Below are positions 1 to 64,000 of a stretch of 64,000 nucleotides of DNA, one piece after another (position 1 is the stretch's first letter; every line of letters starts with the position of its first letter). This DNA is from Solimicrobium silvestre (GTDB taxonomy: Bacteria; Pseudomonadota; Gammaproteobacteria; Burkholderiales; Burkholderiaceae_D), in contig NZ_PUGF01000004.1 in the NCBI RefSeq assembly GCF_002976435.1, forward strand, positions 1 to 64,000. The letters are read 5' to 3'. Position numbers and translations under genes: made by a program. A model generated the notes under the pieces. That model was not told the DNA's origin. It did no database searches and was given only the letters and a program-made list of their open reading frames with translations.

Positions 1-46
1 CTCTTCGCTGACAAAGCGTTTTGTTTGTCTGCAGCACAGAAACGAG

Positions 47-75
47 ATTATGGGGCTTTTGCTACTCCGCGTCAA
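47..75 (-). promoter_or_regulatory. Strong sigma70 promoter, rrn-like, firing out of the left edge
   Basis: On the minus strand a TTGACG -35 box and a CATAAT -10 box are separated by exactly 17 bases. An A/T-rich stretch resembling an UP element lies just upstream (about 76-110). The spacing and near-consensus boxes are seen directly. That it drives an rRNA or other highly expressed operon beyond position 1 is inference from similarity to betaproteobacterial rrn promoters, because the transcribed gene lies outside the window. Confidence 0.55.
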
Positions 76-227
76 CACTTATTTTTCGACACTTCGTTTT
101 TTCTGCTCTCCCACTTTACTGCTCTCGTACCCTACTTTAAAGCGTTAATTTAACGGGTGCATTCTGCCATTCCTCCGCTTCGCTACCGCTTCTTTTTTCC
201 CCGTCTTTCGACGGGAGGCGAACTATA

Positions 228-1004
228 TCAAAGGTTGCGGAAGTTTGGCAAGCGTTTTTCTAAAAAAGATTTCATTCCTTCTTTTTGGTCTTCAGAAGCG
301 AAGGTGCTATAGAACATACGGCGTTCATATTGAACACCTTCCGACAAGGTTGTTTCATAGGCGCGGTTGACTGAATCCTTGATCATCATAACGATAGGCA
401 GCGACATGCCGGCGATTGTGGTCGCTGCTGCTAAAGTTTCTTCCATGAGTTTATCCAGTGGCACAACTCGAGATACTAAACCTGCACGTTCGGCTTCGAC
501 TGCATCCATCATGCGGGCGGTTAAGCACATATCCATGGCTTTTGATTTGGAAATGGCGCGCGGCAAACGCTGCGTACCACCACAACCAGGGATAGTTGCC
601 AATTTAATTTCTGGCTGGCCGAATTTAGCGTTCTCTGCAGCGATAATAAAATCACACATCATCGCCAACTCACAACCGCCACCCAGCGCATAACCAGCTA
701 CAGCTGCAATCACTGGTTTTCTGATTTGACGAATATGCTCCCAATTACGCGTGACATAGTTACCGTTAAAGGCGTCCATATAGGTGTAATTAACCATCAG
801 CGTAATATCAGCTCCTGCGGCAAATGCTTTTTCACTGCCTGTTAATACGATGCAGCCAATTTGTTCGTTTTTATCAAATTCATTTAATGCATGACCCAAT
901 TCGTCCATTAACTGGTCATTCAATGCATTTAAGGCTTTTGGGCGATTTAACGTAATCACGCCAACTTTACCTTTTGTTTCAACCAGGATAGCTTCGTAAT
1001 TCAT
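228..1004 (-). CDS. Enoyl-CoA hydratase/isomerase family protein
   Basis: A 258-residue crotonase-fold protein, the usual length for a stand-alone enoyl-CoA hydratase, which adds water to trans-2-enoyl-CoA in fatty-acid or amino-acid breakdown. The AAGADI segment near residue 62 and the [10 protein letters not shown] segment near 106 form the CoA-binding and oxyanion-hole region. Glu112 and Glu132 sit in the positions of the two catalytic glutamates, 20 residues apart as in the mitochondrial enzyme, which supports a true hydratase rather than only an isomerase. A GAGGA ribosome-binding site lies upstream of the ATG. The gene follows mltA on the same strand after 35 bases, so the two may be co-transcribed. 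Exact acyl-chain preference cannot be read from the sequence. Confidence 0.9.
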
Positions 1005-1039
1005 AATTTTTCCTCTATATATAGTATGTCTGCAATTAA

Positions 1040-2281
1040 TTAGTGTTGATTCACTACGACGCCTAGTGGGGCGCTAGCTAATTTGGGCCAAAGCACCCAC
1101 AACATGCCGCGTTGCTTCATGCGCCCCGCCATATCCCCTGCTTGCGCGCCAAAGCCCCAGAAAAAATCAGCGCGGACTGCACCTCGAATTGCGCCACCGG
1201 TGTCTTGCGCCATCATTAAGCGTTTCAACGGTACGTCAGTATTGGGTTCAGTCGTATTAATAAATACCGGCGCGCCTAATGGTAAAAATTGAGCGTCAAT
1301 CGCTACCGAACGCTTTTCACTTAAGGCCACGCCCAATGCGCCTTTGGGCCCTTGCATTGGATCGCTGATTTTTTCTTCCTTAAAGAACACATAGCTCGGA
1401 TTAGCATTTAATACTTCATTTTCACGCGTAGGGTTATTGGCTATCCAGTTTTTAATCCCTTGTGCCGAAGCTTGTTCTAATTTCAACTCACCTTTATCGA
1501 CCAGATAGCGACCAATAGACTTATATGGCTGACCATTTTGATCTGCATACGCCAATCTGACCGTTTCATTCGTATCGGCAAAAAATATCCGCCCTGAACC
1601 CTGAACTTGCAAGAAAAACGCATCCACCGAATCATCAACCCAGCAAATTTCCTTACCAGTCAAGACACCCGGCTGTAATAACTCGGCGCGACTTGGATAT
1701 GGAACTACTTTATTACCAACAACTCGTCCGCGCAGGCGCATACCTTTTAACTCTGGATACAAACCCGCCATATCAATAGTTAATAAGTCCGATGGAGCTT
1801 GGTACAACGGCGTTTGGTAGGAACCGCCGCGCTGACGAGAACCGCGTAACAAGGGCTCGTAATAACCGGTAATTAGGCCTGACTCAGTTCCGTCTGGATT
1901 AATTACTTGATAAGGATTAAAGAAGGCTTCAAAGAAACTGCGTACTCCCGAGCTATCCGTTCCATCCACAGTTTGGGCAATTGTGCACAGCTCATGCCAA
2001 TCTGATTTATTTATCAATGCTTTGCACGAAGCTTTAAATGCCGGCCAGGCTTCGTTTAAATTATCTTGATTCCAGCCCGGCAAATCTGAATAGTCCAACT
2101 GTTTGAAACTCGCCTTTAAATTTTGTGGCTTCGATTCAATTACCGACACTGGTGGCGTCACAGCTGGAATTGTCGCGACAGGCGGAGTTGGTTTATTGAT
2201 TGGCTCAACAACCGTCGTTTGGCATGCAGCTAACAGTAAAAGAGCGGCCAAAGACGGTACACTACGGTTTATTTTGAACAT
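1040..2281 (-). CDS. mltA: Membrane-bound lytic murein transglycosylase A (MltA)
   Basis: A 413-residue lipoprotein that cleaves peptidoglycan glycan strands to 1,6-anhydromuramic products at the inner face of the outer membrane. The N-terminus is a lipoprotein signal with lipobox LLAAC (Cys20). A MltA barrel domain fills the middle. The C-terminal 3D domain carries the [16 protein letters not shown] stretch, which holds the catalytic aspartate of the family. No clear ribosome-binding site precedes the ATG, because the bases upstream belong to the opposite-strand microprotein gene at 2291-2395. The signal peptide nevertheless fits this start well. Same strand as apaG upstream and the hydratase downstream. 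Confidence 0.93.
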
Positions 2282-2290
2282 GGAGGAACT

Positions 2291-2395
2291 ATGTGGTTAA
2301 TATTTGTAGAAGCAACAGGTGCTTTTTTAGTATTTGCTTTAATTGTGTGGTGGACAATGTTCTCTGGCGCAAAGCCACCAAGTGATGAAGAATAA
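2291..2395 (+). CDS. 34-residue single-span membrane microprotein
   Basis: A short reading frame of 34 codons begins at an ATG preceded at proper spacing by GGAGGA (2282-2287), one of the best ribosome-binding sites in the window. The product starts MWLIFVEA, has one hydrophobic segment (about residues 2-24, rich in Trp, Phe and Val) and ends with a short charged tail, KPPSDEE. This suggests an inner-membrane microprotein. It fills the 120-base gap between apaG and mltA on the opposite strand, stopping six bases before the apaG stop. I do not recognise a named family. Tiny subunits such as CydX have a similar architecture, but the sequence is not obviously one of them. Confidence 0.6.
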   Translation: MWLIFVEATGAFLVFALIVWWTMFSGAKPPSDEE

Positions 2396-2401
2396 GACGT
2401 T

Positions 2402-2776
2402 TTAATGCAGCGTCCATGGCAGAGACAGTACGAACTCTGGAATAGTAGCGTTAAATTGCTCCCCATCTTCTGCAACACATAAATAAGTGCCGTGCATACT
2501 TCCTATTGGCGTAGCCAACGCTGTGCCGCTAGTGTATTCAAATTGTTGTCCCGGCTCCAAAAGTGGTTGATAGCCCACCACGCCCAATCCGCGTACTTGC
2601 TCTTCATGGTCATTGGCGTCTTTAATAATCCAATGCCGGGCGATTAATTGCGCCTTAGCTGTACCGGTGTTTTTGATGGTAATAGTGTAGGAAAACACAT
2701 ATCTTGACGCCTCAGGGTCCGATTGTTGCCCTAAGTACTTGGTTGCTACTGATACACTAAATTCATACAATGCCAT
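2402..2776 (-). CDS. apaG: ApaG family protein
   Basis: A 124-residue protein with the all-beta fibronectin-III-like ApaG fold, the typical length for the family. Recognisable features are the SDPEASRYVFSYTITIKN segment near residue 20 and the glycine-rich GTYLCVAEDGEQF segment near residue 100. ApaG proteins are linked in enterobacteria to cobalt/magnesium phenotypes, and the fold is also found in F-box proteins; the molecular role is unsettled. The gene lies upstream of mltA on the same strand, separated by the opposite-strand microprotein gene. Confidence 0.92.
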   Translation of the reverse strand: MALYEFSVSVATKYLGQQSDPEASRYVFSYTITIKNTGTAKAQLIARHWIIKDANDHEEQVRGLGVVGYQPLLEPGQQFEYTSGTALATPIGSMHGTYLCVAEDGEQFNATIPEFVLSLPWTLH

Positions 2777-2910
2777 TGATCGCCTGCTCTTCCAACTATA
2801 AAGATAAGCAGCTATTCGACACTAAATTAACTGGCAGCGCAAGCTGTGAGTGTTAATTTACATGTAACAACAGCGTCTTATCCGGAGTTTCATAAGTAAA
2901 TTTCGCTTAA

Positions 2911-4155
2911 TTATTTTGTACCCGCCGCCAATTTTAACCCTTTCACCTGCTCCGGCGTAACACTGGCGGCATGTCCACCCCACTGAGCGCGTAAAAAATT
3001 AGTCAATTGCGCTAACTCCTGATCACTTAACGTAGTCGCAAACCCAGGCATTTCCTGAAGGTTTTCAATTCCGGGGAATTTCTGCGCTTCCACCCCATCC
3101 AGAATCGTCACAATCAGATTATGCGAATCGGCATTACGTACTGTCGAATTTCCCTGCATCGGCACCGCGACATGCGGCTTACCTTCGCCCTGAAAACCAT
3201 GGCAGCCAGCACAGACTGCTGTATACAAGCGCTGCCCGGCTTTTAATTCCGCTGTATCCAGCGCAATGGCTTTAACTGGCTCTGGCACAAGCGGCTTGTC
3301 ACCGAACAGATAGGTGGTCACGGCAACCAGATCATCCTTACTCAGATATTGAGTACTTAAATGCACCACCGGAAACATATCGCCATAAGCTGATCCTTGC
3401 GGTGCGATACCGCTGGCAAGAAAAGTCTGCAAATCAGCAGGATTCCAGCCGACCGCTGCTAAACCGGCTGGTGTAACATTCGGTGCAGCTACCCGCGCCA
3501 ATGCCGCACCAGTTAGGGATTTAGACAAATCAAGCTGACCAAATAGTCCACGTGGCGTATGGCACTCCGCGCAATGTCCCATGACATTACTTAAATATTG
3601 ACCGCGTTGCCAACTGGCCGATTGGCCAACTGAAGCATCATTGAGTGAATTCTTCAGAAACAGTACGTTCCAAAACATCATCCCAAAACGCATATTGTAA
3701 GGAAATTTGAGATCAGCCGGACGCGTCGCAACGGCAACTGCTTTTTGCTGCATCAGAAACGCATAAATGGCGTCGCTATCGGCGCGCGTCATGCCGCGAT
3801 ATGAGGTATACGGCATTGCAGGATAAAGATGTTTATCAGGTGTTACTCCGTCATGCAGTGCTTTATAGAACTGGTCCGCACTCCATTTGCCAATGCCATG
3901 CTCTTTATCTGGCGTGATATTCGAGCCGTAAAACTTACCAAACGGTGAGGCCAGCTCAACGCCACCAGCAAAGGGCGCTCCAGTCGAAGTTGTGTGGCAA
4001 GCGGCGCAATCCGCTGCCTTGGTTAAGTAACGACCAAATTCAATCTGCGCCTTATGGTCAGGCTGGATAGTTTTATCGGTTGCTCCGATGCTGCCATCAC
4101 AACCGACCAGCGCCATTAGAGCCAGCAATACCAAGCCAGTTAGCACTTTTTTCAT
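2911..4155 (-). CDS. Tri-heme cytochrome c subunit of Mo hydroxylase
   Basis: A 414-residue cytochrome with three CXXCH heme c sites: CAACH (50-54), CAECH (195-199) and CAGCH (315-319). This is the layout of cytochrome subunits of membrane-bound aldehyde and alcohol dehydrogenases and IorAB-type oxidoreductases. It would carry electrons from the 2Fe-2S subunit to the quinone pool or an oxidase. The start chosen is the ATG whose first bases overlap the stop of the 2Fe-2S gene as ATGA. It gives a clean signal peptide ending LMALVGC, so Cys19 may be lipidated; an upstream in-frame start would bury that signal. Last gene of a three-gene operon. Confidence 0.88.
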   Translation of the reverse strand: MKKVLTGLVLLALMALVGCDGSIGATDKTIQPDHKAQIEFGRYLTKAADCAACHTTSTGAPFAGGVELASPFGKFYGSNITPDKEHGIGKWSADQFYKALHDGVTPDKHLYPAMPYTSYRGMTRADSDAIYAFLMQQKAVAVATRPADLKFPYNMRFGMMFWNVLFLKNSLNDASVGQSASWQRGQYLSNVMGHCAECHTPRGLFGQLDLSKSLTGAALARVAAPNVTPAGLAAVGWNPADLQTFLASGIAPQGSAYGDMFPVVHLSTQYLSKDDLVAVTTYLFGDKPLVPEPVKAIALDTAELKAGQRLYTAVCAGCHGFQGEGKPHVAVPMQGNSTVRNADSHNLIVTILDGVEAQKFPGIENLQEMPGFATTLSDQELAQLTNFLRAQWGGHAASVTPEQVKGLKLAAGTK

Positions 4156-4703
4156 TTGACATCCTTTACCAAGCCAGCGGTGCTTAATGCAACTTCTTTC
4201 ACCGCTTCGAAATAACGTACATAACCAGTGCAGCGACAAATATGATGATTCAGTCCATCGGTAATCGCCTGATCAAGCTGGGCACGACTGACTGGATGAC
4301 GTTTCAGCTTTTCCAGCAGCACAGTGGCTGCATTCACAAACCCCGGTGTGCAATATCCGCACTGAAAACTGTAATGTTCTAAAAACTTTTGCTGCACAGG
4401 CGAAAGCGTCACCACTTCACCTTGCTCGTTACGCTGGGCGTGGCCTTCTACGGTGCGTATTTGCTTGCCATCAAAAAAATGTGCTCCGGTAATGCAGGAG
4501 CGCACTTCTTCGCTGGAGCCGTCCGGCTTATCAAGTATCACCACGCAGGCATGACAAATACCTTGGCCGCAACCGAGACGTGAGCCAGTCAAATCCAGAT
4601 ATTCATGTAAAAAATCAATCATCATGATGCCTTCCGGCACGGGTACAGGGCCGACCGGTTTGCCGTTGATGTGCAGCGTGATTGGATAGATTGTCCTGCT
4701 CAT
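4152..4703 (-). CDS. 2Fe-2S subunit of xanthine-oxidase-family Mo hydroxylase
   Basis: A 183-residue small subunit with two [2Fe-2S] clusters. The plant-ferredoxin-type ligands are Cys45, Cys50, Cys53 and Cys70. The second cluster ligands are Cys115, Cys118, Cys156 and Cys158, in the CGYCTPGF and CRCTG motifs. All eight cysteines are present. It passes electrons from the molybdenum centre to the tri-heme cytochrome encoded next. It overlaps the large-subunit gene upstream and the cytochrome gene downstream by four bases each (ATGA), which implies translational coupling. It resembles IorA, NicA and aldehyde dehydrogenase small subunits; substrate specificity is not determined by this subunit. 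Confidence 0.92.
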   Translation of the reverse strand: MSRTIYPITLHINGKPVGPVPVPEGIMMIDFLHEYLDLTGSRLGCGQGICHACVVILDKPDGSSEEVRSCITGAHFFDGKQIRTVEGHAQRNEQGEVVTLSPVQQKFLEHYSFQCGYCTPGFVNAATVLLEKLKRHPVSRAQLDQAITDGLNHHICRCTGYVRYFEAVKEVALSTAGLVKDVK

Positions 4704-7528
4704 GCCAGAATCTCCTGTAATTGTTGTTGCGTTACTGGCAAATCAGTAAACCGATGACCTATTGCATGCGCAATGCCATTCACTATCGCACCCACCACCG
4801 GTATCATCACCACTTCGGCAATTCCTTTAGCCGGATCGGTTTCAGTCAACGGTGGCAGCACTTCGCTGGTTTGGGTCCAGACTGCAACATCGGCCGCGCG
4901 TGGCAACTGGTAGCGGTTGAAATTCCAAGTGCCATTGCCGGGCCCGTCTTCATAGAGCGGCAGATATTCATGCAGGGCATGACCGATGCCCATTGCTAAA
5001 CCGCCCTGCAACTGACTGGAAACCAGTTGCGGCGATAACTGGTTCCCGCATTCCATGATGGAATGATGCGTTAACAATTCCACCTTGCCGCTCGCCGCGT
5101 GAATAGCCAGCTCAACCAGCGTGCCGACTGCACTATAGTAAGTAACAGCCGCATTATTGCGTTGAGTAGGCGGGATAAATACTTTTTTGCGATTCAAAAC
5201 TTCATAACCGCCGTCAGTTGTCATCCGTTTTTTCTGTACCGGACTAGCACCGTCACCATAACGTAACGATAAGCCATCCAGCGGCAGTCGCACTACATTG
5301 CCACTCACTTCAAACTCAGCTTCGCTCCATTGCCAACGATTAAATACATGGACGGTGGCACCCGTCACCAGCCCCAGTTCATGCGCTTTTTTAACTAACT
5401 GCGCGTAAGGCAGTGCCTCAAGTCCAGCCGCCGACAATTTGCCATCCACCCAACGCGCATCTTCCACACGCACTACCAACGGAGCCGCCTGACCACCGCC
5501 TATACCTTGGCTCCAGATAGACAACGCCGCTGGCCACAAGCCATGCAAAAAAATGACGCGTGCTGCTTCTCGGGTGCTGTGAGTAAAGTAAAAAGCCGAA
5601 TTGGTGGCGCTGGACGGGGATGCATAAGCTGGCGACCAACGTGGATTCATCGCCAATTTGTCTTGCTCAGCCTGACTCATGATGTAGGGATCACCACTGG
5701 CCGTCACGGGTAAATCGGCCCAATCGGTAATCGCCGTTTGCACCTCATCCGCCGGTTTTCCCAGCCATTTGGCACAGGCAATGGCTTGCGAAGTCGACAT
5801 GCCGGTGCCAATTTCCACGCCGCTATGATGCAGTTGGATATGTCCGTCAGCGCTGATTTCAACTTTGGCAAAGGAAGATTCTGCACCGGTTCCAAAATCC
5901 TTTTGAACACAGGCAAACCCAACGCCGTAACGCATGCCCGGATGCGCCGCTTCGTATGTCATTTTTTGTTTGGCACGATTTATCCACAAGGGATGAAGTT
6001 TGGCTTTTTGCAACACTTCATCAACCCGAATAGCGCCAGCCGGTATCGCACCCTGGGTATTTTTCATCCCGGAACGCAAGGCATTTTTAAGCCGGAAATC
6101 AATTGCATCGAGGCCGAGTTTTTCTGCGATTTCATCAACCATCATCTCGGTTGCCGCCATGCTTTGCAGTGTACCGTAGCCGCGTGCCGAGCCCGCATCA
6201 ATAGCGCGCGTTGCTATCGCGACAGCAGCCAGATCATTTTTTGGAAAATAATAAATAGACTGCGCGGCAGTGGCGCCCACCATTGCGACAGACGGAGAAA
6301 AATTGGCGCGGCCGCCACCATTGGCTTCAAAATCGCCTTTGAATGATTGCAGCAAACCGCTTTTGCGATCCACCGCCATACGGTAATGCATCTTGAAAGC
6401 ATGCCGTTTGATCGAGGTTTGAAATTGCTCAAAGCGGTCGTTCGCCAAACGTACCGGCTTACCATCGGCGTAAAGCGCGGTCAGCAAACCATAGAAGGGA
6501 AAATTATAGTGATCTTTAGAGCCATAGCCAACCGTATAACACGGATGCAGAAACAGTTTTTTGAGCGGGAATTTACCCTTTTTCAGCATCTCAATTGTGC
6601 TGTCCACCACCTCAGCGGGAGACTGGGTCGGCACGACCATGTGTAATTCCTGATTAACACTGTCATACCAACAGTTGGCGTTATCCGGTTCCAGTGCCGA
6701 CGTATCTACCGACTGCGTGTTGTAGTCGCGCTCCATCACCAGCCAATCGGCGGGCGGCTGATCTAGTTGCTGCTGGATTTGCGCTGCGTAAAACATGCCC
6801 TGTTCGCCCAACTTGCCATGCTCTTGCCCGTCGGGCCAGACTGGTTGATGTTTGCGCATCATGCTCGGGAATAGCGGAGCATTTTTCAGGCTGGAAAAAA
6901 CGTCATCATCAAACGGCGTCGCACCACCAACTCGTACAAAACGGAAGCTGCCCCAAGGATCACGTTCCAGCGGCGCACTAACTGGGCCGTATTGAATCAC
7001 TTCATCTTTAAATTGCAACAAATCTTTGGCAAACCGGAATTTGGCAAAGTCGTGATAAATCAGAATCGCCACGGCATGGCCCAGATACGCTGGAATTTTA
7101 CCCGCTGGCAGCAGCATGTCTTCGCCGTAAAATGCAGGAAAAGCCAGGCCGTCGCGCAGTAAATCTTCAGCGGTAACGATACGATCCGGTTGCAATTCAG
7201 CTCCGAGCAAGTTCAGGTTAAACCCTTGGTAATTGCGATCTGCCTTTGTTGTACGCAAAATCAAGGCATGCGATTGCTGCGTCGGCCAGTGCGGCATATC
7301 GCGGGATCGTATATCGCGCGCGAACACTTTAGCGCCAGTGACTTTGGCAATACCATCAATACGAAATTTGGCCTGACCGCTACTACCGTCCCATTTGATC
7401 GGGCTCAGGATTTTTTCTTCAAATAAGGCTGCAAACGCTTTACCGCCAATGGGTGCTACGTAGACCGACACCCCGGCCACCACGCTGACCTTCAAAAAGC
7501 TGCGGCGCGAAAGATCAAGTTTTATCAT
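4700..7528 (-). CDS. Molybdopterin-binding large subunit, IorB/aldehyde-oxidoreductase type, Tat-exported
   Basis: A 942-residue catalytic subunit of the xanthine-oxidase family. The N-terminus has a twin-arginine signal (SRRSFLKVSVVAG), so the folded complex is exported to the periplasm, as for IorB and membrane aldehyde dehydrogenases. Cofactor-binding glycine-rich stretches are visible (for example GSARGYGTLQSMAATEMMVD). Near the C-terminus GIAEVVMIPVVGA holds the conserved glutamate that activates the substrate, in a slightly divergent setting (usually GxGE). The cofactor is expected to be molybdopterin cytosine dinucleotide, which a MocA-like enzyme such as the one at 15724-16308 would make. 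Substrate could be an aldehyde or an N-heterocycle; the sequence alone does not decide. Confidence 0.88.
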   Translation of the reverse strand: MIKLDLSRRSFLKVSVVAGVSVYVAPIGGKAFAALFEEKILSPIKWDGSSGQAKFRIDGIAKVTGAKVFARDIRSRDMPHWPTQQSHALILRTTKADRNYQGFNLNLLGAELQPDRIVTAEDLLRDGLAFPAFYGEDMLLPAGKIPAYLGHAVAILIYHDFAKFRFAKDLLQFKDEVIQYGPVSAPLERDPWGSFRFVRVGGATPFDDDVFSSLKNAPLFPSMMRKHQPVWPDGQEHGKLGEQGMFYAAQIQQQLDQPPADWLVMERDYNTQSVDTSALEPDNANCWYDSVNQELHMVVPTQSPAEVVDSTIEMLKKGKFPLKKLFLHPCYTVGYGSKDHYNFPFYGLLTALYADGKPVRLANDRFEQFQTSIKRHAFKMHYRMAVDRKSGLLQSFKGDFEANGGGRANFSPSVAMVGATAAQSIYYFPKNDLAAVAIATRAIDAGSARGYGTLQSMAATEMMVDEIAEKLGLDAIDFRLKNALRSGMKNTQGAIPAGAIRVDEVLQKAKLHPLWINRAKQKMTYEAAHPGMRYGVGFACVQKDFGTGAESSFAKVEISADGHIQLHHSGVEIGTGMSTSQAIACAKWLGKPADEVQTAITDWADLPVTASGDPYIMSQAEQDKLAMNPRWSPAYASPSSATNSAFYFTHSTREAARVIFLHGLWPAALSIWSQGIGGGQAAPLVVRVEDARWVDGKLSAAGLEALPYAQLVKKAHELGLVTGATVHVFNRWQWSEAEFEVSGNVVRLPLDGLSLRYGDGASPVQKKRMTTDGGYEVLNRKKVFIPPTQRNNAAVTYYSAVGTLVELAIHAASGKVELLTHHSIMECGNQLSPQLVSSQLQGGLAMGIGHALHEYLPLYEDGPGNGTWNFNRYQLPRAADVAVWTQTSEVLPPLTETDPAKGIAEVVMIPVVGAIVNGIAHAIGHRFTDLPVTQQQLQEILA

Positions 7529-7762
7529 TTAAATTGCCTTAAAAGTCAAAGAGCATCAGGTTAGCGCTGCACCCTACAGATTCTGTAATTTCAACCAAAC
7601 ACCTTTAAGAGTATAGGAAATTTACAATGATGCACAAGTCAATTTGCACTAAATGAATGCTATTTCAACACTCAAAATCCAGTATTCTTCGAAGGAAATT
7701 CCAGGCTCCAAACCAGTTCAAGGTAAAATAACGCATCTTTTTTCCTCTTCAGGCCACTACCA

Positions 7763-8440
7763 ATGAGCACCTCTCCCACATACCGCATCGCCCCCAGCAT
7801 TTTATCCGCCGACTTTGCCCGCTTAGGTGAAGAGGTGCGCAATGTTGTGGCGGCAGGTGCCGACATGATCCATTTTGATGTGATGGACAATCACTACGTA
7901 CCAAATTTAACCATCGGCCCGATGATCTGTCAGGCGATTCGGCCGCATGTGCAAGTACCGATTGACGTGCATTTAATGGTCAAACCTGTAGATCGTATCA
8001 TTCCGGACTTTGCTAAAGCCGGTGCCAATATTATTAGCTTCCATCCTGAAGCCACAGAACATCTGGATCGCACTTTGCAGTTAATTCGCGACCACGGCTG
8101 CAAAGCTGGCCTGGCAATTAATCCCGGTACTTCATTAAATTTTTTAGAACATGTAATGGATAAGCTCGATTTGATTTTGCTGATGTCGGTCAATCCCGGT
8201 TTTGGCGGACAATCTTTTATTCCACATACGCTGCAAAAAATTGCCGCTGTCAGAAAATTAATAGATGCGTCCGGTCGCGACATTATGTTGCAAGTCGATG
8301 GCGGTGTAAAAACCGACAACATCGCTGAAATCGCCCGCGCTGGTGCCGATACCTTTGTTGCTGGTTCGGCTATTTTTGGCAAGCCTGATTACCCTGGCAT
8401 TATTGCTGGCATGCGCCGTGAATTAGCTTCAGTCGCATGA
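7763..8440 (+). CDS. rpe: Ribulose-phosphate 3-epimerase
   Basis: A 225-residue TIM-barrel enzyme that interconverts ribulose 5-phosphate and xylulose 5-phosphate in the pentose phosphate pathway. The signature motifs are intact: [15 protein letters not shown] at the N-terminus, the metal-binding [17 protein letters not shown] segment, [16 protein letters not shown] and the phosphate-binding [12 protein letters not shown]. Its stop overlaps the gph start by four bases. An rpe-gph-trp order is common in proteobacteria. Confidence 0.96.
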
Positions 8441-9114
8441 TAAAAATGAACGGCATTCAAGCCGCGATCATTGATTTAGATGGCACGATGATCGACACCA
8501 TTGGTGATTTTCTGGTGGCGATTAATGCCATGCGTGCCGAATTTGCGCTCGCGCCATTAGAGCAAGCCGTGATTCAAAACATGGTCGGCAAAGGTAGTGA
8601 AAATTTAATCAGACAAGTACTGGCTGTCGATTTCTCACCTGCTGAAGTAGAACGCCACTTTGATGCCGCCATGAACAGCTATCAGCGCAATTACTTATCG
8701 ATAAATGGTCAGTACAGCAAGCTCTACCCTGATGTACAAGAAGGATTAAGCGCATTGCAGGCGCAAGGCATCCGGCTGGCTTGTGTAACCAACAAACCAA
8801 TTTCCTTTGCGCTACCGCTGTTAAAACAAAAATCGCTACATCATTATTTTGACGTGATTTATGGCGGAGATTGCCTGCCGCACAAAAAACCGCACCCAGC
8901 CCCGTTGTTACAAGTTTGCAGTGATTTTAAGCTTGAGCCCAATCAGGTAGTGGCGATTGGCGACTCAAGTAACGACGCCATCGCAGCACGCGCGGCCGGT
9001 TGCTGGGCACTTACCGTACCTTACGGTTACAATCACGGCGAGGCTGTACAAGCAATTGATACTGATGGTATAGTCGAAACCTTGTTGTGCGCTGCACATT
9101 TTGTGAACAGTTAA
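8437..9114 (+). CDS. gph: Phosphoglycolate phosphatase (HAD family)
   Basis: A 225-residue HAD-superfamily phosphatase expected to dephosphorylate 2-phosphoglycolate formed during repair of oxidised DNA ends. HAD motif I is IDLDGTMID (aspartates near residue 14), motif II is CVTNKP, the conserved lysine lies in HKKPHPAP, and motif IV is [12 protein letters not shown]. The ATG overlaps the rpe stop as ATGA; a second ATG three codons in is equally possible as the start. The position between rpe and the trp genes supports the gph assignment over other HAD phosphatases. Confidence 0.9.
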
Positions 9115-9148
9115 TTAACAACCCTAACACCCCCCAAAATCATCAATA

Positions 9149-9217
9149 ATGTTTCTCACTAAAAAACGTCCCGTCACCACTCCAGGCACTTTCGAGGCCT
9201 GGCTATGGCGACGCTAG
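9149..9217 (+). CDS. trpL: trp operon leader peptide with two Trp codons
   Basis: A 22-codon reading frame starts MFLTKKRPV and ends AWLWRR, with Trp codons at positions 18 and 20 just before the TAG stop. It lies 196 bases ahead of trpE and is followed by several inverted repeats and a hairpin with a T run. Clustered Trp codons at the end of a short leader are the hallmark of ribosome-mediated transcription attenuation. No strong ribosome-binding site is visible, only A-rich sequence (about 9137-9148), which tempers confidence. The leader is too short to be found by ordinary gene calling. Confidence 0.7.
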   Translation: MFLTKKRPVTTPGTFEAWLWRR

Positions 9218-9224
9218 CATTTCC

Positions 9225-9307
9225 AGCGGCTAATCAACATTTGCATTAGCCCAATGCCAGAGATTGGCTTGCAGCGAGGATCGTCCTTATGCAGCCAGCA
9301 CGTTTTT
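9225..9307 (+). promoter_or_regulatory. Candidate trp attenuator (antiterminator and terminator hairpins)
   Basis: Downstream of the leader peptide several pairings can form: GCTAAT with ATTAGC (about 9230-9250), CCAAT with ATTGG (9251-9267), and a longer hairpin at about 9266-9296 in which GGC and TGCA pair with TGCA and GCC around an inner AGGA/TCCT stem. That last hairpin is followed six bases later by TTTTT (9303-9307). Overlapping, mutually exclusive stems between a Trp-codon leader and trpE fit the classical attenuator model. The exact fold needs calculation. Confidence 0.55.
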
Positions 9308-9344
9308 ATCATTTCACCCCACGCATGGGGAAGAAGAGAAAGTC

Positions 9345-10841
9345 ATGACCGAAATCGAATTCCATTCCTTGGCGAACCAAGGCTATAACCGCATCCCGTT
9401 AATCATCGAAGCATTTGCCGATCTGGAAACGCCCTTAAGCGTTTACCTCAAATTAGCGCAAAGCCAACACGGCGGCAAAAACACCTTTCTGCTGGAGTCC
9501 GTGGTGCGCGGTGAGCGATTAGGACGCTATTCATTTATCGGCCTGCCAGCCAATACCTCGCTACGCTGTTATCACGAACGCTGCGAAGTACTGCAAGATG
9601 GCAAAGTGATTGAAAGCCATACCGGTAATCCACTGGAATTTATCGCTGCCTTTCAGGCGCGTTATAAAGTGGCCTTGCGTCCCGGCTTGCCACGTTTTTG
9701 CGGCGGCCTGGCAGGTTATTTTGGCTACGATACAGTGCGCCATATTGAAACGCGGTTAGCGCACTCCTGCCCAAAAGATGATTTAGGTTTGCCGGATATT
9801 CAATTGTTAGTCACGGAAGAATTGGCGGTCATTGATAACTTGTCGGGCAAGCTGTATTTGATTGTGTATGCCGACCCAAGCAAACCGGAAGCATTTTCTA
9901 AAGCCCGGGTACGCCTCAAAGAATTACGCGCCATGTTGCGCCGGAGTGTCGATGCGCCAGTGACTTCGGCCTCAGTACGCACAGAAACTATTCGCGAATT
10001 TGCAAAAGAGGATTACCTCAAAGCAGTCACTCGCGCTCAAGAATATATTATGGCAGGCGATTTAATGCAGGTACAAATTGGTCAGCGGATTAAGAAACCG
10101 TATGTCGATTCGCCGCTGTCTTTATACCGAGCCTTGCGCTCGCTCAATCCGTCACCGTATATGTATTTCTACAATTTTGGCGACATGCACATCATCGGTT
10201 CTTCGCCAGAAATTTTAGTACGCAATGAAGGCCAGGAAGATGGCAGCCATACGGTAACGATACGCCCGCTGGCCGGCACCAAGCCACGCGGCACCACACC
10301 AGCGCAAGATGAACAGTTAGCCAAAGAATTATTAGCCGACCCGAAAGAAATTGCCGAACATGTCATGCTGATTGATTTGGCACGCAATGACTTGGGACGC
10401 ATTGCTAAAACCGGCACAGTACGTGTTTCCGACCAAATGGCGATTGAAAAATACTCACACGTTCAGCACATCGTCTCCAACGTGGAAGCTACGCTGCAAG
10501 ATAATCTCTCCAATCTCGATGTATTAAAAGCCACTTTCCCGGCCGGTACTTTATCCGGAGCCCCCAAAGTACGCGCCATGGAAATTATCGACGAACTGGA
10601 ACTCACCAAACGCGGTATTTACGGTGGTGCTTGCGGCTACTTATCATTTAGCGGCGCGATGGATTTAGCGATTGCGATCCGTACCGGCGTTTTAAAAGAC
10701 GGCATGTTGTACGTGCAAGCCGCTGCGGGAATCGTCGCTGATTCGGTACCGGATTCCGAATGGCAAGAAACGGAAAATAAAGCACGCGCTGTGTTACGCG
10801 CGGCCGAACATGTGCAAGATGGCCTGGATGGGGAGATTTAA
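9345..10841 (+). CDS. trpE: Anthranilate synthase component I
   Basis: A 498-residue chorismate-using enzyme that, with TrpG, makes anthranilate, the first step of tryptophan synthesis. The C-terminal chorismate-binding domain is complete: IRPLAGTKPRG, LIDLARNDLGRIAKTGTV, GTLSGAPKVRAMEIIDELE and YGGACGYLSF. The N-terminal domain carries LLESVVRGERLGRYSFIG, close to the LLES element used in tryptophan feedback inhibition. The ATG at 9345 is preferred over an upstream TTG at 9264, because it gives the normal family length and has a GAAGAAGAG purine-rich site upstream. trpG follows immediately. Confidence 0.96.
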   Translation: MTEIEFHSLANQGYNRIPLIIEAFADLETPLSVYLKLAQSQHGGKNTFLLESVVRGERLGRYSFIGLPANTSLRCYHERCEVLQDGKVIESHTGNPLEFIAAFQARYKVALRPGLPRFCGGLAGYFGYDTVRHIETRLAHSCPKDDLGLPDIQLLVTEELAVIDNLSGKLYLIVYADPSKPEAFSKARVRLKELRAMLRRSVDAPVTSASVRTETIREFAKEDYLKAVTRAQEYIMAGDLMQVQIGQRIKKPYVDSPLSLYRALRSLNPSPYMYFYNFGDMHIIGSSPEILVRNEGQEDGSHTVTIRPLAGTKPRGTTPAQDEQLAKELLADPKEIAEHVMLIDLARNDLGRIAKTGTVRVSDQMAIEKYSHVQHIVSNVEATLQDNLSNLDVLKATFPAGTLSGAPKVRAMEIIDELELTKRGIYGGACGYLSFSGAMDLAIAIRTGVLKDGMLYVQAAAGIVADSVPDSEWQETENKARAVLRAAEHVQDGLDGEI

Positions 10842-11417
10842 ATGCTGCTAATGATAGATAACTACGATTCCTTCACCTATAACCTGGTGCAGTATTTCGG
10901 CGAACTGGGCGTAGAAGTGCGCACCTATCGCAACGATGAAATTACGCTAGACGAAGTGGCCGCTTTAGCCCCTACTCATATTTGCATCTCACCCGGACCT
11001 TGTACGCCGCATGAAGCGGGGATTTCAGTCGGCGCATTACAACGTTTTGCCGGACAAATTCCGATGCTCGGAGTGTGCCTTGGGCATCAAAGTATTGCCG
11101 CAGCCTTTGGTGGCAAAGTGATTCGCGCCAAACAAGTCATGCACGGCAAGACCAGTTTAATTGCACATACCGGCGTGGGTGTTTTCCAAGATTTGCCAAC
11201 GCCGTATACGGTTACCCGTTATCACTCGTTAGCGATTGAACGTGCCAGCTTGCCGAACTGTTTAGAAGTAACCGCGTGGACGGATGACGGTGAAATTATG
11301 GGAGTACGACATACCGACTTTAATATTCAGGGCGTGCAATTTCATCCTGAATCAATTTTGTCGGAACACGGTCATGCTTTATTGAAAAATTTCATCACTG
11401 TAGCGAGCGCAAAATGA
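10842..11417 (+). CDS. trpG: Anthranilate synthase component II (glutamine amidotransferase)
   Basis: A 191-residue class I glutamine amidotransferase that supplies ammonia to TrpE. The nucleophile Cys79 sits in [16 protein letters not shown], and the catalytic His-Glu pair is in [10 protein letters not shown]. The ATG directly abuts the trpE stop; a second Met three codons later is an alternative. In many bacteria this subunit also serves PabB (folate synthesis); no pabB is in the window. Its stop overlaps the trpD start by four bases. Confidence 0.95.
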
Positions 11418-12454
11418 ACATCACTCCACAAGAAGCACTGCTGCGTTGTATTGAACACCGTGAAATTTTTCATGATGAAATGCTGTTCTTGTTTCGCCAA
11501 ATCATGAGCGGTGAAATGTCACCCGTAATGGTCGCGGCAATCACAACCGGTTTGCGGGTCAAAAAAGAAACCATCGGCGAAATTACCGCTGCAGCGCAAG
11601 TCATGCGTGAATTTTCGACCAAAGTCCCGCTCGCCAATACCGACCATTTAATCGACATTGTTGGCACCGGCGGCGATAGCTCGCACACGTTTAATATTTC
11701 TACCGCGTCGATGTTTGTCGCAGCAGCAGCAGGTGCACGCGTAGCAAAACACGGTGGGCGCAGCGTTTCTTCGTCATCAGGCAGTGCCGATGTTTTAGAA
11801 TCTTTGGGCGCAAATATCAACCTCAAACCCGAACAGATTGCCCAATCAATTGCGCAAACCGGAATCGGCTTTATGTTTGCACCGAATCATCATGCCGCCA
11901 TGAAGCACGCGGCACCAGTGCGTAAAGAGTTAGGCGTACGAACGATTTTTAATATTTTGGGACCGTTGACTAATCCGGCCGGCGCACCGAATATTTTAAT
12001 GGGCGTATTTCATCCTGACTTAGTCGGTATTCAAGTGCGGGTATTGCAACGGCTAGGTGCGCAACATGCGTTAGTCGTTTGGGGGCGCGACAATATGGAT
12101 GAAGCGTCGCTCGGTGCAGGTACTTTGGTCGGTGAATTGGTGAACGGTGAAATCCGCGAATATGAAATTCACCCGGAAGACTTTGGTTTGGCGATGTCGT
12201 CCAACCGCAGTTTTAAAGTCGCCAACTCTGATGAATCGAAACAAAAAATCTTTGAAGCATTAAGCAACACAGCTAGCCCGGCACGTGACATTGTCGCATT
12301 AAATGCTGGCATGGCGATTTATGGCGCAGGCCTTGCCACCAGCATTGCTGATGGATTAAGTCGCGCAAATGCAGTCATTGAGTCTGGCGCAGCACGCGCT
12401 AAATTAGATCAGTTTGTACAGGTAACCCAGCAACTCGGAGCGCACAATGTCTGA
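11414..12454 (+). CDS. trpD: Anthranilate phosphoribosyltransferase
   Basis: A 346-residue enzyme that joins anthranilate to PRPP. The PRPP-binding [16 protein letters not shown] loop (near residue 85), the [18 protein letters not shown] segment and [20 protein letters not shown] are all intact. Length is normal. It is translationally coupled to trpG (ATGA overlap) and overlaps trpC by eight bases. Confidence 0.96.
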
Positions 12455-13247
12455 CATTTTAACTAAAATTTTAGATGTGAAAGCTGATGAAGTTCGCGCC
12501 GCTAAAAAATATCAGGCACTCACCAGCTTGCGTCGTGAAGTAGAAGAAAACACGGATTTACGCGCTGGCGTGCGTGACTTTGAAGCCAGCATGCGCAATA
12601 AAATTCAAGCCGGAGCCGCGGGTGTGATTGCTGAAATTAAAAAAGCTTCGCCGTCCAAAGGCATCATCCGCGCAGATTTTGATCCTGCACAAATTGCGGC
12701 CAGTTACGCCACTCATGGTGCAGCGTGTTTATCTGTGCTGACCGATGTACAGTTTTTCCAAGGTGCTCCTGAGTATTTGCAGCAAGCCAGAGCTGCTTGC
12801 ACATTGCCCGCCTTGCGCAAGGATTTTATGATTGATCCTTACCAGATATATCAAGCGCGATCTTGGGGTGCGGACGCGATTTTGCTGATCGTCGCGGCGT
12901 TGGATGCGGGTTTAATGCGCGAATTAGAATCCATCGCGCATGAGCTGGGCATGGCAGTTTTGGTGGAAGTGCATAACGCCGACGAATTAAAAGCAGCGCT
13001 CACATTAAAGACCGCGCTGCTCGGCATTAACAACCGCAATCTACGCACCTTTGATGTGTCGCTAGAAAACACCATCGTCTTGTTGCCGCAAATTCCAGCT
13101 GAAAAACTGGTGATTACGGAATCAGGAATAACAAGCGTGGAAGATGTAAAACGGATGCGCGATGTGAATGTAAATGGATTTTTGGTCGGTGAAGCGTTTA
13201 TGCGCGCGCCAGAACCGGGAATGGAAATGGCGCGACTTTTTACATAA
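12447..13247 (+). CDS. trpC: Indole-3-glycerol phosphate synthase
   Basis: A 266-residue TIM-barrel enzyme that closes the indole ring. Diagnostic segments are [21 protein letters not shown] (catalytic lysine and glutamate region), [43 protein letters not shown] and [15 protein letters not shown]. It is the last gene of this trp operon. trpF, trpB and trpA are not in the window, as in many betaproteobacteria where they sit elsewhere. A hairpin follows before the convergent M61 gene. Confidence 0.96.
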
Positions 13248-13263
13248 ATAAGGCGAACTATCA

Positions 13264-13287
13264 ATCTGCGTACACAAGTATGCAGAT
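13264..13287. terminator. Hairpin between convergent trpC and the M61 peptidase gene
   Basis: ATCTGC and TAC pair with GTA and GCAGAT across an ACAA loop, with a single mismatch between the two stem parts. It sits in the 59-base gap between two convergent genes, the right place for a bidirectional terminator. There is no long T run on either side, so rho-independent function is uncertain. Confidence 0.4.
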
Positions 13288-13306
13288 GTCAATATTGCCA
13301 AATTTT

Positions 13307-15154
13307 CTAGCTTGACTTGAGCGAACTCGGGCGCGCTAATTGTGCCGTCTGCTTAACTTTCACACGGCTTTTTGACGCAGGATCTTGCTCATTAACCTGC
13401 AAAGCCCACATCGGCACATCATCCGATTGCAAACGTACCGTAAACTGCATTAATTCATCGCGCCTGAATGCATGCACCACGACGCGGGCACCGACCGCAT
13501 AACGTCCTAACAGTTTACTCAAATTAGTCGGCACATCGGTCGCACTCACTCGCAAACCATCTATCGCCACAATCACATCGCCAGCTGACATGCCTGCCGC
13601 GTGCGCAGCGCGACCATTAAACACCTGCGCCAATTTGCAGTCATTCGCTTCGCGGCTTAATTTAACGCCTAAACTTGGTTGACGCACTTTACGCTGATCG
13701 ACTAAACCAACACCAAAATCGGCATACATGTCATCCAAAGGCAGATCGGCAGTACCACGCACATAGCGATCAAAAAACGGCTTCATTTTAACGCCACAAA
13801 TTTGCTCGACCATCGCTTCAACCTGCGCCTCAGTCACTCCTTGCTGATCACCGGTTAGCGCTAATTTATAAAAATCACGGCCAAAGGTTTGCCACAAAGC
13901 GCGCATCAAATCATCCAACGATTTTTTACCAGCAGTTGTTTGCCGTATCGTTAAATCTAAAGCCAACGCCAGCAAAGAACCTTTAGTGTAATAACTGACA
14001 ATCGCATTCGGGGAATTTTCATCTTGACGATAATATTTGGTCCACGCATCAAAGCTCGAATCGGCCAGACTTTGCTTAGTCCGTCCTGCACCACGCAACA
14101 CGCCATTAAGTGTTTTGCTGACCATATTCAAATATGCAGACTCATCAATAATGCCGCTACGTAGCAATATTAAATCGTCGTAATAACTGGTAATTCCTTC
14201 AAACAACCAGAGCAATGGCGTGTAATTTTCCTGCTGCAAATCGTATGCCGCAAACGCTGCCGGTTTAATACGTTTTACGTTCCAGGTATGGAAATACTCA
14301 TGGCTGCACAGGCCGAGAAAGCTGATGTAAGCCTCACTTGCATCTTCATTGCCCTCATTTCCTTTAACTGGCAAATCAGTCCGGTTGCAAATTAAAGCAG
14401 TAGAAGCGCGGTGCTCTAATCCACCATAACCATCACCGACTGCCATCGTCATGAACACATAACGATCCATCGGTGCGCGTTTCGTTTTCGGCTCAAAAAA
14501 AGCAATTTGCGTGGCGCAGATTTTTTCCAGATCGCGCACAATCCGGTCTAAATCCAGATTAGGAACCCGCCCGGTCACTACAAAGTCATGCGGAACACCA
14601 TGCACGCTAAAGCTAGCCATCGCAAACTCACCCATTTCCACCGGATGATCAATGAGTGCGTCATAATTTTCTGCCACATAACTACCAAAACCATACAACT
14701 TGGCCTTCAATAAAGGCAACGAAGTCGCAACGCGCCATTGTTTGCAGGCAGGGTCGACAGGCTTTTGAATATCGACAACATGGCTGTCCATTTCTTGCCC
14801 GACCACGCGCAAAAATACGCTAGTGCCATTATAAAAACCGTGTGTTTGATCCAGATGCGCGGTACGCACCGATAAATCCCAGGCATACACTTCATATTCC
14901 AACGTCAACGAGCCGGACACTGGCACTGCTTGCCAGCTATGTTTATCCAACTTAGTTAAGCGGACTTTTTTACCGTTACAACTGGCTTTAATCTGCACAA
15001 TATTGCGCGCAAATTCACGCACCATATAACTACCCGGTATCCAGGCTGGCAATATAAATACCTGCCCGATCGGATCAGGTTGATCGACTCGCACTGTCAC
15101 CTGAAACAGGTGTCCGGCTAAATCTTTAGGAATAATTGTGTAGTGAATTGTCAT
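13307..15154 (-). CDS. M61 family metallopeptidase with PDZ domain
   Basis: A 615-residue protein of the M61 glycyl-aminopeptidase family. The N-terminal beta-rich region (IPAWIPGSYMVREFARN) is typical. The zinc-binding HEYFHTWNVKR motif (HExxH plus the family WN) lies mid-protein, followed by LWLFEGITSYYDDL, which supplies the third ligand (Glu). A C-terminal PDZ domain spans roughly residues 480-575 (GAAHAAGMSAGDVIVAIDGL-like core). No signal peptide is seen, so it may be cytoplasmic. It is probably the last gene of the minus-strand group that starts with the UbiH-family gene. Physiological substrate unknown. Confidence 0.88.
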   Translation of the reverse strand: MTIHYTIIPKDLAGHLFQVTVRVDQPDPIGQVFILPAWIPGSYMVREFARNIVQIKASCNGKKVRLTKLDKHSWQAVPVSGSLTLEYEVYAWDLSVRTAHLDQTHGFYNGTSVFLRVVGQEMDSHVVDIQKPVDPACKQWRVATSLPLLKAKLYGFGSYVAENYDALIDHPVEMGEFAMASFSVHGVPHDFVVTGRVPNLDLDRIVRDLEKICATQIAFFEPKTKRAPMDRYVFMTMAVGDGYGGLEHRASTALICNRTDLPVKGNEGNEDASEAYISFLGLCSHEYFHTWNVKRIKPAAFAAYDLQQENYTPLLWLFEGITSYYDDLILLRSGIIDESAYLNMVSKTLNGVLRGAGRTKQSLADSSFDAWTKYYRQDENSPNAIVSYYTKGSLLALALDLTIRQTTAGKKSLDDLMRALWQTFGRDFYKLALTGDQQGVTEAQVEAMVEQICGVKMKPFFDRYVRGTADLPLDDMYADFGVGLVDQRKVRQPSLGVKLSREANDCKLAQVFNGRAAHAAGMSAGDVIVAIDGLRVSATDVPTNLSKLLGRYAVGARVVVHAFRRDELMQFTVRLQSDDVPMWALQVNEQDPASKSRVKVKQTAQLARPSSLKSS

Positions 15155-15177
15155 AATTTTATTTGGAATAGTTATTT

Positions 15178-15636
15178 TTAAGCTCGTACATTAACCGCCA
15201 GTACCGTCAGCGCCAAAGCGGCCACTACAACAATAGTCAGGCGACGTCGCAATACTAAAAACCATTCCGGCATTTGGTATGTAACGTACAGACGTTTATC
15301 AATTTGGTAGGAGGCGATAAAACCAAACATCAGCACAAAAAAGCCAAACCCGAAATTCAGCTTGGAACACCAGGCAATCATAGTCGGAACCACACCCCAA
15401 ATTAAAGCGCGCTTAATTTGCTCTGCCGTTAACTCTGGCGAAGTCAGCGCAACGCCCCAATGTATGCCGCCCAAAAACGATAAAATCGCAATCCCGTAAG
15501 CGCTTTGCGCATACACAAAACCATCCAGCCAATCCGGATGAGTGATCCAGCAAGCCAAACTTAAAATAATAAAAGGAATTAATCCGACAAAACCCAGTTG
15601 GTGGGCCAAACGCTTGCTAAGAAAATGATGATTCAT
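15178..15636 (-). CDS. DUF3429 family membrane protein
   Basis: A 152-residue polytopic protein with about four hydrophobic spans. The YGIAILSFLGGIHWGVAL segment is the hallmark of DUF3429 proteins. Function is not known; I assign only the family. It lies 23 bases upstream of the M61 gene on the same strand and 87 bases downstream of the mocA-like gene, so it may belong to the same transcript. Confidence 0.8.
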   Translation of the reverse strand: MNHHFLSKRLAHQLGFVGLIPFIILSLACWITHPDWLDGFVYAQSAYGIAILSFLGGIHWGVALTSPELTAEQIKRALIWGVVPTMIAWCSKLNFGFGFFVLMFGFIASYQIDKRLYVTYQMPEWFLVLRRRLTIVVVAALALTVLAVNVRA

Positions 15637-15723
15637 GGTGTATTTTTTATAACCTACAGAGCTTAAATAGATAAGGTCAGTAGTTTAACGCCAGCTAAAG
15701 AAAATGCACACTATTAACCCAGA

Positions 15724-16308
15724 TTACTTTCCTTGCAAATCCGACAAAAAATCAATGTCACGCACGACACCGGCATCATCTACCGGCAACTGCAATACCG
15801 AAAATTCACGCAATAAATGGCGCGCACCAATATCGCCGGTTAAGGACATTAATGCCGGAAAATGACGTTTAGAAAATCCGACCGGGTGCCCGGCCTGCTG
15901 TTGATAATACGGCTGCACAATATCCGTACCAGCGGCTAATGCCGCCAGCATTTTGCGGATAGTCTCGGTCTGCAGATAAGGCATGTCGGCCAAGGCGACC
16001 AGTACTGAATCGACGTTAGCGCCTGCCGCATGGTGTATTACATACGCCAGTGAAGCACCCATGCCTTGCTCCGCTTGTGAAAACAGATGTACTTCACAAC
16101 CTGCTTCCGTCAACTGCTGCGCCAACGTTGCGCAACGCACCACCGCAATCACTTTAGTCAATACAGCAAGTAAATTGCCGGCAGCCTGTACCGCAACGGG
16201 AGTGCCACTAGGTAGAATTTGCGTTAATTTATTTTGAACACCGGTTGGATCAAAGCGCAGACCACCGCCCGCTGCTAAGAGGATGCCAACCGTATTTTGC
16301 TGTGACAT
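15724..16308 (-). CDS. mocA: MocA-like nucleotidyltransferase (molybdenum cofactor cytidylyltransferase)
   Basis: A 194-residue NTP-transferase of the MobA/MocA family. The N-terminal signature LLAAGGGLRFDPTG with a downstream NKL binds the nucleotide; VALADMPYLQ holds the metal-binding aspartate; AGHPVGFSKRHFPAL and LTGDIGARHLL are typical of MocA-like enzymes that transfer CMP to molybdopterin. The product, molybdopterin cytosine dinucleotide, is the cofactor expected for the Mo hydroxylase at 2911-7528. MobA-type GMP transfer or another substrate cannot be excluded by eye. Confidence 0.75.
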   Translation of the reverse strand: MSQQNTVGILLAAGGGLRFDPTGVQNKLTQILPSGTPVAVQAAGNLLAVLTKVIAVVRCATLAQQLTEAGCEVHLFSQAEQGMGASLAYVIHHAAGANVDSVLVALADMPYLQTETIRKMLAALAAGTDIVQPYYQQQAGHPVGFSKRHFPALMSLTGDIGARHLLREFSVLQLPVDDAGVVRDIDFLSDLQGK

Positions 16309-16335
16309 GGTTCGAGGTTTTGTTTTGAAAGTAGC

Positions 16336-17070
16336 TTATTTAACGTCAGCTAATTTTTTTTCCAACGCGTTCGCATCAATAAAACCAGGTGCCCGTGTAC
16401 CGTCAGCAAAGAATATCGCAGGTGTTCCAGTTATATGTAATTTTGCACCCAATGCCAATATTTTTTCATGTGGACTTGTCGTACAGCTAGCTGGTGCATC
16501 GGGCGCAGCGTTGCCATTCAGCATCCAGTCATTCCATGCTTGGGCAGGATTAGCAGAACACCATATATTATTAGATTTAATGGCAGAATCTTCCGACAAG
16601 ATGTCATACATAAAGGTGTAGACAGTAATGTTATCTATCTTTTGCATCTCTTTGCGCAAGCGCTTGCAATAACCGCAATTAGGATCTTCAAACACAGCAA
16701 TCACGCGCGTGCCGTCACCCTTAACCTGCTTCATCGCCAATTCCAGCGGCAAATCAGCAATTTTCACATTATTCAAACTTTCAAGCCGAGCTCTAGTGAC
16801 GTTTTTATGCGTTTTTAAATCCATGACATTACCGACAAAAAGAAATTGCGCTTTCTCATCGGTATAAAAAATATCGCCGCCAACTTGCACTTCATATAAA
16901 CCCGCGTAACTGGTTTTTTTCACCGCATCCACTACCACTTCATTTCCTAACTTCGGCTCAAGCAATTTCTTAATCGCCGCTTCATGATCCGTTTGCGCGC
17001 ATGCCGTTGTGAGTATCAAGCTCATTAAAAGACTACTTACTACTAAACCTATTTTTTTGATCGATTGCAT
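16336..17070 (-). CDS. dsbC: Periplasmic DsbC-family thiol:disulfide interchange protein
   Basis: A 244-residue exported protein with an N-terminal signal peptide ending TTACA, a short N-terminal dimerisation-like domain (about 25-85) and a thioredoxin-fold domain with the redox motif CGYC (Cys132-Cys135) in VFEDPNCGYCKRL. The helical insert with a second Cys pair (IWCSAN and PASC) and the cis-proline segment GTPAIFFADGTRAPG match DsbC/DsbG. Its likely role is disulfide isomerisation of periplasmic proteins. The gene lies 20 bases downstream of the ubiH-like gene, suggesting co-transcription. Confidence 0.88.
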   Translation of the reverse strand: MQSIKKIGLVVSSLLMSLILTTACAQTDHEAAIKKLLEPKLGNEVVVDAVKKTSYAGLYEVQVGGDIFYTDEKAQFLFVGNVMDLKTHKNVTRARLESLNNVKIADLPLELAMKQVKGDGTRVIAVFEDPNCGYCKRLRKEMQKIDNITVYTFMYDILSEDSAIKSNNIWCSANPAQAWNDWMLNGNAAPDAPASCTTSPHEKILALGAKLHITGTPAIFFADGTRAPGFIDANALEKKLADVK

Positions 17071-17090
17071 ATAATCCTTTTTTAAATTAA

Positions 17091-18263
17091 CTACTTACCC
17101 ATTGCCTGCAGTATCAATTGCTTTTTTAAAAACGGCAATTTGTTTACTATTGTCATTCCCATATTCCGCACAGTTTGCAATGGCGACAATTGCGAGCCAA
17201 ATAACCGCGACAAACCGTCAGTAGCCAGCTGCATTAATAATACATCTTCCTTACGCGCTCTGGCATACCGCTGCAACACCCGCGTATCACCGCAGCTGCG
17301 CCATGCTTCACGTTCCGCCACTGTTTGCAACAACGCCACCACATCGGCAAAGCCCAAATTCATTCCATGCCCAGCCAATGGGTGAACCACATGAGCTGCA
17401 TCGCCGACCAATGCCAAACGCGGCCCGATGATGCTGTGCGGGGAAATAAAATTCAACGGAAAAGCTTGCACACGCTGCGGCGGCAACGGAACTAATTCGC
17501 CCAAAACCTCACCGCAATAGCGTGCCAATCGTTGCGCTAGTTGATGAGTAGTTTCCCCCAACAAGGTCACGGCCAACGCTTCCGGCGCTGACCACACCAG
17601 GGAAACTTGCTGTCCCGGCAAAGGGAGCAAAGCGACAATGCCCTGCTCGCCAATAAACCATTGATGAGCAATACCATGATGTGGTTTAGCGCAACTAAAA
17701 TTAGCTACCACGCCACGCTGATCATAGGAGCGATAATCCAAGCCAATGTCGGCCTGATTGCGCAGCCAAGATTGCGCACCATCTGCACCGACCCATAATT
17801 CAGCCTGCAAGGTTGCTCCGTTTTCCAAAGTCAGCTCAGAAAAATCAGCCGACATAGCAACAGTTTTTCCCGTCATCAGCTGCACATTCGGGGCAAATCG
17901 CAGTGCCGCATCCAGCGCCTGATTTAAATTTTGATCTTCCACTATCCATGCCAACTCATTTTGGTAAGCGGCATAAGCATCTAAGTTCAACGCCGCACCG
18001 GCATCATCAAACACTTGCATAGATTCAATTGGCGCCACACGTTGTAAATCCAACGCATCCCACACCTTTAACTTGCTGAGTAAATTTTTAGCCGTATGAT
18101 TCAGCGCAAACACCCGCGCATCCCATTCCGGCGATATAGCCCGCACAGTTGCGGCCCTATCTGAAGGACCCAGTAAAATCACCTGAAACCCAGCCTGCGC
18201 AAAGCCCAGCGCCACGGCTTTACCCACCGCCCCATTGCCTATCACACCGATCTCACAACGCAT
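17091..18263 (-). CDS. UbiH/UbiF/VisC family FAD-dependent hydroxylase
   Basis: A 390-residue flavoprotein monooxygenase. The N-terminal Rossmann motif is GVIGNGAVGKAVALGFAQAG, the DG-type motif is LWVGADGAQSWLRN, and the GD motif is LALVGDAAHVVHPLAGHGMN, as in ubiquinone-biosynthesis hydroxylases. Which ring position it hydroxylates (UbiH, UbiF or UbiI type) cannot be decided from the motifs. First gene of a minus-strand group with dsbC and mocA downstream. Confidence 0.85.
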   Translation of the reverse strand: MRCEIGVIGNGAVGKAVALGFAQAGFQVILLGPSDRAATVRAISPEWDARVFALNHTAKNLLSKLKVWDALDLQRVAPIESMQVFDDAGAALNLDAYAAYQNELAWIVEDQNLNQALDAALRFAPNVQLMTGKTVAMSADFSELTLENGATLQAELWVGADGAQSWLRNQADIGLDYRSYDQRGVVANFSCAKPHHGIAHQWFIGEQGIVALLPLPGQQVSLVWSAPEALAVTLLGETTHQLAQRLARYCGEVLGELVPLPPQRVQAFPLNFISPHSIIGPRLALVGDAAHVVHPLAGHGMNLGFADVVALLQTVAEREAWRSCGDTRVLQRYARARKEDVLLMQLATDGLSRLFGSQLSPLQTVRNMGMTIVNKLPFLKKQLILQAMGK

Positions 18264-18379
18264 AGCTATTCACCCCAAATTACAATTCAAACATTATAAC
18301 GGCAACACTAAAATACGCTTAGTGCGATACATTAAGAAATATTTTTCAAATTAACCTTCCATTTCCAATTAAAGCTGTC

Positions 18380-18385
18380 TATAAT
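18380..18385 (+). promoter_or_regulatory. -10 box of the tRNA-Phe promoter
   Basis: A perfect TATAAT lies nine bases upstream of the first base of tRNA-Phe. The best -35 candidate 17 bases further up is a poor TTCCAT. The perfect -10 and its position make it the likely promoter of the tRNA gene. Confidence 0.5.
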
Positions 18386-18394
18386 GTCGCTCTT

Positions 18395-18470
18395 GGCCTG
18401 GTAGCTCAGTCGGTAGAGCAGAGGATTGAAAATCCTTGTGTCGGTGGTTCGATTCCGCCCCGGGCCACCA
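18395..18470 (+). tRNA. tRNA-Phe (anticodon GAA)
   Basis: A 76-base cloverleaf with encoded CCA. The seven-base acceptor stem GGCCTGG pairs with CCGGGCC (one G-T pair). The D arm GCTCAGTCGGTAGAGC, the anticodon loop TTGAAAA (anticodon GAA) and the T arm with GGTTCGATTCC are all standard. It is followed by an intrinsic terminator and marks the left border of the variable glycan region. Confidence 0.97.
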
Positions 18471-18488
18471 AGAATGTGCAGTAAATAC

Positions 18489-18526
18489 AAAGGGTTACCC
18501 GCTTCGGCTGGCAACCCTTTTGTTTT
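18489..18526 (+). terminator. Rho-independent terminator after tRNA-Phe
   Basis: AAAGGGTT pairs with AACCCTTT around a loop containing a second short stem (CGC-TTCG-GCTG), followed by TGTTTT. It lies 18 bases after the tRNA. Confidence 0.85.
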
Positions 18527-18566
18527 GCCCGCTTTATTTGTTGCCCCATGCAGGGTTCTCTTGATA

Positions 18567-18587
18567 ACTGTTGCATGCGGCAACAGT
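18567..18587. repeat. Perfect 8-bp inverted repeat
   Basis: ACTGTTGC and GCAACAGT are separated by five bases (ATGCG). It is not followed by a T run on either strand, so it could be an operator-like site or a small RNA hairpin rather than a terminator. It lies between the tRNA-Phe terminator and the first glycosyltransferase gene. Confidence 0.45.
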
Positions 18588-19017
18588 ATGTCGTACAAAT
18601 GCAAATAGTAAATATTCAATAATTTTTCATACCTATTTCTTGTTACCTCTAGATTTAATTTAGGCAACGCTATTAAATTAGCACCTCTTGAATTCCTTAG
18701 ATCAGAGCAACTATCAATTACTATTTCTTCCTCAAATTCAACATTGTTAAGCATCGATCAAATTAGTAGAGAACCTCGTCAAATATTACTGTAATTTATC
18801 GACAAATCCGAAGCTACATTGTATTCTTGGGACAATCTTTCTACCAATAAATACTTGCTGTGCATCCATAATGCACTTCAAAAATGGCGATTGGCGAAAC
18901 CACTTTTTATATTTCGATCTTGGCCGAAACAGCTCCACTCAATATTGCTATTCAAAAGAAGCGTCTTGATATGATGCACATTTGAGTGAATGTATCGCTA
19001 TCCCTTACTAAATCAAC
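18588..19017. other. AT-rich gene-free stretch before the glycan region
   Basis: No convincing gene was found here. A minus-strand open frame covering 18332-18754 is rejected because its C-terminal half is just the antisense of tRNA-Phe. The stretch is AT-rich and must hold the promoter for the glycosyltransferase gene at 19018. A TATGAT near 18975 is a possible -10 box, but without a well-spaced -35. Confidence 0.5.
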
Positions 19018-20193
19018 ATGAAAATTTTATTTAATGCAGATGCCATACGTTACCCGTTAACTGGGATTGGACGCTATGCTCATGAGCTAGGGAACCGCTT
19101 ACCTAAGGCCGAAGAAATTGAGAAGGTACTTTATTTTCGTGATGGCGCACTACATTCAGATTTATCGATACGCCCCAACACCGGCAACCATAGTGAAAAA
19201 GCGCGTGTGAGATTACGGCGCTGGGCGGGTTCTATGCCATTAATCAGTAAGGCTTATCACAAATTAATCGCCAAGCAACAAGAACGTGCGGCGTGCAAGC
19301 TCAAAGATGAGGGCTATATTTATCACGGGCCCAATTACTATCTGCCAGAATTCAGCGGCCCTTGCGTGGCCACCTTCCATGATTTATCTATATTTTTATG
19401 GCCCGAATGCCATCCTGAAGCGCGTGTGCGCCACATGAGCAAGGAGCTGCCATTAACCATAAAACGGGCTCAGGTGTTATTGACTGACTCTGAATTTACC
19501 AGACAAGAGATTGCTTCCTACTTTAACTTTCCATTGGATCGTATTGTCACAGCACCATTAGCAGCGTCCCCTGATTATCGACCTATGTCAGCATTTGAAG
19601 TGGCACCTGTTTTATCTACCCTGAAGCTAAATTACGGATCCTATTCCTTATTTGTTGGCACGCTTGATCCCCGTAAAAATATCGACATACTAATTGATGT
19701 GTACGAACGAATGCCTGATGCATTGCGACAACGGATACCTTTAATTGTCGCGGGTTTTGAGGGTTGGCATAGTGAAAAAACCATTGAACGATTAAAAGCT
19801 GGCGAACATGCCGGATGGGCGCGTTACCTTGGCTTTGTAGATGAAGCCGCATTACCTTCACTTTATGCCGGCGCACGAGTTTTTCTTTTCCCATCACGCT
19901 ATGAAGGATTCGGCCTTCCGGTATTGGAGGCAATGGCTGCCGGAGTCCCAGTCATTTGTTCAAACGCAGCCTCATTGCCCGAAGTAACGGGAACGGATGG
20001 AGCAACTCTAATTCCCGCAGACGATGTAGATCAGCTTTACGATGCAATAGTCCGTGCACTAGAAGATGATACTTGGTGTGTAGCGGCGCGGGAACGCGGT
20101 ATAAACCGCGCTAGTCATTTTTCTTGGGATAAAACCGCAGCGGCAACGATAACCGCTTATAAATTAGCCCAAAAAATAAAACAACAATCATAA
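19018..20193 (+). CDS. GT-B family glycosyltransferase (group 1/GT4)
   Basis: A 391-residue cytoplasmic glycosyltransferase with a two-domain GT-B layout. The N-terminal half has MKILFNADAIRYPLTGIGRYAHEL, the acceptor-side glycine-rich start common in mannosyl- and rhamnosyltransferases of O-antigen loci. The C-terminal half has LFVGTLDPRKNIDILI and the nucleotide-sugar-binding PSRYEGFGLPVLEAMAAGVPVI with the EX7E-type glutamates. Likely transfers a sugar to the growing surface glycan; donor and linkage unknown. No clear ribosome-binding site precedes the ATG. A similar gene follows 30 bases downstream. Confidence 0.88.
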   Translation: MKILFNADAIRYPLTGIGRYAHELGNRLPKAEEIEKVLYFRDGALHSDLSIRPNTGNHSEKARVRLRRWAGSMPLISKAYHKLIAKQQERAACKLKDEGYIYHGPNYYLPEFSGPCVATFHDLSIFLWPECHPEARVRHMSKELPLTIKRAQVLLTDSEFTRQEIASYFNFPLDRIVTAPLAASPDYRPMSAFEVAPVLSTLKLNYGSYSLFVGTLDPRKNIDILIDVYERMPDALRQRIPLIVAGFEGWHSEKTIERLKAGEHAGWARYLGFVDEAALPSLYAGARVFLFPSRYEGFGLPVLEAMAAGVPVICSNAASLPEVTGTDGATLIPADDVDQLYDAIVRALEDDTWCVAARERGINRASHFSWDKTAAATITAYKLAQKIKQQS

Positions 20194-20223
20194 GCACAAC
20201 GCCGATTTTTAAAGTGGTCTTTC

Positions 20224-21426
20224 ATGCGAGTTCTACATTTTTATAAAACTTCACTCCCAGATTCAATGGGGGGGGTTGAACAGGTTATTCACCAGATTGC
20301 TACTGGTGCTAGCAAACAAGGGGTTCACACTGAAGTGCTGGCACTAACAACAAATCGTATGCCTCGTACCATTGAAATGAATGGCTATAAAGTAAATCGC
20401 GCAAGAATGAATTTCCAGATCGCATCGACTGGATTTTCTGCCTCTGCTTTTTTACGCTTTAGCCAATTGGCCAAGAAAGCGGACATTATTCACTACCATT
20501 TTCCATGGCCATTTATGGATGTTGTGCACTTTGCTACCAGGGTAAAAAAACCGTCAGTAGTCACCTATCATTCAGATATTATCCGGCAAAAATACCTGCT
20601 TAAATTATATCGCCCACTAAAGCGAAAATTTCTTGCCAGCGTAGATCGCATTGTAACAACTTCACCTAATTACTTAAAAACCAGCAATGTGCTGGAAAAA
20701 TTTTCAGACAAAGTAAGTATTATTCCTATTGGCTTAGATAAAGCTACTTACCCACAACCATCATTGGAAAAGCTGCAGTACTGGCGCACTAAACTCGGCC
20801 CTAAATTTTTCTTGTTTGTTGGCGTTATCCGTTACTACAAAGGATTGCATATTTTATTGGAGGCTATGCAAGGGGTTGATTATCCTATCGTCATAGTCGG
20901 CGCTGGCCCGATTGAAGACGAATTAAAAGCGCTAAAAAAACAACTAGGTTTGCGCAATATACATTTTCTTGGGCAGCTACCCGATGAAGATAAAGTCGCT
21001 TTATTTACGCTTTGCTATGGCGTTGTTTTCCCTTCGCATTTACGCTCAGAAGCGTTTGGCGTTTCGTTATTAGAAGGCGCAATGCACGGAAAACCAATGA
21101 TCTCCAGCGAAATAGGCACTGGCACTACCTTCATTAATATCGCAGATCTGACCGGATTGGTTGTGCCACCCAGTGACCCAACAGCGTTGCAGCAAGCAAT
21201 GCGATATTTATGGGAACATCCAACAGAAGCAGCAGAAATGGGGCAACGTGCTGCGGAGCGATATTGGCAGCACTTTACCGCTGATCAAATGGCGCAATCG
21301 TATGTGGATTTGTATGGAGAGTTGCTACATTCACGTGAAAATCTACATAGGCATTACGTAGACCAGACATTAGCCCGCTGCGGTGACTTATCAGCCCTGC
21401 CGCACAGGGCAAGCGACAATAATTGA
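20224..21426 (+). CDS. Glycosyltransferase family 4 protein
   Basis: A 400-residue GT-B enzyme. The N-terminal domain starts RVLHFYKTSLPDSMGGVEQV, the acceptor-domain signature of WcaL/WbaZ-like GT4 enzymes, and has TYHSDIIRQK mid-domain. The C-terminal domain has FLFVGVIRYYKGLHILLEA and FPSHLRSEAFGVSLLEGAMHGKPMI, including the EX7E donor-site motif. It is probably co-transcribed with the preceding gene, and the two together would add successive sugars. Downstream, the strand switches to degraded genes. Confidence 0.88.
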   Translation: MRVLHFYKTSLPDSMGGVEQVIHQIATGASKQGVHTEVLALTTNRMPRTIEMNGYKVNRARMNFQIASTGFSASAFLRFSQLAKKADIIHYHFPWPFMDVVHFATRVKKPSVVTYHSDIIRQKYLLKLYRPLKRKFLASVDRIVTTSPNYLKTSNVLEKFSDKVSIIPIGLDKATYPQPSLEKLQYWRTKLGPKFFLFVGVIRYYKGLHILLEAMQGVDYPIVIVGAGPIEDELKALKKQLGLRNIHFLGQLPDEDKVALFTLCYGVVFPSHLRSEAFGVSLLEGAMHGKPMISSEIGTGTTFINIADLTGLVVPPSDPTALQQAMRYLWEHPTEAAEMGQRAAERYWQHFTADQMAQSYVDLYGELLHSRENLHRHYVDQTLARCGDLSALPHRASDNN

Positions 21427-21534
21427 TGCTTCCCTTCATACAACCCCGAGTTATATCTCAAAAATGTAACCTTAGAGTAAAAATCAGGGAATAAATATCT
21501 ACCGCCAATATTGCAACAAGACTTACCGTGTATT

Positions 21535-22062
21535 TCAATGCAACGTTGACAAATCCAGACTCCCCACGCTCGCAGCGAGTTGTATACGTGCATTCTGCCA
21601 ACCTGCCAACGCCTGAATGCGCTGCTGTTGTGCATTAGCAAGCGCCGTCTGTGTAGTAATTACCTCAAGAATAGCTGCCACTCCTTTTTGATAGCGACTC
21701 TCCGAAGCGTCAAATGCTTCTTGTGCACTTTCAACTATTTCCAGTGAAATGCGCAAGTTTTCCGCACTCACTTTAAGCCCTTGATAATTGATCCAGACAT
21801 TCTGAGCCACCTGCAATTCGGCATCCGGCATCCGCGAGGCTAACTTGCTTGCCCTCCAATTGTGCTTGTGCGCTGCGGATTTTGTAGGTTCTGGAGTATC
21901 CTTCAAAAAAAGGAATAGTCATCTCAACACCGATATAACGATCCCGTCCATTAGTGCCAATATATGGCTGCCCCGCCTCTGAACTCTGTGCCTGATTACT
22001 TGCGTTATAGCGCCCAACCAATCCTAACGATGGACGACCAAGTGCTTGTAGCTTTGCTCCAC
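21535..22062 (-). pseudogene. C-terminal remnant of a TolC-family outer-membrane factor
   Basis: Two minus-strand frames together encode the C-terminal half of an outer-membrane efflux or secretion channel. The upstream piece has LGRPSLGLVGRYNAS and GVEMTIPFFEGYSRTYKIRSAQAQL. After a frameshift near 21850 it continues ADAELQVAQNVWINYQGLK and ESRYQKGVAAILEVITTQTALANAQQQR, the typical TolC coiled-coil repeat. The N-terminal half and signal peptide are missing: the remnant is joined directly to the 3' end of a Sel1-repeat gene. It is non-functional, a deletion scar. Confidence 0.78.
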
Positions 22063-22512
22063 TCCACCGCCAATGGCATACAGAATACCCAAATGAAATT
22101 GAGCATCAGCAAACCCTAGGTCAGCCGCCTTGCGATACAAAAAGGCCGCTTGTTTATAATCTTGCGCTACGCCTTGACCATTTTCATACATTGATCCGAG
22201 CTTGTCTTGCGCGCTTACTTCTCCTTGATTGGCCGCTTTTTGATACCAAGATATCGCCTTGGAGTAATCCATATCCAAGCCCCGCCCATATTGGTAAAGC
22301 ATACCCAAAATCGCCTGTGCTTTGACATTTCCGCTCAAGGCAGATTCTTTATACAACTGCGCTGCTTTCGTATAGTCCTTATCAGCGTAGTACCTTTCGG
22401 CATCATCAAAATCGTTCGCCAAGACGGGACGAGTCAATGACGCGAATACCAGTCCTATTGCGAACAATCTCCAAATTATTATCGCGAAATTTTTAAAATT
22501 TCCCACATCCAC
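22024..22512 (-). CDS. Sel1-repeat (TPR-like) exported protein, 3' truncated
   Basis: A 162-residue protein with an N-terminal hydrophobic segment (about 9-32, ending PVLAND) and four Sel1-like repeats: AERYYADKDYTKAAQLYKESA, AQAILGMLYQYGRGL, AQDKLGSMYENGQGV and AQFHLGILYAIGGGV. Sel1 proteins are scaffold-like and often periplasmic. After GGGVEQ the frame runs into DNA that encodes the TolC remnant in another frame and stops about 12 residues later, so the natural C-terminus has been lost. It may still be expressed, but I treat it as a truncated gene. Confidence 0.65.
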   Translation of the reverse strand: MDVGNFKNFAIIIWRLFAIGLVFASLTRPVLANDFDDAERYYADKDYTKAAQLYKESALSGNVKAQAILGMLYQYGRGLDMDYSKAISWYQKAANQGEVSAQDKLGSMYENGQGVAQDYKQAAFLYRKAADLGFADAQFHLGILYAIGGGVEQSYKHLVVHR

Positions 22513-22533
22513 TCCTAATCACTATTGTTTAAG

Positions 22534-22776
22534 TCAGTCCAACGGGAACTGAATTGCTTTGCATCTCGGACAACTCATACTTAGCATATTCACATTCCTT
22601 GTCTTTGCATTTTCTAATTGCCGTGTGACACTTAATATGTCACTTGGCTTCAACGAATCATCTCGTCGACCGACTAATTGAGCAATAATAACCAGAGAGA
22701 CAATGCCGCTGTCTTCTTGCGCAATGGGTAAGGCACTACGTTGTGAGTTGCAACTTGCGTTTGCTTCTTGCAACAT
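22534..22776 (-). pseudogene. Possible degraded TonB C-terminal-like fragment
   Basis: An 80-residue frame with weak resemblance to a TonB C-terminal domain: a Cys followed by a GIVSLVIIAQLVG segment where TonB domains have G(T/V)V-hydrophobic, and a final IQFPLD resembling the usual terminal beta strand. Key residues such as the YP motif and SSG are absent. It lies just upstream of the truncated Sel1 gene, in a stretch that looks like debris. It could equally be a small unrelated gene or non-coding. Confidence 0.25.
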
Positions 22777-23011
22777 TAGTTGATTTTTTATAAAAATAAA
22801 GTGAAGTGAATTTACACCCGAATTTTTAAAGTGGCTATGCCCTATTTAGGGCATTTTGATTGTTTTGTTGAAAATAAACAACATTATGGTAAAGCAATGA
22901 ATATTCATGGTATTTAGCTGTATTCGACTTTTAGCGCACCAAGTTTTGATGCACACTCCAGGCTTCACCCTTCATTCAAAAACTACCCGAAAAGAAAACT
23001 TAGATATTTAA

Positions 23012-23869
23012 ATGCTTACCTTTGCACCAATTAAATTCGATAACAAAACACTAGCACTATACGTTTCACTTTTCTCAACATGCTTCCCGAAAAGTACTAA
23101 ATTTACGCCAGAGTATTTGCAATGGCTATATTGCAAAAATCCGGCTGGTTTAGCGATTGGATTTGATGCTTGGGATGGCGAAATATTAGCGGCACATTAT
23201 GTTTGCGTTCCAACTTTTGTTTCTATTAACGGAGTTAAGGTCCAAGCTTTATTATCATTGAACACGGCAACTCATCCGCTATATCAAGGAAAAGGATTAT
23301 TTACCAAACTCGCTGAACAAACTTATTCCGCTGGAGCTGAGAATAATTTTGATTGTGTGTACGGCGTTGCAAATGCCAACAGCACCCCAGGATTTATAGG
23401 TAAACTAGGATTTCAACTAGTTGATCAATTAGACGCGCGATTTGGAGTGGGTCATTTGAATATCGATTTTGAAGTCGCTAAACGCAACACGCAATTCGAG
23501 CGGATATGGTCTGCGGACTGTTTAAATTGGCGCTGCTCAAACCCCGAAAATACAGTTTATCAATACAAACATAGCGACTTCAGGCAATTTTATGCTTCAA
23601 GCGTGTGGAAATCATTCCCTGTATATGCAGAAACATTAAACGATCAAGCCATGGATTTGAATCGTAGTGAGAGAAAAAAATTTCTACCTGTCCGATTATT
23701 TTTGGGTCTGATCCCTGATGGCGCTTCACAAGACATGAAATACTTAACTATTCCACTGAGACTCCGTCCGTCACCTTTGAATCTGATTTTTCGTTCACTA
23801 ACAGGGAATGTTCAAAAAATTGAAAAAGGACACGCAAGCCTTTCTTTTCTTGATTTTGATGCTTATTGA
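23012..23869 (+). CDS. GNAT-fold N-acyltransferase
   Basis: A 285-residue protein with a GNAT core in its first half. LLSLNTATHPLYQGKGLFTKLAEQTY contains the Q-G-K-G acyl-CoA-binding loop, followed by YGVANANSTPGFIGKLGFQ, where GNAT enzymes have the N-x-x-S/T-x-x-F...LGF strand. The C-terminal 130 residues look like a substrate-specific extension. The visibly AT-rich base composition differs from the core genes. It is directly coupled to a PIG-L deacetylase gene (TGATG). Together they could exchange the N-acyl group on an amino sugar; this is inference from pairing. Confidence 0.75.
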   Translation: MLTFAPIKFDNKTLALYVSLFSTCFPKSTKFTPEYLQWLYCKNPAGLAIGFDAWDGEILAAHYVCVPTFVSINGVKVQALLSLNTATHPLYQGKGLFTKLAEQTYSAGAENNFDCVYGVANANSTPGFIGKLGFQLVDQLDARFGVGHLNIDFEVAKRNTQFERIWSADCLNWRCSNPENTVYQYKHSDFRQFYASSVWKSFPVYAETLNDQAMDLNRSERKKFLPVRLFLGLIPDGASQDMKYLTIPLRLRPSPLNLIFRSLTGNVQKIEKGHASLSFLDFDAY

Positions 23870-24663
23870 TGAAGATAACTACTTCCACGCCGGTGGCACT
23901 TTTTTTGTTTGCACATCAAGATGATGAGTTTGGAGTTTTCCATGCAATATTGAGTGAAGTTAATCAAGGGCACCGCATCATTTGCGCATACTTAACCAAT
24001 GGCCATGCCAAAAATGTCACGTCAGAAATTCGCAATCAGGAATCCATATCCGTTTTATTAAAATTGGGGGTCAAAAAACAAGATATCTTTTTCCCAGGGG
24101 ACACACTTAACATCTCCGATTCAAAACTCCTTGAACACTTAGAACGTGCCTCCAACTGGTTAAAAGAAATATTGAGTGAAGTTTCTAATTTAGCGGCGAT
24201 TTATATACCGGCATGGGAAGGCGGTCATCAAGATCATGATGCACTTCATGCACTAACAGTTTGTACAACTATGAATAGCGACGTATTCAATCGTGTTCGA
24301 CAATTCCCACTTTATAATCGTTATCTTTGTATAGGTTCTTTTTTTAGAGTACTTTCACCTCTTCCATCAAACGGCGTTGTGGAGAAAATAAATATTCCAC
24401 TGAAAAACCGTATTGATTTTTTACGTTACTGTTTAAGTTATCCATCTCAATTAGTTACCTGGATAGGCTTATTTCCTTTCGTTTTCTTACATTATGTTTT
24501 TATTGGAAAGCAGCAGTTGCAGCATGTGAGTTATGAACGTATTTTTCAACGCCCGCACTCAGGATTTCTTTATTACGAAAAACGTAGGTTCTTTACTTGG
24601 GAACAAATGGAAAACTGTCTATTAAAATGGATAGATATTAATAATAAAAATAAACTGAACTAA
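23869..24663 (+). CDS. PIG-L/LmbE family N-deacetylase
   Basis: A 264-residue zinc-dependent deacetylase of the LmbE/PIG-L family, which removes N-acetyl groups from GlcNAc-containing compounds. The zinc motif AHQDDE (residues 15-20) and the second motif HQDHD (about residue 118) are intact, giving His and Asp metal ligands and the catalytic Asp. The start used is the ATG that shares its first base with the stop of the GNAT gene (TGATG). A TTG one codon earlier is possible but less likely. A hydrophobic segment near residues 195-215 suggests membrane association. Confidence 0.82.
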   Translation: MKITTSTPVALFLFAHQDDEFGVFHAILSEVNQGHRIICAYLTNGHAKNVTSEIRNQESISVLLKLGVKKQDIFFPGDTLNISDSKLLEHLERASNWLKEILSEVSNLAAIYIPAWEGGHQDHDALHALTVCTTMNSDVFNRVRQFPLYNRYLCIGSFFRVLSPLPSNGVVEKINIPLKNRIDFLRYCLSYPSQLVTWIGLFPFVFLHYVFIGKQQLQHVSYERIFQRPHSGFLYYEKRRFFTWEQMENCLLKWIDINNKNKLN

Positions 24664-24700
24664 CGAATAACTAATCAAAAAAGTTTTTATATATTCGCTC

Positions 24701-27088
24701 ATGAAATTTATCGCCCCACTTCACCAAAAATCCGACTCAGTATCCACATTGACTAACTCCCCTAACAAGCCGTTGATATCCATACGAAGCTTATGGCTAG
24801 GAATGGTACTAATAACTATTCTCGCCCTCATCATGTGGCGATTTCCCTTATTCACTCCTAGCTCTGTGTTTCATGGCGATATGATCGGATTCGGTTTACC
24901 TTTGTTTAATCTTGCAGGTCGTGCTTTTTCAGGACATGCGTCACTTCTTTGGGCTTCCGGGGTTTATGGTGGACATCCGATCTTCGCTGAAGGTCAAGGT
25001 GCGTTTGCCAATCCATTGACCTTCTTAATTGGTACGATTATTACGCCGATTGCAGGTCCTATTTTTGCAATGAATTTTTTTCAGTTCATTTGCTTATTAC
25101 TAACTGGCGCAGGGATGCTTGGGTTATGCAGACAAATTGGCTTTAGTGCTGTAGCCAGTGCATTTTCAGCGCTCGCAGTCACGTTTTCTCCATTTTGGAT
25201 TTATACAATTCTGGACAATCCAGTTGGTACTGGAACTTTTCTATGGGTGCCTTGGTGTTTATGGTCATTAGAAAAATGGTTGCAACAACCTAATTTACGA
25301 TCATCTGTATTTCTTGGGTCAACTTGTACTGCCATGTTGTTAGCTGGCTATACACCTGGATTTCACGCAACTGTACTTTATATGGGTGTCCGTGTCATTG
25401 CAGATGCTTTTAATGAAAATACCCGGAATATATGGATTAATACATGGAGCATCCGTATCGCGACTGGAATTGCGGCAATACTAATTTGCATCGGCCTTTC
25501 AGCAATTCAATGGCTACCTTTACTTGAACTTATCGCCCAGTCGCATCGCAATGATGGTACTGGCCTCACTTTAATCGTAGATGTTACGACTACCCTCCGT
25601 GGCATGTTTTATGGAAATCCACGCGCAGTTTCCTTTGTCAATATAGGCAGCCCTCTTATCTTGGCTCTTGCGTTATGCGCATTGTCTGGTGTGCGTTCAA
25701 TACGCATCACAGGACACTTATTCGCTGCCATCATCCTCATTCAACTAGGTTGCAACTCGCCATTTTTTCGTTTTGTCTACGATCATAATTTAATCCCTGG
25801 AATTCATTATGTACGGATTACTTTCCAGTTTTTGATACCCGGAATAATCGGAATTATCCTGATTGCGGGGTCGTCGATAGACGCATTCAACCCGTGGTTT
25901 TCTATGCAAACACGAGCCAGGCGAAGTGCCATATTATTTGGTGTTGCTCTAGTCTGGATTACTGCGGCTGCAACACTATACACACCTGATATCGCCATTA
26001 TCCAACTGGGTATCGCCATCACTGCTTTCATCACAGTTACCATTCTTCTTAGTTCAAAATACGGTCGATTCGTACCAATTACATTGCTATTTTTATTGAC
26101 TGTTGAATGTAGTATGCGACTAAACCCTTTTCAAACGGCAAACAACGATAACTTTAAAATACCAACTTCTGTATTAGCCATTAAGTCAACCAAGAACTGG
26201 CAAGACTACAAGGTGTTAGATACGACAGTTGCCTTAGGTTACGCATTTCATGATCCGCATACTCCCAATCTGACTGCTGAAATGAAAGTTATGCTCTACT
26301 CGCTCTCTGGCCTTACATCGACATTATGGGGAATAAATTCCATGGATGGGGCACTTGCCCTCCCGTTGAAACGTCATACGCTATTAACTAATCCCATCCT
26401 GAATGAGATTAACGGCACCAGCAGTTTGCCTCCAGGATTACGCTTAATCGATACGTTAGGTATTCGTTACATTTCGACCCATGAGCCAGCAAAGGATGAC
26501 TTGGCGTTTCGTACATTTTTGCATAGCGATGGATTTCCCTGGATTATAGAAAACACAGCGGCAATGCCCCGTTTTCAAATTTATCAGGATCATGTAACAG
26601 TGGACAGCCCCGAAGCGGCTTTAGCTGTTATGCAAACATGGACAAAACGAACTTTAGTCATCGAAAATGCCGCCGGCAGTAATCACCAAATAGAACCAAG
26701 CGATTTTGTTTCTCGACAACCCATAGCAGCTGATAGCCCCTCCCCTGCAAATTTTGAAATAATAAAGGCCAGTGACACGCATTATCATCTTAATTTGCAC
26801 GCCACTAAGCCCTGCTGGCTCTTCCTGGCAGACGCCAATTACCCCGGATGGAAAGCATACCTAGACGGGAAGCCAGTGCCAGTTTTCAGCGCCCAAGTGC
26901 AAGGTAAAGCGGTAGCTATTCCTGAAGGTCAACATCAACTGGAATTTACCTTCGAATCGTCGAGCTTTCGATGGGGGGCCTGTATTTCGTTTATAACGTT
27001 GATGTTGACTACCGTAGCACTATTGCTAGATTGGCGAAAACGGATTATGGGATTACAACTAACGAATAAAATAAGCGGGAATAACTAG
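24701..27088 (+). CDS. Large polytopic membrane protein, YfhO-like (probable GT-C type)
   Basis: A 795-residue protein with about a dozen transmembrane segments in residues 30-465 and a large C-terminal soluble part. The end of the soluble part, ANYPGWKAYLDGKPVPVFSAQ followed by VAIPEGQHQLEFTFES, is the characteristic beta-sandwich of YfhO-family proteins, which decorate surface polymers with sugars taken from a lipid carrier. An aspartate in the first extracytoplasmic loop (VFHGDMIGFG) fits a GT-C catalytic position. The GtrB- and GtrA-like genes follow at once, which together suggests a three-component periplasmic glycosylation system. Confidence 0.72.
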   Translation: MKFIAPLHQKSDSVSTLTNSPNKPLISIRSLWLGMVLITILALIMWRFPLFTPSSVFHGDMIGFGLPLFNLAGRAFSGHASLLWASGVYGGHPIFAEGQGAFANPLTFLIGTIITPIAGPIFAMNFFQFICLLLTGAGMLGLCRQIGFSAVASAFSALAVTFSPFWIYTILDNPVGTGTFLWVPWCLWSLEKWLQQPNLRSSVFLGSTCTAMLLAGYTPGFHATVLYMGVRVIADAFNENTRNIWINTWSIRIATGIAAILICIGLSAIQWLPLLELIAQSHRNDGTGLTLIVDVTTTLRGMFYGNPRAVSFVNIGSPLILALALCALSGVRSIRITGHLFAAIILIQLGCNSPFFRFVYDHNLIPGIHYVRITFQFLIPGIIGIILIAGSSIDAFNPWFSMQTRARRSAILFGVALVWITAAATLYTPDIAIIQLGIAITAFITVTILLSSKYGRFVPITLLFLLTVECSMRLNPFQTANNDNFKIPTSVLAIKSTKNWQDYKVLDTTVALGYAFHDPHTPNLTAEMKVMLYSLSGLTSTLWGINSMDGALALPLKRHTLLTNPILNEINGTSSLPPGLRLIDTLGIRYISTHEPAKDDLAFRTFLHSDGFPWIIENTAAMPRFQIYQDHVTVDSPEAALAVMQTWTKRTLVIENAAGSNHQIEPSDFVSRQPIAADSPSPANFEIIKASDTHYHLNLHATKPCWLFLADANYPGWKAYLDGKPVPVFSAQVQGKAVAIPEGQHQLEFTFESSSFRWGACISFITLMLTTVALLLDWRKRIMGLQLTNKISGNN

Positions 27089-27089
27089 T

Positions 27090-28076
27090 ATGAATAATCC
27101 AATATTACCCCTTATATCTGTAGTCATCCCGTGCTACCGCGTAACTCAACACATACTTGCAGTGATTGATGGTATAGGCTCCGAAGTCAGTCAGATTTAT
27201 GTGATTGATGACAAATGCCCGGACCATTCTGGCAACTTCGTGCGCGCAAACTGTCGTGATCAACGCGTGGTTGTAATCGATCATTTAGAAAATCAAGGGG
27301 TCGGTGGTGCGGTCATGAGCGGCTATGTTGCGGCACTTGCCGGGGGGGCCGACATCATCATTAAGCTTGATGGTGATGGACAAATGGATGCCCGTCTTAT
27401 CCCCAATTTTATTGCGCCCATCTTATCTGGGGAAGCAGATTACACAAAAGGTAACCGTTTTTTTGATTTAGAACAAATCCGGGCAATGCCTACAGTGCGT
27501 TTGTTTGGTAATGCCGTCTTGTCTTTCATCACCAAGGTGTCTTCTGGCTACTGGGATATTTTCGATCCAACCAATGGATACACTGCTATTCACGCCGAAG
27601 CTTTACGTCATCTGCCATTCAAAAAAATCAGTCACCGCTATTTCTTTGAATCGGATATGTTATTCCGACTCAATACTTTGCACGCGGTGGTGGTTGATAT
27701 TCCTATGGATGCCAACTACGGTGATGAAGTAAGCAATCTAAAAATATCTAAAATCGTAACTGAATTCCTGGGTAAACACATACGAAATTTCTTTAAGCGC
27801 TTATTTTACAACTACTACTTACGCAACATGTCACTCGCATCAATTGAATTACCGCTGGGTGTCGGGTTAGTTTTAATGGGTGGTAGTTACGGTGTCTGGC
27901 ATTGGCTGAATTCGGCGCGCATTGATACAGCTACTCCAGCGGGCACTGTCATGCTAGCTGCCTTGCCAATTCTGATGGGAATTCAATTGATCTTGGCATT
28001 TCTTGCTTACGATATTGCTTCCGTTCCGCATCGGCCTATTCACAAAAAAATATTGTTAAAGAAACCTAATGCGTAA
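27090..28076 (+). CDS. GtrB/DPM1-like family 2 glycosyltransferase
   Basis: A 328-residue GT2 enzyme. The GT-A domain has ISVVIPCYRVTQHI, YVIDDKCPDHSG, LENQGVGGAVMSGY and the metal-binding IIKLDGDGQMD. Two hydrophobic segments near residues 255-315 anchor it in the membrane. This is the architecture of enzymes that load a sugar onto undecaprenyl phosphate on the cytoplasmic side. The ATG follows the preceding stop by one base, and the end overlaps the GtrA gene by eight bases. Confidence 0.85.
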   Translation: MNNPILPLISVVIPCYRVTQHILAVIDGIGSEVSQIYVIDDKCPDHSGNFVRANCRDQRVVVIDHLENQGVGGAVMSGYVAALAGGADIIIKLDGDGQMDARLIPNFIAPILSGEADYTKGNRFFDLEQIRAMPTVRLFGNAVLSFITKVSSGYWDIFDPTNGYTAIHAEALRHLPFKKISHRYFFESDMLFRLNTLHAVVVDIPMDANYGDEVSNLKISKIVTEFLGKHIRNFFKRLFYNYYLRNMSLASIELPLGVGLVLMGGSYGVWHWLNSARIDTATPAGTVMLAALPILMGIQLILAFLAYDIASVPHRPIHKKILLKKPNA

Positions 28077-28446
28077 ATTTTTTATTCGTCAACGACAGTT
28101 TTTTGTCTTCATCGTTGGCGGCGGTGTCTGTGCGTTAATTGATATTGGCCTCATGCAGTTGCTTATTGCATTTGGAATTAACTACGTTGGTGCAACCTCA
28201 ACAGGTTTTCTGGCGGGTTTATTAATCAATTACGCATTTCATGCAAATCTGACTTTCCGGGCTAACACGACATCACGCCGCTTTGTCCGATATCTGTGCG
28301 TGGTTGTAATCAACTACCTGATTACAATCGCAAGCGTTAGCCTGTCGATGTCATTAACTGAAACCCCACTGATAGGTAAGTTAGTATCTTTACCTATCAT
28401 CGCTATTAATGGCTATATGCTCAGTAAATATTGGATTTTCAAATAA
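28069..28446 (+). CDS. GtrA family membrane protein (putative lipid-linked sugar flippase)
   Basis: A 125-residue protein with four predicted transmembrane helices and the GtrA-like features FFVFIVGGGVCALIDIGLM, NYAFHANLTFR and a final LSKYWIFK. GtrA proteins are proposed to flip undecaprenyl-phosphate-linked sugars to the periplasm. It overlaps the GtrB-like gene by eight bases, confirming the functional pair. Confidence 0.85.
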   Translation: MRKFFIRQRQFFVFIVGGGVCALIDIGLMQLLIAFGINYVGATSTGFLAGLLINYAFHANLTFRANTTSRRFVRYLCVVVINYLITIASVSLSMSLTETPLIGKLVSLPIIAINGYMLSKYWIFK

Positions 28447-28521
28447 TTCTGGCCTTATCCTATTCTCAATTCCAAGCTCTCAGGTATTGGAATAATTTAT
28501 TAACCGTAAGCAAAGGTTGTT

Positions 28522-29499
28522 ATGTGGATTTTTCACAATGTCATTAATTTTTTAGGGCTTGGAGGTTTAGTTGATCTCGTCAATGTCCAACAATTTAGTT
28601 TAACGACTTTTGCTACATTGGCTGGCATTGAAGCGCTTATTTCCCCAATTGCGCCAATTATTCTAGTGCTGGAAGTTGGATTACTTTTTTGGTTGAATCG
28701 AAGAGCTACTTTCAGGATTTCCAGACATTATAAAATCCCTTTAATGATGTACGCAGCTAATGCTGTTATTCCGGTATATCTCACGTTAAAATTTTTTATT
28801 CTTACATTTAATTTCTTCTCTAAATTTGCCTTATTTCAAGTAGAAAGCCGGCTTATCTATTTTTTATACGCTTTTTTAATATGGGAGTTTAGCCATTTCG
28901 TATTTCATTACTCTTGCCATAAAGTACGATTACTTTGGATACTGCATTCCCCACATCATGCACCTGCTCAAATAAATTTATCACTAATTTATACAGCATT
29001 TTTTCTGCATGGCTTATATGCGACATTGGTAAGAACTGCAATCTGCGCAATATTAGGCGTTCCATTGCAACTACTTATTTTTGTTTTAATAATAGATGGT
29101 TGTTGGGGTACGCTTATTCATATCAGCGAAGAAATTTGGCATAAAGGGAAACCAAGCGGAATATTAGGCCACATTTTTTTATGGCCATCTGATCATCGTG
29201 TACACCATGCAAATAATCCACAATATATTGATAAAAATTATTGCAACACACTACCTGTTTGGGACAAACTTTTTAAAACGCTGCAGCGAGAAATTCCAGA
29301 AATCAAGCCGCAATATGGTTTAGCTCGCGATGTAGATCAAGACAGCTTTGTTGATACTTATTTCGGTGAAATTCTCTTACTGTTTAAAGACTTAAAAAAT
29401 GCTGGAAGCGTAAAAAATGCACTCTTGTACTTGCTTATGCCACCAGGATGGAAACCGAAGACTGGCAACTTAGTTAATCCATCTGAAGCTATATCTTAG
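28522..29499 (+). CDS. Sterol desaturase/fatty acid hydroxylase superfamily protein
   Basis: A 325-residue integral membrane protein with the histidine-box pattern of the fatty acid hydroxylase superfamily: HFVFHYSCH, ILHSPHHAP and DHRVHHANN bind a di-iron centre. Family members hydroxylate or desaturate lipids, often in outer-membrane or hopanoid metabolism. It is preceded by a purine-rich AAAGG site. The AT-rich composition and the location inside a glycan region make it an accessory gene. A lipid-anchor modification is possible, but nothing in the sequence fixes the substrate. Confidence 0.8.
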   Translation: MWIFHNVINFLGLGGLVDLVNVQQFSLTTFATLAGIEALISPIAPIILVLEVGLLFWLNRRATFRISRHYKIPLMMYAANAVIPVYLTLKFFILTFNFFSKFALFQVESRLIYFLYAFLIWEFSHFVFHYSCHKVRLLWILHSPHHAPAQINLSLIYTAFFLHGLYATLVRTAICAILGVPLQLLIFVLIIDGCWGTLIHISEEIWHKGKPSGILGHIFLWPSDHRVHHANNPQYIDKNYCNTLPVWDKLFKTLQREIPEIKPQYGLARDVDQDSFVDTYFGEILLLFKDLKNAGSVKNALLYLLMPPGWKPKTGNLVNPSEAIS

Positions 29500-29532
29500 G
29501 CTCTTTTTATAAGGAGATTCCTAACTCAAGCA

Positions 29533-30399
29533 CTACGGTTTACGGGCAATAATTATCTGGCTTTTCGGCATAAAACTATCCAGCTTCTCTTTCACCTTGT
29601 TTCCGTCCGGAGTCAACATCAGCTGATGCCAGGTATTGGCCCATTCGTTCAATAATGGTGGATACGGTTGCTTGATCTGGTCTAGTGTTGCATCTTGCTG
29701 TTGCGGCGCGCTGGCCCAATACAGACACATCCACATCGTCCAGTAAAAGCCCGAAGACTGACGGTTTTCTATCTTCAATCCGGCGTTGGAGATCATTGCA
29801 GCAAAGTGGTCTCGCTCAAAAATATGGATGTGATTCGGCTTTTGAAAGTGTACGGCAGGCGCTATCTGTTGCTGCACATGTTCACCAACAGGATCAGGAA
29901 CGGTCAGCAAATACAGTGCGCCAGGTTGACCAACGCGCACCAGTTCCGCCAACACTTGCGCCGGATCATCAACGTGCTCAAGCATTTCCATCGCAATAAT
30001 GCGGCTGGCTCGTCCGTCTGGGAGTGGCAAGGGATCCGTCTCGCAGACCAATGCTTGCCACTTTCGAGCCGGCACAGATTTTACTATCAGGCTTAGTTTC
30101 GCAATTTTTTCTGCATTGGAGTCGGAGAAAATAACTTCCGCGCCACATCGCGCTGCAAATAATGTAGCAGCACCATCACCACAACCGACATCAAGCACCA
30201 CATCATTGCTAGCAATTGGAAAACCGGCGACCAATTCCCCGCTAGCTTGATTGAACCAGCCGCTTTGCACGGCATCCATCAAGCCGCAGATACGTGAATC
30301 AACTACGCCCTGTTCCGATATTAACGGTGCCAGTTTCGGTTCTATTACTACTTCAGCTTTGAATAAGTTGGATAGTCTGGAGAAAAATTTTTGCATCAC
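29533..30399 (-). CDS. SAM-dependent methyltransferase (copy 1 of a paralogous pair)
   Basis: A 288-residue class I methyltransferase. Motif I is VVLDVGCGDGAATLFAARCG, and the post-motif MEMLEHVDDPAQVLAELVRVG is typical of Methyltransf_11/25. Its order of motifs, its length, and shared segments (QKPNHIHIFERD, SGFYWTMW, SFMPKSQIIIARKP) make it a clear paralogue of the protein at 37207-38064. It overlaps the preceding glycosyltransferase gene by four bases. In ABC-exported O-antigen systems a methyltransferase often caps the chain; that role is possible here. Confidence 0.85.
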   Translation of the reverse strand: MMQKFFSRLSNLFKAEVVIEPKLAPLISEQGVVDSRICGLMDAVQSGWFNQASGELVAGFPIASNDVVLDVGCGDGAATLFAARCGAEVIFSDSNAEKIAKLSLIVKSVPARKWQALVCETDPLPLPDGRASRIIAMEMLEHVDDPAQVLAELVRVGQPGALYLLTVPDPVGEHVQQQIAPAVHFQKPNHIHIFERDHFAAMISNAGLKIENRQSSGFYWTMWMCLYWASAPQQQDATLDQIKQPYPPLLNEWANTWHQLMLTPDGNKVKEKLDSFMPKSQIIIARKP

Positions 30400-31721
30400 G
30401 GTACCAAGACATTCTTCTGCTTGTTTTCAAAAGTAGCTCTATCCGCACTAGTCAGACGCGGATGTGCAAAGATAAATTCGCGCAATCGTTGCGCAATGAC
30501 AGCCTGCGAGCAATGCTTTTGCAAACCAGTTACCGCACTCTCTGCCATTTTTTTATAGCGTGCCTGATCGTGCTTAAAGACGTGATAACTATCTAAATAA
30601 GCATCGCGTAAAGAACCCCAATCTATTCGATACCGCAAAGTCCGATATGCTTGCCGCGGGTCGTGTGGCCAATGGCTAGGCTCTGTGCTGGAACTGACGA
30701 CAAACGCATTATCACCATTAATATAATCCACCATGGCAGTGTGATCAGGCGTAATAGCCGGAATGCCACAAGACATAAACTCCATTAATGGCAAACACTG
30801 CCCTTCCCCGTGCGACGTATTGACGACATAACTCGTCATCGCCACCAGTTTTTCATATTCAGTGTCAGCCAGATAACCGCTGATCAGCACTACACGGCAT
30901 TGGTAGGGCTTGAGCTTGCATAAATCTTCCAGCAATGACACAACTGCGGGCTGAATGTCGTGGTGCGTCAATTTCAATACCAACACCGCGTCTTCATGAT
31001 CACGGAACGCCCAGCAAAATGCACCGATCATGTCAAACCAGTTTTTGCGCCCGTCATAGGGATTAAATACCGAGGTGTACACCACACCGTCAAGATGCAA
31101 TTTAACTGGTTGCTCACGTGCCAGCGCTGCTGACCTGACCAGATTCGGCTTGGGAACGTGTCGTTGTTTCGGCCCAAATACGGTGATATCAGTATCGTTG
31201 GTATCAATAACGGTACCAGCGATATCTATCTCAACAGCACCTGAATTTGCACGTTCACGCAATCTGGCAAAGCGATCCCAAACTGGTGCCGGTGCAGAAA
31301 TAATCGGATAGGTTGGCGTCATCGCCGCACGCGCCGTTGCAACCGTAAAATTTGAATGGGTGATAGCGCAACCGAGTTTTGCGAACACGGTACGCCAATC
31401 ATTACGTGGATCGTTATCCCATATTTCCTGTGGAATAGTATTAAATTCCCAGGCAAATACGGGAATAGTCGGGCAGTCGAGATTAATTTCAGTTTTGTGC
31501 GGCGGTGAAAAAGACAAGAAAACGCAGGTTTCTCCATGCGCTTGTGCATTACGATAAATCGTATCAACCTCGCGCGCAGGGTCGGTAACCGTCACAACAA
31601 TACCGAGTTGCTCCAAAATTGGGCGGAACTCCTTCAATACGAAGTAATAGCTGTATTCAGACATACCCAGATTTTTTTCTATCGAGCCAGCATTGGTATC
31701 CGAGTAAATAATAATGATCAT
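30396..31721 (-). CDS. Glycosyltransferase of a locus-specific family (copy 1)
   Basis: A 441-residue protein with GT-B character. The C-terminal half has GGVVYTSVFNPYDGRKNWFDMIGAFCW-like and VNTSHGEGQCLPLMEFMSCGIPAI segments, the latter matching the donor-binding EX7E region of GT4 enzymes. The N-terminal domain starts IIYSDTNAGSIEKNLGMSEYSYYFVLKEF. It shares these features, and the final HDPRQAYRTLRYRIDW block, with the protein encoded just upstream (31758-33344), so the two are tandem paralogues. Second gene of a three-gene minus-strand operon ending in a methyltransferase. Confidence 0.78.
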   Translation of the reverse strand: MIIIIYSDTNAGSIEKNLGMSEYSYYFVLKEFRPILEQLGIVVTVTDPAREVDTIYRNAQAHGETCVFLSFSPPHKTEINLDCPTIPVFAWEFNTIPQEIWDNDPRNDWRTVFAKLGCAITHSNFTVATARAAMTPTYPIISAPAPVWDRFARLRERANSGAVEIDIAGTVIDTNDTDITVFGPKQRHVPKPNLVRSAALAREQPVKLHLDGVVYTSVFNPYDGRKNWFDMIGAFCWAFRDHEDAVLVLKLTHHDIQPAVVSLLEDLCKLKPYQCRVVLISGYLADTEYEKLVAMTSYVVNTSHGEGQCLPLMEFMSCGIPAITPDHTAMVDYINGDNAFVVSSSTEPSHWPHDPRQAYRTLRYRIDWGSLRDAYLDSYHVFKHDQARYKKMAESAVTGLQKHCSQAVIAQRLREFIFAHPRLTSADRATFENKQKNVLVP

Positions 31722-31757
31722 GGTGAGACCTATAGAGTGGCGCAGGTAAAGATTGGA

Positions 31758-33344
31758 TTACACATTGCGGCTGTTAGTTTGCTGGAAAAAGTTTTGCAAC
31801 TTTTCTTTAACTACCGCAACTGATGCATAAGATTGCAATCGTTCCAAAACGCGATTACTCATTTTTTGGTATTCTTGCGGGGCATTGCGCGCCATCTGAT
31901 AACTATCCCAATAGGCGGTACAGATTGATGACCAGTCCAGGCGATAGCGCAATGTGCGAAACAAATCACGCGGATCGTGCGGCCAAACATTGTGCTCTAG
32001 CCCTGATTTAATCATGAAGGCAACAGACTCGTCGATATAGTCTTCCATTGCCGTATGTCCGGGCGCAATCACCGGTTTACCACAAGACATAAATTCTAAC
32101 AGCGGCAGGCATAAGCCTTCACATAAGGACGTATTGACGTAATATGTGGTCGCGCCTATCAGTTGTTCATATGTTGCGTCGTCTAAGAATCCATGTACGG
32201 TAACAACTCTGCATTTAAACGGCGATAATTGGGATAGTAAGGTAATCAACGTCGGCTGATATGAAGACAGGTCACCTGCGTTCATCTTCAGTACCAGCGT
32301 AGCATCTTCAACGTCGCGAAAAGTCCAGCAAAATGCCGTCACCATGTCGAACCAGTTTTTTCGACCATCTTTGGGACTGAATACCGATGTATACACAACG
32401 CCGCCCAAGCTCATCTCCACTTCCGGCGGTTCAGGTTGAATGATTGGCTCAGGCACTTCTTCTTGTATTAGCTCAGGCACTTCTTCTTGTATTGGCTCAG
32501 GCACCTCTGGTGGTGGCACTTCCCTCTTTACTTCATGCCTGACCAGCGCAATGATTTTACGACCACTTACAGCTAACAATTTCGCAAACCACAAAGGCAT
32601 CAGATCGCGTATCACCTCCCGATACCAATCCAACAAGAGTCGTTTTGTCACTTCCAGCCGATAGCCCAACGTTTTCGCTGGCACAGCGGCCGACTGCAAG
32701 AGTTCAGTATCCGTTGGCAGTGGCAAGGCAATCTCCACCTGCTGCTCGACAGTTACAACTGGGGCTGGAATACGGGAAATCAAAAAATCAGGAGACAAAT
32801 TCAGTTGGCGACTATCCAGAACCGTCCCGCGCAAAGAAATTGTTGTTTTTGCTCCCACTATTACAGGGCCCAATCGTTCACGAGCTCCTGAAAACTGATT
32901 CCATAGCGGTGTGGGGACGCCCAACACCGGGAAGTCAACCCCCATGGCGTCTTGAACGGCACGAACGGTATAACCTGACAAAGCAATAGTTCTACCATGA
33001 CAAGCAAAGACGGTACGCCAGTCGTTGCGCAAATCCTCATCCCATTGTTCAGTCGGGATATTGCTGTACTCCCAGGCGAATACTGAAATGGTGGGGCATT
33101 TCAGATCGACCAATGTCTTATTAGGAGGGGAAAAAGAAAGGAACAGGCATTCTTCGTCGCGCTGCTGACATACTTCAAACAGCGCATCTACTTCCGTTTC
33201 AGGATGCTGTACTATCGTGACTGTTCCAAGTTCTGACAAGGCAGTGTGAAAGGATTTTAAGACGAAGTAATAACTATACTCAGGCAGGCCAAGGCCTTTA
33301 TTGATCGTAGTTTCGCTAATATCCGAAAACAGAATGAAATTCAT
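31758..33344 (-). CDS. Glycosyltransferase paralogue with Pro/Glu-rich hinge (copy 2)
   Basis: A 528-residue protein homologous along both ends to the 441-residue glycosyltransferase that follows it (SYYFVLKSF, FAWEYSNIP, GGVVYTSVFSPKDGRKNWFD, VNTSLCEGLCLPLLEFMSCGKPVI, HDPRDLFRTLRYRLDW). Between the two GT-B halves it has about 90 extra residues: a segment with basic and hydrophobic stretches (near 225-275), then a Pro/Glu-rich repeat built on EEVPEPIQ. The hinge is coded by a 24-base tandem repeat. First gene of the operon; a 36-base gap separates it from copy 1. Confidence 0.78.
   Translation of the reverse strand: MNFILFSDISETTINKGLGLPEYSYYFVLKSFHTALSELGTVTIVQHPETEVDALFEVCQQRDEECLFLSFSPPNKTLVDLKCPTISVFAWEYSNIPTEQWDEDLRNDWRTVFACHGRTIALSGYTVRAVQDAMGVDFPVLGVPTPLWNQFSGARERLGPVIVGAKTTISLRGTVLDSRQLNLSPDFLISRIPAPVVTVEQQVEIALPLPTDTELLQSAAVPAKTLGYRLEVTKRLLLDWYREVIRDLMPLWFAKLLAVSGRKIIALVRHEVKREVPPPEVPEPIQEEVPELIQEEVPEPIIQPEPPEVEMSLGGVVYTSVFSPKDGRKNWFDMVTAFCWTFRDVEDATLVLKMNAGDLSSYQPTLITLLSQLSPFKCRVVTVHGFLDDATYEQLIGATTYYVNTSLCEGLCLPLLEFMSCGKPVIAPGHTAMEDYIDESVAFMIKSGLEHNVWPHDPRDLFRTLRYRLDWSSICTAYWDSYQMARNAPQEYQKMSNRVLERLQSYASVAVVKEKLQNFFQQTNSRNV
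32446..32508. repeat. 24-bp in-frame tandem repeat coding the Pro/Glu hinge
   Basis: About 2.6 copies of a 24-base unit beginning GGCTCAGGCACTTCTTCTTG on the plus strand. Copies 1 and 2 differ by one base. On the coding (minus) strand each unit adds eight residues of the EEVPEPIQ type, so copy-number change would lengthen or shorten the hinge in frame. Confidence 0.8.
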
Positions 33345-33890
33345 CAGGTGTGTTAAATCGACTGTTATTTATATGACACCAAAAATCCACATTAAATCAG
33401 CTTCAAATTAGCAGCCCTTCACTGAGGAACCTTTCTAGAAATTATCTGATTGGTCAAATGATGAAGTCGATGCTAAAGAAGTAAGAACTATTTAAGGAAA
33501 ATATTTGGGGGGATAGAGTTCAAAGCACTGGCTAGCTTGGTAGTTTAAACAGAAAATGAGCAAAACACCTTTTTATAAAAATACAAACATTGCTCATCCT
33601 AGATTCAAATCTGATTTTCGATTAAGAAAACGTCACACCACACATACTAAACAGCCATTACATACACAAGAAAAATCATTAAAATTCTGCATTCGATTCT
33701 TGTTACTCCAAGGCAAAGAAGTATACTAGCGGATTATTTAAATACGCACAACGCCAGTATATAGAAATGGATTTCCATAATCATTCTAAAATTCAGGGCG
33801 AGCATATTAATATATTAATCATGGCTATCAATGCCGATTCTAATTAATTCGCTAGAATCGCTACACCAATTCTCAATGACTTAAAAAAAC
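33345..33890. other. AT-rich divergent intergenic region
   Basis: No gene is seen in these 546 bases. The region lies between the minus-strand glycosyltransferase operon and the plus-strand acyltransferase-Wzm-Wzt group, so it should hold divergent promoters. It includes a TGAGCA/TGCTCA inverted pair near 33557-33597 and an AT palindrome TATTAATATATTAAT near 33808, but no clear paired -35/-10 boxes. Confidence 0.5.
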
Positions 33891-35081
33891 ATGAATCGAC
33901 GCATTTCAGATATTCAATTGTTACGCGGTATTGCCGTAATTTTTGTATTAGTAGAGCACACCCAATACAATTTATTTACTCAGCCCAGCCACCTTTTAGA
34001 ATTGTTGTATCACTATTTTGGCGGGTGGACTGGTGTTGATCTATTTTTCGCCATTTCAGGATTCGTAATCGCTCGCGATCTAATTCCGCGCTTAAATCGG
34101 GACGATGACCGACAGTTTTCTACTATTTTAAGCTTCTGGGCTCGACGAGCATCACGTTTATGGCCCTCAGCTTGGTTATGGCTCATGCTAATTCTGGTCG
34201 CTACTGTTTCATTTAATCGGTCTGGTGCATTCGGTGAATTGAAGGTCAACCTTGACGCAACACTTGCTGGCTTGTTTAATTATGCAAACTTTAGGGTAGT
34301 TGAAACATTTGGCCGCTCCCCATACGGAGCAAGCTTCCCTTACTGGAGCCTTTCACTCGAAGAACAGTTTTACCTTTTACTACCGCTTGTGGCAATTGTC
34401 TTTCGTCGTTGGTTACCTTTAGCATTGGCCATCCCGCTAATTTATCAATTTTTCTCTAATCGCCATTTCGACCTGATTCTGATGCAGACACGATCCGATG
34501 CAATCATTCTCGGCGTGTTGTTAGCAATATGGAGTAATCACGACAGTTATCGCCGGCTTGAGCCGACCTTTCTAAAGAATCATCGGTGGTTGCGCTGGAT
34601 TATTTTAACTACGCTTCTGTTCTTATTAGGAGCGATAGGTTCTTATCGATTCATGGAATACCGCTTTTGGATCGGCATAGTAGCGTTAATATCTATTGTC
34701 TTGGTATTCATTGGGTCGTATGACAAAGATTATCTGATGCCGAACAACCCTTTAAAAGATATTTTTCTTTGGTTTGGCAGTCGATCTTATGCGCTGTATC
34801 TTACACACATCCCAGCCTATTTTTGCAGCCGCGAAATTTGGTGCCGGGTAGAACCGGTAAATACCATTTTCGACAAAACCTATGACCCTCGCCTCGCACT
34901 AACAGCTATAGCGCTCACCTTAATCTTCGGTGAGTTAAATTATCGCTTTATTGAAACGCCATTCCGAGCGCATGGCAAACGTTTTGCGGATCGCATTAAT
35001 TTTAGTTCTGACTGGTTAAAACGTCGTATATCCAAACTCAAGGACTATTCAGCGATCTCTACGGGCAAAGAAAGATCGTAG
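33891..35081 (+). CDS. Acyltransferase 3 family (OafA/YrhL-like) membrane O-acyltransferase
   Basis: A 396-residue polytopic protein with the acyltransferase-3 hallmarks: RRISDIQLLRGIAVIFVLVEH at the N-terminus, GGWTGVDLFFAISGFVIARDL, and YWSLSLEEQFYLLLPL. About ten hydrophobic segments follow. Such proteins move acetyl or other acyl groups onto surface polysaccharides. No SGNH domain is fused, unlike many OafA proteins. It precedes the Wzm/Wzt exporter on the same strand and probably modifies the same polymer. Confidence 0.88.
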   Translation: MNRRISDIQLLRGIAVIFVLVEHTQYNLFTQPSHLLELLYHYFGGWTGVDLFFAISGFVIARDLIPRLNRDDDRQFSTILSFWARRASRLWPSAWLWLMLILVATVSFNRSGAFGELKVNLDATLAGLFNYANFRVVETFGRSPYGASFPYWSLSLEEQFYLLLPLVAIVFRRWLPLALAIPLIYQFFSNRHFDLILMQTRSDAIILGVLLAIWSNHDSYRRLEPTFLKNHRWLRWIILTTLLFLLGAIGSYRFMEYRFWIGIVALISIVLVFIGSYDKDYLMPNNPLKDIFLWFGSRSYALYLTHIPAYFCSREIWCRVEPVNTIFDKTYDPRLALTAIALTLIFGELNYRFIETPFRAHGKRFADRINFSSDWLKRRISKLKDYSAISTGKERS

Positions 35082-35165
35082 TTTTTTATCGAAAACCGTA
35101 TTGAATAAATATTTAACCTTTCAGACGTTATCTACGTTTCGAAACAACTATGGCAGGCGCAATTC

Positions 35166-35987
35166 ATGTTGCAGATTCAGATACTAGCGAGAATAAAAAA
35201 TAGCTTGCTTGCGTTATGGCACTTCCGTGGATTTATTCTGGGCAGTGTTCAGCGCGAATTCCAGGCACGCTATCGTAATTCGATGCTTGGCGCAGCGTGG
35301 ATGGTGCTAAACCCACTGTCCATGATTTTTGTCTACACAGTGATCTTTACCAAGCTAATGCATCCAAGATTACCCAGCGCCGGCAGTCAATTTTCCTACG
35401 GAATTTATCTTTGCGCTGGCTTATTGACTTGGGGATTATTTACCGACAGTGTGTCGCGCTTGCAAAACGTTTTTATAGAAAATGGCAATCTGATTAAGAA
35501 ACAGAGTTTTCCGCGCAGTTGTTTGCCGATCATTTCAATCATGAATGCCCTCATTAATTTCACCATCATCTTCGGCTTATTCCTGATTTTCTTACTTATC
35601 ACGGGTAACTTCCCTGGCTGGGTATTTTTAGGCCTAATTCCGGTGCTTCTGATTCAAATTTTATTTTCAATCGGGTTAGGTGTGATTCTGGGTGTGCTCA
35701 ATGTTTTTTTTCGCGATGTCGGTCAATTGTTTGGAATTGTTCTGCAATTCTGGTTCTGGTTTACTCCCATCGTCTATACAGCTTCTATCTTGCCTGAGGA
35801 AGTTCAGCCCCTACTAAAGCTCAATCCGATGGCGTCTCTCATCATTGCATATCAAGGTATATTCGTCAGCGGTGTATGGCCGCAATGGTCTAGTCTATGG
35901 CCGGCGACATTAATCAGTGGTGTGCTATGTTTGTGCGGCATGGCCCTGTTTCGCAAACATGTAGGTGAAATGGCGGATGAACTCTAA
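35166..35987 (+). CDS. wzm: Polysaccharide ABC transporter permease (Wzm type)
   Basis: A 273-residue ABC-2 type membrane component with six transmembrane spans. The cytoplasmic N-terminal FILGSVQREFQARYRNSMLGAAWMVLNPL is the classic start of O-antigen and teichoic-acid export permeases. FFRDVGQLFGIVLQFWFWFTPIVY is the conserved late segment. With the ATPase encoded next (TAATG junction), it exports an undecaprenyl-linked glycan to the periplasm. Confidence 0.92.
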   Translation: MLQIQILARIKNSLLALWHFRGFILGSVQREFQARYRNSMLGAAWMVLNPLSMIFVYTVIFTKLMHPRLPSAGSQFSYGIYLCAGLLTWGLFTDSVSRLQNVFIENGNLIKKQSFPRSCLPIISIMNALINFTIIFGLFLIFLLITGNFPGWVFLGLIPVLLIQILFSIGLGVILGVLNVFFRDVGQLFGIVLQFWFWFTPIVYTASILPEEVQPLLKLNPMASLIIAYQGIFVSGVWPQWSSLWPATLISGVLCLCGMALFRKHVGEMADEL

Positions 35988-37234
35988 TGGGTAAAGTAAC
36001 AGTTAAAGGGTTAGGTAAAGCCTACAAATCATACGGTAACCGCTGGGGGCGTTTAGTCGAATGGCTTTCGCCAACTTCTACGCCACGCCATCAATTGCAT
36101 TGGGTGTTACAGGACATCAGTTTTGAATTGGCGGCGGGCGAAGCAGTAGGAATAGTTGGCATGAATGGCGCTGGCAAAAGCACGCTCCTGAAAGTGATTA
36201 CCGGCACCACACAAGCAACCACTGGCACGGTTGAAATTCAAGGACGCGTAGCGGCTTTACTGGAACTCGGCATGGGTTTTCATCCCGATTTTACTGGCAG
36301 GCAAAACGCCATCATGGCTTGCCAGTTGCGCGGCCTGCATGTGGATGAAATTGAAGCGCTCATGCCAGCCATCGAAGCCTTTGCTGAAATCGGTGACTAT
36401 ATTGATGAACCGCTACGGACTTACTCCAGCGGTATGCAGATGCGCCTGGCCTTCAGCGTCGCGACGGCACATCGGCCCGATGTATTAATTGTCGACGAAG
36501 CGTTGTCAGTAGGTGATGCGTATTTTCAGCACAAAAGTTTTAGTCGTATCAGGGAATTTCGCAAGGCCGGCACCACGTTATTAATCGTCACGCATGATCG
36601 CTATGCGATCCAGACCATTTGTGATCGCGCTATTTTGCTCAATCGCGGCAAACTGGAAATGCAGGGAGATCCCATTGAAGTGATGGATTTTTATAATGCC
36701 ATGCTGGCCGAACGTGAGCAGCAAACCGTCAGACAAGAACGATTAGCCGATGGTCGGTTGCGCACCATTTCCGGCACAGGCGAAGCCAGTATTGTTGCTG
36801 TAAACTTGTTCGATGATAAGAATAAAAAGCTGGACGTAGTTGAGGTCGGCACAATCGTTACTTTAGAAATTGAGGTAAAGATCAACAATCCGGTCGAACG
36901 TCTGGTCATGGGATATATGATTAAGGACAAGCTCGGGCAATCAATTTTTGGCATTAACACCCACCGGCTAGACCAACCCCAGACTGATTTATTACCGGGA
37001 GAAAATCTGGTTTATCGCTGTCGCTTCCCGATGAATCTTGGCAAGGGCAGCTATTCAATAGCAATCTCCCTATCGCGACTAGATTCGCATCTGGACACCA
37101 ACTACGAATGGCGCGACTACAGCATTATTTTCCATGTAATCAATACTCGTCATCCCGATTTCGTTGGTTGTGCGTTTCTAGATGCGCAAATCGATGTTGA
37201 ACGTTCTCACAGCTTGCGAGCGACAATAACCTGA
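35987..37234 (+). CDS. wzt: Polysaccharide ABC transporter ATPase with C-terminal carbohydrate-binding domain (Wzt type)
   Basis: A 415-residue protein. The ATPase domain (1-240) has Walker A GMNGAGKST (58-66), signature YSSGMQMRLAFS and Walker B VLIVDEALSVGD. Residues about 255-410 form a beta-rich extension as in Wzt proteins of the E. coli O8/O9a type, where it reads the modified non-reducing end of the finished chain before export. A Wzt of this form implies a chain-terminating modification, and the methyltransferase gene that overlaps this gene's end convergently is a natural candidate. Confidence 0.92.
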   Translation: MGKVTVKGLGKAYKSYGNRWGRLVEWLSPTSTPRHQLHWVLQDISFELAAGEAVGIVGMNGAGKSTLLKVITGTTQATTGTVEIQGRVAALLELGMGFHPDFTGRQNAIMACQLRGLHVDEIEALMPAIEAFAEIGDYIDEPLRTYSSGMQMRLAFSVATAHRPDVLIVDEALSVGDAYFQHKSFSRIREFRKAGTTLLIVTHDRYAIQTICDRAILLNRGKLEMQGDPIEVMDFYNAMLAEREQQTVRQERLADGRLRTISGTGEASIVAVNLFDDKNKKLDVVEVGTIVTLEIEVKINNPVERLVMGYMIKDKLGQSIFGINTHRLDQPQTDLLPGENLVYRCRFPMNLGKGSYSIAISLSRLDSHLDTNYEWRDYSIIFHVINTRHPDFVGCAFLDAQIDVERSHSLRATIT

Positions 37235-38064
37235 GTTTTAGGCATTAAGGCGTTCATGCTTTTTCTCAACTGATCACCCATCGGCTGATCAGATAATGCT
37301 TCCCAAGTCCGAGCCCAGCTATTCAGTAATGGATGCTGGGGATTCGACAAATCAACCTTGCAGACCCAAAAAAACATCCACCAGATTGACCAGTAAAAGC
37401 CATAGTAACTATGGCTTTCAATAACCAAACCAGCGTCTGTCACCATCTTTTCAAATTCATCACGCTGGATAATCCTCACGTGATTCGGTTTTTGAAAATA
37501 GACATCTGGCGCCAGACCGACCTGCAATTGCTCTGCCACCGGGTCAGGGACTGTTATCAAATACTGAGCACCAGGCTTCCCAATACGCACCAGCTCACTT
37601 AAAAACTGCGCCGTATCGTCAACATGTTCAAGAACTTCCATTGAAATTACCTTGCTTGCCACGCCATCACCAAGCAACAGCGGATTAGCATCGCTCACCA
37701 CGCCTTGAATGCAGCGCGCAGGTGTTCCGGCCAGCCGATGAGTGGTCGCAGCAACTTTATCAGGATCAATATCAGCGAAGATCACATGTGCACCGCGATT
37801 TGCGCAGAACAACGCACTACCACCATCGCCGCAACCGACATCCACAACGACATCATCTGCATCAATCAGAAAACCTGCATATAACTCACCGCTTTCCACT
37901 CGGTACCAACCGTCGTGTCCGGCATCTTTCAAACCAATTTCAAAAGGATTAGCCTCCAGCGCACCTGAAGCTGGTACAGCCAGCTTTTGTAGTTCGTTTG
38001 AAATGGGAGGTGTTAACTGTGTTGTTTGTTTACGGCTAAAGAACTTGTTGAAAATTTTTTGCAT
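37207..38064 (-). CDS. SAM-dependent methyltransferase (copy 2 of a paralogous pair)
   Basis: A 285-residue class I methyltransferase with motif I VVVDVGCGDGGSALFCANRG and MEVLEHVDDTAQFLSELVRIG. It matches the protein at 29533-30399 along its length (QKPNHVRIIQRDEF, YGFYWSIW, ALMPKTQVIVARKL). Its last 28 bases overlap the wzt 3' end on the opposite strand. Association with wzt suggests methylation of the exported glycan, possibly as the terminal cap. Base composition is closer to core genes than the AT-rich neighbours at 23-29 kb. Confidence 0.85.
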   Translation of the reverse strand: MQKIFNKFFSRKQTTQLTPPISNELQKLAVPASGALEANPFEIGLKDAGHDGWYRVESGELYAGFLIDADDVVVDVGCGDGGSALFCANRGAHVIFADIDPDKVAATTHRLAGTPARCIQGVVSDANPLLLGDGVASKVISMEVLEHVDDTAQFLSELVRIGKPGAQYLITVPDPVAEQLQVGLAPDVYFQKPNHVRIIQRDEFEKMVTDAGLVIESHSYYGFYWSIWWMFFWVCKVDLSNPQHPLLNSWARTWEALSDQPMGDQLRKSMNALMPKTQVIVARKL

Positions 38065-38314
38065 AGGATTGAATAGTTACCGGATAAAACAGAGACGCAT
38101 TACTTTGCCGCATCAACTTTGACACGAATTTATAAATATAGAAAGGCTATCTTTCACGATGAGTAGTTAAAAATGTACCTCAACTTATTTTGTTGCAATA
38201 TTGTAAAAAAGAAAAATTTCTAATTTGCACCCAGCAAGATTCAGTGGTACATTTTAATCAGCTTATGCTGTTTCTTCCGCCTTAAAATAGCCGTACATAT
38301 TCAGGGGGTGTGAC

Positions 38315-38638
38315 ATGAATCACGAAGAAATGCCAGCCAGCGATACTGCTGAACGGCTAAAAATTCTGCTTAAAAATAACGAAAAACTTTTCCCCACGCA
38401 CTTGCTAGCCAGCTATCCGCACATAGTCGGCAAGCTATGTGCAGTCTGGCAGGAACCCGTGCAAGCCTCCGACTACTTCAAAGACCTACTGACCACACAA
38501 AGAGAAAATCGAGCGGGCTTTCCGGCTGAGATATACACCGAAATTTTCGCGCTCAGTGATTTTTATAGCTCAACGCATCCCAGCGCAAAGAAAAATGATG
38601 ACTTCTGGAGCGGCGTCAATGTGGCGCGCGATAGCTAG
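38315..38638 (+). CDS. Conserved-looking small hypothetical protein
   Basis: A 107-residue soluble, mildly acidic protein with a strong GGGGGTG ribosome-binding stretch ahead of its ATG. I do not recognise a domain. Helix-rich sequence such as DTAERLKILLKNNEKLF and LAVW-like aromatic positions suggest a small all-alpha fold. It lies between the methyltransferase and the degraded tRNA-Thr copy and may be the last core gene before the inserted segment. A terminator hairpin follows. Confidence 0.6.
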   Translation: MNHEEMPASDTAERLKILLKNNEKLFPTHLLASYPHIVGKLCAVWQEPVQASDYFKDLLTTQRENRAGFPAEIYTEIFALSDFYSSTHPSAKKNDDFWSGVNVARDS

Positions 38639-38684
38639 TTATTCTCAAATTGCGCAATAGTAGCTATATTGAAAATCAAATAAA

Positions 38685-38718
38685 AAAGGGTTCGCGCAAA
38701 CTAATACTCTAACCCTTT
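38685..38718. terminator. Hairpin terminator next to the degraded tRNA-Thr copy
   Basis: AAAGGGTT pairs with AACCCTTT around an 18-base loop; an A run precedes it, giving a U run for transcripts on the minus strand. The stem arms are identical to those of the tRNA-Phe terminator. It may end the small gene at 38315-38638, the old tRNA-Thr copy on the minus strand, or both. Confidence 0.6.
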
Positions 38719-38724
38719 GGATAC

Positions 38725-38800
38725 TAGTGCCGACTGCAGGACTTGCCCCCCCTCTGATTACAAGTCGAACGCTTACTGACGCCGGGTAGCTGGGCAGACT
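38725..38800 (-). pseudogene. Degraded tRNA-Thr copy (possible att remnant)
   Basis: The plus strand reads GTGCCGACTGCAGGACTTG at 38728, identical to the 3' acceptor and T-arm part of the intact tRNA-Thr at 56416. Another identical block, CTGATTACAAGTC, corresponds to the anticodon arm. The rest is scrambled and cannot fold into a cloverleaf, and the CCA end reads CTA. Orientation is the same as the intact gene. It is either a decayed second tRNA-Thr or the far attachment site of an element that integrated in tRNA-Thr. Confidence 0.75.
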
Positions 38801-38808
38801 TAAAGAGC

Positions 38809-39150
38809 ATGATCATGGTCGAATCAATTCGTGAAATCGGCGAAAAACGCACCAGTGAACAACGGTTTCATATCAGTTCTCTGACCCAGATTCACGAAAA
38901 ATCAACAATGCCATTCACACACATTACTGCCGCTAAGAATCAACTGCATTGGTATCTTGACGTTATTTTCAAAGAAAATGCCTGCCTTACGTGGGATCGC
39001 AACGCGGCTGAAAATTTAAGCATCACCAAAAAAAATTACAATGAACCTCTTACGACAAGATACTTCAAAAAAAGCTCTGCATTCCAAAAAAACATCTTTA
39101 CGCCTCACTTCATGAGCAATATCATGCTGAGGTACTTGGCTTATGTTTAG
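38809..39150 (+). pseudogene. ISAs1-family transposase C-terminal remnant
   Basis: A 113-residue frame resembling the end of ISAs1-type transposases: VESIREIGEKRTSEQRFHISSL, then AKNQLHWYLDVIFKENACLTWDRNAAEN, where the family has an HW..EN-LHW-LDV-F-ED motif followed by GNAPEN. The upstream two thirds, including the first catalytic Asp region, are absent, and the last part has diverged. It directly abuts the degraded tRNA-Thr copy. Confidence 0.72.
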
Positions 39151-39296
39151 TGGGTATTTGATGCATTTTCCCTGCTGTCAGATCAAGCCTTAACGTCTAC
39201 AAATAAGTTACAATGATAGCCTTCCAGAATTATTTCAAAATAACAACTTTTACCTGTGAGCGACCAAAATTCACAGTCTAAAAAGACAGGTATCTT

Positions 39297-40967
39297 GTGC
39301 AGATTATTATTCCTATGTCAGGTTTTGGCGAGCGTTTTCGCAGAGCAGGGTATTCCGTTCCCAAGCCGCTGATTGAAATTGACGGGAAGCCGATTGTTGC
39401 ACACGTCATAGATATGTTCCCTGGCGAGAAGGATTTTATTTTTATTTGCAATCAGGATCACCTGGATGATCCCGGCTACCACATGGAGTCGATTCTTAGG
39501 CATTATTGTCCGACAGGTCGAATCATAGGCATCCATCCCCACAAACTTGGTCCAATTCACGCTGTACGACAAGTGGAAAACTTGATTGATCCAGATCGTC
39601 CAGTTGTCGTAAATTATTGTGACTTTACTTGTTCTTGGGACTGGAATCATTTCAAGCAATACGTTGCCAAAACTGCTTGTCAAGGAGCGATACCTGCATA
39701 TAAAGGTTTTCATCCTCACACGCTTGGCAACACGAATTACGCCTACATGCGTGAAATGAGTGGCTGGGTTCAAGATATTCAGGAAAAACAACCCTATACC
39801 AATAACCGTATGGAGGAGTATGCCTCCAGTGGAACTTATTACTTCATTACAGCGCAAATCATGAACGAAGCTTTTCGTATTGCGTTGGAGCAGGATCTCA
39901 ATGTGGGTGGCGAATACTACGTCAGCCTCGCTTATAAGCCGCTTCTTGCCAATAACCAGTCTGTGGCCGTTTACCCGCTTCAACATTTTATGCAATGGGG
40001 TACACCGGAAGACGTTGCTGAATACAACACATGGTCCATGACTTTTAGAAGGTTGGTCGCTCCGGTTAAAGGAGAGCCCAAACCCCACGGCTCACTGATT
40101 GTTCCAATGGCAGGCCTGGGTCAGCGTTTTTCCAACGAGGGGTACGAGTTAACCAAACCGTTGATTCCAGTTTCTGGGATGTCCATGGTTGCGCAAGCAA
40201 CACATGATCTGCCTCCCGCAGAGCATTATGTTTTTGTAGTGAGATCCGATATGCAAGGGTACGAGGACGTTTCGACCGAACTTAAGCGACTCTATCCAAT
40301 GTCGATCATCAAAACGATTGCTCGTGTTACTGAGGGCCAAGCTTGTACGGCACTGATTGGCCTGGATGCATTAGAAAATGAGTTGGATAACATCCCAGGG
40401 CCTATCACCATTGGAACTTGTGACAATGGTGTGTTATATGACTCCAGCGCTTTCGACGGGTTGGTCGATAACTTGGGTGTGGACGTCATTGTCTGGGGTA
40501 TTCGCGGCTACCCCAATGCGGTACGTCACCCGAAAATGTTCGGCTGGATCGATGCTAAGGAGGGACAAATCAGTTCGATTTCCGTCAAAACACCACTTGA
40601 TAACCCCGCCTCTGATCCCATTGTCTTAGGGACGTTTACATTCCGCCGCGGCGAAGACTTCCGTCGTGCTATAGAGCATTTGATTGCTCGCGACGGACGG
40701 GTTAACGGCGAGTTTTACATCGACTCATGCATCAACGATGCTATTGAACTTGGATTGCGGTGTCACCTGCTTGAGGTCGATAGCTATCTGTGCTGGGGAA
40801 CCCCGAATGACCTACGCACTTTTGAATACTGGCAGTCATGCTTCCACAAATGGCCTGGTCATCCCTATCGACTGGAACTGGATAGACGGGTTCCCAAAGA
40901 TCAACTAAAAGCTATTGAAACAAGGTGCCAAGCCATATTGCCGCATCTGCCCGGCAGACAAGCATGA
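39297..40967 (+). CDS. Tandem-domain sugar/polyol-phosphate nucleotidyltransferase
   Basis: A 556-residue protein made of two related nucleotidyltransferase domains in tandem. Domain 1 (about 1-255) starts QIIIPMSGFGERFRRAGYSV with KPLIEIDG; domain 2 (about 265-535) starts SLIVPMAGLGQRFSNEGYEL with KPLIPVSG. Each therefore has its own G-x-G-x-R-F...KPL activation motif, and later acidic motifs NYCDF and TCDNG in the metal-binding positions. The GTG start is needed to keep the first motif. Ordinary family members have one such domain. It heads an operon with a kinase, a phosphatase and an aldolase. The nucleotide and sugar substrates are not evident. Confidence 0.8.
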   Translation: MQIIIPMSGFGERFRRAGYSVPKPLIEIDGKPIVAHVIDMFPGEKDFIFICNQDHLDDPGYHMESILRHYCPTGRIIGIHPHKLGPIHAVRQVENLIDPDRPVVVNYCDFTCSWDWNHFKQYVAKTACQGAIPAYKGFHPHTLGNTNYAYMREMSGWVQDIQEKQPYTNNRMEEYASSGTYYFITAQIMNEAFRIALEQDLNVGGEYYVSLAYKPLLANNQSVAVYPLQHFMQWGTPEDVAEYNTWSMTFRRLVAPVKGEPKPHGSLIVPMAGLGQRFSNEGYELTKPLIPVSGMSMVAQATHDLPPAEHYVFVVRSDMQGYEDVSTELKRLYPMSIIKTIARVTEGQACTALIGLDALENELDNIPGPITIGTCDNGVLYDSSAFDGLVDNLGVDVIVWGIRGYPNAVRHPKMFGWIDAKEGQISSISVKTPLDNPASDPIVLGTFTFRRGEDFRRAIEHLIARDGRVNGEFYIDSCINDAIELGLRCHLLEVDSYLCWGTPNDLRTFEYWQSCFHKWPGHPYRLELDRRVPKDQLKAIETRCQAILPHLPGRQA

Positions 40968-41368
40968 TCAAGCGCGAACTTGGTATTTTTTTGATTGTTG
41001 GCTCATTGACCGTTTTGGTTGATTTTGGCGCATATCGGAGTTTGGTCTGGCTTGAGGTAGCAGGCGTCGATATGGCGAAGGCAATAGGTTTCCTTGCCGG
41101 GACGGTATTTGCCTACTTCGCCAATCGTTTTTGGACTTTTGGCCATAAGTCACATGCATCAGGCAGTTTGTGGCGATTTGTTATCTTGTATGGGATCACG
41201 CTGGGAGCCAACGTACTGGTCAATTCATTGGCATTGAAACTTTTTGCTGATGCAACTGATGCCGTTCACCTCGCTTTTTTGCTCGCAACTGGGGTTTCGG
41301 CCACTCTTAATTTCTTAGGCATGAAGCTATTTGTGTTTAAACCCCGTGCTACTTCGGGGCTCACATGA
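40964..41368 (+). CDS. GtrA family membrane protein (second copy)
   Basis: A 134-residue four-span GtrA protein: IFLIVGSLTVLVDFGAYRSL at the N-terminus, FLAGTVFAYFANRFWTF in the middle, and a final MKLFVFKP. The start at 40964 overlaps the stop of the nucleotidyltransferase gene as ATGA; longer in-frame starts are less likely. It is coupled to the GT2 gene downstream, also by ATGA. Proposed role: flipping a lipid-linked sugar or polyol made by the operon. Confidence 0.85.
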   Translation: MIKRELGIFLIVGSLTVLVDFGAYRSLVWLEVAGVDMAKAIGFLAGTVFAYFANRFWTFGHKSHASGSLWRFVILYGITLGANVLVNSLALKLFADATDAVHLAFLLATGVSATLNFLGMKLFVFKPRATSGLT

Positions 41369-42063
41369 AATTCTCGCTGATCATTCCTTGCTACAACGAA
41401 GCGGAAAATTTACCGTTACTGCTAGAGCGATGCAAAGCACTTGCAACCATGTCAGAAGTCGAAGTCATACTAGTAGACAATGGCTCGACAGACAGCACGC
41501 CCCAAGTACTCTTGAATATGCTGCCGATGTACCCAGGCTGTCGGACCGTGCGTGTTGAAAAGAACCAAGGTTACGGTTTTGGAATCCTGTCGGGTCTCAG
41601 AGCCGCGAAAGGCGAAATCCTTGGCTGGACACATGCGGACATGCAGACTGATCCACAAGATGCGCTAAGCGGTCTTGATCTATTTGAGAAACATGGTACA
41701 GACATCTTCGTGAAGGGGCATCGCTACGGTCGCCCATTTGCGGATGTCATATTTACTATCGGAATGAGTTTCTTCGAAACACTTCTGCTGGCTAGACCGA
41801 TGTGGGACATCAATGCTCAGCCAACCATGTTCCCTCGCAAGTTCTTCGAGTCATGGAGTTCGCCACCCGACGACTTTTCACTCGACCTGTACGCCTACTA
41901 TCAAGCCCAAACCCAAGGGCTCAAGGTCCATCGCTTTCCCGTCAAGTTTGGTGAACGGGCGCATGGTGTGTCGCACTGGAACGTTAACTGGGCAGCGAAG
42001 TGGAAGTTCATTCGCAGGACCATAGACTTCAGCCTGCAATTAAAAAAGAAAATCTCGATATGA
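41365..42063 (+). CDS. Family 2 glycosyltransferase, polyprenyl-phosphate type
   Basis: A 232-residue GT-A enzyme with SLIIPCYNEAENLPLLLERC, VILVDNGSTDSTPQVL, NQGYGFGILSGLRAAKGEILGWTHADMQTDP, the last carrying the D-x-D-like metal site (HADMQ). It lacks the C-terminal membrane helices of longer GtrB proteins. This class includes dolichol/undecaprenyl-phosphate mannose synthases. Next to GtrA, it probably loads the activated unit onto undecaprenyl phosphate. Overlaps both neighbours by four bases. Confidence 0.85.
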   Translation: MKFSLIIPCYNEAENLPLLLERCKALATMSEVEVILVDNGSTDSTPQVLLNMLPMYPGCRTVRVEKNQGYGFGILSGLRAAKGEILGWTHADMQTDPQDALSGLDLFEKHGTDIFVKGHRYGRPFADVIFTIGMSFFETLLLARPMWDINAQPTMFPRKFFESWSSPPDDFSLDLYAYYQAQTQGLKVHRFPVKFGERAHGVSHWNVNWAAKWKFIRRTIDFSLQLKKKISI

Positions 42064-42665
42064 AACTCATTTCTCATCGCCGCAACAGCATCGACGAACT
42101 TCGGGCAACCAACCACAAATATGGTGTCGAAGTAGACATTCGGAGTGAGGGACAGAAGTTGATCATGCACCATGATCCTTTCGTTGCTGGCGAGTCTTTT
42201 GATGAGTGGATTGATGTCTATCAGCATGGAACATTGATTCTCAATGTGAAAGAAGAAGGTCTCGAATCGCGTCTGATTGCTATCATGACATCGAAAGGCA
42301 TTGACGATTATTTTTTCCTGGATCAATCATTCCCGTTTCTGGTGAAGTGGTCAAAAGCGGGAGAGCATCGTTGTGCCGTCCGGGTATCGGAGTTTGAATC
42401 AATTGAGACAGCACTGACCTTGGCAGGAAAGGTGGATTGGGTTTGGGTAGACTGTTTTAGCCAATTCCCTCTTAGTGGAGATGATGCCCAGCGCCTCATG
42501 AACGCCGGGTTCAAGCTCTGCCTGGTTTCCCCAGAATTACAAGGTCGGGATGCTGAAACTGAAATTCCTGCTCTGGCATCACTACTGAGAGAGCGAAATA
42601 TTAAGTCGGATGCTGTTTGCACGAAACGCCCAGACCTTTGGGAAAAAGTGGTAGCTTCGCAATGA
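42060..42665 (+). CDS. GDPD/PI-PLC-like phosphodiesterase-fold protein
   Basis: A 201-residue cytoplasmic protein with the N-terminal pattern of glycerophosphodiester phosphodiesterases: His6-Arg7 (SHRRNS), then GVEVDIRS with Glu24 and Asp26, then MHHDPF with His37/His38 and Asp39. These match the catalytic His pair and metal ligands of the family. The protein is shorter than typical enzymes (about 250) and has no signal peptide. In this operon it may cleave or handle a phosphodiester intermediate; this is inference. Coupled by ATGA overlaps on both sides. Confidence 0.65.
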   Translation: MKLISHRRNSIDELRATNHKYGVEVDIRSEGQKLIMHHDPFVAGESFDEWIDVYQHGTLILNVKEEGLESRLIAIMTSKGIDDYFFLDQSFPFLVKWSKAGEHRCAVRVSEFESIETALTLAGKVDWVWVDCFSQFPLSGDDAQRLMNAGFKLCLVSPELQGRDAETEIPALASLLRERNIKSDAVCTKRPDLWEKVVASQ

Positions 42666-44713
42666 GGAAAGTATGCCTTCATCCGATGTTTTTCTTGGGT
42701 CTTGCAATTCGTTTAGCCCTAATCATAGGGCTTACCCCTCTTGCCGTATCCGACTGGTATGTCCCATTTTTGGATGCCAGTATTTCTTCGGTAACACTGG
42801 ACCCGTGGTCAGGATGGATGACAGGAGGAGGTACGCCCGTAGCGTTTCCTTATGGCTACGCGATGTGGTTGTTTTTTTTGCCAATAACACTTATTACCAA
42901 GCTAATCGGCGCTCCTTTGCAGTATGGGTATGAGCTAACGTTGTTGGCAGCTGATTTTTGCTTGCTGACCACACTTCATCATCTTTTACCGGGCCGCCCA
43001 CGCCTACTTCTAGCTGTCTACTGGTTATCCCCCATTGTCATTCTCGCGAGCTATGCACTAGGACTCAACGACCTAGTGCCCGCTTTGTTCTTAACATTGT
43101 CAATATTTTTCATTCGTCGAGTTGAGCTGAAATTTGCCGGAGCTTTGTGTGCGGCAGCGATTTCAGCCAAATTGAGCATGGTCGTTGCATTGCCATTTTT
43201 TATAATATTTCTTTACAACAATAAAGCTTTACGGCAGCGTATTGCCCAATTTCTATTGGGATTTCTTGTATGTTCACTGATTCTTGGCGTACCTTTTCTC
43301 TTCTCTTATGCAGCTCTTCAAATGCTGTTCGGCAATCCGGAGATGGGGAAAGTTTATAGATTAGCTCTCAGCTTGGGCGACAATGTTTCCATCTACATTG
43401 TCCCATTGGTCTACATGATCATGCTTTACCTGGCGTGGCGAATCCGACGTCTGAACTTTGATTTGTTTCAAGCGATAACTGGAATGGCCTTCTTATTGAT
43501 CGTCTTGATGACGCCAGCATCACCTGGATGGTTTGTTTGGAGCATTCCTTTTCTTGTGCTCTATCAGGCAATGAGCGGGCGAATCGCCATCTTATTGATT
43601 GGGGTATTTTCGGCTCTTTATGTGCTGAGTACCCTACTTGTCACGCCGCTCCAACTTACAAATAACAGTGGCTTTGACTTAGGCAGTGCGCTCCATATGT
43701 CTGCACAACTGGGCAGTCATGCCGCCTCACTCCTGCACACCTCCATGGTCGCCATCGGCGTTGTGCTAGCCATACGAATCTGGCGCGAGGCAATCAGTCG
43801 CAATGATTTTTTCAGACTGAGTCGCAAGCCTTTTGTCATTGGTATAGCAGGTGATTCTGGCGCAGGTAAAGACACCTTTGCCGATTCCATCACAGCGCTG
43901 TTTGGCGGACATTCGGTCGTCAAGCTATCCGGTGACGATTACCATTTATGGGACAGACAGAAACCTATGTGGCAGGTGATGACCCATCTGAATCCCATGT
44001 CCAATGATTTGGAAGGTTTTTGTCGCGATCTGGTTTCTTTGACTGACGGGAAGAGCATTCAATCCAAGCACTATGACCATACAACGGGGAAGATGAGCAA
44101 GCCGGTCCAAATCACCAGTAACGACTTCATCATCGCTAGTGGTTTGCATGCGCTTTATCTTCCGATACTCAGAGATTGCTACAACCTGAAAATTTACCTT
44201 GATATTGATGAAGGATTGCGTCGACACTTCAAGCTCAAGCGAGACGTAGACAAACGAGGCCATACGGTGGAGCGTGTGCTAAGTTCATTCGAAAAAAGAG
44301 AACCTGATTCTGAACGCTTCATCCGACCTCAATCTACCTATGGTGATCTGACCCTTGCATTGCACCCGATCCATCCCCGGATGCTGGAAAGCCTGGATGA
44401 CAAACACCCCCTTCGGCTAAAGCTGATAGTCAAAACACGACATGGGTTCAACGAACTCTCTCTGAACCGTGTTTTAGTTGGAGTCTGCGGACTGCATGTC
44501 GACATCATCGTCTGCGATGATGGCAGCGAAGTGCAGATGATCATCGAAGGTGAAGCATCGGCAGCAGACGTTGCGATGGCGGCAGAGATGCTATGCCCGA
44601 AGGTTCTCGAGTTCTTAGACATTCCGCCCAAGTGGCAAGCCGGTATGGCGGGCTTGATGCAGTTAATCACCCTGTCTCATATCAGCCAAGCATTGACAAA
44701 GCGATTCATATAA
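42662..44713 (+). CDS. Polytopic membrane protein fused to a uridine-kinase/PRK-like kinase
   Basis: A 683-residue two-part protein. Residues 1 to about 375 are a membrane domain with around ten spans and an early periplasmic Asp-rich loop (WYVPFLDASI), resembling GT-C or DUF2029-type lipid-sugar-using transferases. Residues about 385-600 form a P-loop kinase with Walker A GIAGDSGAGKDT (394-405), SGDDYHLWDR and IASGLHALYL, as in uridine kinase and phosphoribulokinase. The last 80 residues are uncharacterised. A membrane transferase joined to a small-molecule kinase is unusual. There is no stop or frameshift at the join, so the fusion is real in this sequence. Confidence 0.72.
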   Translation: MRKVCLHPMFFLGLAIRLALIIGLTPLAVSDWYVPFLDASISSVTLDPWSGWMTGGGTPVAFPYGYAMWLFFLPITLITKLIGAPLQYGYELTLLAADFCLLTTLHHLLPGRPRLLLAVYWLSPIVILASYALGLNDLVPALFLTLSIFFIRRVELKFAGALCAAAISAKLSMVVALPFFIIFLYNNKALRQRIAQFLLGFLVCSLILGVPFLFSYAALQMLFGNPEMGKVYRLALSLGDNVSIYIVPLVYMIMLYLAWRIRRLNFDLFQAITGMAFLLIVLMTPASPGWFVWSIPFLVLYQAMSGRIAILLIGVFSALYVLSTLLVTPLQLTNNSGFDLGSALHMSAQLGSHAASLLHTSMVAIGVVLAIRIWREAISRNDFFRLSRKPFVIGIAGDSGAGKDTFADSITALFGGHSVVKLSGDDYHLWDRQKPMWQVMTHLNPMSNDLEGFCRDLVSLTDGKSIQSKHYDHTTGKMSKPVQITSNDFIIASGLHALYLPILRDCYNLKIYLDIDEGLRRHFKLKRDVDKRGHTVERVLSSFEKREPDSERFIRPQSTYGDLTLALHPIHPRMLESLDDKHPLRLKLIVKTRHGFNELSLNRVLVGVCGLHVDIIVCDDGSEVQMIIEGEASAADVAMAAEMLCPKVLEFLDIPPKWQAGMAGLMQLITLSHISQALTKRFI

Positions 44714-45459
44714 TGAAGATCAATAATAAAGAGCGATTCACTCGCCTGCCAGACGCTTTCTTATTCGATACAGACAACACATTGTATCCATATGATCCTG
44801 CGCACGCTGCTGCGCAGAAAGCGGTGAGGGATAAAGTTGTCAGTACGTTTTCAATCTCTCCTGAAGATTTTGACAAAGCTTTCAAAGAGGCTAGAAACCA
44901 GATCAAAACTCGGCTTAAGCATACTGCGTCTTCCCATAGCCGCTTACTCTACCTTCAGCGCATGCTTGAGATTATGGGCTTGGGTTCGCAAGTGTTACTG
45001 GCCTTGGATTTTGAACAAACCTACTGGCGAACTTTTTTAAGCAACGCCATTTTGTTTGATGAAGTAAAGGGGTTGCTGGACGACATCCGTTTGCTTGGCA
45101 TCCCAACGGCGATTGTCACCGACCTGACTGCACAGATCCAATTCAGAAAGGTCGTCTACTTCGGGCTTGACAACTACTTTGACTACATTGTCACTAGTGA
45201 AGAGGCTGGTTTCGATAAGCCGCATGAAGCGCCTTTCCAGATTGCGCTGGAAAAAATGCGCCCGAAAGGTGATTGTATCTGGATGATTGGTGACAACCCC
45301 GTGAATGACATTCGAGGGGCCCGAGAAAATATCAATGCCGTAACACTTCAAAAAACACATCCGGGTGTCCAGCTTGGCACGGACGCGAACAGACCAGATG
45401 CATCGTTCAACGAGTTCTCCCAATTGAGAAAATTGATCACAAAGTTGGCTGAACAATGA
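44713..45459 (+). CDS. HAD superfamily phosphatase
   Basis: A 248-residue HAD subfamily IA hydrolase. Motif I is FLFDTDNTLYP (Asp19, Asp21), motif II is PTAIVTDLT, the conserved lysine is in GFDKPHEAPF, and motif IV is WMIGDNPVNDIRGA. The cap helix bundle spans about residues 30-115. The start shares one base with the preceding stop (TAATG). In the operon it would dephosphorylate a sugar phosphate, for example the product of the aldolase encoded next. Note that D-T-D replaces the usual D-x-D-G-T with N (DNT), seen in several family members. Confidence 0.85.
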   Translation: MKINNKERFTRLPDAFLFDTDNTLYPYDPAHAAAQKAVRDKVVSTFSISPEDFDKAFKEARNQIKTRLKHTASSHSRLLYLQRMLEIMGLGSQVLLALDFEQTYWRTFLSNAILFDEVKGLLDDIRLLGIPTAIVTDLTAQIQFRKVVYFGLDNYFDYIVTSEEAGFDKPHEAPFQIALEKMRPKGDCIWMIGDNPVNDIRGARENINAVTLQKTHPGVQLGTDANRPDASFNEFSQLRKLITKLAEQ

Positions 45460-46487
45460 TGAGTACGCAAATTAACTCAACGGCCGAACAGGTCAAAGCA
45501 TATTGCACCCGAATTGGCAAAGATCCATTACTAGTTCAGGGAGCAGGGGGAAATGTTTCATGGAAAGATGGAAGCATACTTTGGGTAAAGGCCTCGGGCA
45601 CATGGCTTGCTGACGCAGAGCAAAAAGATATCTTTGTACCTATTGATTTACCTCATTTGCTCAAAGCACTTGACGATGGCGATTTTTCGGTAGAGCCAAG
45701 ACTATGCAGAGAGTCCTTATTACGACCATCTATCGAGACTCTGCTGCATGCTTTAATGCCATCACGCGTGGTGGTGCATCTGCATGCAATTGAAGTATTG
45801 GCCCACCTGGTTCGTGACAATTTTCAGGCCGATTTTGAATCTTTGCTCGATGAATCCACGCCTTGGGCTGTAGTTGATTACTACAAACCTGGGAGTGCCC
45901 TTGCCGCGGAGATCAGCGCCACCCTGACTCAAAAACCGACGACCAAGGTGATTTTTCTTAGAAATCATGGAGTCGTGATCGGTGGAGCAGATGTCGCAGA
46001 GGCGGACCAAATTATTTGTAAATTAACGCTCGCGTTAAGCACCAGACCCGCTGACATTTGCCCTCCTTCACACTTGATGTTTTTGCCTCCGGCAAACTTA
46101 ATTGACCAATATGCCCCAGTAGCTGATTTAGACATACATCAATTAGCATTAACCCCCGACCTTTTTAACCGAGTGAATTCTGATTGGGCGCTATATCCTG
46201 ACCACGTAGTATTTTTAGGTCCCAGGGCTTATGTATATCAAACATGGGAAGCTTTTAACGATCAAAAAATATTTTTGATCGAGCTACCTGAGCTTGTTTT
46301 CGTAAAAGGTAAAGGGGTATATGCAAAGTCATCTTTTAACAAGGCTAAGCAAGTACAGTTACGCTGCTACTTTGATGTAATAGTAAGACAGAAACCTCAC
46401 TCTTCAATGAGAGTTCTTACAGATATTCAAATCGCCGAGTTACTAAATTGGGATGCAGAACAGTACCGAATGAATCTTGCCAAATGA
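45456..46487 (+). CDS. Class II aldolase/adducin family protein
   Basis: A 343-residue protein whose first 215 residues are a zinc class II aldolase domain: GAGGNVSWKDG and VKASGTWL form the phosphate-binding site, PSIET holds the catalytic Glu94, and His108, His110 and His171 (VHLHAIE and RNHGV) are the zinc ligands. Relatives cleave or form fuculose-, rhamnulose- or ribulose-type phosphates. The C-terminal 120 residues resemble the tail of longer RhaD-like proteins. Last of seven coupled genes. It could supply or consume a ketose phosphate for the nucleotidyltransferase pathway. Confidence 0.83.
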   Translation: MMSTQINSTAEQVKAYCTRIGKDPLLVQGAGGNVSWKDGSILWVKASGTWLADAEQKDIFVPIDLPHLLKALDDGDFSVEPRLCRESLLRPSIETLLHALMPSRVVVHLHAIEVLAHLVRDNFQADFESLLDESTPWAVVDYYKPGSALAAEISATLTQKPTTKVIFLRNHGVVIGGADVAEADQIICKLTLALSTRPADICPPSHLMFLPPANLIDQYAPVADLDIHQLALTPDLFNRVNSDWALYPDHVVFLGPRAYVYQTWEAFNDQKIFLIELPELVFVKGKGVYAKSSFNKAKQVQLRCYFDVIVRQKPHSSMRVLTDIQIAELLNWDAEQYRMNLAK

Positions 46488-46516
46488 TATTAAAAAAATA
46501 ATAGGAATTAGTTTTT

Positions 46517-48268
46517 ATGATAAAAAAAATAATAGCGTATCCAAAAAACATTCGCAATCGATTGTTTGAAATGAGCATTCCGGCTAGTAATGAGCCAATG
46601 CAGAGCAACCTTTGTCCAACTATTTTGTTTTCATTGACTATATTTTTCTATATTCTTTATCAGCTGGCCATGCAGCCCGGCTGGGTATTAGGCGGAGAGA
46701 TGTGGGCCGAAATGGCCACTAACTATTTTCCCAATGCAAATTCGCCATCATATCTGCAGAAACTTTTTTCCACAGATTCTGGATATATTCCAGCTCCTCA
46801 GCGTTTAATTGCCTTTGTTGGGAATCAGCTTAATTTGCCAGCAGCATCAGTTCCATACTTTTATACATGGTCCGCAATTATCTTTACAGCGATGATGGTA
46901 GGTACCTTTTGCTTGGCGCAATTCCGGATATTAGTAAAAAGTGACTTATTACGTTTCCTAACGGCCATTTCCATTTTGATGGTTGCTGATTTTGAAACCA
47001 GGACATTTATTAATTTCACATATTTTTCAGCATTTTTTGTAGCAATTGTCACCGCTCTTGCCTTAGTCGACGACTCGGAAGATATTCCTTGGTGGGCGTG
47101 GTTTGTCCCGATTTTGATGGTTTCCAAACCAGCGGTTCTTGCTGCTCTACCGGCAATGATCTTGGTCGCGATGGTTAGTAAATCAAGGTTTCGTTGGATA
47201 ACGATTATCGTGGTAGCGCTATGCATAGGGCAAATTTTGCAAATGGTCACTAGCGCACAAACTGGAATGATGCCATTCCGGATCAATGAAATCACTTTTG
47301 CTTCGAAAGTAATTGCTTCATTTAGGTATTTTCTTGGATTTTTGGGTGGCTACGTTATTGGCCAGACACCGCAACTTACTACATACTTTTTGATGCTGGC
47401 CGGATTATTTGTTGTTAGCGTTAGTGGATTTGCAATTTTCAACAGGAAAAGCAAGGCTGGTGCCTTAATTATCATCGGGCTTTCACTCCTGTTTTTTAAT
47501 GTTCTCTTGAATGCTTTTGCTTTGAGCGACCTCTGGAACCTAGACATGACGAGGCTTGATGGCATTCCCGTTTATAGACACATAGTTGTGGGATTTTCTG
47601 GATGCATTATGGTTGCATCCGGATTATTTTCCGCACTCACACATCAGAAAACTTCGAAGCCAAGTGGGCACTTTAGGAAAAACCTTGGTGCTTTACTATT
47701 TTTTGTTTGGTTTACAGGCTCTGGTTGGCTGTCATTCGCTGGAAAAATAAGCAGAGAACCCCGCTCTCCAACAATTAATAATTCTCAATGGCAGAATATG
47801 GCCGTTGCCATTGACTCCGGCATTTCACCAGTATGTGTTCCTATCGATCCATGGTGGAAAGGAACAAGTTGGATGTACCAAAGAAACTGTAGCGTGCTTA
47901 AGCCGGCACCAGCTTGGGAAGATGGATTAGTTTTAATCAGTAACCCATTATTTTTTGATCTAACCCCACCTTCCGCTATATCTGACAAAACACTTATTGC
48001 AGCAGCAATCTTGGTTAAACCTTTTTCAACCCAAAAAGCGTTCATTGAGGTACAGATGCTTATTAAACTTGTTGACGGCAATGTCATGTATTATGCGGGC
48101 GCGCGAAATTTAAATTCTTCTGGAGGCTTGTTGTTGTTAACGGGAAAAGAAAGCATAGCTATAAAAAATATTTCTTCCGTGAGACTAATATTTAACGTAC
48201 CTGTTGAAATTGCTTTAGCTGCTAATGATCCTACTGGTGTTCCTGGCATCGCCTGGATGGGTAATTAG
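46517..48268 (+). CDS. Large polytopic membrane protein of unknown function (GT-C-like)
   Basis: A 583-residue protein with about ten transmembrane segments between residues 30 and 410, and a soluble C-terminal part of about 160 residues. A first-loop acidic stretch (GGEMWAEMATNYF) sits where GT-C enzymes hold their catalytic carboxylates. No specific family is recognised. It starts 29 bases after the aldolase gene on the same strand and may complete a GtrA-GtrB-type trio as the serotype-specific transferase. Sequence is AT-rich. Confidence 0.6.
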   Translation: MIKKIIAYPKNIRNRLFEMSIPASNEPMQSNLCPTILFSLTIFFYILYQLAMQPGWVLGGEMWAEMATNYFPNANSPSYLQKLFSTDSGYIPAPQRLIAFVGNQLNLPAASVPYFYTWSAIIFTAMMVGTFCLAQFRILVKSDLLRFLTAISILMVADFETRTFINFTYFSAFFVAIVTALALVDDSEDIPWWAWFVPILMVSKPAVLAALPAMILVAMVSKSRFRWITIIVVALCIGQILQMVTSAQTGMMPFRINEITFASKVIASFRYFLGFLGGYVIGQTPQLTTYFLMLAGLFVVSVSGFAIFNRKSKAGALIIIGLSLLFFNVLLNAFALSDLWNLDMTRLDGIPVYRHIVVGFSGCIMVASGLFSALTHQKTSKPSGHFRKNLGALLFFVWFTGSGWLSFAGKISREPRSPTINNSQWQNMAVAIDSGISPVCVPIDPWWKGTSWMYQRNCSVLKPAPAWEDGLVLISNPLFFDLTPPSAISDKTLIAAAILVKPFSTQKAFIEVQMLIKLVDGNVMYYAGARNLNSSGGLLLLTGKESIAIKNISSVRLIFNVPVEIALAANDPTGVPGIAWMGN

Positions 48269-48471
48269 CAGGTTATTTTAATACTGATTCAAATAAAGAG
48301 CGGCTCCGACGGCGTAACGAAGCATCGTAAGGTACGGGTAAAAATCGCGAAAGGCGAGCCCTTCTGGTGGATTAAATGAAGTCGAGTGATAGGTATTTGG
48401 TTTTCTTTTATTTTTTTATTTTTTTTAAATTCCAATCCACAACGAATGTCCAACCACAAATTGAACGGTAA

Positions 48472-51048
48472 ATGACAATGAAAAAAAACAGCTTCGTTAC
48501 ACACTTCCAAATCTTATTATTAACTTTGTTGTTAAGTTCGTGCGGAGGCGGTGCAAGTTCACAATCTCAAACTTCAACAATGTTTACAATTTCGGGAACT
48601 GTTACTGGTTTAAACCCAGGTTCGCAAATTACTATCTTAAATAACGGGGCAGACGCACAAACAGTAACTTCAAACTCTGGATTTGCATTTGACGTTGCCG
48701 TAGTTCGAAACGGTAGTTATGCTGTTACGGTGGGAACTCTAACCGCAGGTCAACTATGCCATGTAACTAATGACACGGGGGTAAATGTTGTAGCAAATGT
48801 CACTGATGTGAGTATTGTATGCGAGGCTGCCGCAGACACAATACTTCATAATTTTTCCGGCCAAACGCCAGTTGGGCCACACCCTTCTTTTTCTTTAACG
48901 TTAGGAAATGATGGTGATTTTTATGGAGTGACAACCCTGGGTGGTACGAGCAACAATGGCACAATATACAAGGTCACATCTGCTGGTGTTGAAACAGTAC
49001 TTTATTCCTTTGCTGGAGGTACGTTGGATGGGACCGCACCTAGTGCTTCTTTAACGCTGGGAAATGATGGCAATTTTTATGGTGTAACGAAGTCTGGTGG
49101 CACCAGTAACAACGGCACGGTGTTCAAAATTACCCCCGCCGGCGTTGAAAGTGTACTTTATTCTTTTAGTTTCAGTGCATATCCTTATTCTTTAACGTTG
49201 GGAAATGATGGCAATTTTTATGGAGTAACAACTAATGGTGGAACCAGTAACAATAGCGGCACTGTATTTAAAATTACTCCTTCCGGCGTTGAAACAGTGC
49301 TCTATTCTTTTGCTGGCGGCACGTTAGATGGAGCCGTACCTTGTGCTTCTTTAACATTGGGAAATGATGGTAATTTTTATGGTGTAACGGAGTCTGGTGG
49401 TACCAGTAACAACGGAACGGTGTTCAAAATTACCCCCGCCGGCGTTGAAAGTGTACTTTATTCTTTTAGTTTCAGTGCATATCCTTATTCTTTAACGTTG
49501 GGAAATGATGGCAATTTTTATGGTGCAACTGCTTATGGTGGAAACAGCAACAATGGCGGCACTGTATTTAAAATTACTCCTTCCGGCGTTGAAACAGTAC
49601 TCTATTCTTTTGCTGGTGGCACGTCGGATGGAACGAATCCTCAGACTTCTTTAACATTAGGAAGCGACGGCAATTTTTATGGGGTCACATCAAATGGCGG
49701 AACCAGCAATAATGGCACCGTATACAAGATCACTCCTGCTGGTGTTGAAACTGTACTCTATTCCTTTGCTGTGGGCACATCGGACTCATCAGATCCTTAT
49801 GGCTCTTTAACACTAGGAAATGACGGCAATTTTTATGGAGTAACTGGGGGCACTGCTAGCGTCCCCACCCAAGGAGTACCTTGGTCTTACCCTAATTTCG
49901 GCACGATATACAAGATCACTCCTTCAGGCGTGAATACATTACTCTATTCATTTACTGGCACTGCGGAAGACGGATTTTTTCCATATTCATCTTTAACTAT
50001 TGGGAATAATGGCAATTTTTATGGTGTGACAGTGGAAGGTGGAAACTACGGTTATGGAACTGCATACAAAATCACTCCCGCCGGTGTTGAAACAGTGCTC
50101 TATTCCTTTACTGGGGGTACATCTGATGGAATTGCACCTTGTGGTTCTTTGACATTGGGAAATGATGGCAATTTTTATGGGGCCACATCGATTGGTGGAA
50201 CCAACGGTTTCGGCACGGCATTCAAAATTACCCCCGCTGGAATTGAAACAGTTCTTTATTCTTTTTCTGGCGGCACATCGGATGGAGCGAATCCTCAGGG
50301 CTCTTTAACATTGGGAAGCGATGGCAATTTCTATGGGGTTACATCGAATGGCGGAACCAACAAAATAGGTACCATATACAAGATCACTCCTGCTGGAATT
50401 GAAACAGTACTCTATTCTTTTGCTGGCGGCACGTCGGATGGAGCGAACCCTCAAACTTCTTTAACATTAGGAAACGATGGCAATTTTTATGGGGTCGCAT
50501 CGAATGGCGGAACCAGCAATAATGGCACTGTATACAAGATTACTCCTGCTGGAATTGAAACAGTACTCTATTCTTTTGCTGGCGGCACGTCGGATGGAGC
50601 AAATCCTCTAGCCTCTTTAACATTGGGAAGCGATGACAATTTCTATGGGGTTACATCGAATGGCGGAACCAGCAATAATGGCACCGTATACAAGATTACT
50701 CCTGCTGGAATTGAAACAGTACTCTATTCTTTTACTGGCGGCACGTCAGATGGAGCGAATCCCCAGGCCTCTTTAACGTTGGGAAGCGATGGCAATTTCT
50801 ATGGGGTTACATCGAATGGCGGAACCAGCAAAAAAGGTACCATATACAAGATCACTCCTGCTGGAGTTGAAACAGTACTCTATTCTTTTGCTGGCGGTAC
50901 GTCAGATGGAGCGAATCCCCAGGCCTCTTTAACATTAGGAAGCGATGGCCATTTTTATGGAGTGACTACGCAAGGCGGAATATTTTCGAATATTCACCCA
51001 ATAGGAAATACTATGCCAGCGCAAAATGGAACAGTTTTCAGATACTGA
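48472..51048 (+). CDS. GloVer-repeat lipoprotein
   Basis: An 858-residue secreted protein. The N-terminus is a lipoprotein signal with lipobox LLLSSC followed by GGGASS, so it is probably anchored in the outer membrane. Residues about 38-120 form a bacterial carboxypeptidase-regulatory-like beta domain (FTISGTVTGLNPGSQITI). The rest is 14 tandem repeats of about 50 residues with core SLTLGNDGNFYGVT..GG...NGTVFKITPAGVE-like, the choice-of-anchor GloVer repeat, expected to form a beta-propeller-like structure. An alternative ATG lies two codons downstream. Function unknown; surface binding is plausible. Confidence 0.85.
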   Translation: MTMKKNSFVTHFQILLLTLLLSSCGGGASSQSQTSTMFTISGTVTGLNPGSQITILNNGADAQTVTSNSGFAFDVAVVRNGSYAVTVGTLTAGQLCHVTNDTGVNVVANVTDVSIVCEAAADTILHNFSGQTPVGPHPSFSLTLGNDGDFYGVTTLGGTSNNGTIYKVTSAGVETVLYSFAGGTLDGTAPSASLTLGNDGNFYGVTKSGGTSNNGTVFKITPAGVESVLYSFSFSAYPYSLTLGNDGNFYGVTTNGGTSNNSGTVFKITPSGVETVLYSFAGGTLDGAVPCASLTLGNDGNFYGVTESGGTSNNGTVFKITPAGVESVLYSFSFSAYPYSLTLGNDGNFYGATAYGGNSNNGGTVFKITPSGVETVLYSFAGGTSDGTNPQTSLTLGSDGNFYGVTSNGGTSNNGTVYKITPAGVETVLYSFAVGTSDSSDPYGSLTLGNDGNFYGVTGGTASVPTQGVPWSYPNFGTIYKITPSGVNTLLYSFTGTAEDGFFPYSSLTIGNNGNFYGVTVEGGNYGYGTAYKITPAGVETVLYSFTGGTSDGIAPCGSLTLGNDGNFYGATSIGGTNGFGTAFKITPAGIETVLYSFSGGTSDGANPQGSLTLGSDGNFYGVTSNGGTNKIGTIYKITPAGIETVLYSFAGGTSDGANPQTSLTLGNDGNFYGVASNGGTSNNGTVYKITPAGIETVLYSFAGGTSDGANPLASLTLGSDDNFYGVTSNGGTSNNGTVYKITPAGIETVLYSFTGGTSDGANPQASLTLGSDGNFYGVTSNGGTSKKGTIYKITPAGVETVLYSFAGGTSDGANPQASLTLGSDGHFYGVTTQGGIFSNIHPIGNTMPAQNGTVFRY
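49021..49620 (+). repeat. Recent 300-bp tandem duplication inside the GloVer gene
   Basis: Bases 49021-49320 and 49321-49620 are near-identical copies, each holding two repeat units. The 60 bases at 49141-49200 match 49441-49500 exactly. Further 150-base units between about 50220 and 50950 are also highly alike. In-frame gain or loss of repeats by recombination is likely. Confidence 0.85.
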
Positions 51049-51193
51049 TTTCGGTCCCAATTTACGTAAAACCCGAGTATCCTATATTAAGTAAGGCGTC
51101 TTAGCTGAAAGCGTCATAGTAAGCTTTGAGCTTTCCCTGAAATTTAGTCTTCCATAGGTGGCGTAAAATAATGTTACTTTAGGAAGACTGGAA

Positions 51194-51485
51194 ATGAAAA
51201 AAATACTGAAACAATCCTACACAGCGAAGCTCAAGGAACTTGCTGTCAAACGTGTTAAGGATCGTGAATCAATCGCGACAGTGATCACAGAATTGGTTGG
51301 GCGATCAGACGCTACGTAACTGGGTCAAAGCGGCAGCGGAAGGCAAGCTGAAAGGCGCTGGCAGTAAAGTGATAACGCTGGAGGCAATGGAACTTTCCAA
51401 ACTACGCGCCGAAGTTGCTCAACTGAAGCGGGAGAATGAAATCATAAAAAAAGCAGCGACGTATTTCGCGAGGGATGTTCTGTGA
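51194..51485 (+). pseudogene. IS3-family orfA, frameshifted
   Basis: The frame opens MKKILKQSYTAKLKELAVKRV and then shifts near 51296, continuing LGDQTLRNWVKAAAEGKLKG and ending with the leucine-zipper-like LSKLRAEVAQLKRENEIIKK and AATYFARD. This is the helix-turn-helix plus zipper OrfA of IS3 elements. A single-base shift inactivates it. Confidence 0.82.
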
Positions 51486-51570
51486 AGTAAGCCTGGATGA
51501 ATAGGCACAGTACAACCTTATACACTGACTGAAATGTGCGGCGTACTGGAGGTCAGCATCAGCGACTATC

Positions 51571-51990
51571 GTGTGTGGAACTCACGTTGAGCGTCATACA
51601 CGTTACATGATGTTAGTTAAGGTCGACGGTAAAGATGCCAAGTCAGTTGTTGTTGCATTGATTAAAAACGTGCGTAAATTACCTATAGAACTCTACAAGC
51701 AGCTAACCTGGAATCGAAGTTCAGAGATGACCGGTCACAAGCGTTTCACATTGCTGACCGACATTCAGGTTTATTTCTGTGACTCACAAAGCCCGTGGCA
51801 CCATGGATCGAATGAAAATACAAATGAATTATTGAGTCTGTACTTTCCAAAGGGTCTCGACCTATCGACATTCTCGCAAGTGAAACTGAATGCAGTGGCA
51901 AGAAGATTGAACGAGCGACCTAGAAAAACGTTAAACTATAAAACACTGGCTGAGATTTTTTATCAATATGTTGCATCAACCCGTTGAATC
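51571..51990 (+). pseudogene. IS30-family transposase C-terminal fragment
   Basis: The frame encodes the C-terminal half of an IS30 transposase: HVERHTRYMMLVKVDGKDA, LTWNRSSEMTGHKRF, DIQVYFCDSQSPWHHGSNENTN and LNERPRKTLNYKTLAEIF. The N-terminal helix-turn-helix and first catalytic Asp are missing. It sits inside the IS3 orfB remnant and is not functional alone. Confidence 0.8.
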
Positions 51991-52125
51991 CACAACGCAG
52001 ACCGGACGCTGGCGTGATGCGCTACTCGGATCGAGGCAGCGAATACCCCAGCCATGCATTTCAGGATGAGCTCAAAGAATTGGGTATGATCTGCTCGATG
52101 AGTCGCAAGGGGAATTGCTAGGACA

Positions 52126-52327
52126 CTCAGTCTATTATGTCGGAGAACGCCTGCCAAATCTGACCCGTGCTGGGATTGGCTTGCTGCCTTTGCATTGACC
52201 TGTCGATTTGATCAGAGCGTTGCCGGGCCCAGTGCTTGTGACCTAATAGGAGCTTTGTTCTGCACCGTGAGTGTCCTGTCCGGCAAGTGGGATTGGTGAT
52301 GCGCCTACCTTAAATGAGGAGTGCGAA
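52126..52327 (+). ncRNA. Candidate bridge RNA region of the IS110 element
   Basis: About 200 non-coding bases lie between the left end and the transposase ATG. IS110-group elements carry their bridge (seek) RNA in this position, with loops that pair with target and donor DNA. Short complementary stretches are visible (for example GTCCTGTCCGGCAAG near 52273), but I could not fold it, so this is assigned by position only. Confidence 0.35.
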
Positions 52328-53386
52328 ATGCATGATCAATCAATACAAAATGAAGTGATCCTGGGTGTTGATACGCATTTGGATACCCATGTTGCAGCAG
52401 TCATCAGCCATACCGGGAAATTACTTGGAACATTGGCAACGCCAACGGATGCCAATGGTTATTTGAAACTTCTGGCTTGGGCGCGCTCATTGGGATGAGT
52501 AAAGCGTGCTGGTGTGGAAGGTACTGGCACCTATGGTGCAGGCCTTGCTCGCGTTTTACGCGAGCAAGGAGTTGAGGTATTGGAAATCAATCGACCTAAC
52601 CATAGCCAGCGTCGGCTGAATGGCAAGTCTGATCCGACGGACGCAGAAAATGCCGCGCGTTCAGTTCTTTCTGGCGAGGCAACATCTATTCCGAAGTCGC
52701 AGTCCGGTGCTGCAGAGGCAATGCGCACGATCTCCATTGCTCGGCGAAGCGCAGTGAAGGCGAAGACACAGACGATTAATCAATTGAGGTCGATATTGGT
52801 TAGTGCTCCACAGGAAATTCGCGAACGCCTTTGGAAAATAAAAGCAGAACAATGCGTTGCTGGCTGCGCACAGCTTCGACAATTGGGAACAACAACACTC
52901 CTAAAGACTTTAACCACGACATTACGTTTATTAGCGAAACGTTGGCTGATGCTGGCGGCTGAGTTAAAGGAGTTAGATGCAGCACTAAAGCAGTTGACGA
53001 TGCAGTCCGCTCCGCATCTTCGTGAACAGTTCGGCATCGGCCCTCAGACTGCCGCCACATTGATCGCCGTTGCCGGCGACAATCCTGAGCGCCTGCGTAG
53101 TGAAGCCGCGCTTGCTGCGCTATGTGGTGCAAATCCATTACCGGCCTCGTCAGGTAAAACAGTACGTCATCGCCTAAATCGTGGTGGTGATCGTCAGGCC
53201 AATAATGCGCTGTGGACTATAGCCATGGTGAGAATGCGAAGTGAACCACGAACTCGTGCTTACGTTGAAAGGCGAACTGCGGAAGGTATGTCGAATAAAG
53301 AAATTCATCGCTGTTTGAAGCGATACATCATCCGGGAGCTATACCCATTAATTCTGGCGGACTTGGCGGCAGCGACGATTTCTTGA
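52328..53386 (+). pseudogene. IS110-family (DEDD) transposase with in-frame TGA
   Basis: The frame encodes a DEDD transposase of about 352 residues: GVDTHLDTHVAAV (first Asp), VEGTGTYGAGLARVL (Glu), KSDPTDAENAARSVLSG (two Asp), and the C-terminal domain with GIGPQTAATLIAVAGDNP, LPASSGKTVRHRLNRGGDRQAN, holding the catalytic serine. A TGA stop interrupts it after codon 56 (52496-52498), where relatives have Arg or a similar residue. There is no frameshift. The Tnp is probably inactive unless read through. Confidence 0.82.
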
Positions 53387-53877
53387 CATAGGAGCGTCAA
53401 TGCGCAGGCGGAGAGTTGGTTTAACAGCTTCAAGAATGAATGCTTTCATGGGATACGCTACGCAACCCATGATGATATAAAGGCGGCCAGCTTTGAATAT
53501 ATTGAAGTGTTTTATAATCGAACCCGTCAGCACTCAATACTTGGGTATTAATCGCCAATTCAATATCTCAATTGCTATAGAAAGATGCAAAACCAGGCAA
53601 AACTGGCTGCATAAAACTCACCTGATGGCAGACGTAATATCAAGGGAACGTCAATAAAAGTAACCGTCCAGCGCTATCACCTATGAACAACAATTAAATT
53701 CCTGCACTCTTCAGAACTGATCATTTTGGAGAGCAATGCATGTCAAGAATCAAATCATTAATCAGCCGCGCAGATTGGCTACAAGTAAGCGTGCTGTCAC
53801 TACCGTTTAAGCAAAGAAAGCAAGAATTGTCATGATATCTGAACACAATCAACGACATAAATCGAGCCAATTCAATC

Positions 53878-54345
53878 ATGACGCAAACAGATCAAACAGC
53901 AGCACAACGTACCCTGCGCAAACCACATCGCCAACATAGCATCGAATTTAAACGCGCAGTTGCAGAGCAAGCGCTGCAACAAGGTGCTTGCATAACGCAC
54001 ATCGCGCGCGAGCATGATATCCGACCTAATCTGGTGCATAGCTGGCGTCAACGATACCGGGAAGGCTTGCTAAACGCCCAATCAGATCAGAAGTTACTAC
54101 CGGTGGCGTTGATTGAATCCATTGCGCCATCCCAATCAGATAAAGCACCTGTGCCAGAGGAAACCTCACCGTGTTCCGGTTTTATCTTACTCAATGCCGG
54201 ACAGATCAGCATGCGCATCAAAGGCCGCGCCGATCCGATGGCGCTGAAGCTGATTCTCACCGAGTTGCTGTCATGCTATAGGCCTGCCTGCAGGGATCCG
54301 CATCTGGCTGGTTGCGGGCATCACCGATATGCGCGCCGGATTTAA
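53878..54345 (+). pseudogene. tnpA: IS66 TnpA (IS66 Orf1), 3' end disrupted
   Basis: A helix-turn-helix protein of the IS66 accessory type: HSIEFKRAVAEQALQQGACITHIAREHDIRPNLVHSWRQRYREGLL. The normal end would be ELLS followed by a TGA overlapping the tnpB ATG. Two extra bases near 54276 remove that stop, and the frame runs on about 25 residues into tnpB in the wrong frame. Confidence 0.8.
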
Positions 54346-54622
54346 TGGGCTGGCGGCTAAAGTAGAAACGGCGCTGGAAGACGACCCGTTTAGCGGGCAT
54401 GTGTTTCTATTCCGTGGGCGGCGCGGTAACGTCATCAAAGTGCTGTGGTCAACTGGTGACGGTTTATGCCTGCTCTCAAAGCGACTAGAACAAGGGCGGT
54501 TCATCTGGCCGCAAGCCGACAGCGGCAAAGTGCATTTGACCCAGGCCCAGCTATCGATGCTGCTGGAAGGAATCGACTGGAAACAACCCAAGCACACCCA
54601 ACCTGCCATGACGATGTTGTAA
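54273..54622 (+). pseudogene. tnpB: IS66 TnpB, start disrupted
   Basis: The family sequence GLPAGIRIWLVAGITDMRAGFNGLAAKVE is present through WPQADSGKVHLTQAQLSMLLEGIDW to a normal end. The same two-base insertion that extends tnpA separates the natural ATG from the rest, so only an internal start (ATG at 54329) remains, giving a protein lacking about 18 residues. Confidence 0.8.
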
Positions 54623-54672
54623 ACACGCACTGACCTGTTGTAAACCAACACCGCCGCGCGTAAACTACGTGC

Positions 54673-56132
54673 ATGCTGACCACATCCCCTGACTCCTTAC
54701 CCAATGACACGGACGCACTGAAAGCGTTGCTGTTGCAGCGCGATCAGGAATTGGAGCAATTACGTGCCACGGTCTCCACCCTGCAGCAGGCACTCAGTAT
54801 CCGCAGTCTGGAAATCGAACAACTTCAACTCCAGATCAACAAACTCAAACGCATGCAGTTTGGCCGCAAATCGGAAAAACTGGATCGTCAGATTGCACAA
54901 CTCGAAACCCGTCTGGAAGATCTCATCGCCGAAGAAGGGCAGGAACACTACCAGAGCAAGGCATTACCTACCGAATTGCCACGCATTGAACACCGTCATG
55001 AACCCGAATCCTGCTCGTGTGGTGCCTGCGGTCAAGCGTTAGTCCAGATCGGTGAAGACATCACCGAACAACTCGATGTCGATCCAGCACGGTTCTTTGT
55101 ACAACGCCACATCCGTCCCCAGTATGCCTGTCGCCATTGCGAAACCATCACGGCTGCAGCGATACCGGCGGCCATCATTGACGGCGGCTTAGCTACGCCC
55201 AGCTTACATGCTTGGGTGGTGATTCAAAAATATCTGGATCACCTGCCACTGTATCGAATTGAACAAATCAGTACCCGTCATGGCGTGGCGATTTCCAGAT
55301 CAACCTTAGCGGAATGAATAGGTCGAATCGGTGTCGCGCTGCAACCATTGGCAGAGCGTTTATCGGAACTTCTCAAACAACGCAGCGTATTACATGCGGA
55401 TGAAACGCCGGTACCGCAACTTGACCCCCGCAAAGGTAAAACCAAACGTGCGTATTTGAGGGCGTACCGCAGCAACAACCTGGAGGCCGGTGCGCCCATC
55501 GTCGTGTTTGAATTTCAAGCCAGTCGCAGCGGCACGCATGTGCAAGACTTTCTTGCTGATTGGCGGGGTCATCTGATGGTGGATGATTATGGCGGTTACA
55601 AACACTTGTTCAAACAAGGCATCACCGAACTGGCTTGTCTTGCACATGCCCGGCGCAAATTCTTTGATTTGCACGCCGCCAATCAACACCCAATAGCGGA
55701 AGAAGCATTGCAACGGATTGCCGAGTTGTATCGACTCGAAAGTGAAGCGGCAGGCTACTCCATTGAAGAGCGACAGCGATGGCGAGCTGAACACGCAAAA
55801 CCAGCGCGGAAGGCGGTGAGCTGTCGCGCGCCATTGATTACAGTTTAAAACGCTGGCCAGCGATCTTGTGTTACGCCGACAGCGGACACCTGCCCATAGA
55901 TAATAATCCGATCGAGAATGCGATTCGGCCAATAGCCCTTGGAAAAAAGAATTGGTTATTCGCTGGTTCAGAACGCGCCGGGAAACGGGCAGCGGCCATT
56001 CAAACTTTACTGGCAACAGCCAAAGCCAACGGTATTGAGCCGTTCGCTTGGCTGAAAGACACCTTAGAAAAATTACCTACCTGTTCGAATAGTCGCATCG
56101 ACGAACTTCTCCCGTTACGGGCTTACCACTAA
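54673..56132 (+). pseudogene. tnpC: IS66 TnpC transposase with in-frame TGA and internal deletion
   Basis: The N-terminal coiled coil and LKRMQFGRKSEKLDRQ, the zinc-finger-like SCSCGACGQALVQIGEDITEQLDV and IDGGLATPSLHAWVVIQKYLDHLPLYR are present. A TGA (55315-55317) replaces the expected Trp of LAEWIG. The DDE core follows (HADETPVPQL, MVDDYGGYKHLF). Near 55812 a deletion of some tens of codons with a frame change joins it to GGELSRAIDYSLKRWP and NNPIENAIRPIALGKKNWLFAGSE, the last with the catalytic Glu. Confidence 0.85.
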
Positions 56133-56373
56133 CTCTGCCGCCTGAACAGGTGGTAGGTGGTGCCGTCGGACGCTTACCAATAAAAACACCACGCACCATT
56201 TCATGCTCCGTTCGGCGCGACCAATCTTCGGCATCACGTTTTGGAAGTTGTAGGCCAACCGAGCTTGCGTATGAATGCTTTCCAAGTGCCAGAAGGGGTT
56301 TTAACGATGGTCGCTATGGGCCTTTGTGATTGCTAAGTGTACTGATACTGTACTTTTAACGACGCGCAAAAAA

Positions 56374-56406
56374 AACGCCTTCAACGGAAACCGTTGAAGG
56401 CGTTTT
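56374..56406. terminator. Perfect 14-bp-stem terminator downstream of tRNA-Thr
   Basis: AACGCCTTCAACGG pairs perfectly with CCGTTGAAGGCGTT across an AAA loop. A-rich and T-rich flanks give U runs on both strands (eight A before, TTTT after). It terminates the minus-strand sspB/tRNA-Thr transcript and would also stop transcription coming from the IS66 side. Confidence 0.92.
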
Positions 56407-56412
56407 GAATAC

Positions 56413-56488
56413 TGGTGCCGACTGCAGGACTTGAACCCGCCACCCCCTGATTACAAGTCAGGTGCTCTACCAGATGAGCTAAGTCGGC
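56413..56488 (-). tRNA. tRNA-Thr (anticodon TGT)
   Basis: A 76-base cloverleaf with encoded CCA on the minus strand. Acceptor stem GCCGACT pairs with AGTCGGC; the D arm is GCTCATCTGGTAGAGC; the anticodon loop is TTGTAAT (TGT); the T arm has GGTTCAAGTCC. Its 3' half is duplicated in degraded form at 38725. It marks the right border of the variable region. Confidence 0.96.
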
Positions 56489-56513
56489 TAAACTTGAAGA
56501 TCGAGATTATATA

Positions 56514-56978
56514 TTACTTTATGATGGTTAGGCTAGGTTTTTTTCTGATTTCTTTTAAATTTGTTTCTGTTTTTGCCGAACTATCGTCTGTGTTAGTAAT
56601 TGCCAAAGTCATTGCTGGCTTTTCAGTTACTGGCGACGGCGCAATTTCTTTATTTACTAATTCAGAACTAACTTCAAAAGCCATGCCCTGCCCGTTTTCG
56701 CTAGCATAAATTGCGGCGATAGCTTCTATCGGCACATAAATATCACGTGATACTCCGCCAAAACGTGCTTTAAAACTGATCGCTAAATTATCCATCTGCA
56801 AACCGCTGCAGGCTGAGAAGGCGATGTTTAAAACGATGTCGCCGTTACGGACGAATTCCATCGGTACGCGCACTTGACCTTGCACCTTGACGGCGATGTG
56901 CGGTGTGTAGCCATTATCCGTGCACCATTCGTACAGGGCGCGAATTAAATACGGCTTGGTTGAGGCTGTTTCCGACAT
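56514..56978 (-). CDS. sspB: ClpXP protease specificity-enhancing factor SspB
   Basis: A 154-residue adaptor that delivers ssrA-tagged and other substrates to ClpXP. The conserved N-terminal TKPYLIRALYEWCTDNGYTPHIAVKV and GDIVLNIAFSACSGLQMDNLAISFKARFGGVSRDIYVPIEAIAAIYASENGQGM form the peptide-binding domain. The C-terminal tail is variable and ends PSLTIIK, a ClpX-binding-type tail. The start at 56978 (MSETAST) gives family-like length; a longer in-frame start adds an implausible Cys-rich leader. Follows sspA on the same strand. Confidence 0.95.
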   Translation of the reverse strand: MSETASTKPYLIRALYEWCTDNGYTPHIAVKVQGQVRVPMEFVRNGDIVLNIAFSACSGLQMDNLAISFKARFGGVSRDIYVPIEAIAAIYASENGQGMAFEVSSELVNKEIAPSPVTEKPAMTLAITNTDDSSAKTETNLKEIRKKPSLTIIK

Positions 56979-57044
56979 AATATTTACCACTTTTTTCCAG
57001 CACTGCGGGCAACCTGAACAACAGGCTGCCACACAGACTTAGTA

Positions 57045-57656
57045 TTAACGACGCATTACTTTTTCAGAAGGAGTCAACGCTTCAATGTAGGCAGGACGGG
57101 AAAAAATCCGTTCTGCGTATTTCATTAACGGCGCTGCTGTTTTTGAAATTTCAATGCCGTAATGATCCAAGCGCCACAGCAGAGGTGCAATAGCGACGTC
57201 TAACATTGAAAACTCTTCGCCCAACATGTATTTATTTTTGATAAATAATGGGGCTAAAGTTGTTAAACGATCGCGAATTTCTGCGCGTGCTTTGTCTAAT
57301 ACTTTGCTTGAATTACCTGATTTGTCATTTTCCAAAGTATGTACATGAATGAACAATTCTTTTTCAAAATTAAACAACATCAAGCGTGCGCGTGAGCGCA
57401 TTAACGGATCCGCTGGCATCAATTGCGGATGCGGGAAACGCTCATCAATGTATTCATTGATGATGTTGGATTCATACAAGATCAGATCGCGTTCGACCAG
57501 AATAGGTACTTGACCGTACGGATTCATGGTTGAGATATCTTCAGGCTTGTTGAATAAATCAACATCACGGATTTCAAAATCCATTCCTTTTTCAAACAAG
57601 ACCAAACGGCAGCGTTGTGAGAAAGGGCAAGTTGTGCCCGAGTAGAGAACCATCAT
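57045..57656 (-). CDS. sspA: Stringent starvation protein A, GST-like
   Basis: A 203-residue protein with glutathione-S-transferase fold that binds RNA polymerase and alters transcription in stationary phase and stress. The thioredoxin-like N-terminal half has LYSGTTCPFSQRCRLVLFEKGMDF and GQVPILVERDLILYESNIINEYIDERFPHPQLMP; the helical half has FSMLDVAIAPLLWRLDHYGI. It is followed after 66 bases by sspB, as in other proteobacteria, and lies downstream of petABC, a typical betaproteobacterial order. Confidence 0.95.
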   Translation of the reverse strand: MMVLYSGTTCPFSQRCRLVLFEKGMDFEIRDVDLFNKPEDISTMNPYGQVPILVERDLILYESNIINEYIDERFPHPQLMPADPLMRSRARLMLFNFEKELFIHVHTLENDKSGNSSKVLDKARAEIRDRLTTLAPLFIKNKYMLGEEFSMLDVAIAPLLWRLDHYGIEISKTAAPLMKYAERIFSRPAYIEALTPSEKVMRR

Positions 57657-57730
57657 TTTTGTAGTTCCTTAAAAACAAATAGAGCAAGACCTAACGGTTC
57701 ACTCTGATAGTACGAACAGCGTACAACACA

Positions 57731-57763
57731 TAGTGATTTACCGCGCTAAACAGTAAATCACTA
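57731..57763. terminator. Hairpin between petC and sspA
   Basis: TAGTGATTTAC and GTAAATCACTA are perfect 11-base arms with an 11-base loop, 34 bases after the petC stop on the transcribed (minus) strand. There is no U run after it, so it may be a pausing or RNA-protecting hairpin, or a partial terminator separating petABC from sspAB. Confidence 0.5.
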
Positions 57764-57796
57764 TTACTTATTTACTTAACTTAATTCTTTATTCAG

Positions 57797-58558
57797 TTAC
57801 TTAACTTCTTTCCAGTACGATGCATTTAAACGCCATGCCAGCAAGCTCAACAAGCTCAACCACATCAGCACCCAAACACCTAAACGCTTACGCGTGCTTT
57901 GTGCTGGTTCGCCCATCCAGTTCAGATAACCAACCAAATCAGCGACTTCGTTGTCGTATTCAAGTGGGGTTAATTTACCAGGAGTGAGCATAGTGAATTT
58001 TTTGAATTCGATGGTTTTTTTAGCATGATCATGCTCGTCTTCGACCTCTTCAAACTCAGCGCTACGCACACCCTGCAATTCCCATAACACGTGAGGCATG
58101 CCGACATTCGGGAATACCATGTTATTCCAGCCAGTTGGACGAGACTCATCTTTGTAATAAGTGCGCAGATAAGTATACAACCAATCAGGGCCACTACCAG
58201 CTTCGGATGATTTAGAACGGGCAATCACGGATAAATCAGGCGGCGCCGCACCAAACCAGGCCTTGGCATCTTTAACCGACAAGTGGGTGGTCATCAGATC
58301 ACCGACTTTGTCGCCAGCTAACAGCAAATTATTTTTGATTTGATCATCAGTTAAACCCAGATCTTTCAAGCGGCTGTATCGCATAGAAACAGCAGAGTGG
58401 CAATTCAGACAGTAATTAACGAATAATTTTGCACCGTTTTGCAATGCCGCCATGTTGTTGGCACGGTCAGGGGCTTTATCCAACGGATAGCCTTCGCTTG
58501 CCAATGCCAAAGCTGGCAGCAAAACCAAGGTAGCGATAAATGTTTTAACAAATTTCAT
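57797..58558 (-). CDS. petC: Cytochrome c1 of the bc1 complex
   Basis: A 253-residue heme protein of the ubiquinol-cytochrome c reductase complex. It has a cleavable signal (ALALASEG), the heme motif CLNCHS near residue 48, the region with the Met ligand (NMVFPNVGMPHVLWELQG) and a C-terminal membrane anchor (VWVLMWLSLLSLLAWRL). The start at 58558 gives a clean signal peptide and follows a GGGACAGAAG site; a longer in-frame start would overlap petB. Third gene of petABC. Confidence 0.94.
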   Translation of the reverse strand: MKFVKTFIATLVLLPALALASEGYPLDKAPDRANNMAALQNGAKLFVNYCLNCHSAVSMRYSRLKDLGLTDDQIKNNLLLAGDKVGDLMTTHLSVKDAKAWFGAAPPDLSVIARSKSSEAGSGPDWLYTYLRTYYKDESRPTGWNNMVFPNVGMPHVLWELQGVRSAEFEEVEDEHDHAKKTIEFKKFTMLTPGKLTPLEYDNEVADLVGYLNWMGEPAQSTRKRLGVWVLMWLSLLSLLAWRLNASYWKEVK

Positions 58559-58578
58559 ATCTTCTGTCCCTTTGGATG

Positions 58579-59988
58579 CTAGTGAGGCTTGAATGTAACG
58601 CGGCTTGGTACTGGCTTGAATGTACCCATCGCGCTCCACCATGGCATTAATAAGAAGAAACCAAAGTAGATCACAGCACAAATTTGCGAAATACGTTCAC
58701 GCACCGGTGATGGCGGCTCTACACCCAAATATCCCAAAACAACAAACGCGATACCGAACAAGATAAACACGGTTTTATGCCAGTCCGGACGATAGCGTAT
58801 TGATTTAACCGGAGACTGATCCAGCCAAGGCATACCAGCCATAATCATTACCGAAGAACCGAACAACACCACGCCCCAGAATTTAGCTTCCAGACCGAAT
58901 GGCATCATGCCGATAATTATTAACAAACCGAGTGCGGCAATCGCTGCTTTGACGAATGCCGGCAATTTAGTTTTTAAGTAAATCAGGCTGACATACCCCG
59001 CGATACCGGCTTGCACCACATACAAGAACTCACTTGTGGTAGCACGCAAGATCGAATAAAACGGTGTGAAGTACCAAGTTGGAGCAATGTGCAACGGCGT
59101 CTTCAGTGAATCTGCCGGAATAAAATTGTTGGATTCCAGGAAGTAGCCACCCATTTCTGGAGCAAAGAAAACCACTGCGCTAAATAAGACTAAAAATACC
59201 GTCACGCCAAAAATGTCGTGAACAGAATAGTAAGGATGTGAAGGAATGCCATCCAACGGATGACCGTCAGCATCTAAGTTGTCTTTGATTTCAATGCCGT
59301 CCGGGTTATTTGAGCCGACTTCATGCAAGGCGATTAAATGCGCAGCAACCAAGCCCAGCAATACCAGCGGGATCGCAATAACGTGGAATGAGAAGAAACG
59401 ATTTAAGGTAGCGTCTGACACAACATAATCACCACGAATCCACAATGACAGATCAGGACCGATGAAAGGAATTGCACCAAACAAGTTAACAATAACCTGT
59501 GCACCCCAGTAAGACATTTGGCCCCAAGGCAGCAAGTAACCGAAGAAGGCTTCTGCCATTAAACACAAGAAAATGGCAAAGCCGAATAACCAGACCAGTT
59601 CACGTGGCTTGCGATAAGAACCGTACATCAAGGCTCGCGCCATGTGCAGGTAAATGATGATGAAGAACGCAGAAGCTCCGGTGGAGTGCATGTAGCGCAC
59701 TAACCAACCCCAAGGCACTTCGCGCATGATGTATTCAACTGAGGCAAACGCTAACGTTGCATCTGGTTTGTAGTGCATTACCAAAAAAATACCGGTGACG
59801 ATTTGTATCACCAACACCAACATGGCTAATGAACCGAAGATATACCAAAAGTTAAAGTTTTTTGGTGCGTAGTATTGGCCCCATTGATCGTTCCATAATT
59901 TAGTTAATGGAAAACGGGAATCAACCCAATTCAGAGCTTTGTCGACGACGGGTGCGTCTGCCGGCAGCTTCTTCTCAACAAATGCCAT
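58579..59988 (-). CDS. petB: Cytochrome b of the bc1 complex
   Basis: A 469-residue polytopic protein that binds two b hemes and both quinone sites of complex III. Heme-ligand helices are RYMHSTGASAFFIIIYLHMARAL and RFFSFHVIAIPLVLLGLVAAHLIALHEVGSNNP. The Qo-site motif is present as APTWYFTPFYSILR in place of the canonical PEW (here PTW, common in some betaproteobacteria). It starts three bases after the petA stop. The 30-residue cytoplasmic N-terminus is normal. Confidence 0.95.
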   Translation of the reverse strand: MAFVEKKLPADAPVVDKALNWVDSRFPLTKLWNDQWGQYYAPKNFNFWYIFGSLAMLVLVIQIVTGIFLVMHYKPDATLAFASVEYIMREVPWGWLVRYMHSTGASAFFIIIYLHMARALMYGSYRKPRELVWLFGFAIFLCLMAEAFFGYLLPWGQMSYWGAQVIVNLFGAIPFIGPDLSLWIRGDYVVSDATLNRFFSFHVIAIPLVLLGLVAAHLIALHEVGSNNPDGIEIKDNLDADGHPLDGIPSHPYYSVHDIFGVTVFLVLFSAVVFFAPEMGGYFLESNNFIPADSLKTPLHIAPTWYFTPFYSILRATTSEFLYVVQAGIAGYVSLIYLKTKLPAFVKAAIAALGLLIIIGMMPFGLEAKFWGVVLFGSSVMIMAGMPWLDQSPVKSIRYRPDWHKTVFILFGIAFVVLGYLGVEPPSPVRERISQICAVIYFGFFLLMPWWSAMGTFKPVPSRVTFKPH

Positions 59989-59990
59989 GA

Positions 59991-60605
59991 TTAAGCCTCG
60001 CCTTTCTCATCTTTACCGATGACAATTTTAGTGTCGGAAAGATACATATGCGGTGGGACATCCAAGTTTTGTGGTGCTGGTTTGTTTTTGAACACACGGC
60101 CAGACAAATCGAATGTGGAACCGTGGCATGGGCATAAAAATCCGCCTACCCAATTGTCAGGCAACGATGGTTGTGGGCCTTCTGCAAATTTCTTACCTGG
60201 CGAGCAGCCCAGATGAGAGCAAATGCCAACTGCAATCAACACATCTTTATGGTCTTTACGCGAGCGACTTTGCTTTTCGCAGTACTCGGGCAACGGCATA
60301 GTGTAAGGTTTTAACGAATCAGGATCAGCAACTTCGCTTTCCGTTTTAGCCAGGCTCGCCATCATTTCAGGCGTACGTTTAAGTATCCAGACTGGTTTGC
60401 CGCGCCATTCGGCGACAGTCATTTCCCCTGGTTGCAAACTTGAAATATCCACTTCAACTGGAGCGCCCGCTGCTTTTGCGCGTTCAGATGGTTGAAATGT
60501 GCTGACCAGCGCACCTGTTGCGGCCAAACCTACAACTCCACCTGCCGCGCACGTTGCGACGAGCAAGCCACGGCGGCCGGAATCGACCTGCTTTTCGTTA
60601 CCCAT
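59991..60605 (-). CDS. petA: Rieske iron-sulfur protein of the bc1 complex
   Basis: A 204-residue subunit with an N-terminal Tat-like anchor (SGRRGLLVATCAAGGVVGLAA) and the Rieske [2Fe-2S] ligands in CSHLGCSP and CPCHGSTFD. It moves electrons from ubiquinol to cytochrome c1. The start at 60605 (MGNEKQV) is preferred because it gives the usual short N-terminus before the twin arginine; an ATG 17 codons upstream is possible. First gene of petABC. Confidence 0.94.
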   Translation of the reverse strand: MGNEKQVDSGRRGLLVATCAAGGVVGLAATGALVSTFQPSERAKAAGAPVEVDISSLQPGEMTVAEWRGKPVWILKRTPEMMASLAKTESEVADPDSLKPYTMPLPEYCEKQSRSRKDHKDVLIAVGICSHLGCSPGKKFAEGPQPSLPDNWVGGFLCPCHGSTFDLSGRVFKNKPAPQNLDVPPHMYLSDTKIVIGKDEKGEA

Positions 60606-60760
60606 ACCAACCCCATTCGTCAAAACTAAATTTGTTGAAAAATTTACAGCCATCATAGAATAAGACTATTACTTAACATCCAGCAACCCTAAATTATAAA
60701 GGAGCCAGAGCCTGAATTAAAGGAAAACATTAAGATGCATGCAATCAAGCTCGTTTTTTG

Positions 60761-60783
60761 AGCAAAACTCTGCTGGTTTTGCT
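60761..60783. repeat. Perfect 8-bp inverted repeat in the petA-mscL promoter region
   Basis: AGCAAAAC and GTTTTGCT are separated by seven bases, between the divergent petABC and mscL genes. No T run follows on either strand. It could be an operator or a leader hairpin of the mscL or petA mRNA. Confidence 0.4.
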
Positions 60784-60885
60784 GCATGACACCACACTAA
60801 AGCAGTTGATTTTAAAAGATAATTTAAGTTCGCAGGTGTAAAATAGCAACTACTTACTTATTTACAACTACCATAAGGAGCCAAT

Positions 60886-61305
60886 ATGGCAATGATGCAA
60901 GAATTTAAATCATTTATCACGCGCGGCAATGTCGTTGATTTGGCAGTCGGTGTCATTGTTGGCGCAGCATTCAGTAAAATTGTCGATTCGTTAGTACAAG
61001 ACGTGATCATGCCAGTGGTTGGCAAAGTGGTCGGCGGCCTGGATTTTGCGAATTACTATCTGCCACTCAACCACCAAGACACTAATTTGACCTTGGTCGA
61101 GGCTAAAAAACTCGGCGCAGTATTTGCCTACGGCAATTTTTTAACCATTGTCCTTAACTTCCTGATTTTGGCTTTCATCATTTTTCAAATGGTGCGCTTA
61201 GTGAATAGCGCCAGAAAAAAAGCCGAGGAGGCACCGGCGGCCCCCGCTGCAACACCGGAAGAAGTGCTGTTGTTGCGCGAAATTCGTGATTTATTAAACA
61301 AATAA
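60886..61305 (+). CDS. mscL: Large-conductance mechanosensitive channel
   Basis: A 139-residue inner-membrane channel that opens under high membrane tension to release solutes during osmotic downshock. The N-terminal helix [32 protein letters not shown] holds the pore-lining TM1, and the second helix is [21 protein letters not shown]. The C-terminal cytoplasmic bundle ends [12 protein letters not shown] consensus AAGGAG lies upstream of the ATG. Convergent with the Nif3-like gene. Confidence 0.97.
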
Positions 61306-61323
61306 CTCGCGCATTGAACAACC

Positions 61324-62097
61324 TCAAACTGGGTTAGGTATATCCACAAAATGGTGGATAACACCAAACTGCTCCGCAATTGCCTGACCCAGCGCCTGCA
61401 CACCGTAGCGTTCGGTAGCATGATGTCCGCAAGCCAAATAAGCCACGCCGGACTCACGCGCCAAATGCACAGTCGGCTCTGAAATCTCACCCGACAAATA
61501 CACCGTTGCACCGATGTTGATCGCATCATCCAGGAAGTTTTGCGCAGCTCCGGTACACCAGGCAATCCTCCCCAAAGGTTGATCTGGTTCGCCAATTAAT
61601 AAGGGTGTGCGCCCTAATTTGGCTTCTATCCAGCGACTTAAATCCCCCACGGTACGCAGCTCTGAATTATTAATGTAGCCATAGCTAGCCAAGCTCTGAT
61701 CGGCAAAAGTTCCTTCCGCAACCAATTCCAGCTGCCTGGCTAACTGCACGTTATTACCCCATTCCGGATGCAAATCCAACGGCAAATGGTAGCCATATAA
61801 ATTTATATTGTGGTTGATGAGTTTTTTGATGCGCTGATATTTTGGTCCCACCAAACACGGATTTTCACCGCGCCAGAAATAACCGTGATGTACGATAAGG
61901 CAATCCGCCTGCAATTCAATCGCCGCCTCAATCAGTGCCAAACTCGCCGTTACGCCACTAACTACAACTTTTATTTGCTCAACACCTTCCACCTGCAAGC
62001 CATTTGGACAATAATCATTTATTCTAGAAATTTGTAACTTATCGGCTAGAAATTGACTAAGCTCATCCCTACTTACCAGTTTCTTATGTAGATTCAT
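61324..62097 (-). CDS. Nif3-like dinuclear metal-centre protein (YbgI family)
   Basis: A 257-residue protein of the NIF3 family. CLIVHHGYFWRG and YHLPLDLHPEWGNN provide the two His-rich metal sites, and CGHHATERYGVQALG the C-terminal site. Family members form toroidal hexamers with a di-iron or di-zinc centre; a GTP cyclohydrolase-like role has been suggested for some, but function here is unknown. It lies divergently next to the HtrA-like protease gene. Confidence 0.9.
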   Translation of the reverse strand: MNLHKKLVSRDELSQFLADKLQISRINDYCPNGLQVEGVEQIKVVVSGVTASLALIEAAIELQADCLIVHHGYFWRGENPCLVGPKYQRIKKLINHNINLYGYHLPLDLHPEWGNNVQLARQLELVAEGTFADQSLASYGYINNSELRTVGDLSRWIEAKLGRTPLLIGEPDQPLGRIAWCTGAAQNFLDDAINIGATVYLSGEISEPTVHLARESGVAYLACGHHATERYGVQALGQAIAEQFGVIHHFVDIPNPV

Positions 62098-62126
62098 CTT
62101 TATTTACCTCTCAAAATTAAAATTCT

Positions 62127-63323
62127 ATGCGACGACTCTGGCTCTTATTCGCTCAAGTAGCAACAATCTGTTTGGCGTTATTATTGATTGTAAGCACCTT
62201 AAAACCCGAGTGGGTCAATAAATTTTCCAGTTTTGGAAAAAGTGCGCACTTAACTTCCTCCACCATTCCCATGCTGGAAGCGCCTATTAATACAGTAGCG
62301 CCCGGCAGTTATCGCGACGCCGCCAAGCGCGCCATGCCTTCGGTGGTGAATATTTTCACCACAAAAGAAGTGAAGCGCGCTAAAAACCCACTCTACAACG
62401 ATCCGTTATTCAGACGATTTTTCGGCCAAAATCCGAATCCCCCGCCTGAAAAACAATCAAGCCTGGGATCAGGCGTCATCGTCAGCGCCAACGGCTACGT
62501 GATCACCAACAACCACGTGGTGAATTCCGCCGATGAAATCGATGTGGTACTCACCGATGGCCGCAAAGCGATAGCCAAAGTAGTAGGCACCGATCCCGAA
62601 ACGGATTTGGCGCTGATTAAAATCGACTTGCCTGACTTGCCCGCTATCACCTTAGGCCACATCGAAAAAGCCAGCGTGGGCGATGTGGTATTAGCCATTG
62701 GTAATCCGTTCGGTGTTGGGCAAACAATTACAATGGGAATTATTTCTGCGCTGGCCCGGAATCATCTCGATATCAATACCTTTGAAAATTTCATTCAAAC
62801 TGACGCAGCCATTAATCCAGGCAATTCCGGCGGTGCCCTAATTGATACCAACGGTAATTTAATCGGCATTAACAGCGCCATTTTTTCACAAAATGGCGGT
62901 TCGTTGGGCATCGGTTTTGCCATTCCGGTCAGCACAGTTAAATCCGTTATGGATGGCATTATGGCCAACGGCCATGTAATACGCGGCTGGATTGGGGTTG
63001 AACCGCAAGACGTTACGCCGGAATTAGCTGAGAATTTTGGCGTAAAAGAAAATGCAGGAACATTAATTGCCGGCGTAATTCGTAGCGGCCCAGCGGATCG
63101 TGCCGGTGTTAAACCGGGCGATATTTTAGTCAAAGTGAATGACACACAGGTTACCGATCGGGTTGCCATGATGAATTTGATTGCACAATTACCGCCCGAT
63201 CAAAAAGCCAAACTAACTTTTTTGCGCAAGGGAAAAACCCTGACTCTGGATGTGTTAATCGGCACTCGTCAGCCACAACCAGTGTCAACCACGAATGACG
63301 ATGACGAAGATGGCGCCAAGTAA
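62127..63323 (+). CDS. HtrA/DegS-like periplasmic serine protease with one PDZ domain
   Basis: A 398-residue S1C protease. An uncleaved N-terminal membrane anchor (residues 5-23) holds it in the inner membrane. The catalytic triad is His130 (NNHVV), Asp160 (PETDLALI) and Ser234 (NPGNSGGAL). A single PDZ domain (about 290-375, AGVIRSGPADRAGVKPGDIL) follows, then an acidic tail. One PDZ plus an anchor matches DegS/AlgW, which starts the sigma-E envelope-stress cascade, rather than DegP with two PDZ domains. Confidence 0.92.
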   Translation: MRRLWLLFAQVATICLALLLIVSTLKPEWVNKFSSFGKSAHLTSSTIPMLEAPINTVAPGSYRDAAKRAMPSVVNIFTTKEVKRAKNPLYNDPLFRRFFGQNPNPPPEKQSSLGSGVIVSANGYVITNNHVVNSADEIDVVLTDGRKAIAKVVGTDPETDLALIKIDLPDLPAITLGHIEKASVGDVVLAIGNPFGVGQTITMGIISALARNHLDINTFENFIQTDAAINPGNSGGALIDTNGNLIGINSAIFSQNGGSLGIGFAIPVSTVKSVMDGIMANGHVIRGWIGVEPQDVTPELAENFGVKENAGTLIAGVIRSGPADRAGVKPGDILVKVNDTQVTDRVAMMNLIAQLPPDQKAKLTFLRKGKTLTLDVLIGTRQPQPVSTTNDDDEDGAK

Positions 63324-63378
63324 TCCATCAGTAAGCCATTAATCAAATACCCAAAGCTAACAACTCACACGACCAACC

Positions 63379-64000
63379 ATGCATATTCAAGACCTGACCC
63401 GTTATTTAGCCGAACTTTCCGACAACAATAACCGGGCATGGTTTGTCATGAATAAGCCGCGTTATGATATTTTGCGCGAAGAATTTTTAGCCTTGGTGAG
63501 TGATCTGATTGTTCAAATCAGCAAATTTGACCCCTTAATCCTGGGCTGCAATCCTAAAAAAGCGCTGTTCCGAATTAATCGCGATGTGCGCTTTGCCAAC
63601 GATAAGAGTCCGTACAAAACCACTTTTTCTGCGGCGATTGCGGCTGGCGACATTAAAAAGCCCAGCCAAGGAGGCGGCCCGGTTTATTACTTTCACCTGA
63701 GCGCCAATGGCGATCTGCGTTATGCAGTCGGCGAATATACGCCGCCAGCGGATAGGCTGAAACAAATTCGTAACCACATTGCTGAAAACGGTGCGAGTTT
63801 GGCGAAGATATTAAAGGCTAAAAAATTGCAGGCAGCTTTTGGTGGGTTGCAAGAAAAAGATAAATTACTGCGGGCTCCGAAAGGCTTTGAGCCCGATCAC
63901 CCGCAGATTGAATTAATCAAACTCAAGCATTTTATGGTGTGGAATGTGCTGGCGCTTAGCGAGCTAACTATCGGGCAGCAAACTGAGGAATTAACCAAAA
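63379..64000 (+). CDS. DUF2461 family protein, partial at window end
   Basis: The ATG at 63379 opens a frame that runs off the right edge after 207 codons without a stop. MHIQDLTRYLAELSDNNNRAWF, the LFRINRDVRFANDKSPYKTTFSAAI block and GPVYYFHLSANGDLRYAVGEY-like segments mark the DUF2461 (TIGR02453) family, whose members usually have about 220-230 residues, so only the last 15-25 residues are missing. Function unknown. Confidence 0.88.
   Translation, partial: MHIQDLTRYLAELSDNNNRAWFVMNKPRYDILREEFLALVSDLIVQISKFDPLILGCNPKKALFRINRDVRFANDKSPYKTTFSAAIAAGDIKKPSQGGGPVYYFHLSANGDLRYAVGEYTPPADRLKQIRNHIAENGASLAKILKAKKLQAAFGGLQEKDKLLRAPKGFEPDHPQIELIKLKHFMVWNVLALSELTIGQQTEELTK

Follow-up and report, generated by a model that had tools for sequence, protein, structure and literature searches.

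Seven overlapping genes of Solimicrobium silvestre, lying in a window of 64,000 nucleotides (the whole stretch of DNA analysed), probably form a self-contained and patchily spread cassette that converts ribulose-1,5-bisphosphate (RuBP), a compound known chiefly from photosynthesis, into an activated pentulose and attaches this to a glycan of the cell surface; a rough probability of 60% may be given to this reading. That RuBP is the entry point is a supported inference; a xylulose or ribulose product, like the manner of its activation, is hypothetical. A more detailed proposal, offered only tentatively, is that bacteria and cyanophages divert RuBP by way of ribulose-1-phosphate to a nucleotide-activated ketopentofuranose (xylulose or ribulose) for surface sugars, that the twin nucleotidyltransferase domains and a GDPD-like enzyme achieve the activation in two stages, the latter enzyme shifting the phosphate from C1 to C2, the anomeric carbon, through a cyclic phosphate, and that Calvin-cycle hosts can lose the kinase; this would be a new branch of central metabolism.

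Gene content and spread of the cassette

The seven genes occupy positions 39297-46487 of the plus strand (Table 1), and every junction overlaps, five by the 4 bases ATGA and one, that of g5 and g6, by a single base in TAATG. The start position of g1 is common to six of seven aligned homologues, all opening with M[QKH]I[IV]IPMSG, and the longer starts mechanically listed for g2, g4, g5 and g6 are upstream in-frame codons. An eighth gene follows g7 after 29 bases. The overlapping seven-gene operon described in the initial annotation is therefore borne out by the reading frames and by all six overlaps; likewise its calls of a double nucleotidyltransferase, GtrA, GT2, HAD phosphatase and class II aldolase agree with the family searches (Pfam and NCBIfam), in which the PRK-type kinase domain was identified as well.

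Table 1. Genes of the cassette and of its surroundings in the window
Feature	Position	Strand	Assignment
g1	39297..40967	+	double nucleotidyltransferase; G-x-G-x-R and KP motifs intact in both RmlA-like domains; GTG start
g2	40964..41368	+	GtrA, predicted flippase for undecaprenyl-phosphate-linked sugar; PF04138, 65 bits
g3	41365..42063	+	GT2, 232 aa, predicted loader of sugar onto undecaprenyl phosphate; PF00535, 91 bits
g4	42060..42665	+	predicted compact GDPD-fold phosphodiesterase; fold from structure model
g5	42662..44713	+	polytopic membrane domain fused to phosphoribulokinase (PRK)-like kinase with C-terminal region
g6	44713..45459	+	HAD phosphatase; first-listed curated family ribulose-1,5-bisphosphate 5-phosphatase (NF053830)
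g7	45456..46487	+	class II aldolase plus C-terminal region beyond the Pfam domain
g8	46517..48268	+	predicted polytopic membrane protein without family match
ABC exporter permease	35166-35987	+	assigned solely from its position and a distant similarity
Wzt-like ATPase with Wzt_C domain	35987-37234	+	PF14524 and PF00005

Loci were chosen through g1 alone and then scored for the other families; 80 of the 87 were drawn from a search yielding 234 relatives, and seven had been found earlier. The GDPD-like protein recurs in 81 of them, the membrane domain in 80, the aldolase in 79, the kinase in 78, HAD and GT2 in 76 each, and GtrA in 62, being below the detection threshold in the other 25, whereas under strict clustering the next commonest neighbour cluster reaches at most 15 of 86 loci. 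Chance does not account for this grouping, which is repeated in most of the 87 loci, and a lone or local operon is ruled out. The genes thus co-occur in other genomes, those of widely differing bacteria (Azospirillum brasilense MTCC 4039 is one environmental carrier), where the initial annotation had proposed to look for them side by side: the set is complete in 55/87 loci, or in 53 of 85 distinct ones, for L028 and L089, as well as L030 and L115, are the same contigs.

Distant-mode searches of 5426 genomes with query segments of about 4 kb returned two plasmid records and no E. coli chromosome, by which E. coli O-antigen loci were set aside as the source. That the cassette is so patchily distributed, reaching even plasmids of E. 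coli, suggests a mobile module for decorating surfaces. In PMC8707391, as far as its accessible text goes, xylulose is reported from a handful of bacterial polysaccharides, and E. coli O95 carries it; no E. coli chromosome matched in spite of this, and the 5426 genomes may not include an O95. Solved xylulose polysaccharides also come from Devosia submarina KMM 9415, C. jejuni RM1221 and Y. enterocolitica O:10; in the available description of the O:10 cluster no such genes are listed. One of 25 Yersinia genomes, already known, carries g1, and the genomes are not tied to serotypes; Yersinia was consequently discarded as a direct test of xylulose. Searches of an open-access library found no paper on this gene set, in keeping with the earlier statement that no described pathway has exactly this composition. 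If the proposed reading holds, the seven-gene set would be a marker to look for in any genome.

The enzymes proposed to act on ribulose phosphates

The membrane part of g5 spans residues 1 to about 380 and the kinase domain begins at about residue 386; 76 of 78 loci have the two fused in one reading frame. The kinase domain had been labelled uridine-kinase-like; it scores 196 bits against the PRK model and 90 against uridine kinase, both under the curated cut-offs, and its best matches among structures are PRKs, by sequence and by fold, so that a uridine kinase identity is rejected in favour of a PRK-like one. Like the Calvin-cycle PRK and the cyanobacteria-specific PRKs 9qkn, 9qko and 9qkp, it has the PRK fold and most active-site motifs, namely the P-loop and the motifs D425/H428/R432 and R527/D528/R532, which are presumably residues of the Ru5P site. 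It differs from the Calvin-cycle enzyme by its fusion to a membrane protein, its location in a glycan operon and the loss of the Walker-B glutamate of PRK (...EGLH...), which is replaced by S, T, N, A, G or I in 79/79 cassette kinases; for this reason the domain is called PRK-like rather than a PRK, and its activity is not certain. Indirect support exists for a first step in which this domain would phosphorylate ribulose-5-phosphate to RuBP.

In the second step the HAD phosphatase g6 would remove the 5-phosphate of RuBP to give ribulose-1-phosphate, as its family supports: g6 scores 165 bits against NF053830, under the curated cut-off of 330, and the same family is matched by all 31 HAD members scanned. 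A haloarchaeal HAD characterised in PMC9700705 performs this reaction, and shares its operon with a FucA-like ribulose-1-phosphate aldolase according to the sections of that paper available. The cassette resembles this system in pairing a RuBP 5-phosphatase-type HAD with a class II aldolase. As presented there, the haloarchaeal system differs in being catabolic and in drawing its RuBP from nucleosides; the operon, in turn, adds the PRK-like kinase, nucleotidyltransferases and glycan-transfer genes, and its aldolase belongs to another subfamily.

The protein g7 has the zinc ligands (HxH plus H) and the catalytic glutamate of a class II aldolase of the FucA/RhaD type. Its H108, H110 and H171, which are taken to be the ligands, and E94, taken to be the catalytic residue, are kept in 80/80 members. 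Its profile matches FucA structures; the RhaD-type bifunctional aldolase is matched by 33/33 members, versus 7/33 for the ribulose-1-phosphate aldolase model, which tells against the proposed pathway. In a third step g7 would act on ribulose-1-phosphate, most likely by retro-aldol/aldol remodelling, for example a C4 epimerisation to xylulose-1-phosphate.

The aldolase might instead split ribulose-1-phosphate, again formed from RuBP, into dihydroxyacetone phosphate (DHAP) and glycolaldehyde, leaving the nucleotidyltransferase and GDPD-like enzymes to handle a C2/C3 unit such as a glycerol- or dihydroxyacetone-type phosphate. Glycerophosphodiesters are the classical substrates of GDPDs, and the glutamate and zinc ligands typical of the aldolases are retained in g7. 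Such a cleavage is also the reaction characterised in haloarchaea, to judge from what is accessible of PMC9700705. This route is unlikely, as GT2 with GtrA is typical of undecaprenyl-phosphate-linked sugars, the seven conserved families include no reductase, and a costly path through RuBP to DHAP would be pointless, DHAP being a common metabolite. The missing reductase disfavours a polyol too; of what had been suggested initially, a coupled unit that probably produces an unusual nucleotide-activated sugar and places it on undecaprenyl phosphate is supported.

Kinase decay and Calvin-cycle genes

All 13 scored residues are retained in 74 of 85 kinase domains. The other 11 comprise two that are cut or frame-broken and nine that are decayed, from six cyanobacteria (L111 and five genomes of its family), two Nitrosomonas and one Nitrosospira; RuBisCO is present in eight of these nine genomes, and in the ninth (G595) a Calvin-type PRK alone was found. 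Loss of at least four residues is seen in 7/11 RuBisCO-positive versus 1/63 RuBisCO-negative genomes, the one being G595 (Fisher p = 1.4e-6, genomes treated as independent); with G595 counted as Calvin-positive, loss of any residue gives 9/12 versus 0/62 (p = 2e-9, uncorrected for shared descent). The testing covered 74 of 80 loci, L038, L053, L059, L097 and L109 being omitted for want of a kinase and L047 for being the same genome as L046. The RuBisCO table is without L041 and L042 (no kinase on the contig), L063, L066, L082 and L107 (kinase truncated or frame-broken) and the seven earlier loci, and weaker RuBisCO matches of 211-224 bits (L056, L096, L106) were scored as negative. Against the RuBP reading, the decay is confined to two or three lineages, three genomes with RuBisCO (L036, L050, L058) retain intact kinases, and so do four (L039, L040, L054, L055) that have no RuBisCO and a second PRK-family match above 200 bits. 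Of 312 residues chosen from HAD, aldolase, GDPD and nucleotidyltransferase of the six cyanobacterial cassettes, 311 are unchanged, the exception being one D-to-E replacement. The genome of the window gave no RuBisCO match when searched, and g5 is its sole PRK-family gene.

If RuBP is indeed what is diverted, the cassette's own kinase domain would be free to decay in Calvin-cycle organisms, because the cycle supplies RuBP; the pattern of decay is the strongest evidence for this entry point. The HAD family and the kinase decay point to the order kinase, HAD, aldolase, rather than aldolase, dephosphorylation and re-phosphorylation as first proposed. That earlier scheme, an unspecified sugar or polyol made by aldol addition, dephosphorylation, uridine-kinase-like re-phosphorylation, activation and transfer, does find every enzyme class it needs in one operon; it is nevertheless improbable, for the kinase is PRK-like, the HAD resembles RuBP 5-phosphatase, and an unrelated sugar would not predict kinase decay only in carriers of Calvin genes while the other cyanobacterial cassette enzymes stay intact.

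The kinase domain might also be mainly structural or regulatory, its decay reflecting lineage drift and the substrate being another host-supplied phosphate, e.g. a hexose phosphate. The absence of the Walker-B glutamate throughout is consistent with this, as are the decayed domains, which remain fused and keep their C-terminal region, and the three RuBisCO-bearing genomes with intact kinases (L036, L050, L058). Moreover, in a distant module of nucleotidyltransferase and GDPD the HAD proved to be of the beta-phosphoglucomutase type in all three instances checked, and a PRK is not annotated there. The great majority of domains with every scored residue in place, and the viral locus L182, where an apparently intact PRK-like domain sits in a different fusion beside the same enzymes, make this explanation improbable.

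Proposed activation and transfer, and related systems

The second domain of g1 is recognisable in the homologue alignment by its own motifs; searched alone it gave no Pfam match and a single NCBIfam match of 21 bits. The GDPD-like call for g4 agrees with the fold of the predicted structure (mean pLDDT 96.1) despite the lack of a Pfam or NCBIfam match, and a sequence-profile search of the PDB gave none either. The model suggests a GDPD/PI-PLC-like TIM barrel with HR, ExD and HD motifs; H6, E24, D26, H38, K64 and E65 are kept in 82/82 members, R7 in 81 and D39 in 79. Within the proposed diversion of RuBP, g1 and g4 would in a fourth step convert the ketose-1-phosphate into a nucleotide-activated ketofuranose. 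Speculatively, one g1 domain would form an NDP-1-ketose closing to a 1,2-cyclic phosphate, which g4 would open to the anomeric 2-phosphate for activation by the other domain.

From families and gene context, GT2 would then put the sugar onto undecaprenyl phosphate and GtrA would flip it, after which a GT-C-like enzyme (the g5 membrane part and/or g8) would pass it to an exported polysaccharide. The g5 membrane domain is perhaps GT-C-like: it has an ALG3 match just under the cut-off, and all 50 matches listed in the g5 structure search are kinases, none placing the membrane part in a fold family. As in gtrA-gtrB-gtr(type) O-antigen side-chain cassettes, GtrA adjoins a GT2 for forming an undecaprenyl-phosphate sugar, and the conserved core is flanked by polytopic proteins that vary. 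Serotype-conversion cassettes of this kind use ready-made host nucleotide sugars, whereas the operon brings its own genes for sugar synthesis and activation. A homologue of g8 occurs in 11/87 loci (ten downstream of g1, one upstream), and 56/86 have some large membrane protein no more than 2.5 kb from the cassette; g8 is likely a variable, acceptor-specific transferase using the lipid-linked sugar. The ABC pair upstream probably exports the glycan that receives the sugar: the window contains the Wzt_C ATPase and several glycosyltransferases, and similar pairs occur near Azospirillum and Hirschia cassettes, with exporter homologues in only 8/87 loci.

The ADP- and GDP-heptose pathways combine a sugar kinase, the HAD phosphatase GmhB and a nucleotidyltransferase. 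They follow a like logic, in which a kinase makes a bisphosphate, a HAD removes the far phosphate and a nucleotidyltransferase activates the remainder; the operon, however, has another kinase family and an extra aldolase and GDPD-like enzyme, and would activate a ketose-1-phosphate rather than an anomeric phosphate. If the proposal is true, RuBP is used for surface glycans, beyond carbon fixation and nucleoside salvage, and the question of how uncommon ketofuranoses, xylulose for example, are activated for bacterial polysaccharides becomes testable.

Full-length relatives of g1, at about 39%, occur in cyanophages. The sugar modules of Synechococcus phages Bellamy and S-SM2 resemble the operon in gathering a homologous dNTase, a class II aldolase, a GDPD-like protein and a HAD in one block, but have a GT61 glycosyltransferase, a different HAD subfamily and no GtrA, GT2 or PRK matches. 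The nucleotidyltransferase, aldolase, HAD and GDPD occur together in 47 of 48 viral-collection loci with sufficient downstream sequence, and a PRK is absent from the stretches fetched, L182 excepted, a combination that favours the RuBP reading. Kinases apart, nothing of use came from the viral structure search; g4 remotely matches cyanophage GDPD-like proteins. Cyanophages would, on the proposed pathway, connect host carbon fixation with phage-encoded sugar genes. Counts of NT_RpiB in viral loci are mostly cross-matches of the nucleotidyltransferase domain to dNTase. An RpiB fusion is present in phage Bellamy, and the same layout is seen in L143 and L165.

Operon and candidate route through ribulose phosphates

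The seven genes with overlapping junctions described in the initial annotation are present as such (five ATGA overlaps and one TAATG), and the protein classes named there stand for the NTase pair, GtrA, GT2, HAD, aldolase and the GDPD-like fold of g4, but the kinase is of the phosphoribulokinase (PRK) type rather than uridine-kinase-like. In a family-profile search of the operon proteins, matches were obtained for the double nucleotidyltransferase (dNTase, g1), GtrA, GT2, the fusion of a membrane protein with a PRK-type kinase (g5), the HAD phosphatase (g6) and the class II aldolase (g7), and none for g4. The predicted structure of g4 is a compact GDPD-fold barrel (mean pLDDT 96.1; TM-score 0.63-0.72 to GDPD structures among the matches listed), in which H6, E24, D26, H38, K64 and E65 are kept in 82/82 members, R7 in 81/82 and D39 in 79/82. 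The g5 model (mean pLDDT 89.5) has PRKs as its best structural matches, and the kinase carries the motifs P-loop K, DDYH..R, RD...R, R..D and PQ; g5 is the single PRK-family gene of the window's genome, where a search for RuBisCO gave no match.

All 31 HAD members scanned match the family of ribulose-1,5-bisphosphate (RuBP) 5-phosphatases, which is the first-listed family for g6, at 165 bits and thus below the cut-off of 330. In the published account, a characterised RuBP 5-phosphatase used RuBP among 12 substrates tested, yielding ribulose-1-phosphate, and has its operon in common with a FucA-like aldolase (PMC9700705).

Four observations point to RuBP as the entry compound: the type of the kinase, the family of the HAD, the pattern of kinase decay (below) and, in the window's genome, the missing RuBisCO match beside a single PRK-family gene. 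Around this gene set a pathway can be proposed. Ribulose-5-phosphate would be converted to RuBP and then to ribulose-1-phosphate, and at the far end GT2 loading would be followed by GtrA flipping, steps supported by family membership. Between them, ribulose-1-phosphate may be remodelled by g7, the Glu/Zn set of which is of the aldolase type; its RhaD-like similarity would fit a change at C4 to L-xylulose-1-phosphate. More speculatively, the dNTase and the GDPD-like protein could move the phosphate to the anomeric carbon via a cyclic phosphate.

Xylulose is a rare sugar in polysaccharides, with reports from E. coli O95, Y. enterocolitica O:10, C. jejuni RM1221, Eubacterium saburreum and Devosia submarina (PMC8707391). 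The O:10 O-antigen cluster as published accounts for the backbone and does not list genes for L-xylulose synthesis (PMC11380512), which would fit a separate cassette for this sugar. A search of open-access PMC papers found none that combines four or more of six terms for the gene set, and there the sole match to pentulose nucleotide names concerns ribitol in dystroglycan.

Upstream of the operon, several glycosyltransferases accompany the ATPase of a Wzt-type exporter, and downstream of g7 lies the membrane gene g8. Since a second GT2 and GtrA pair is present (table), two or more lipid-linked sugars may serve for glycan decoration in this region.

Table. Features located in the window and in compared loci
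Feature	Location	Remarks
GT2 + GtrA pair, second	window 24701-28440	with YfhO-like membrane protein
Repeat protein	window 48472-51048	directly after g8; large, many similar repeats (GGTSNNGTVYKITPAGVETVLYSFAGG...)
Eight-gene set, L025	NZ_CP145712.1 6022-14984	small E. coli plasmid (IncR)
PRK-like domain with other N-terminal part; GDPD-like domain with another protein	L182 328-1809 and 3531-4910
Bellamy NTase-RpiB/LacAB isomerase fusion	L142 7776-8933	adjoins weakly PfkB-like kinase, same sugar block

Recurrence of the gene set

Among 200 genomes from its order, only the window's own encodes the full g5 fusion, the other eight matches spanning essentially the kinase part; g1 recurs at 41-60% in four further genomes among 369 of the class. 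Complete sets, in differing gene orders, were found in plasmid records of Escherichia coli (IncR plasmid), Azospirillum brasilense and Hirschia baltica. A g1 profile scan of the GTDB species-genome collection returned 234 relatives, the best 80 of which, together with seven earlier loci (including L031, with g1 alone), make up 87 loci. These contain g4 (81), the membrane domain (80), aldolase (79), kinase (78), HAD (76), GT2 (76) and GtrA (62), some missing genes being due to contig ends. All families occur together in 55/87 loci, and 13 more lack GtrA alone at the threshold used; L028 and L089 represent one contig, as do L030 and L115, which leaves 53 complete sets among 85 distinct loci. L046 and L047 lie in one genome and have sequence in common.

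In 76/78 loci the kinase and the membrane part form a single in-frame fusion. Some loci begin with the aldolase and others end with it, and parts may be inverted; given this variable order, selection seems to keep the set and not one order. When neighbouring ORFs of 86 loci were clustered, each of the seven families appeared in 43-82 loci, against at most 15 for any other cluster, under a strict clustering that may split divergent neighbour families. Within 2.5 kb of the cassette, 56/86 loci have a large membrane protein from one of several unrelated clusters, as expected for acceptor-specific transferases.

All eight genes reside on a small IncR plasmid of E. coli in L025, where IS26 lies about 1.6 kb downstream, and in NZ_JCAPUP010000005.1. 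The cassette segment tested was found in 2/5426 E. coli genomes, plasmid-borne both times, with human and bullfrog as recorded hosts.

Kinase decay and the Calvin cycle

Thirteen kinase residues were scored across 85 domains, and 74 retain them all. Two of the 11 incomplete domains are cut by a contig end (L082) or a broken frame (L066); the nine decayed ones belong to six cyanobacterial loci (L111, a Prochlorococcus, and L209-L213, from genomes of the same family), two Nitrosomonas (L049, L051) and one Nitrosospira (L052, three residues lost). RuBisCO was found in all but one of these nine genomes; the exception, G595, has a Calvin-type PRK and no RuBisCO match. At least four residues are lost in 7/11 RuBisCO-bearing carriers against 1/63 others, the one being G595 (p = 1.4e-6; L063, L066, L082 and L107 left out), and any residue in 9/12 against 0/62 when G595 is counted as Calvin-positive (p = 2e-9), p values that overstate the case because decay arose in two or three lineages and not in nine independent events.

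In the six cyanobacterial cassettes, 311/312 residues chosen from the HAD, aldolase, NTase and GDPD are kept. Read most simply, the pattern means that a carrier can do without the kinase when a Calvin cycle supplies the kinase product. Against this reading stand the intact kinases of three RuBisCO-bearing carriers (L036, L050, L058) and those of four carriers without RuBisCO that have another PRK-family match above 200 bits (L039, L040, L054, L055).

Phage and plasmid relatives of the activation enzymes

A scan of viral contigs with g1 gave 64 loci. Six of them closely resemble the bacterial cassette: L129 has g1 to g7, L130 everything except the start of g1, and four stop at or near g1. In the other 58 (L132-L189), which include Synechococcus phage Bellamy and apparently S-SM2, g1 matches at about 37-43%, and a Bellamy query recognised 56 of them. 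Where the fetched stretch extends at least 3.2 kb downstream of the dNTase, it encodes a GDPD-like protein (48/48), a small HAD (48/48) and a class II aldolase (47/48); profile comparison relates the phage GDPD-like proteins to g4 (probability 95.4% over 64 columns) and the aldolases to g7 (99.6%). That the Bellamy NTase is fused to an RpiB-type isomerase hints at pentose phosphates.

No PRK was found in the fetched stretches of these divergent loci except in L182, where a PRK-like domain is apparently intact; its two fusions (table) are independent fusions of cassette enzymes. The contig is phage-like, with a PhoH-like ORF following (by eye).

Twenty-five plasmid records match g4, three being the plasmid cassettes described above, and six further regions were opened (L116-L121, from Rhizobium, Sinorhizobium, Azospirillum, Scandinavium and Pseudomonas). 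All six encode a GDPD-like protein, a HAD phosphatase, which in the three tested is of the beta-phosphoglucomutase type, and a double or separate NTase; three encode a WavE protein, and none an annotated PRK or aldolase. This more distant module probably belongs to a different sugar pathway that shares the activation unit. Taken together, the phage cousin and the plasmid module suggest that the NTase pair and the GDPD-like enzyme form a reusable unit for activation, which RuBP would feed in the cassette.

Partial sets at 23-39% identity, NTase with GT2 and GtrA or with GT2 and GDPD, occur in another two genomes of that cyanobacterial family (L214, L215) and may represent intermediates of the module.
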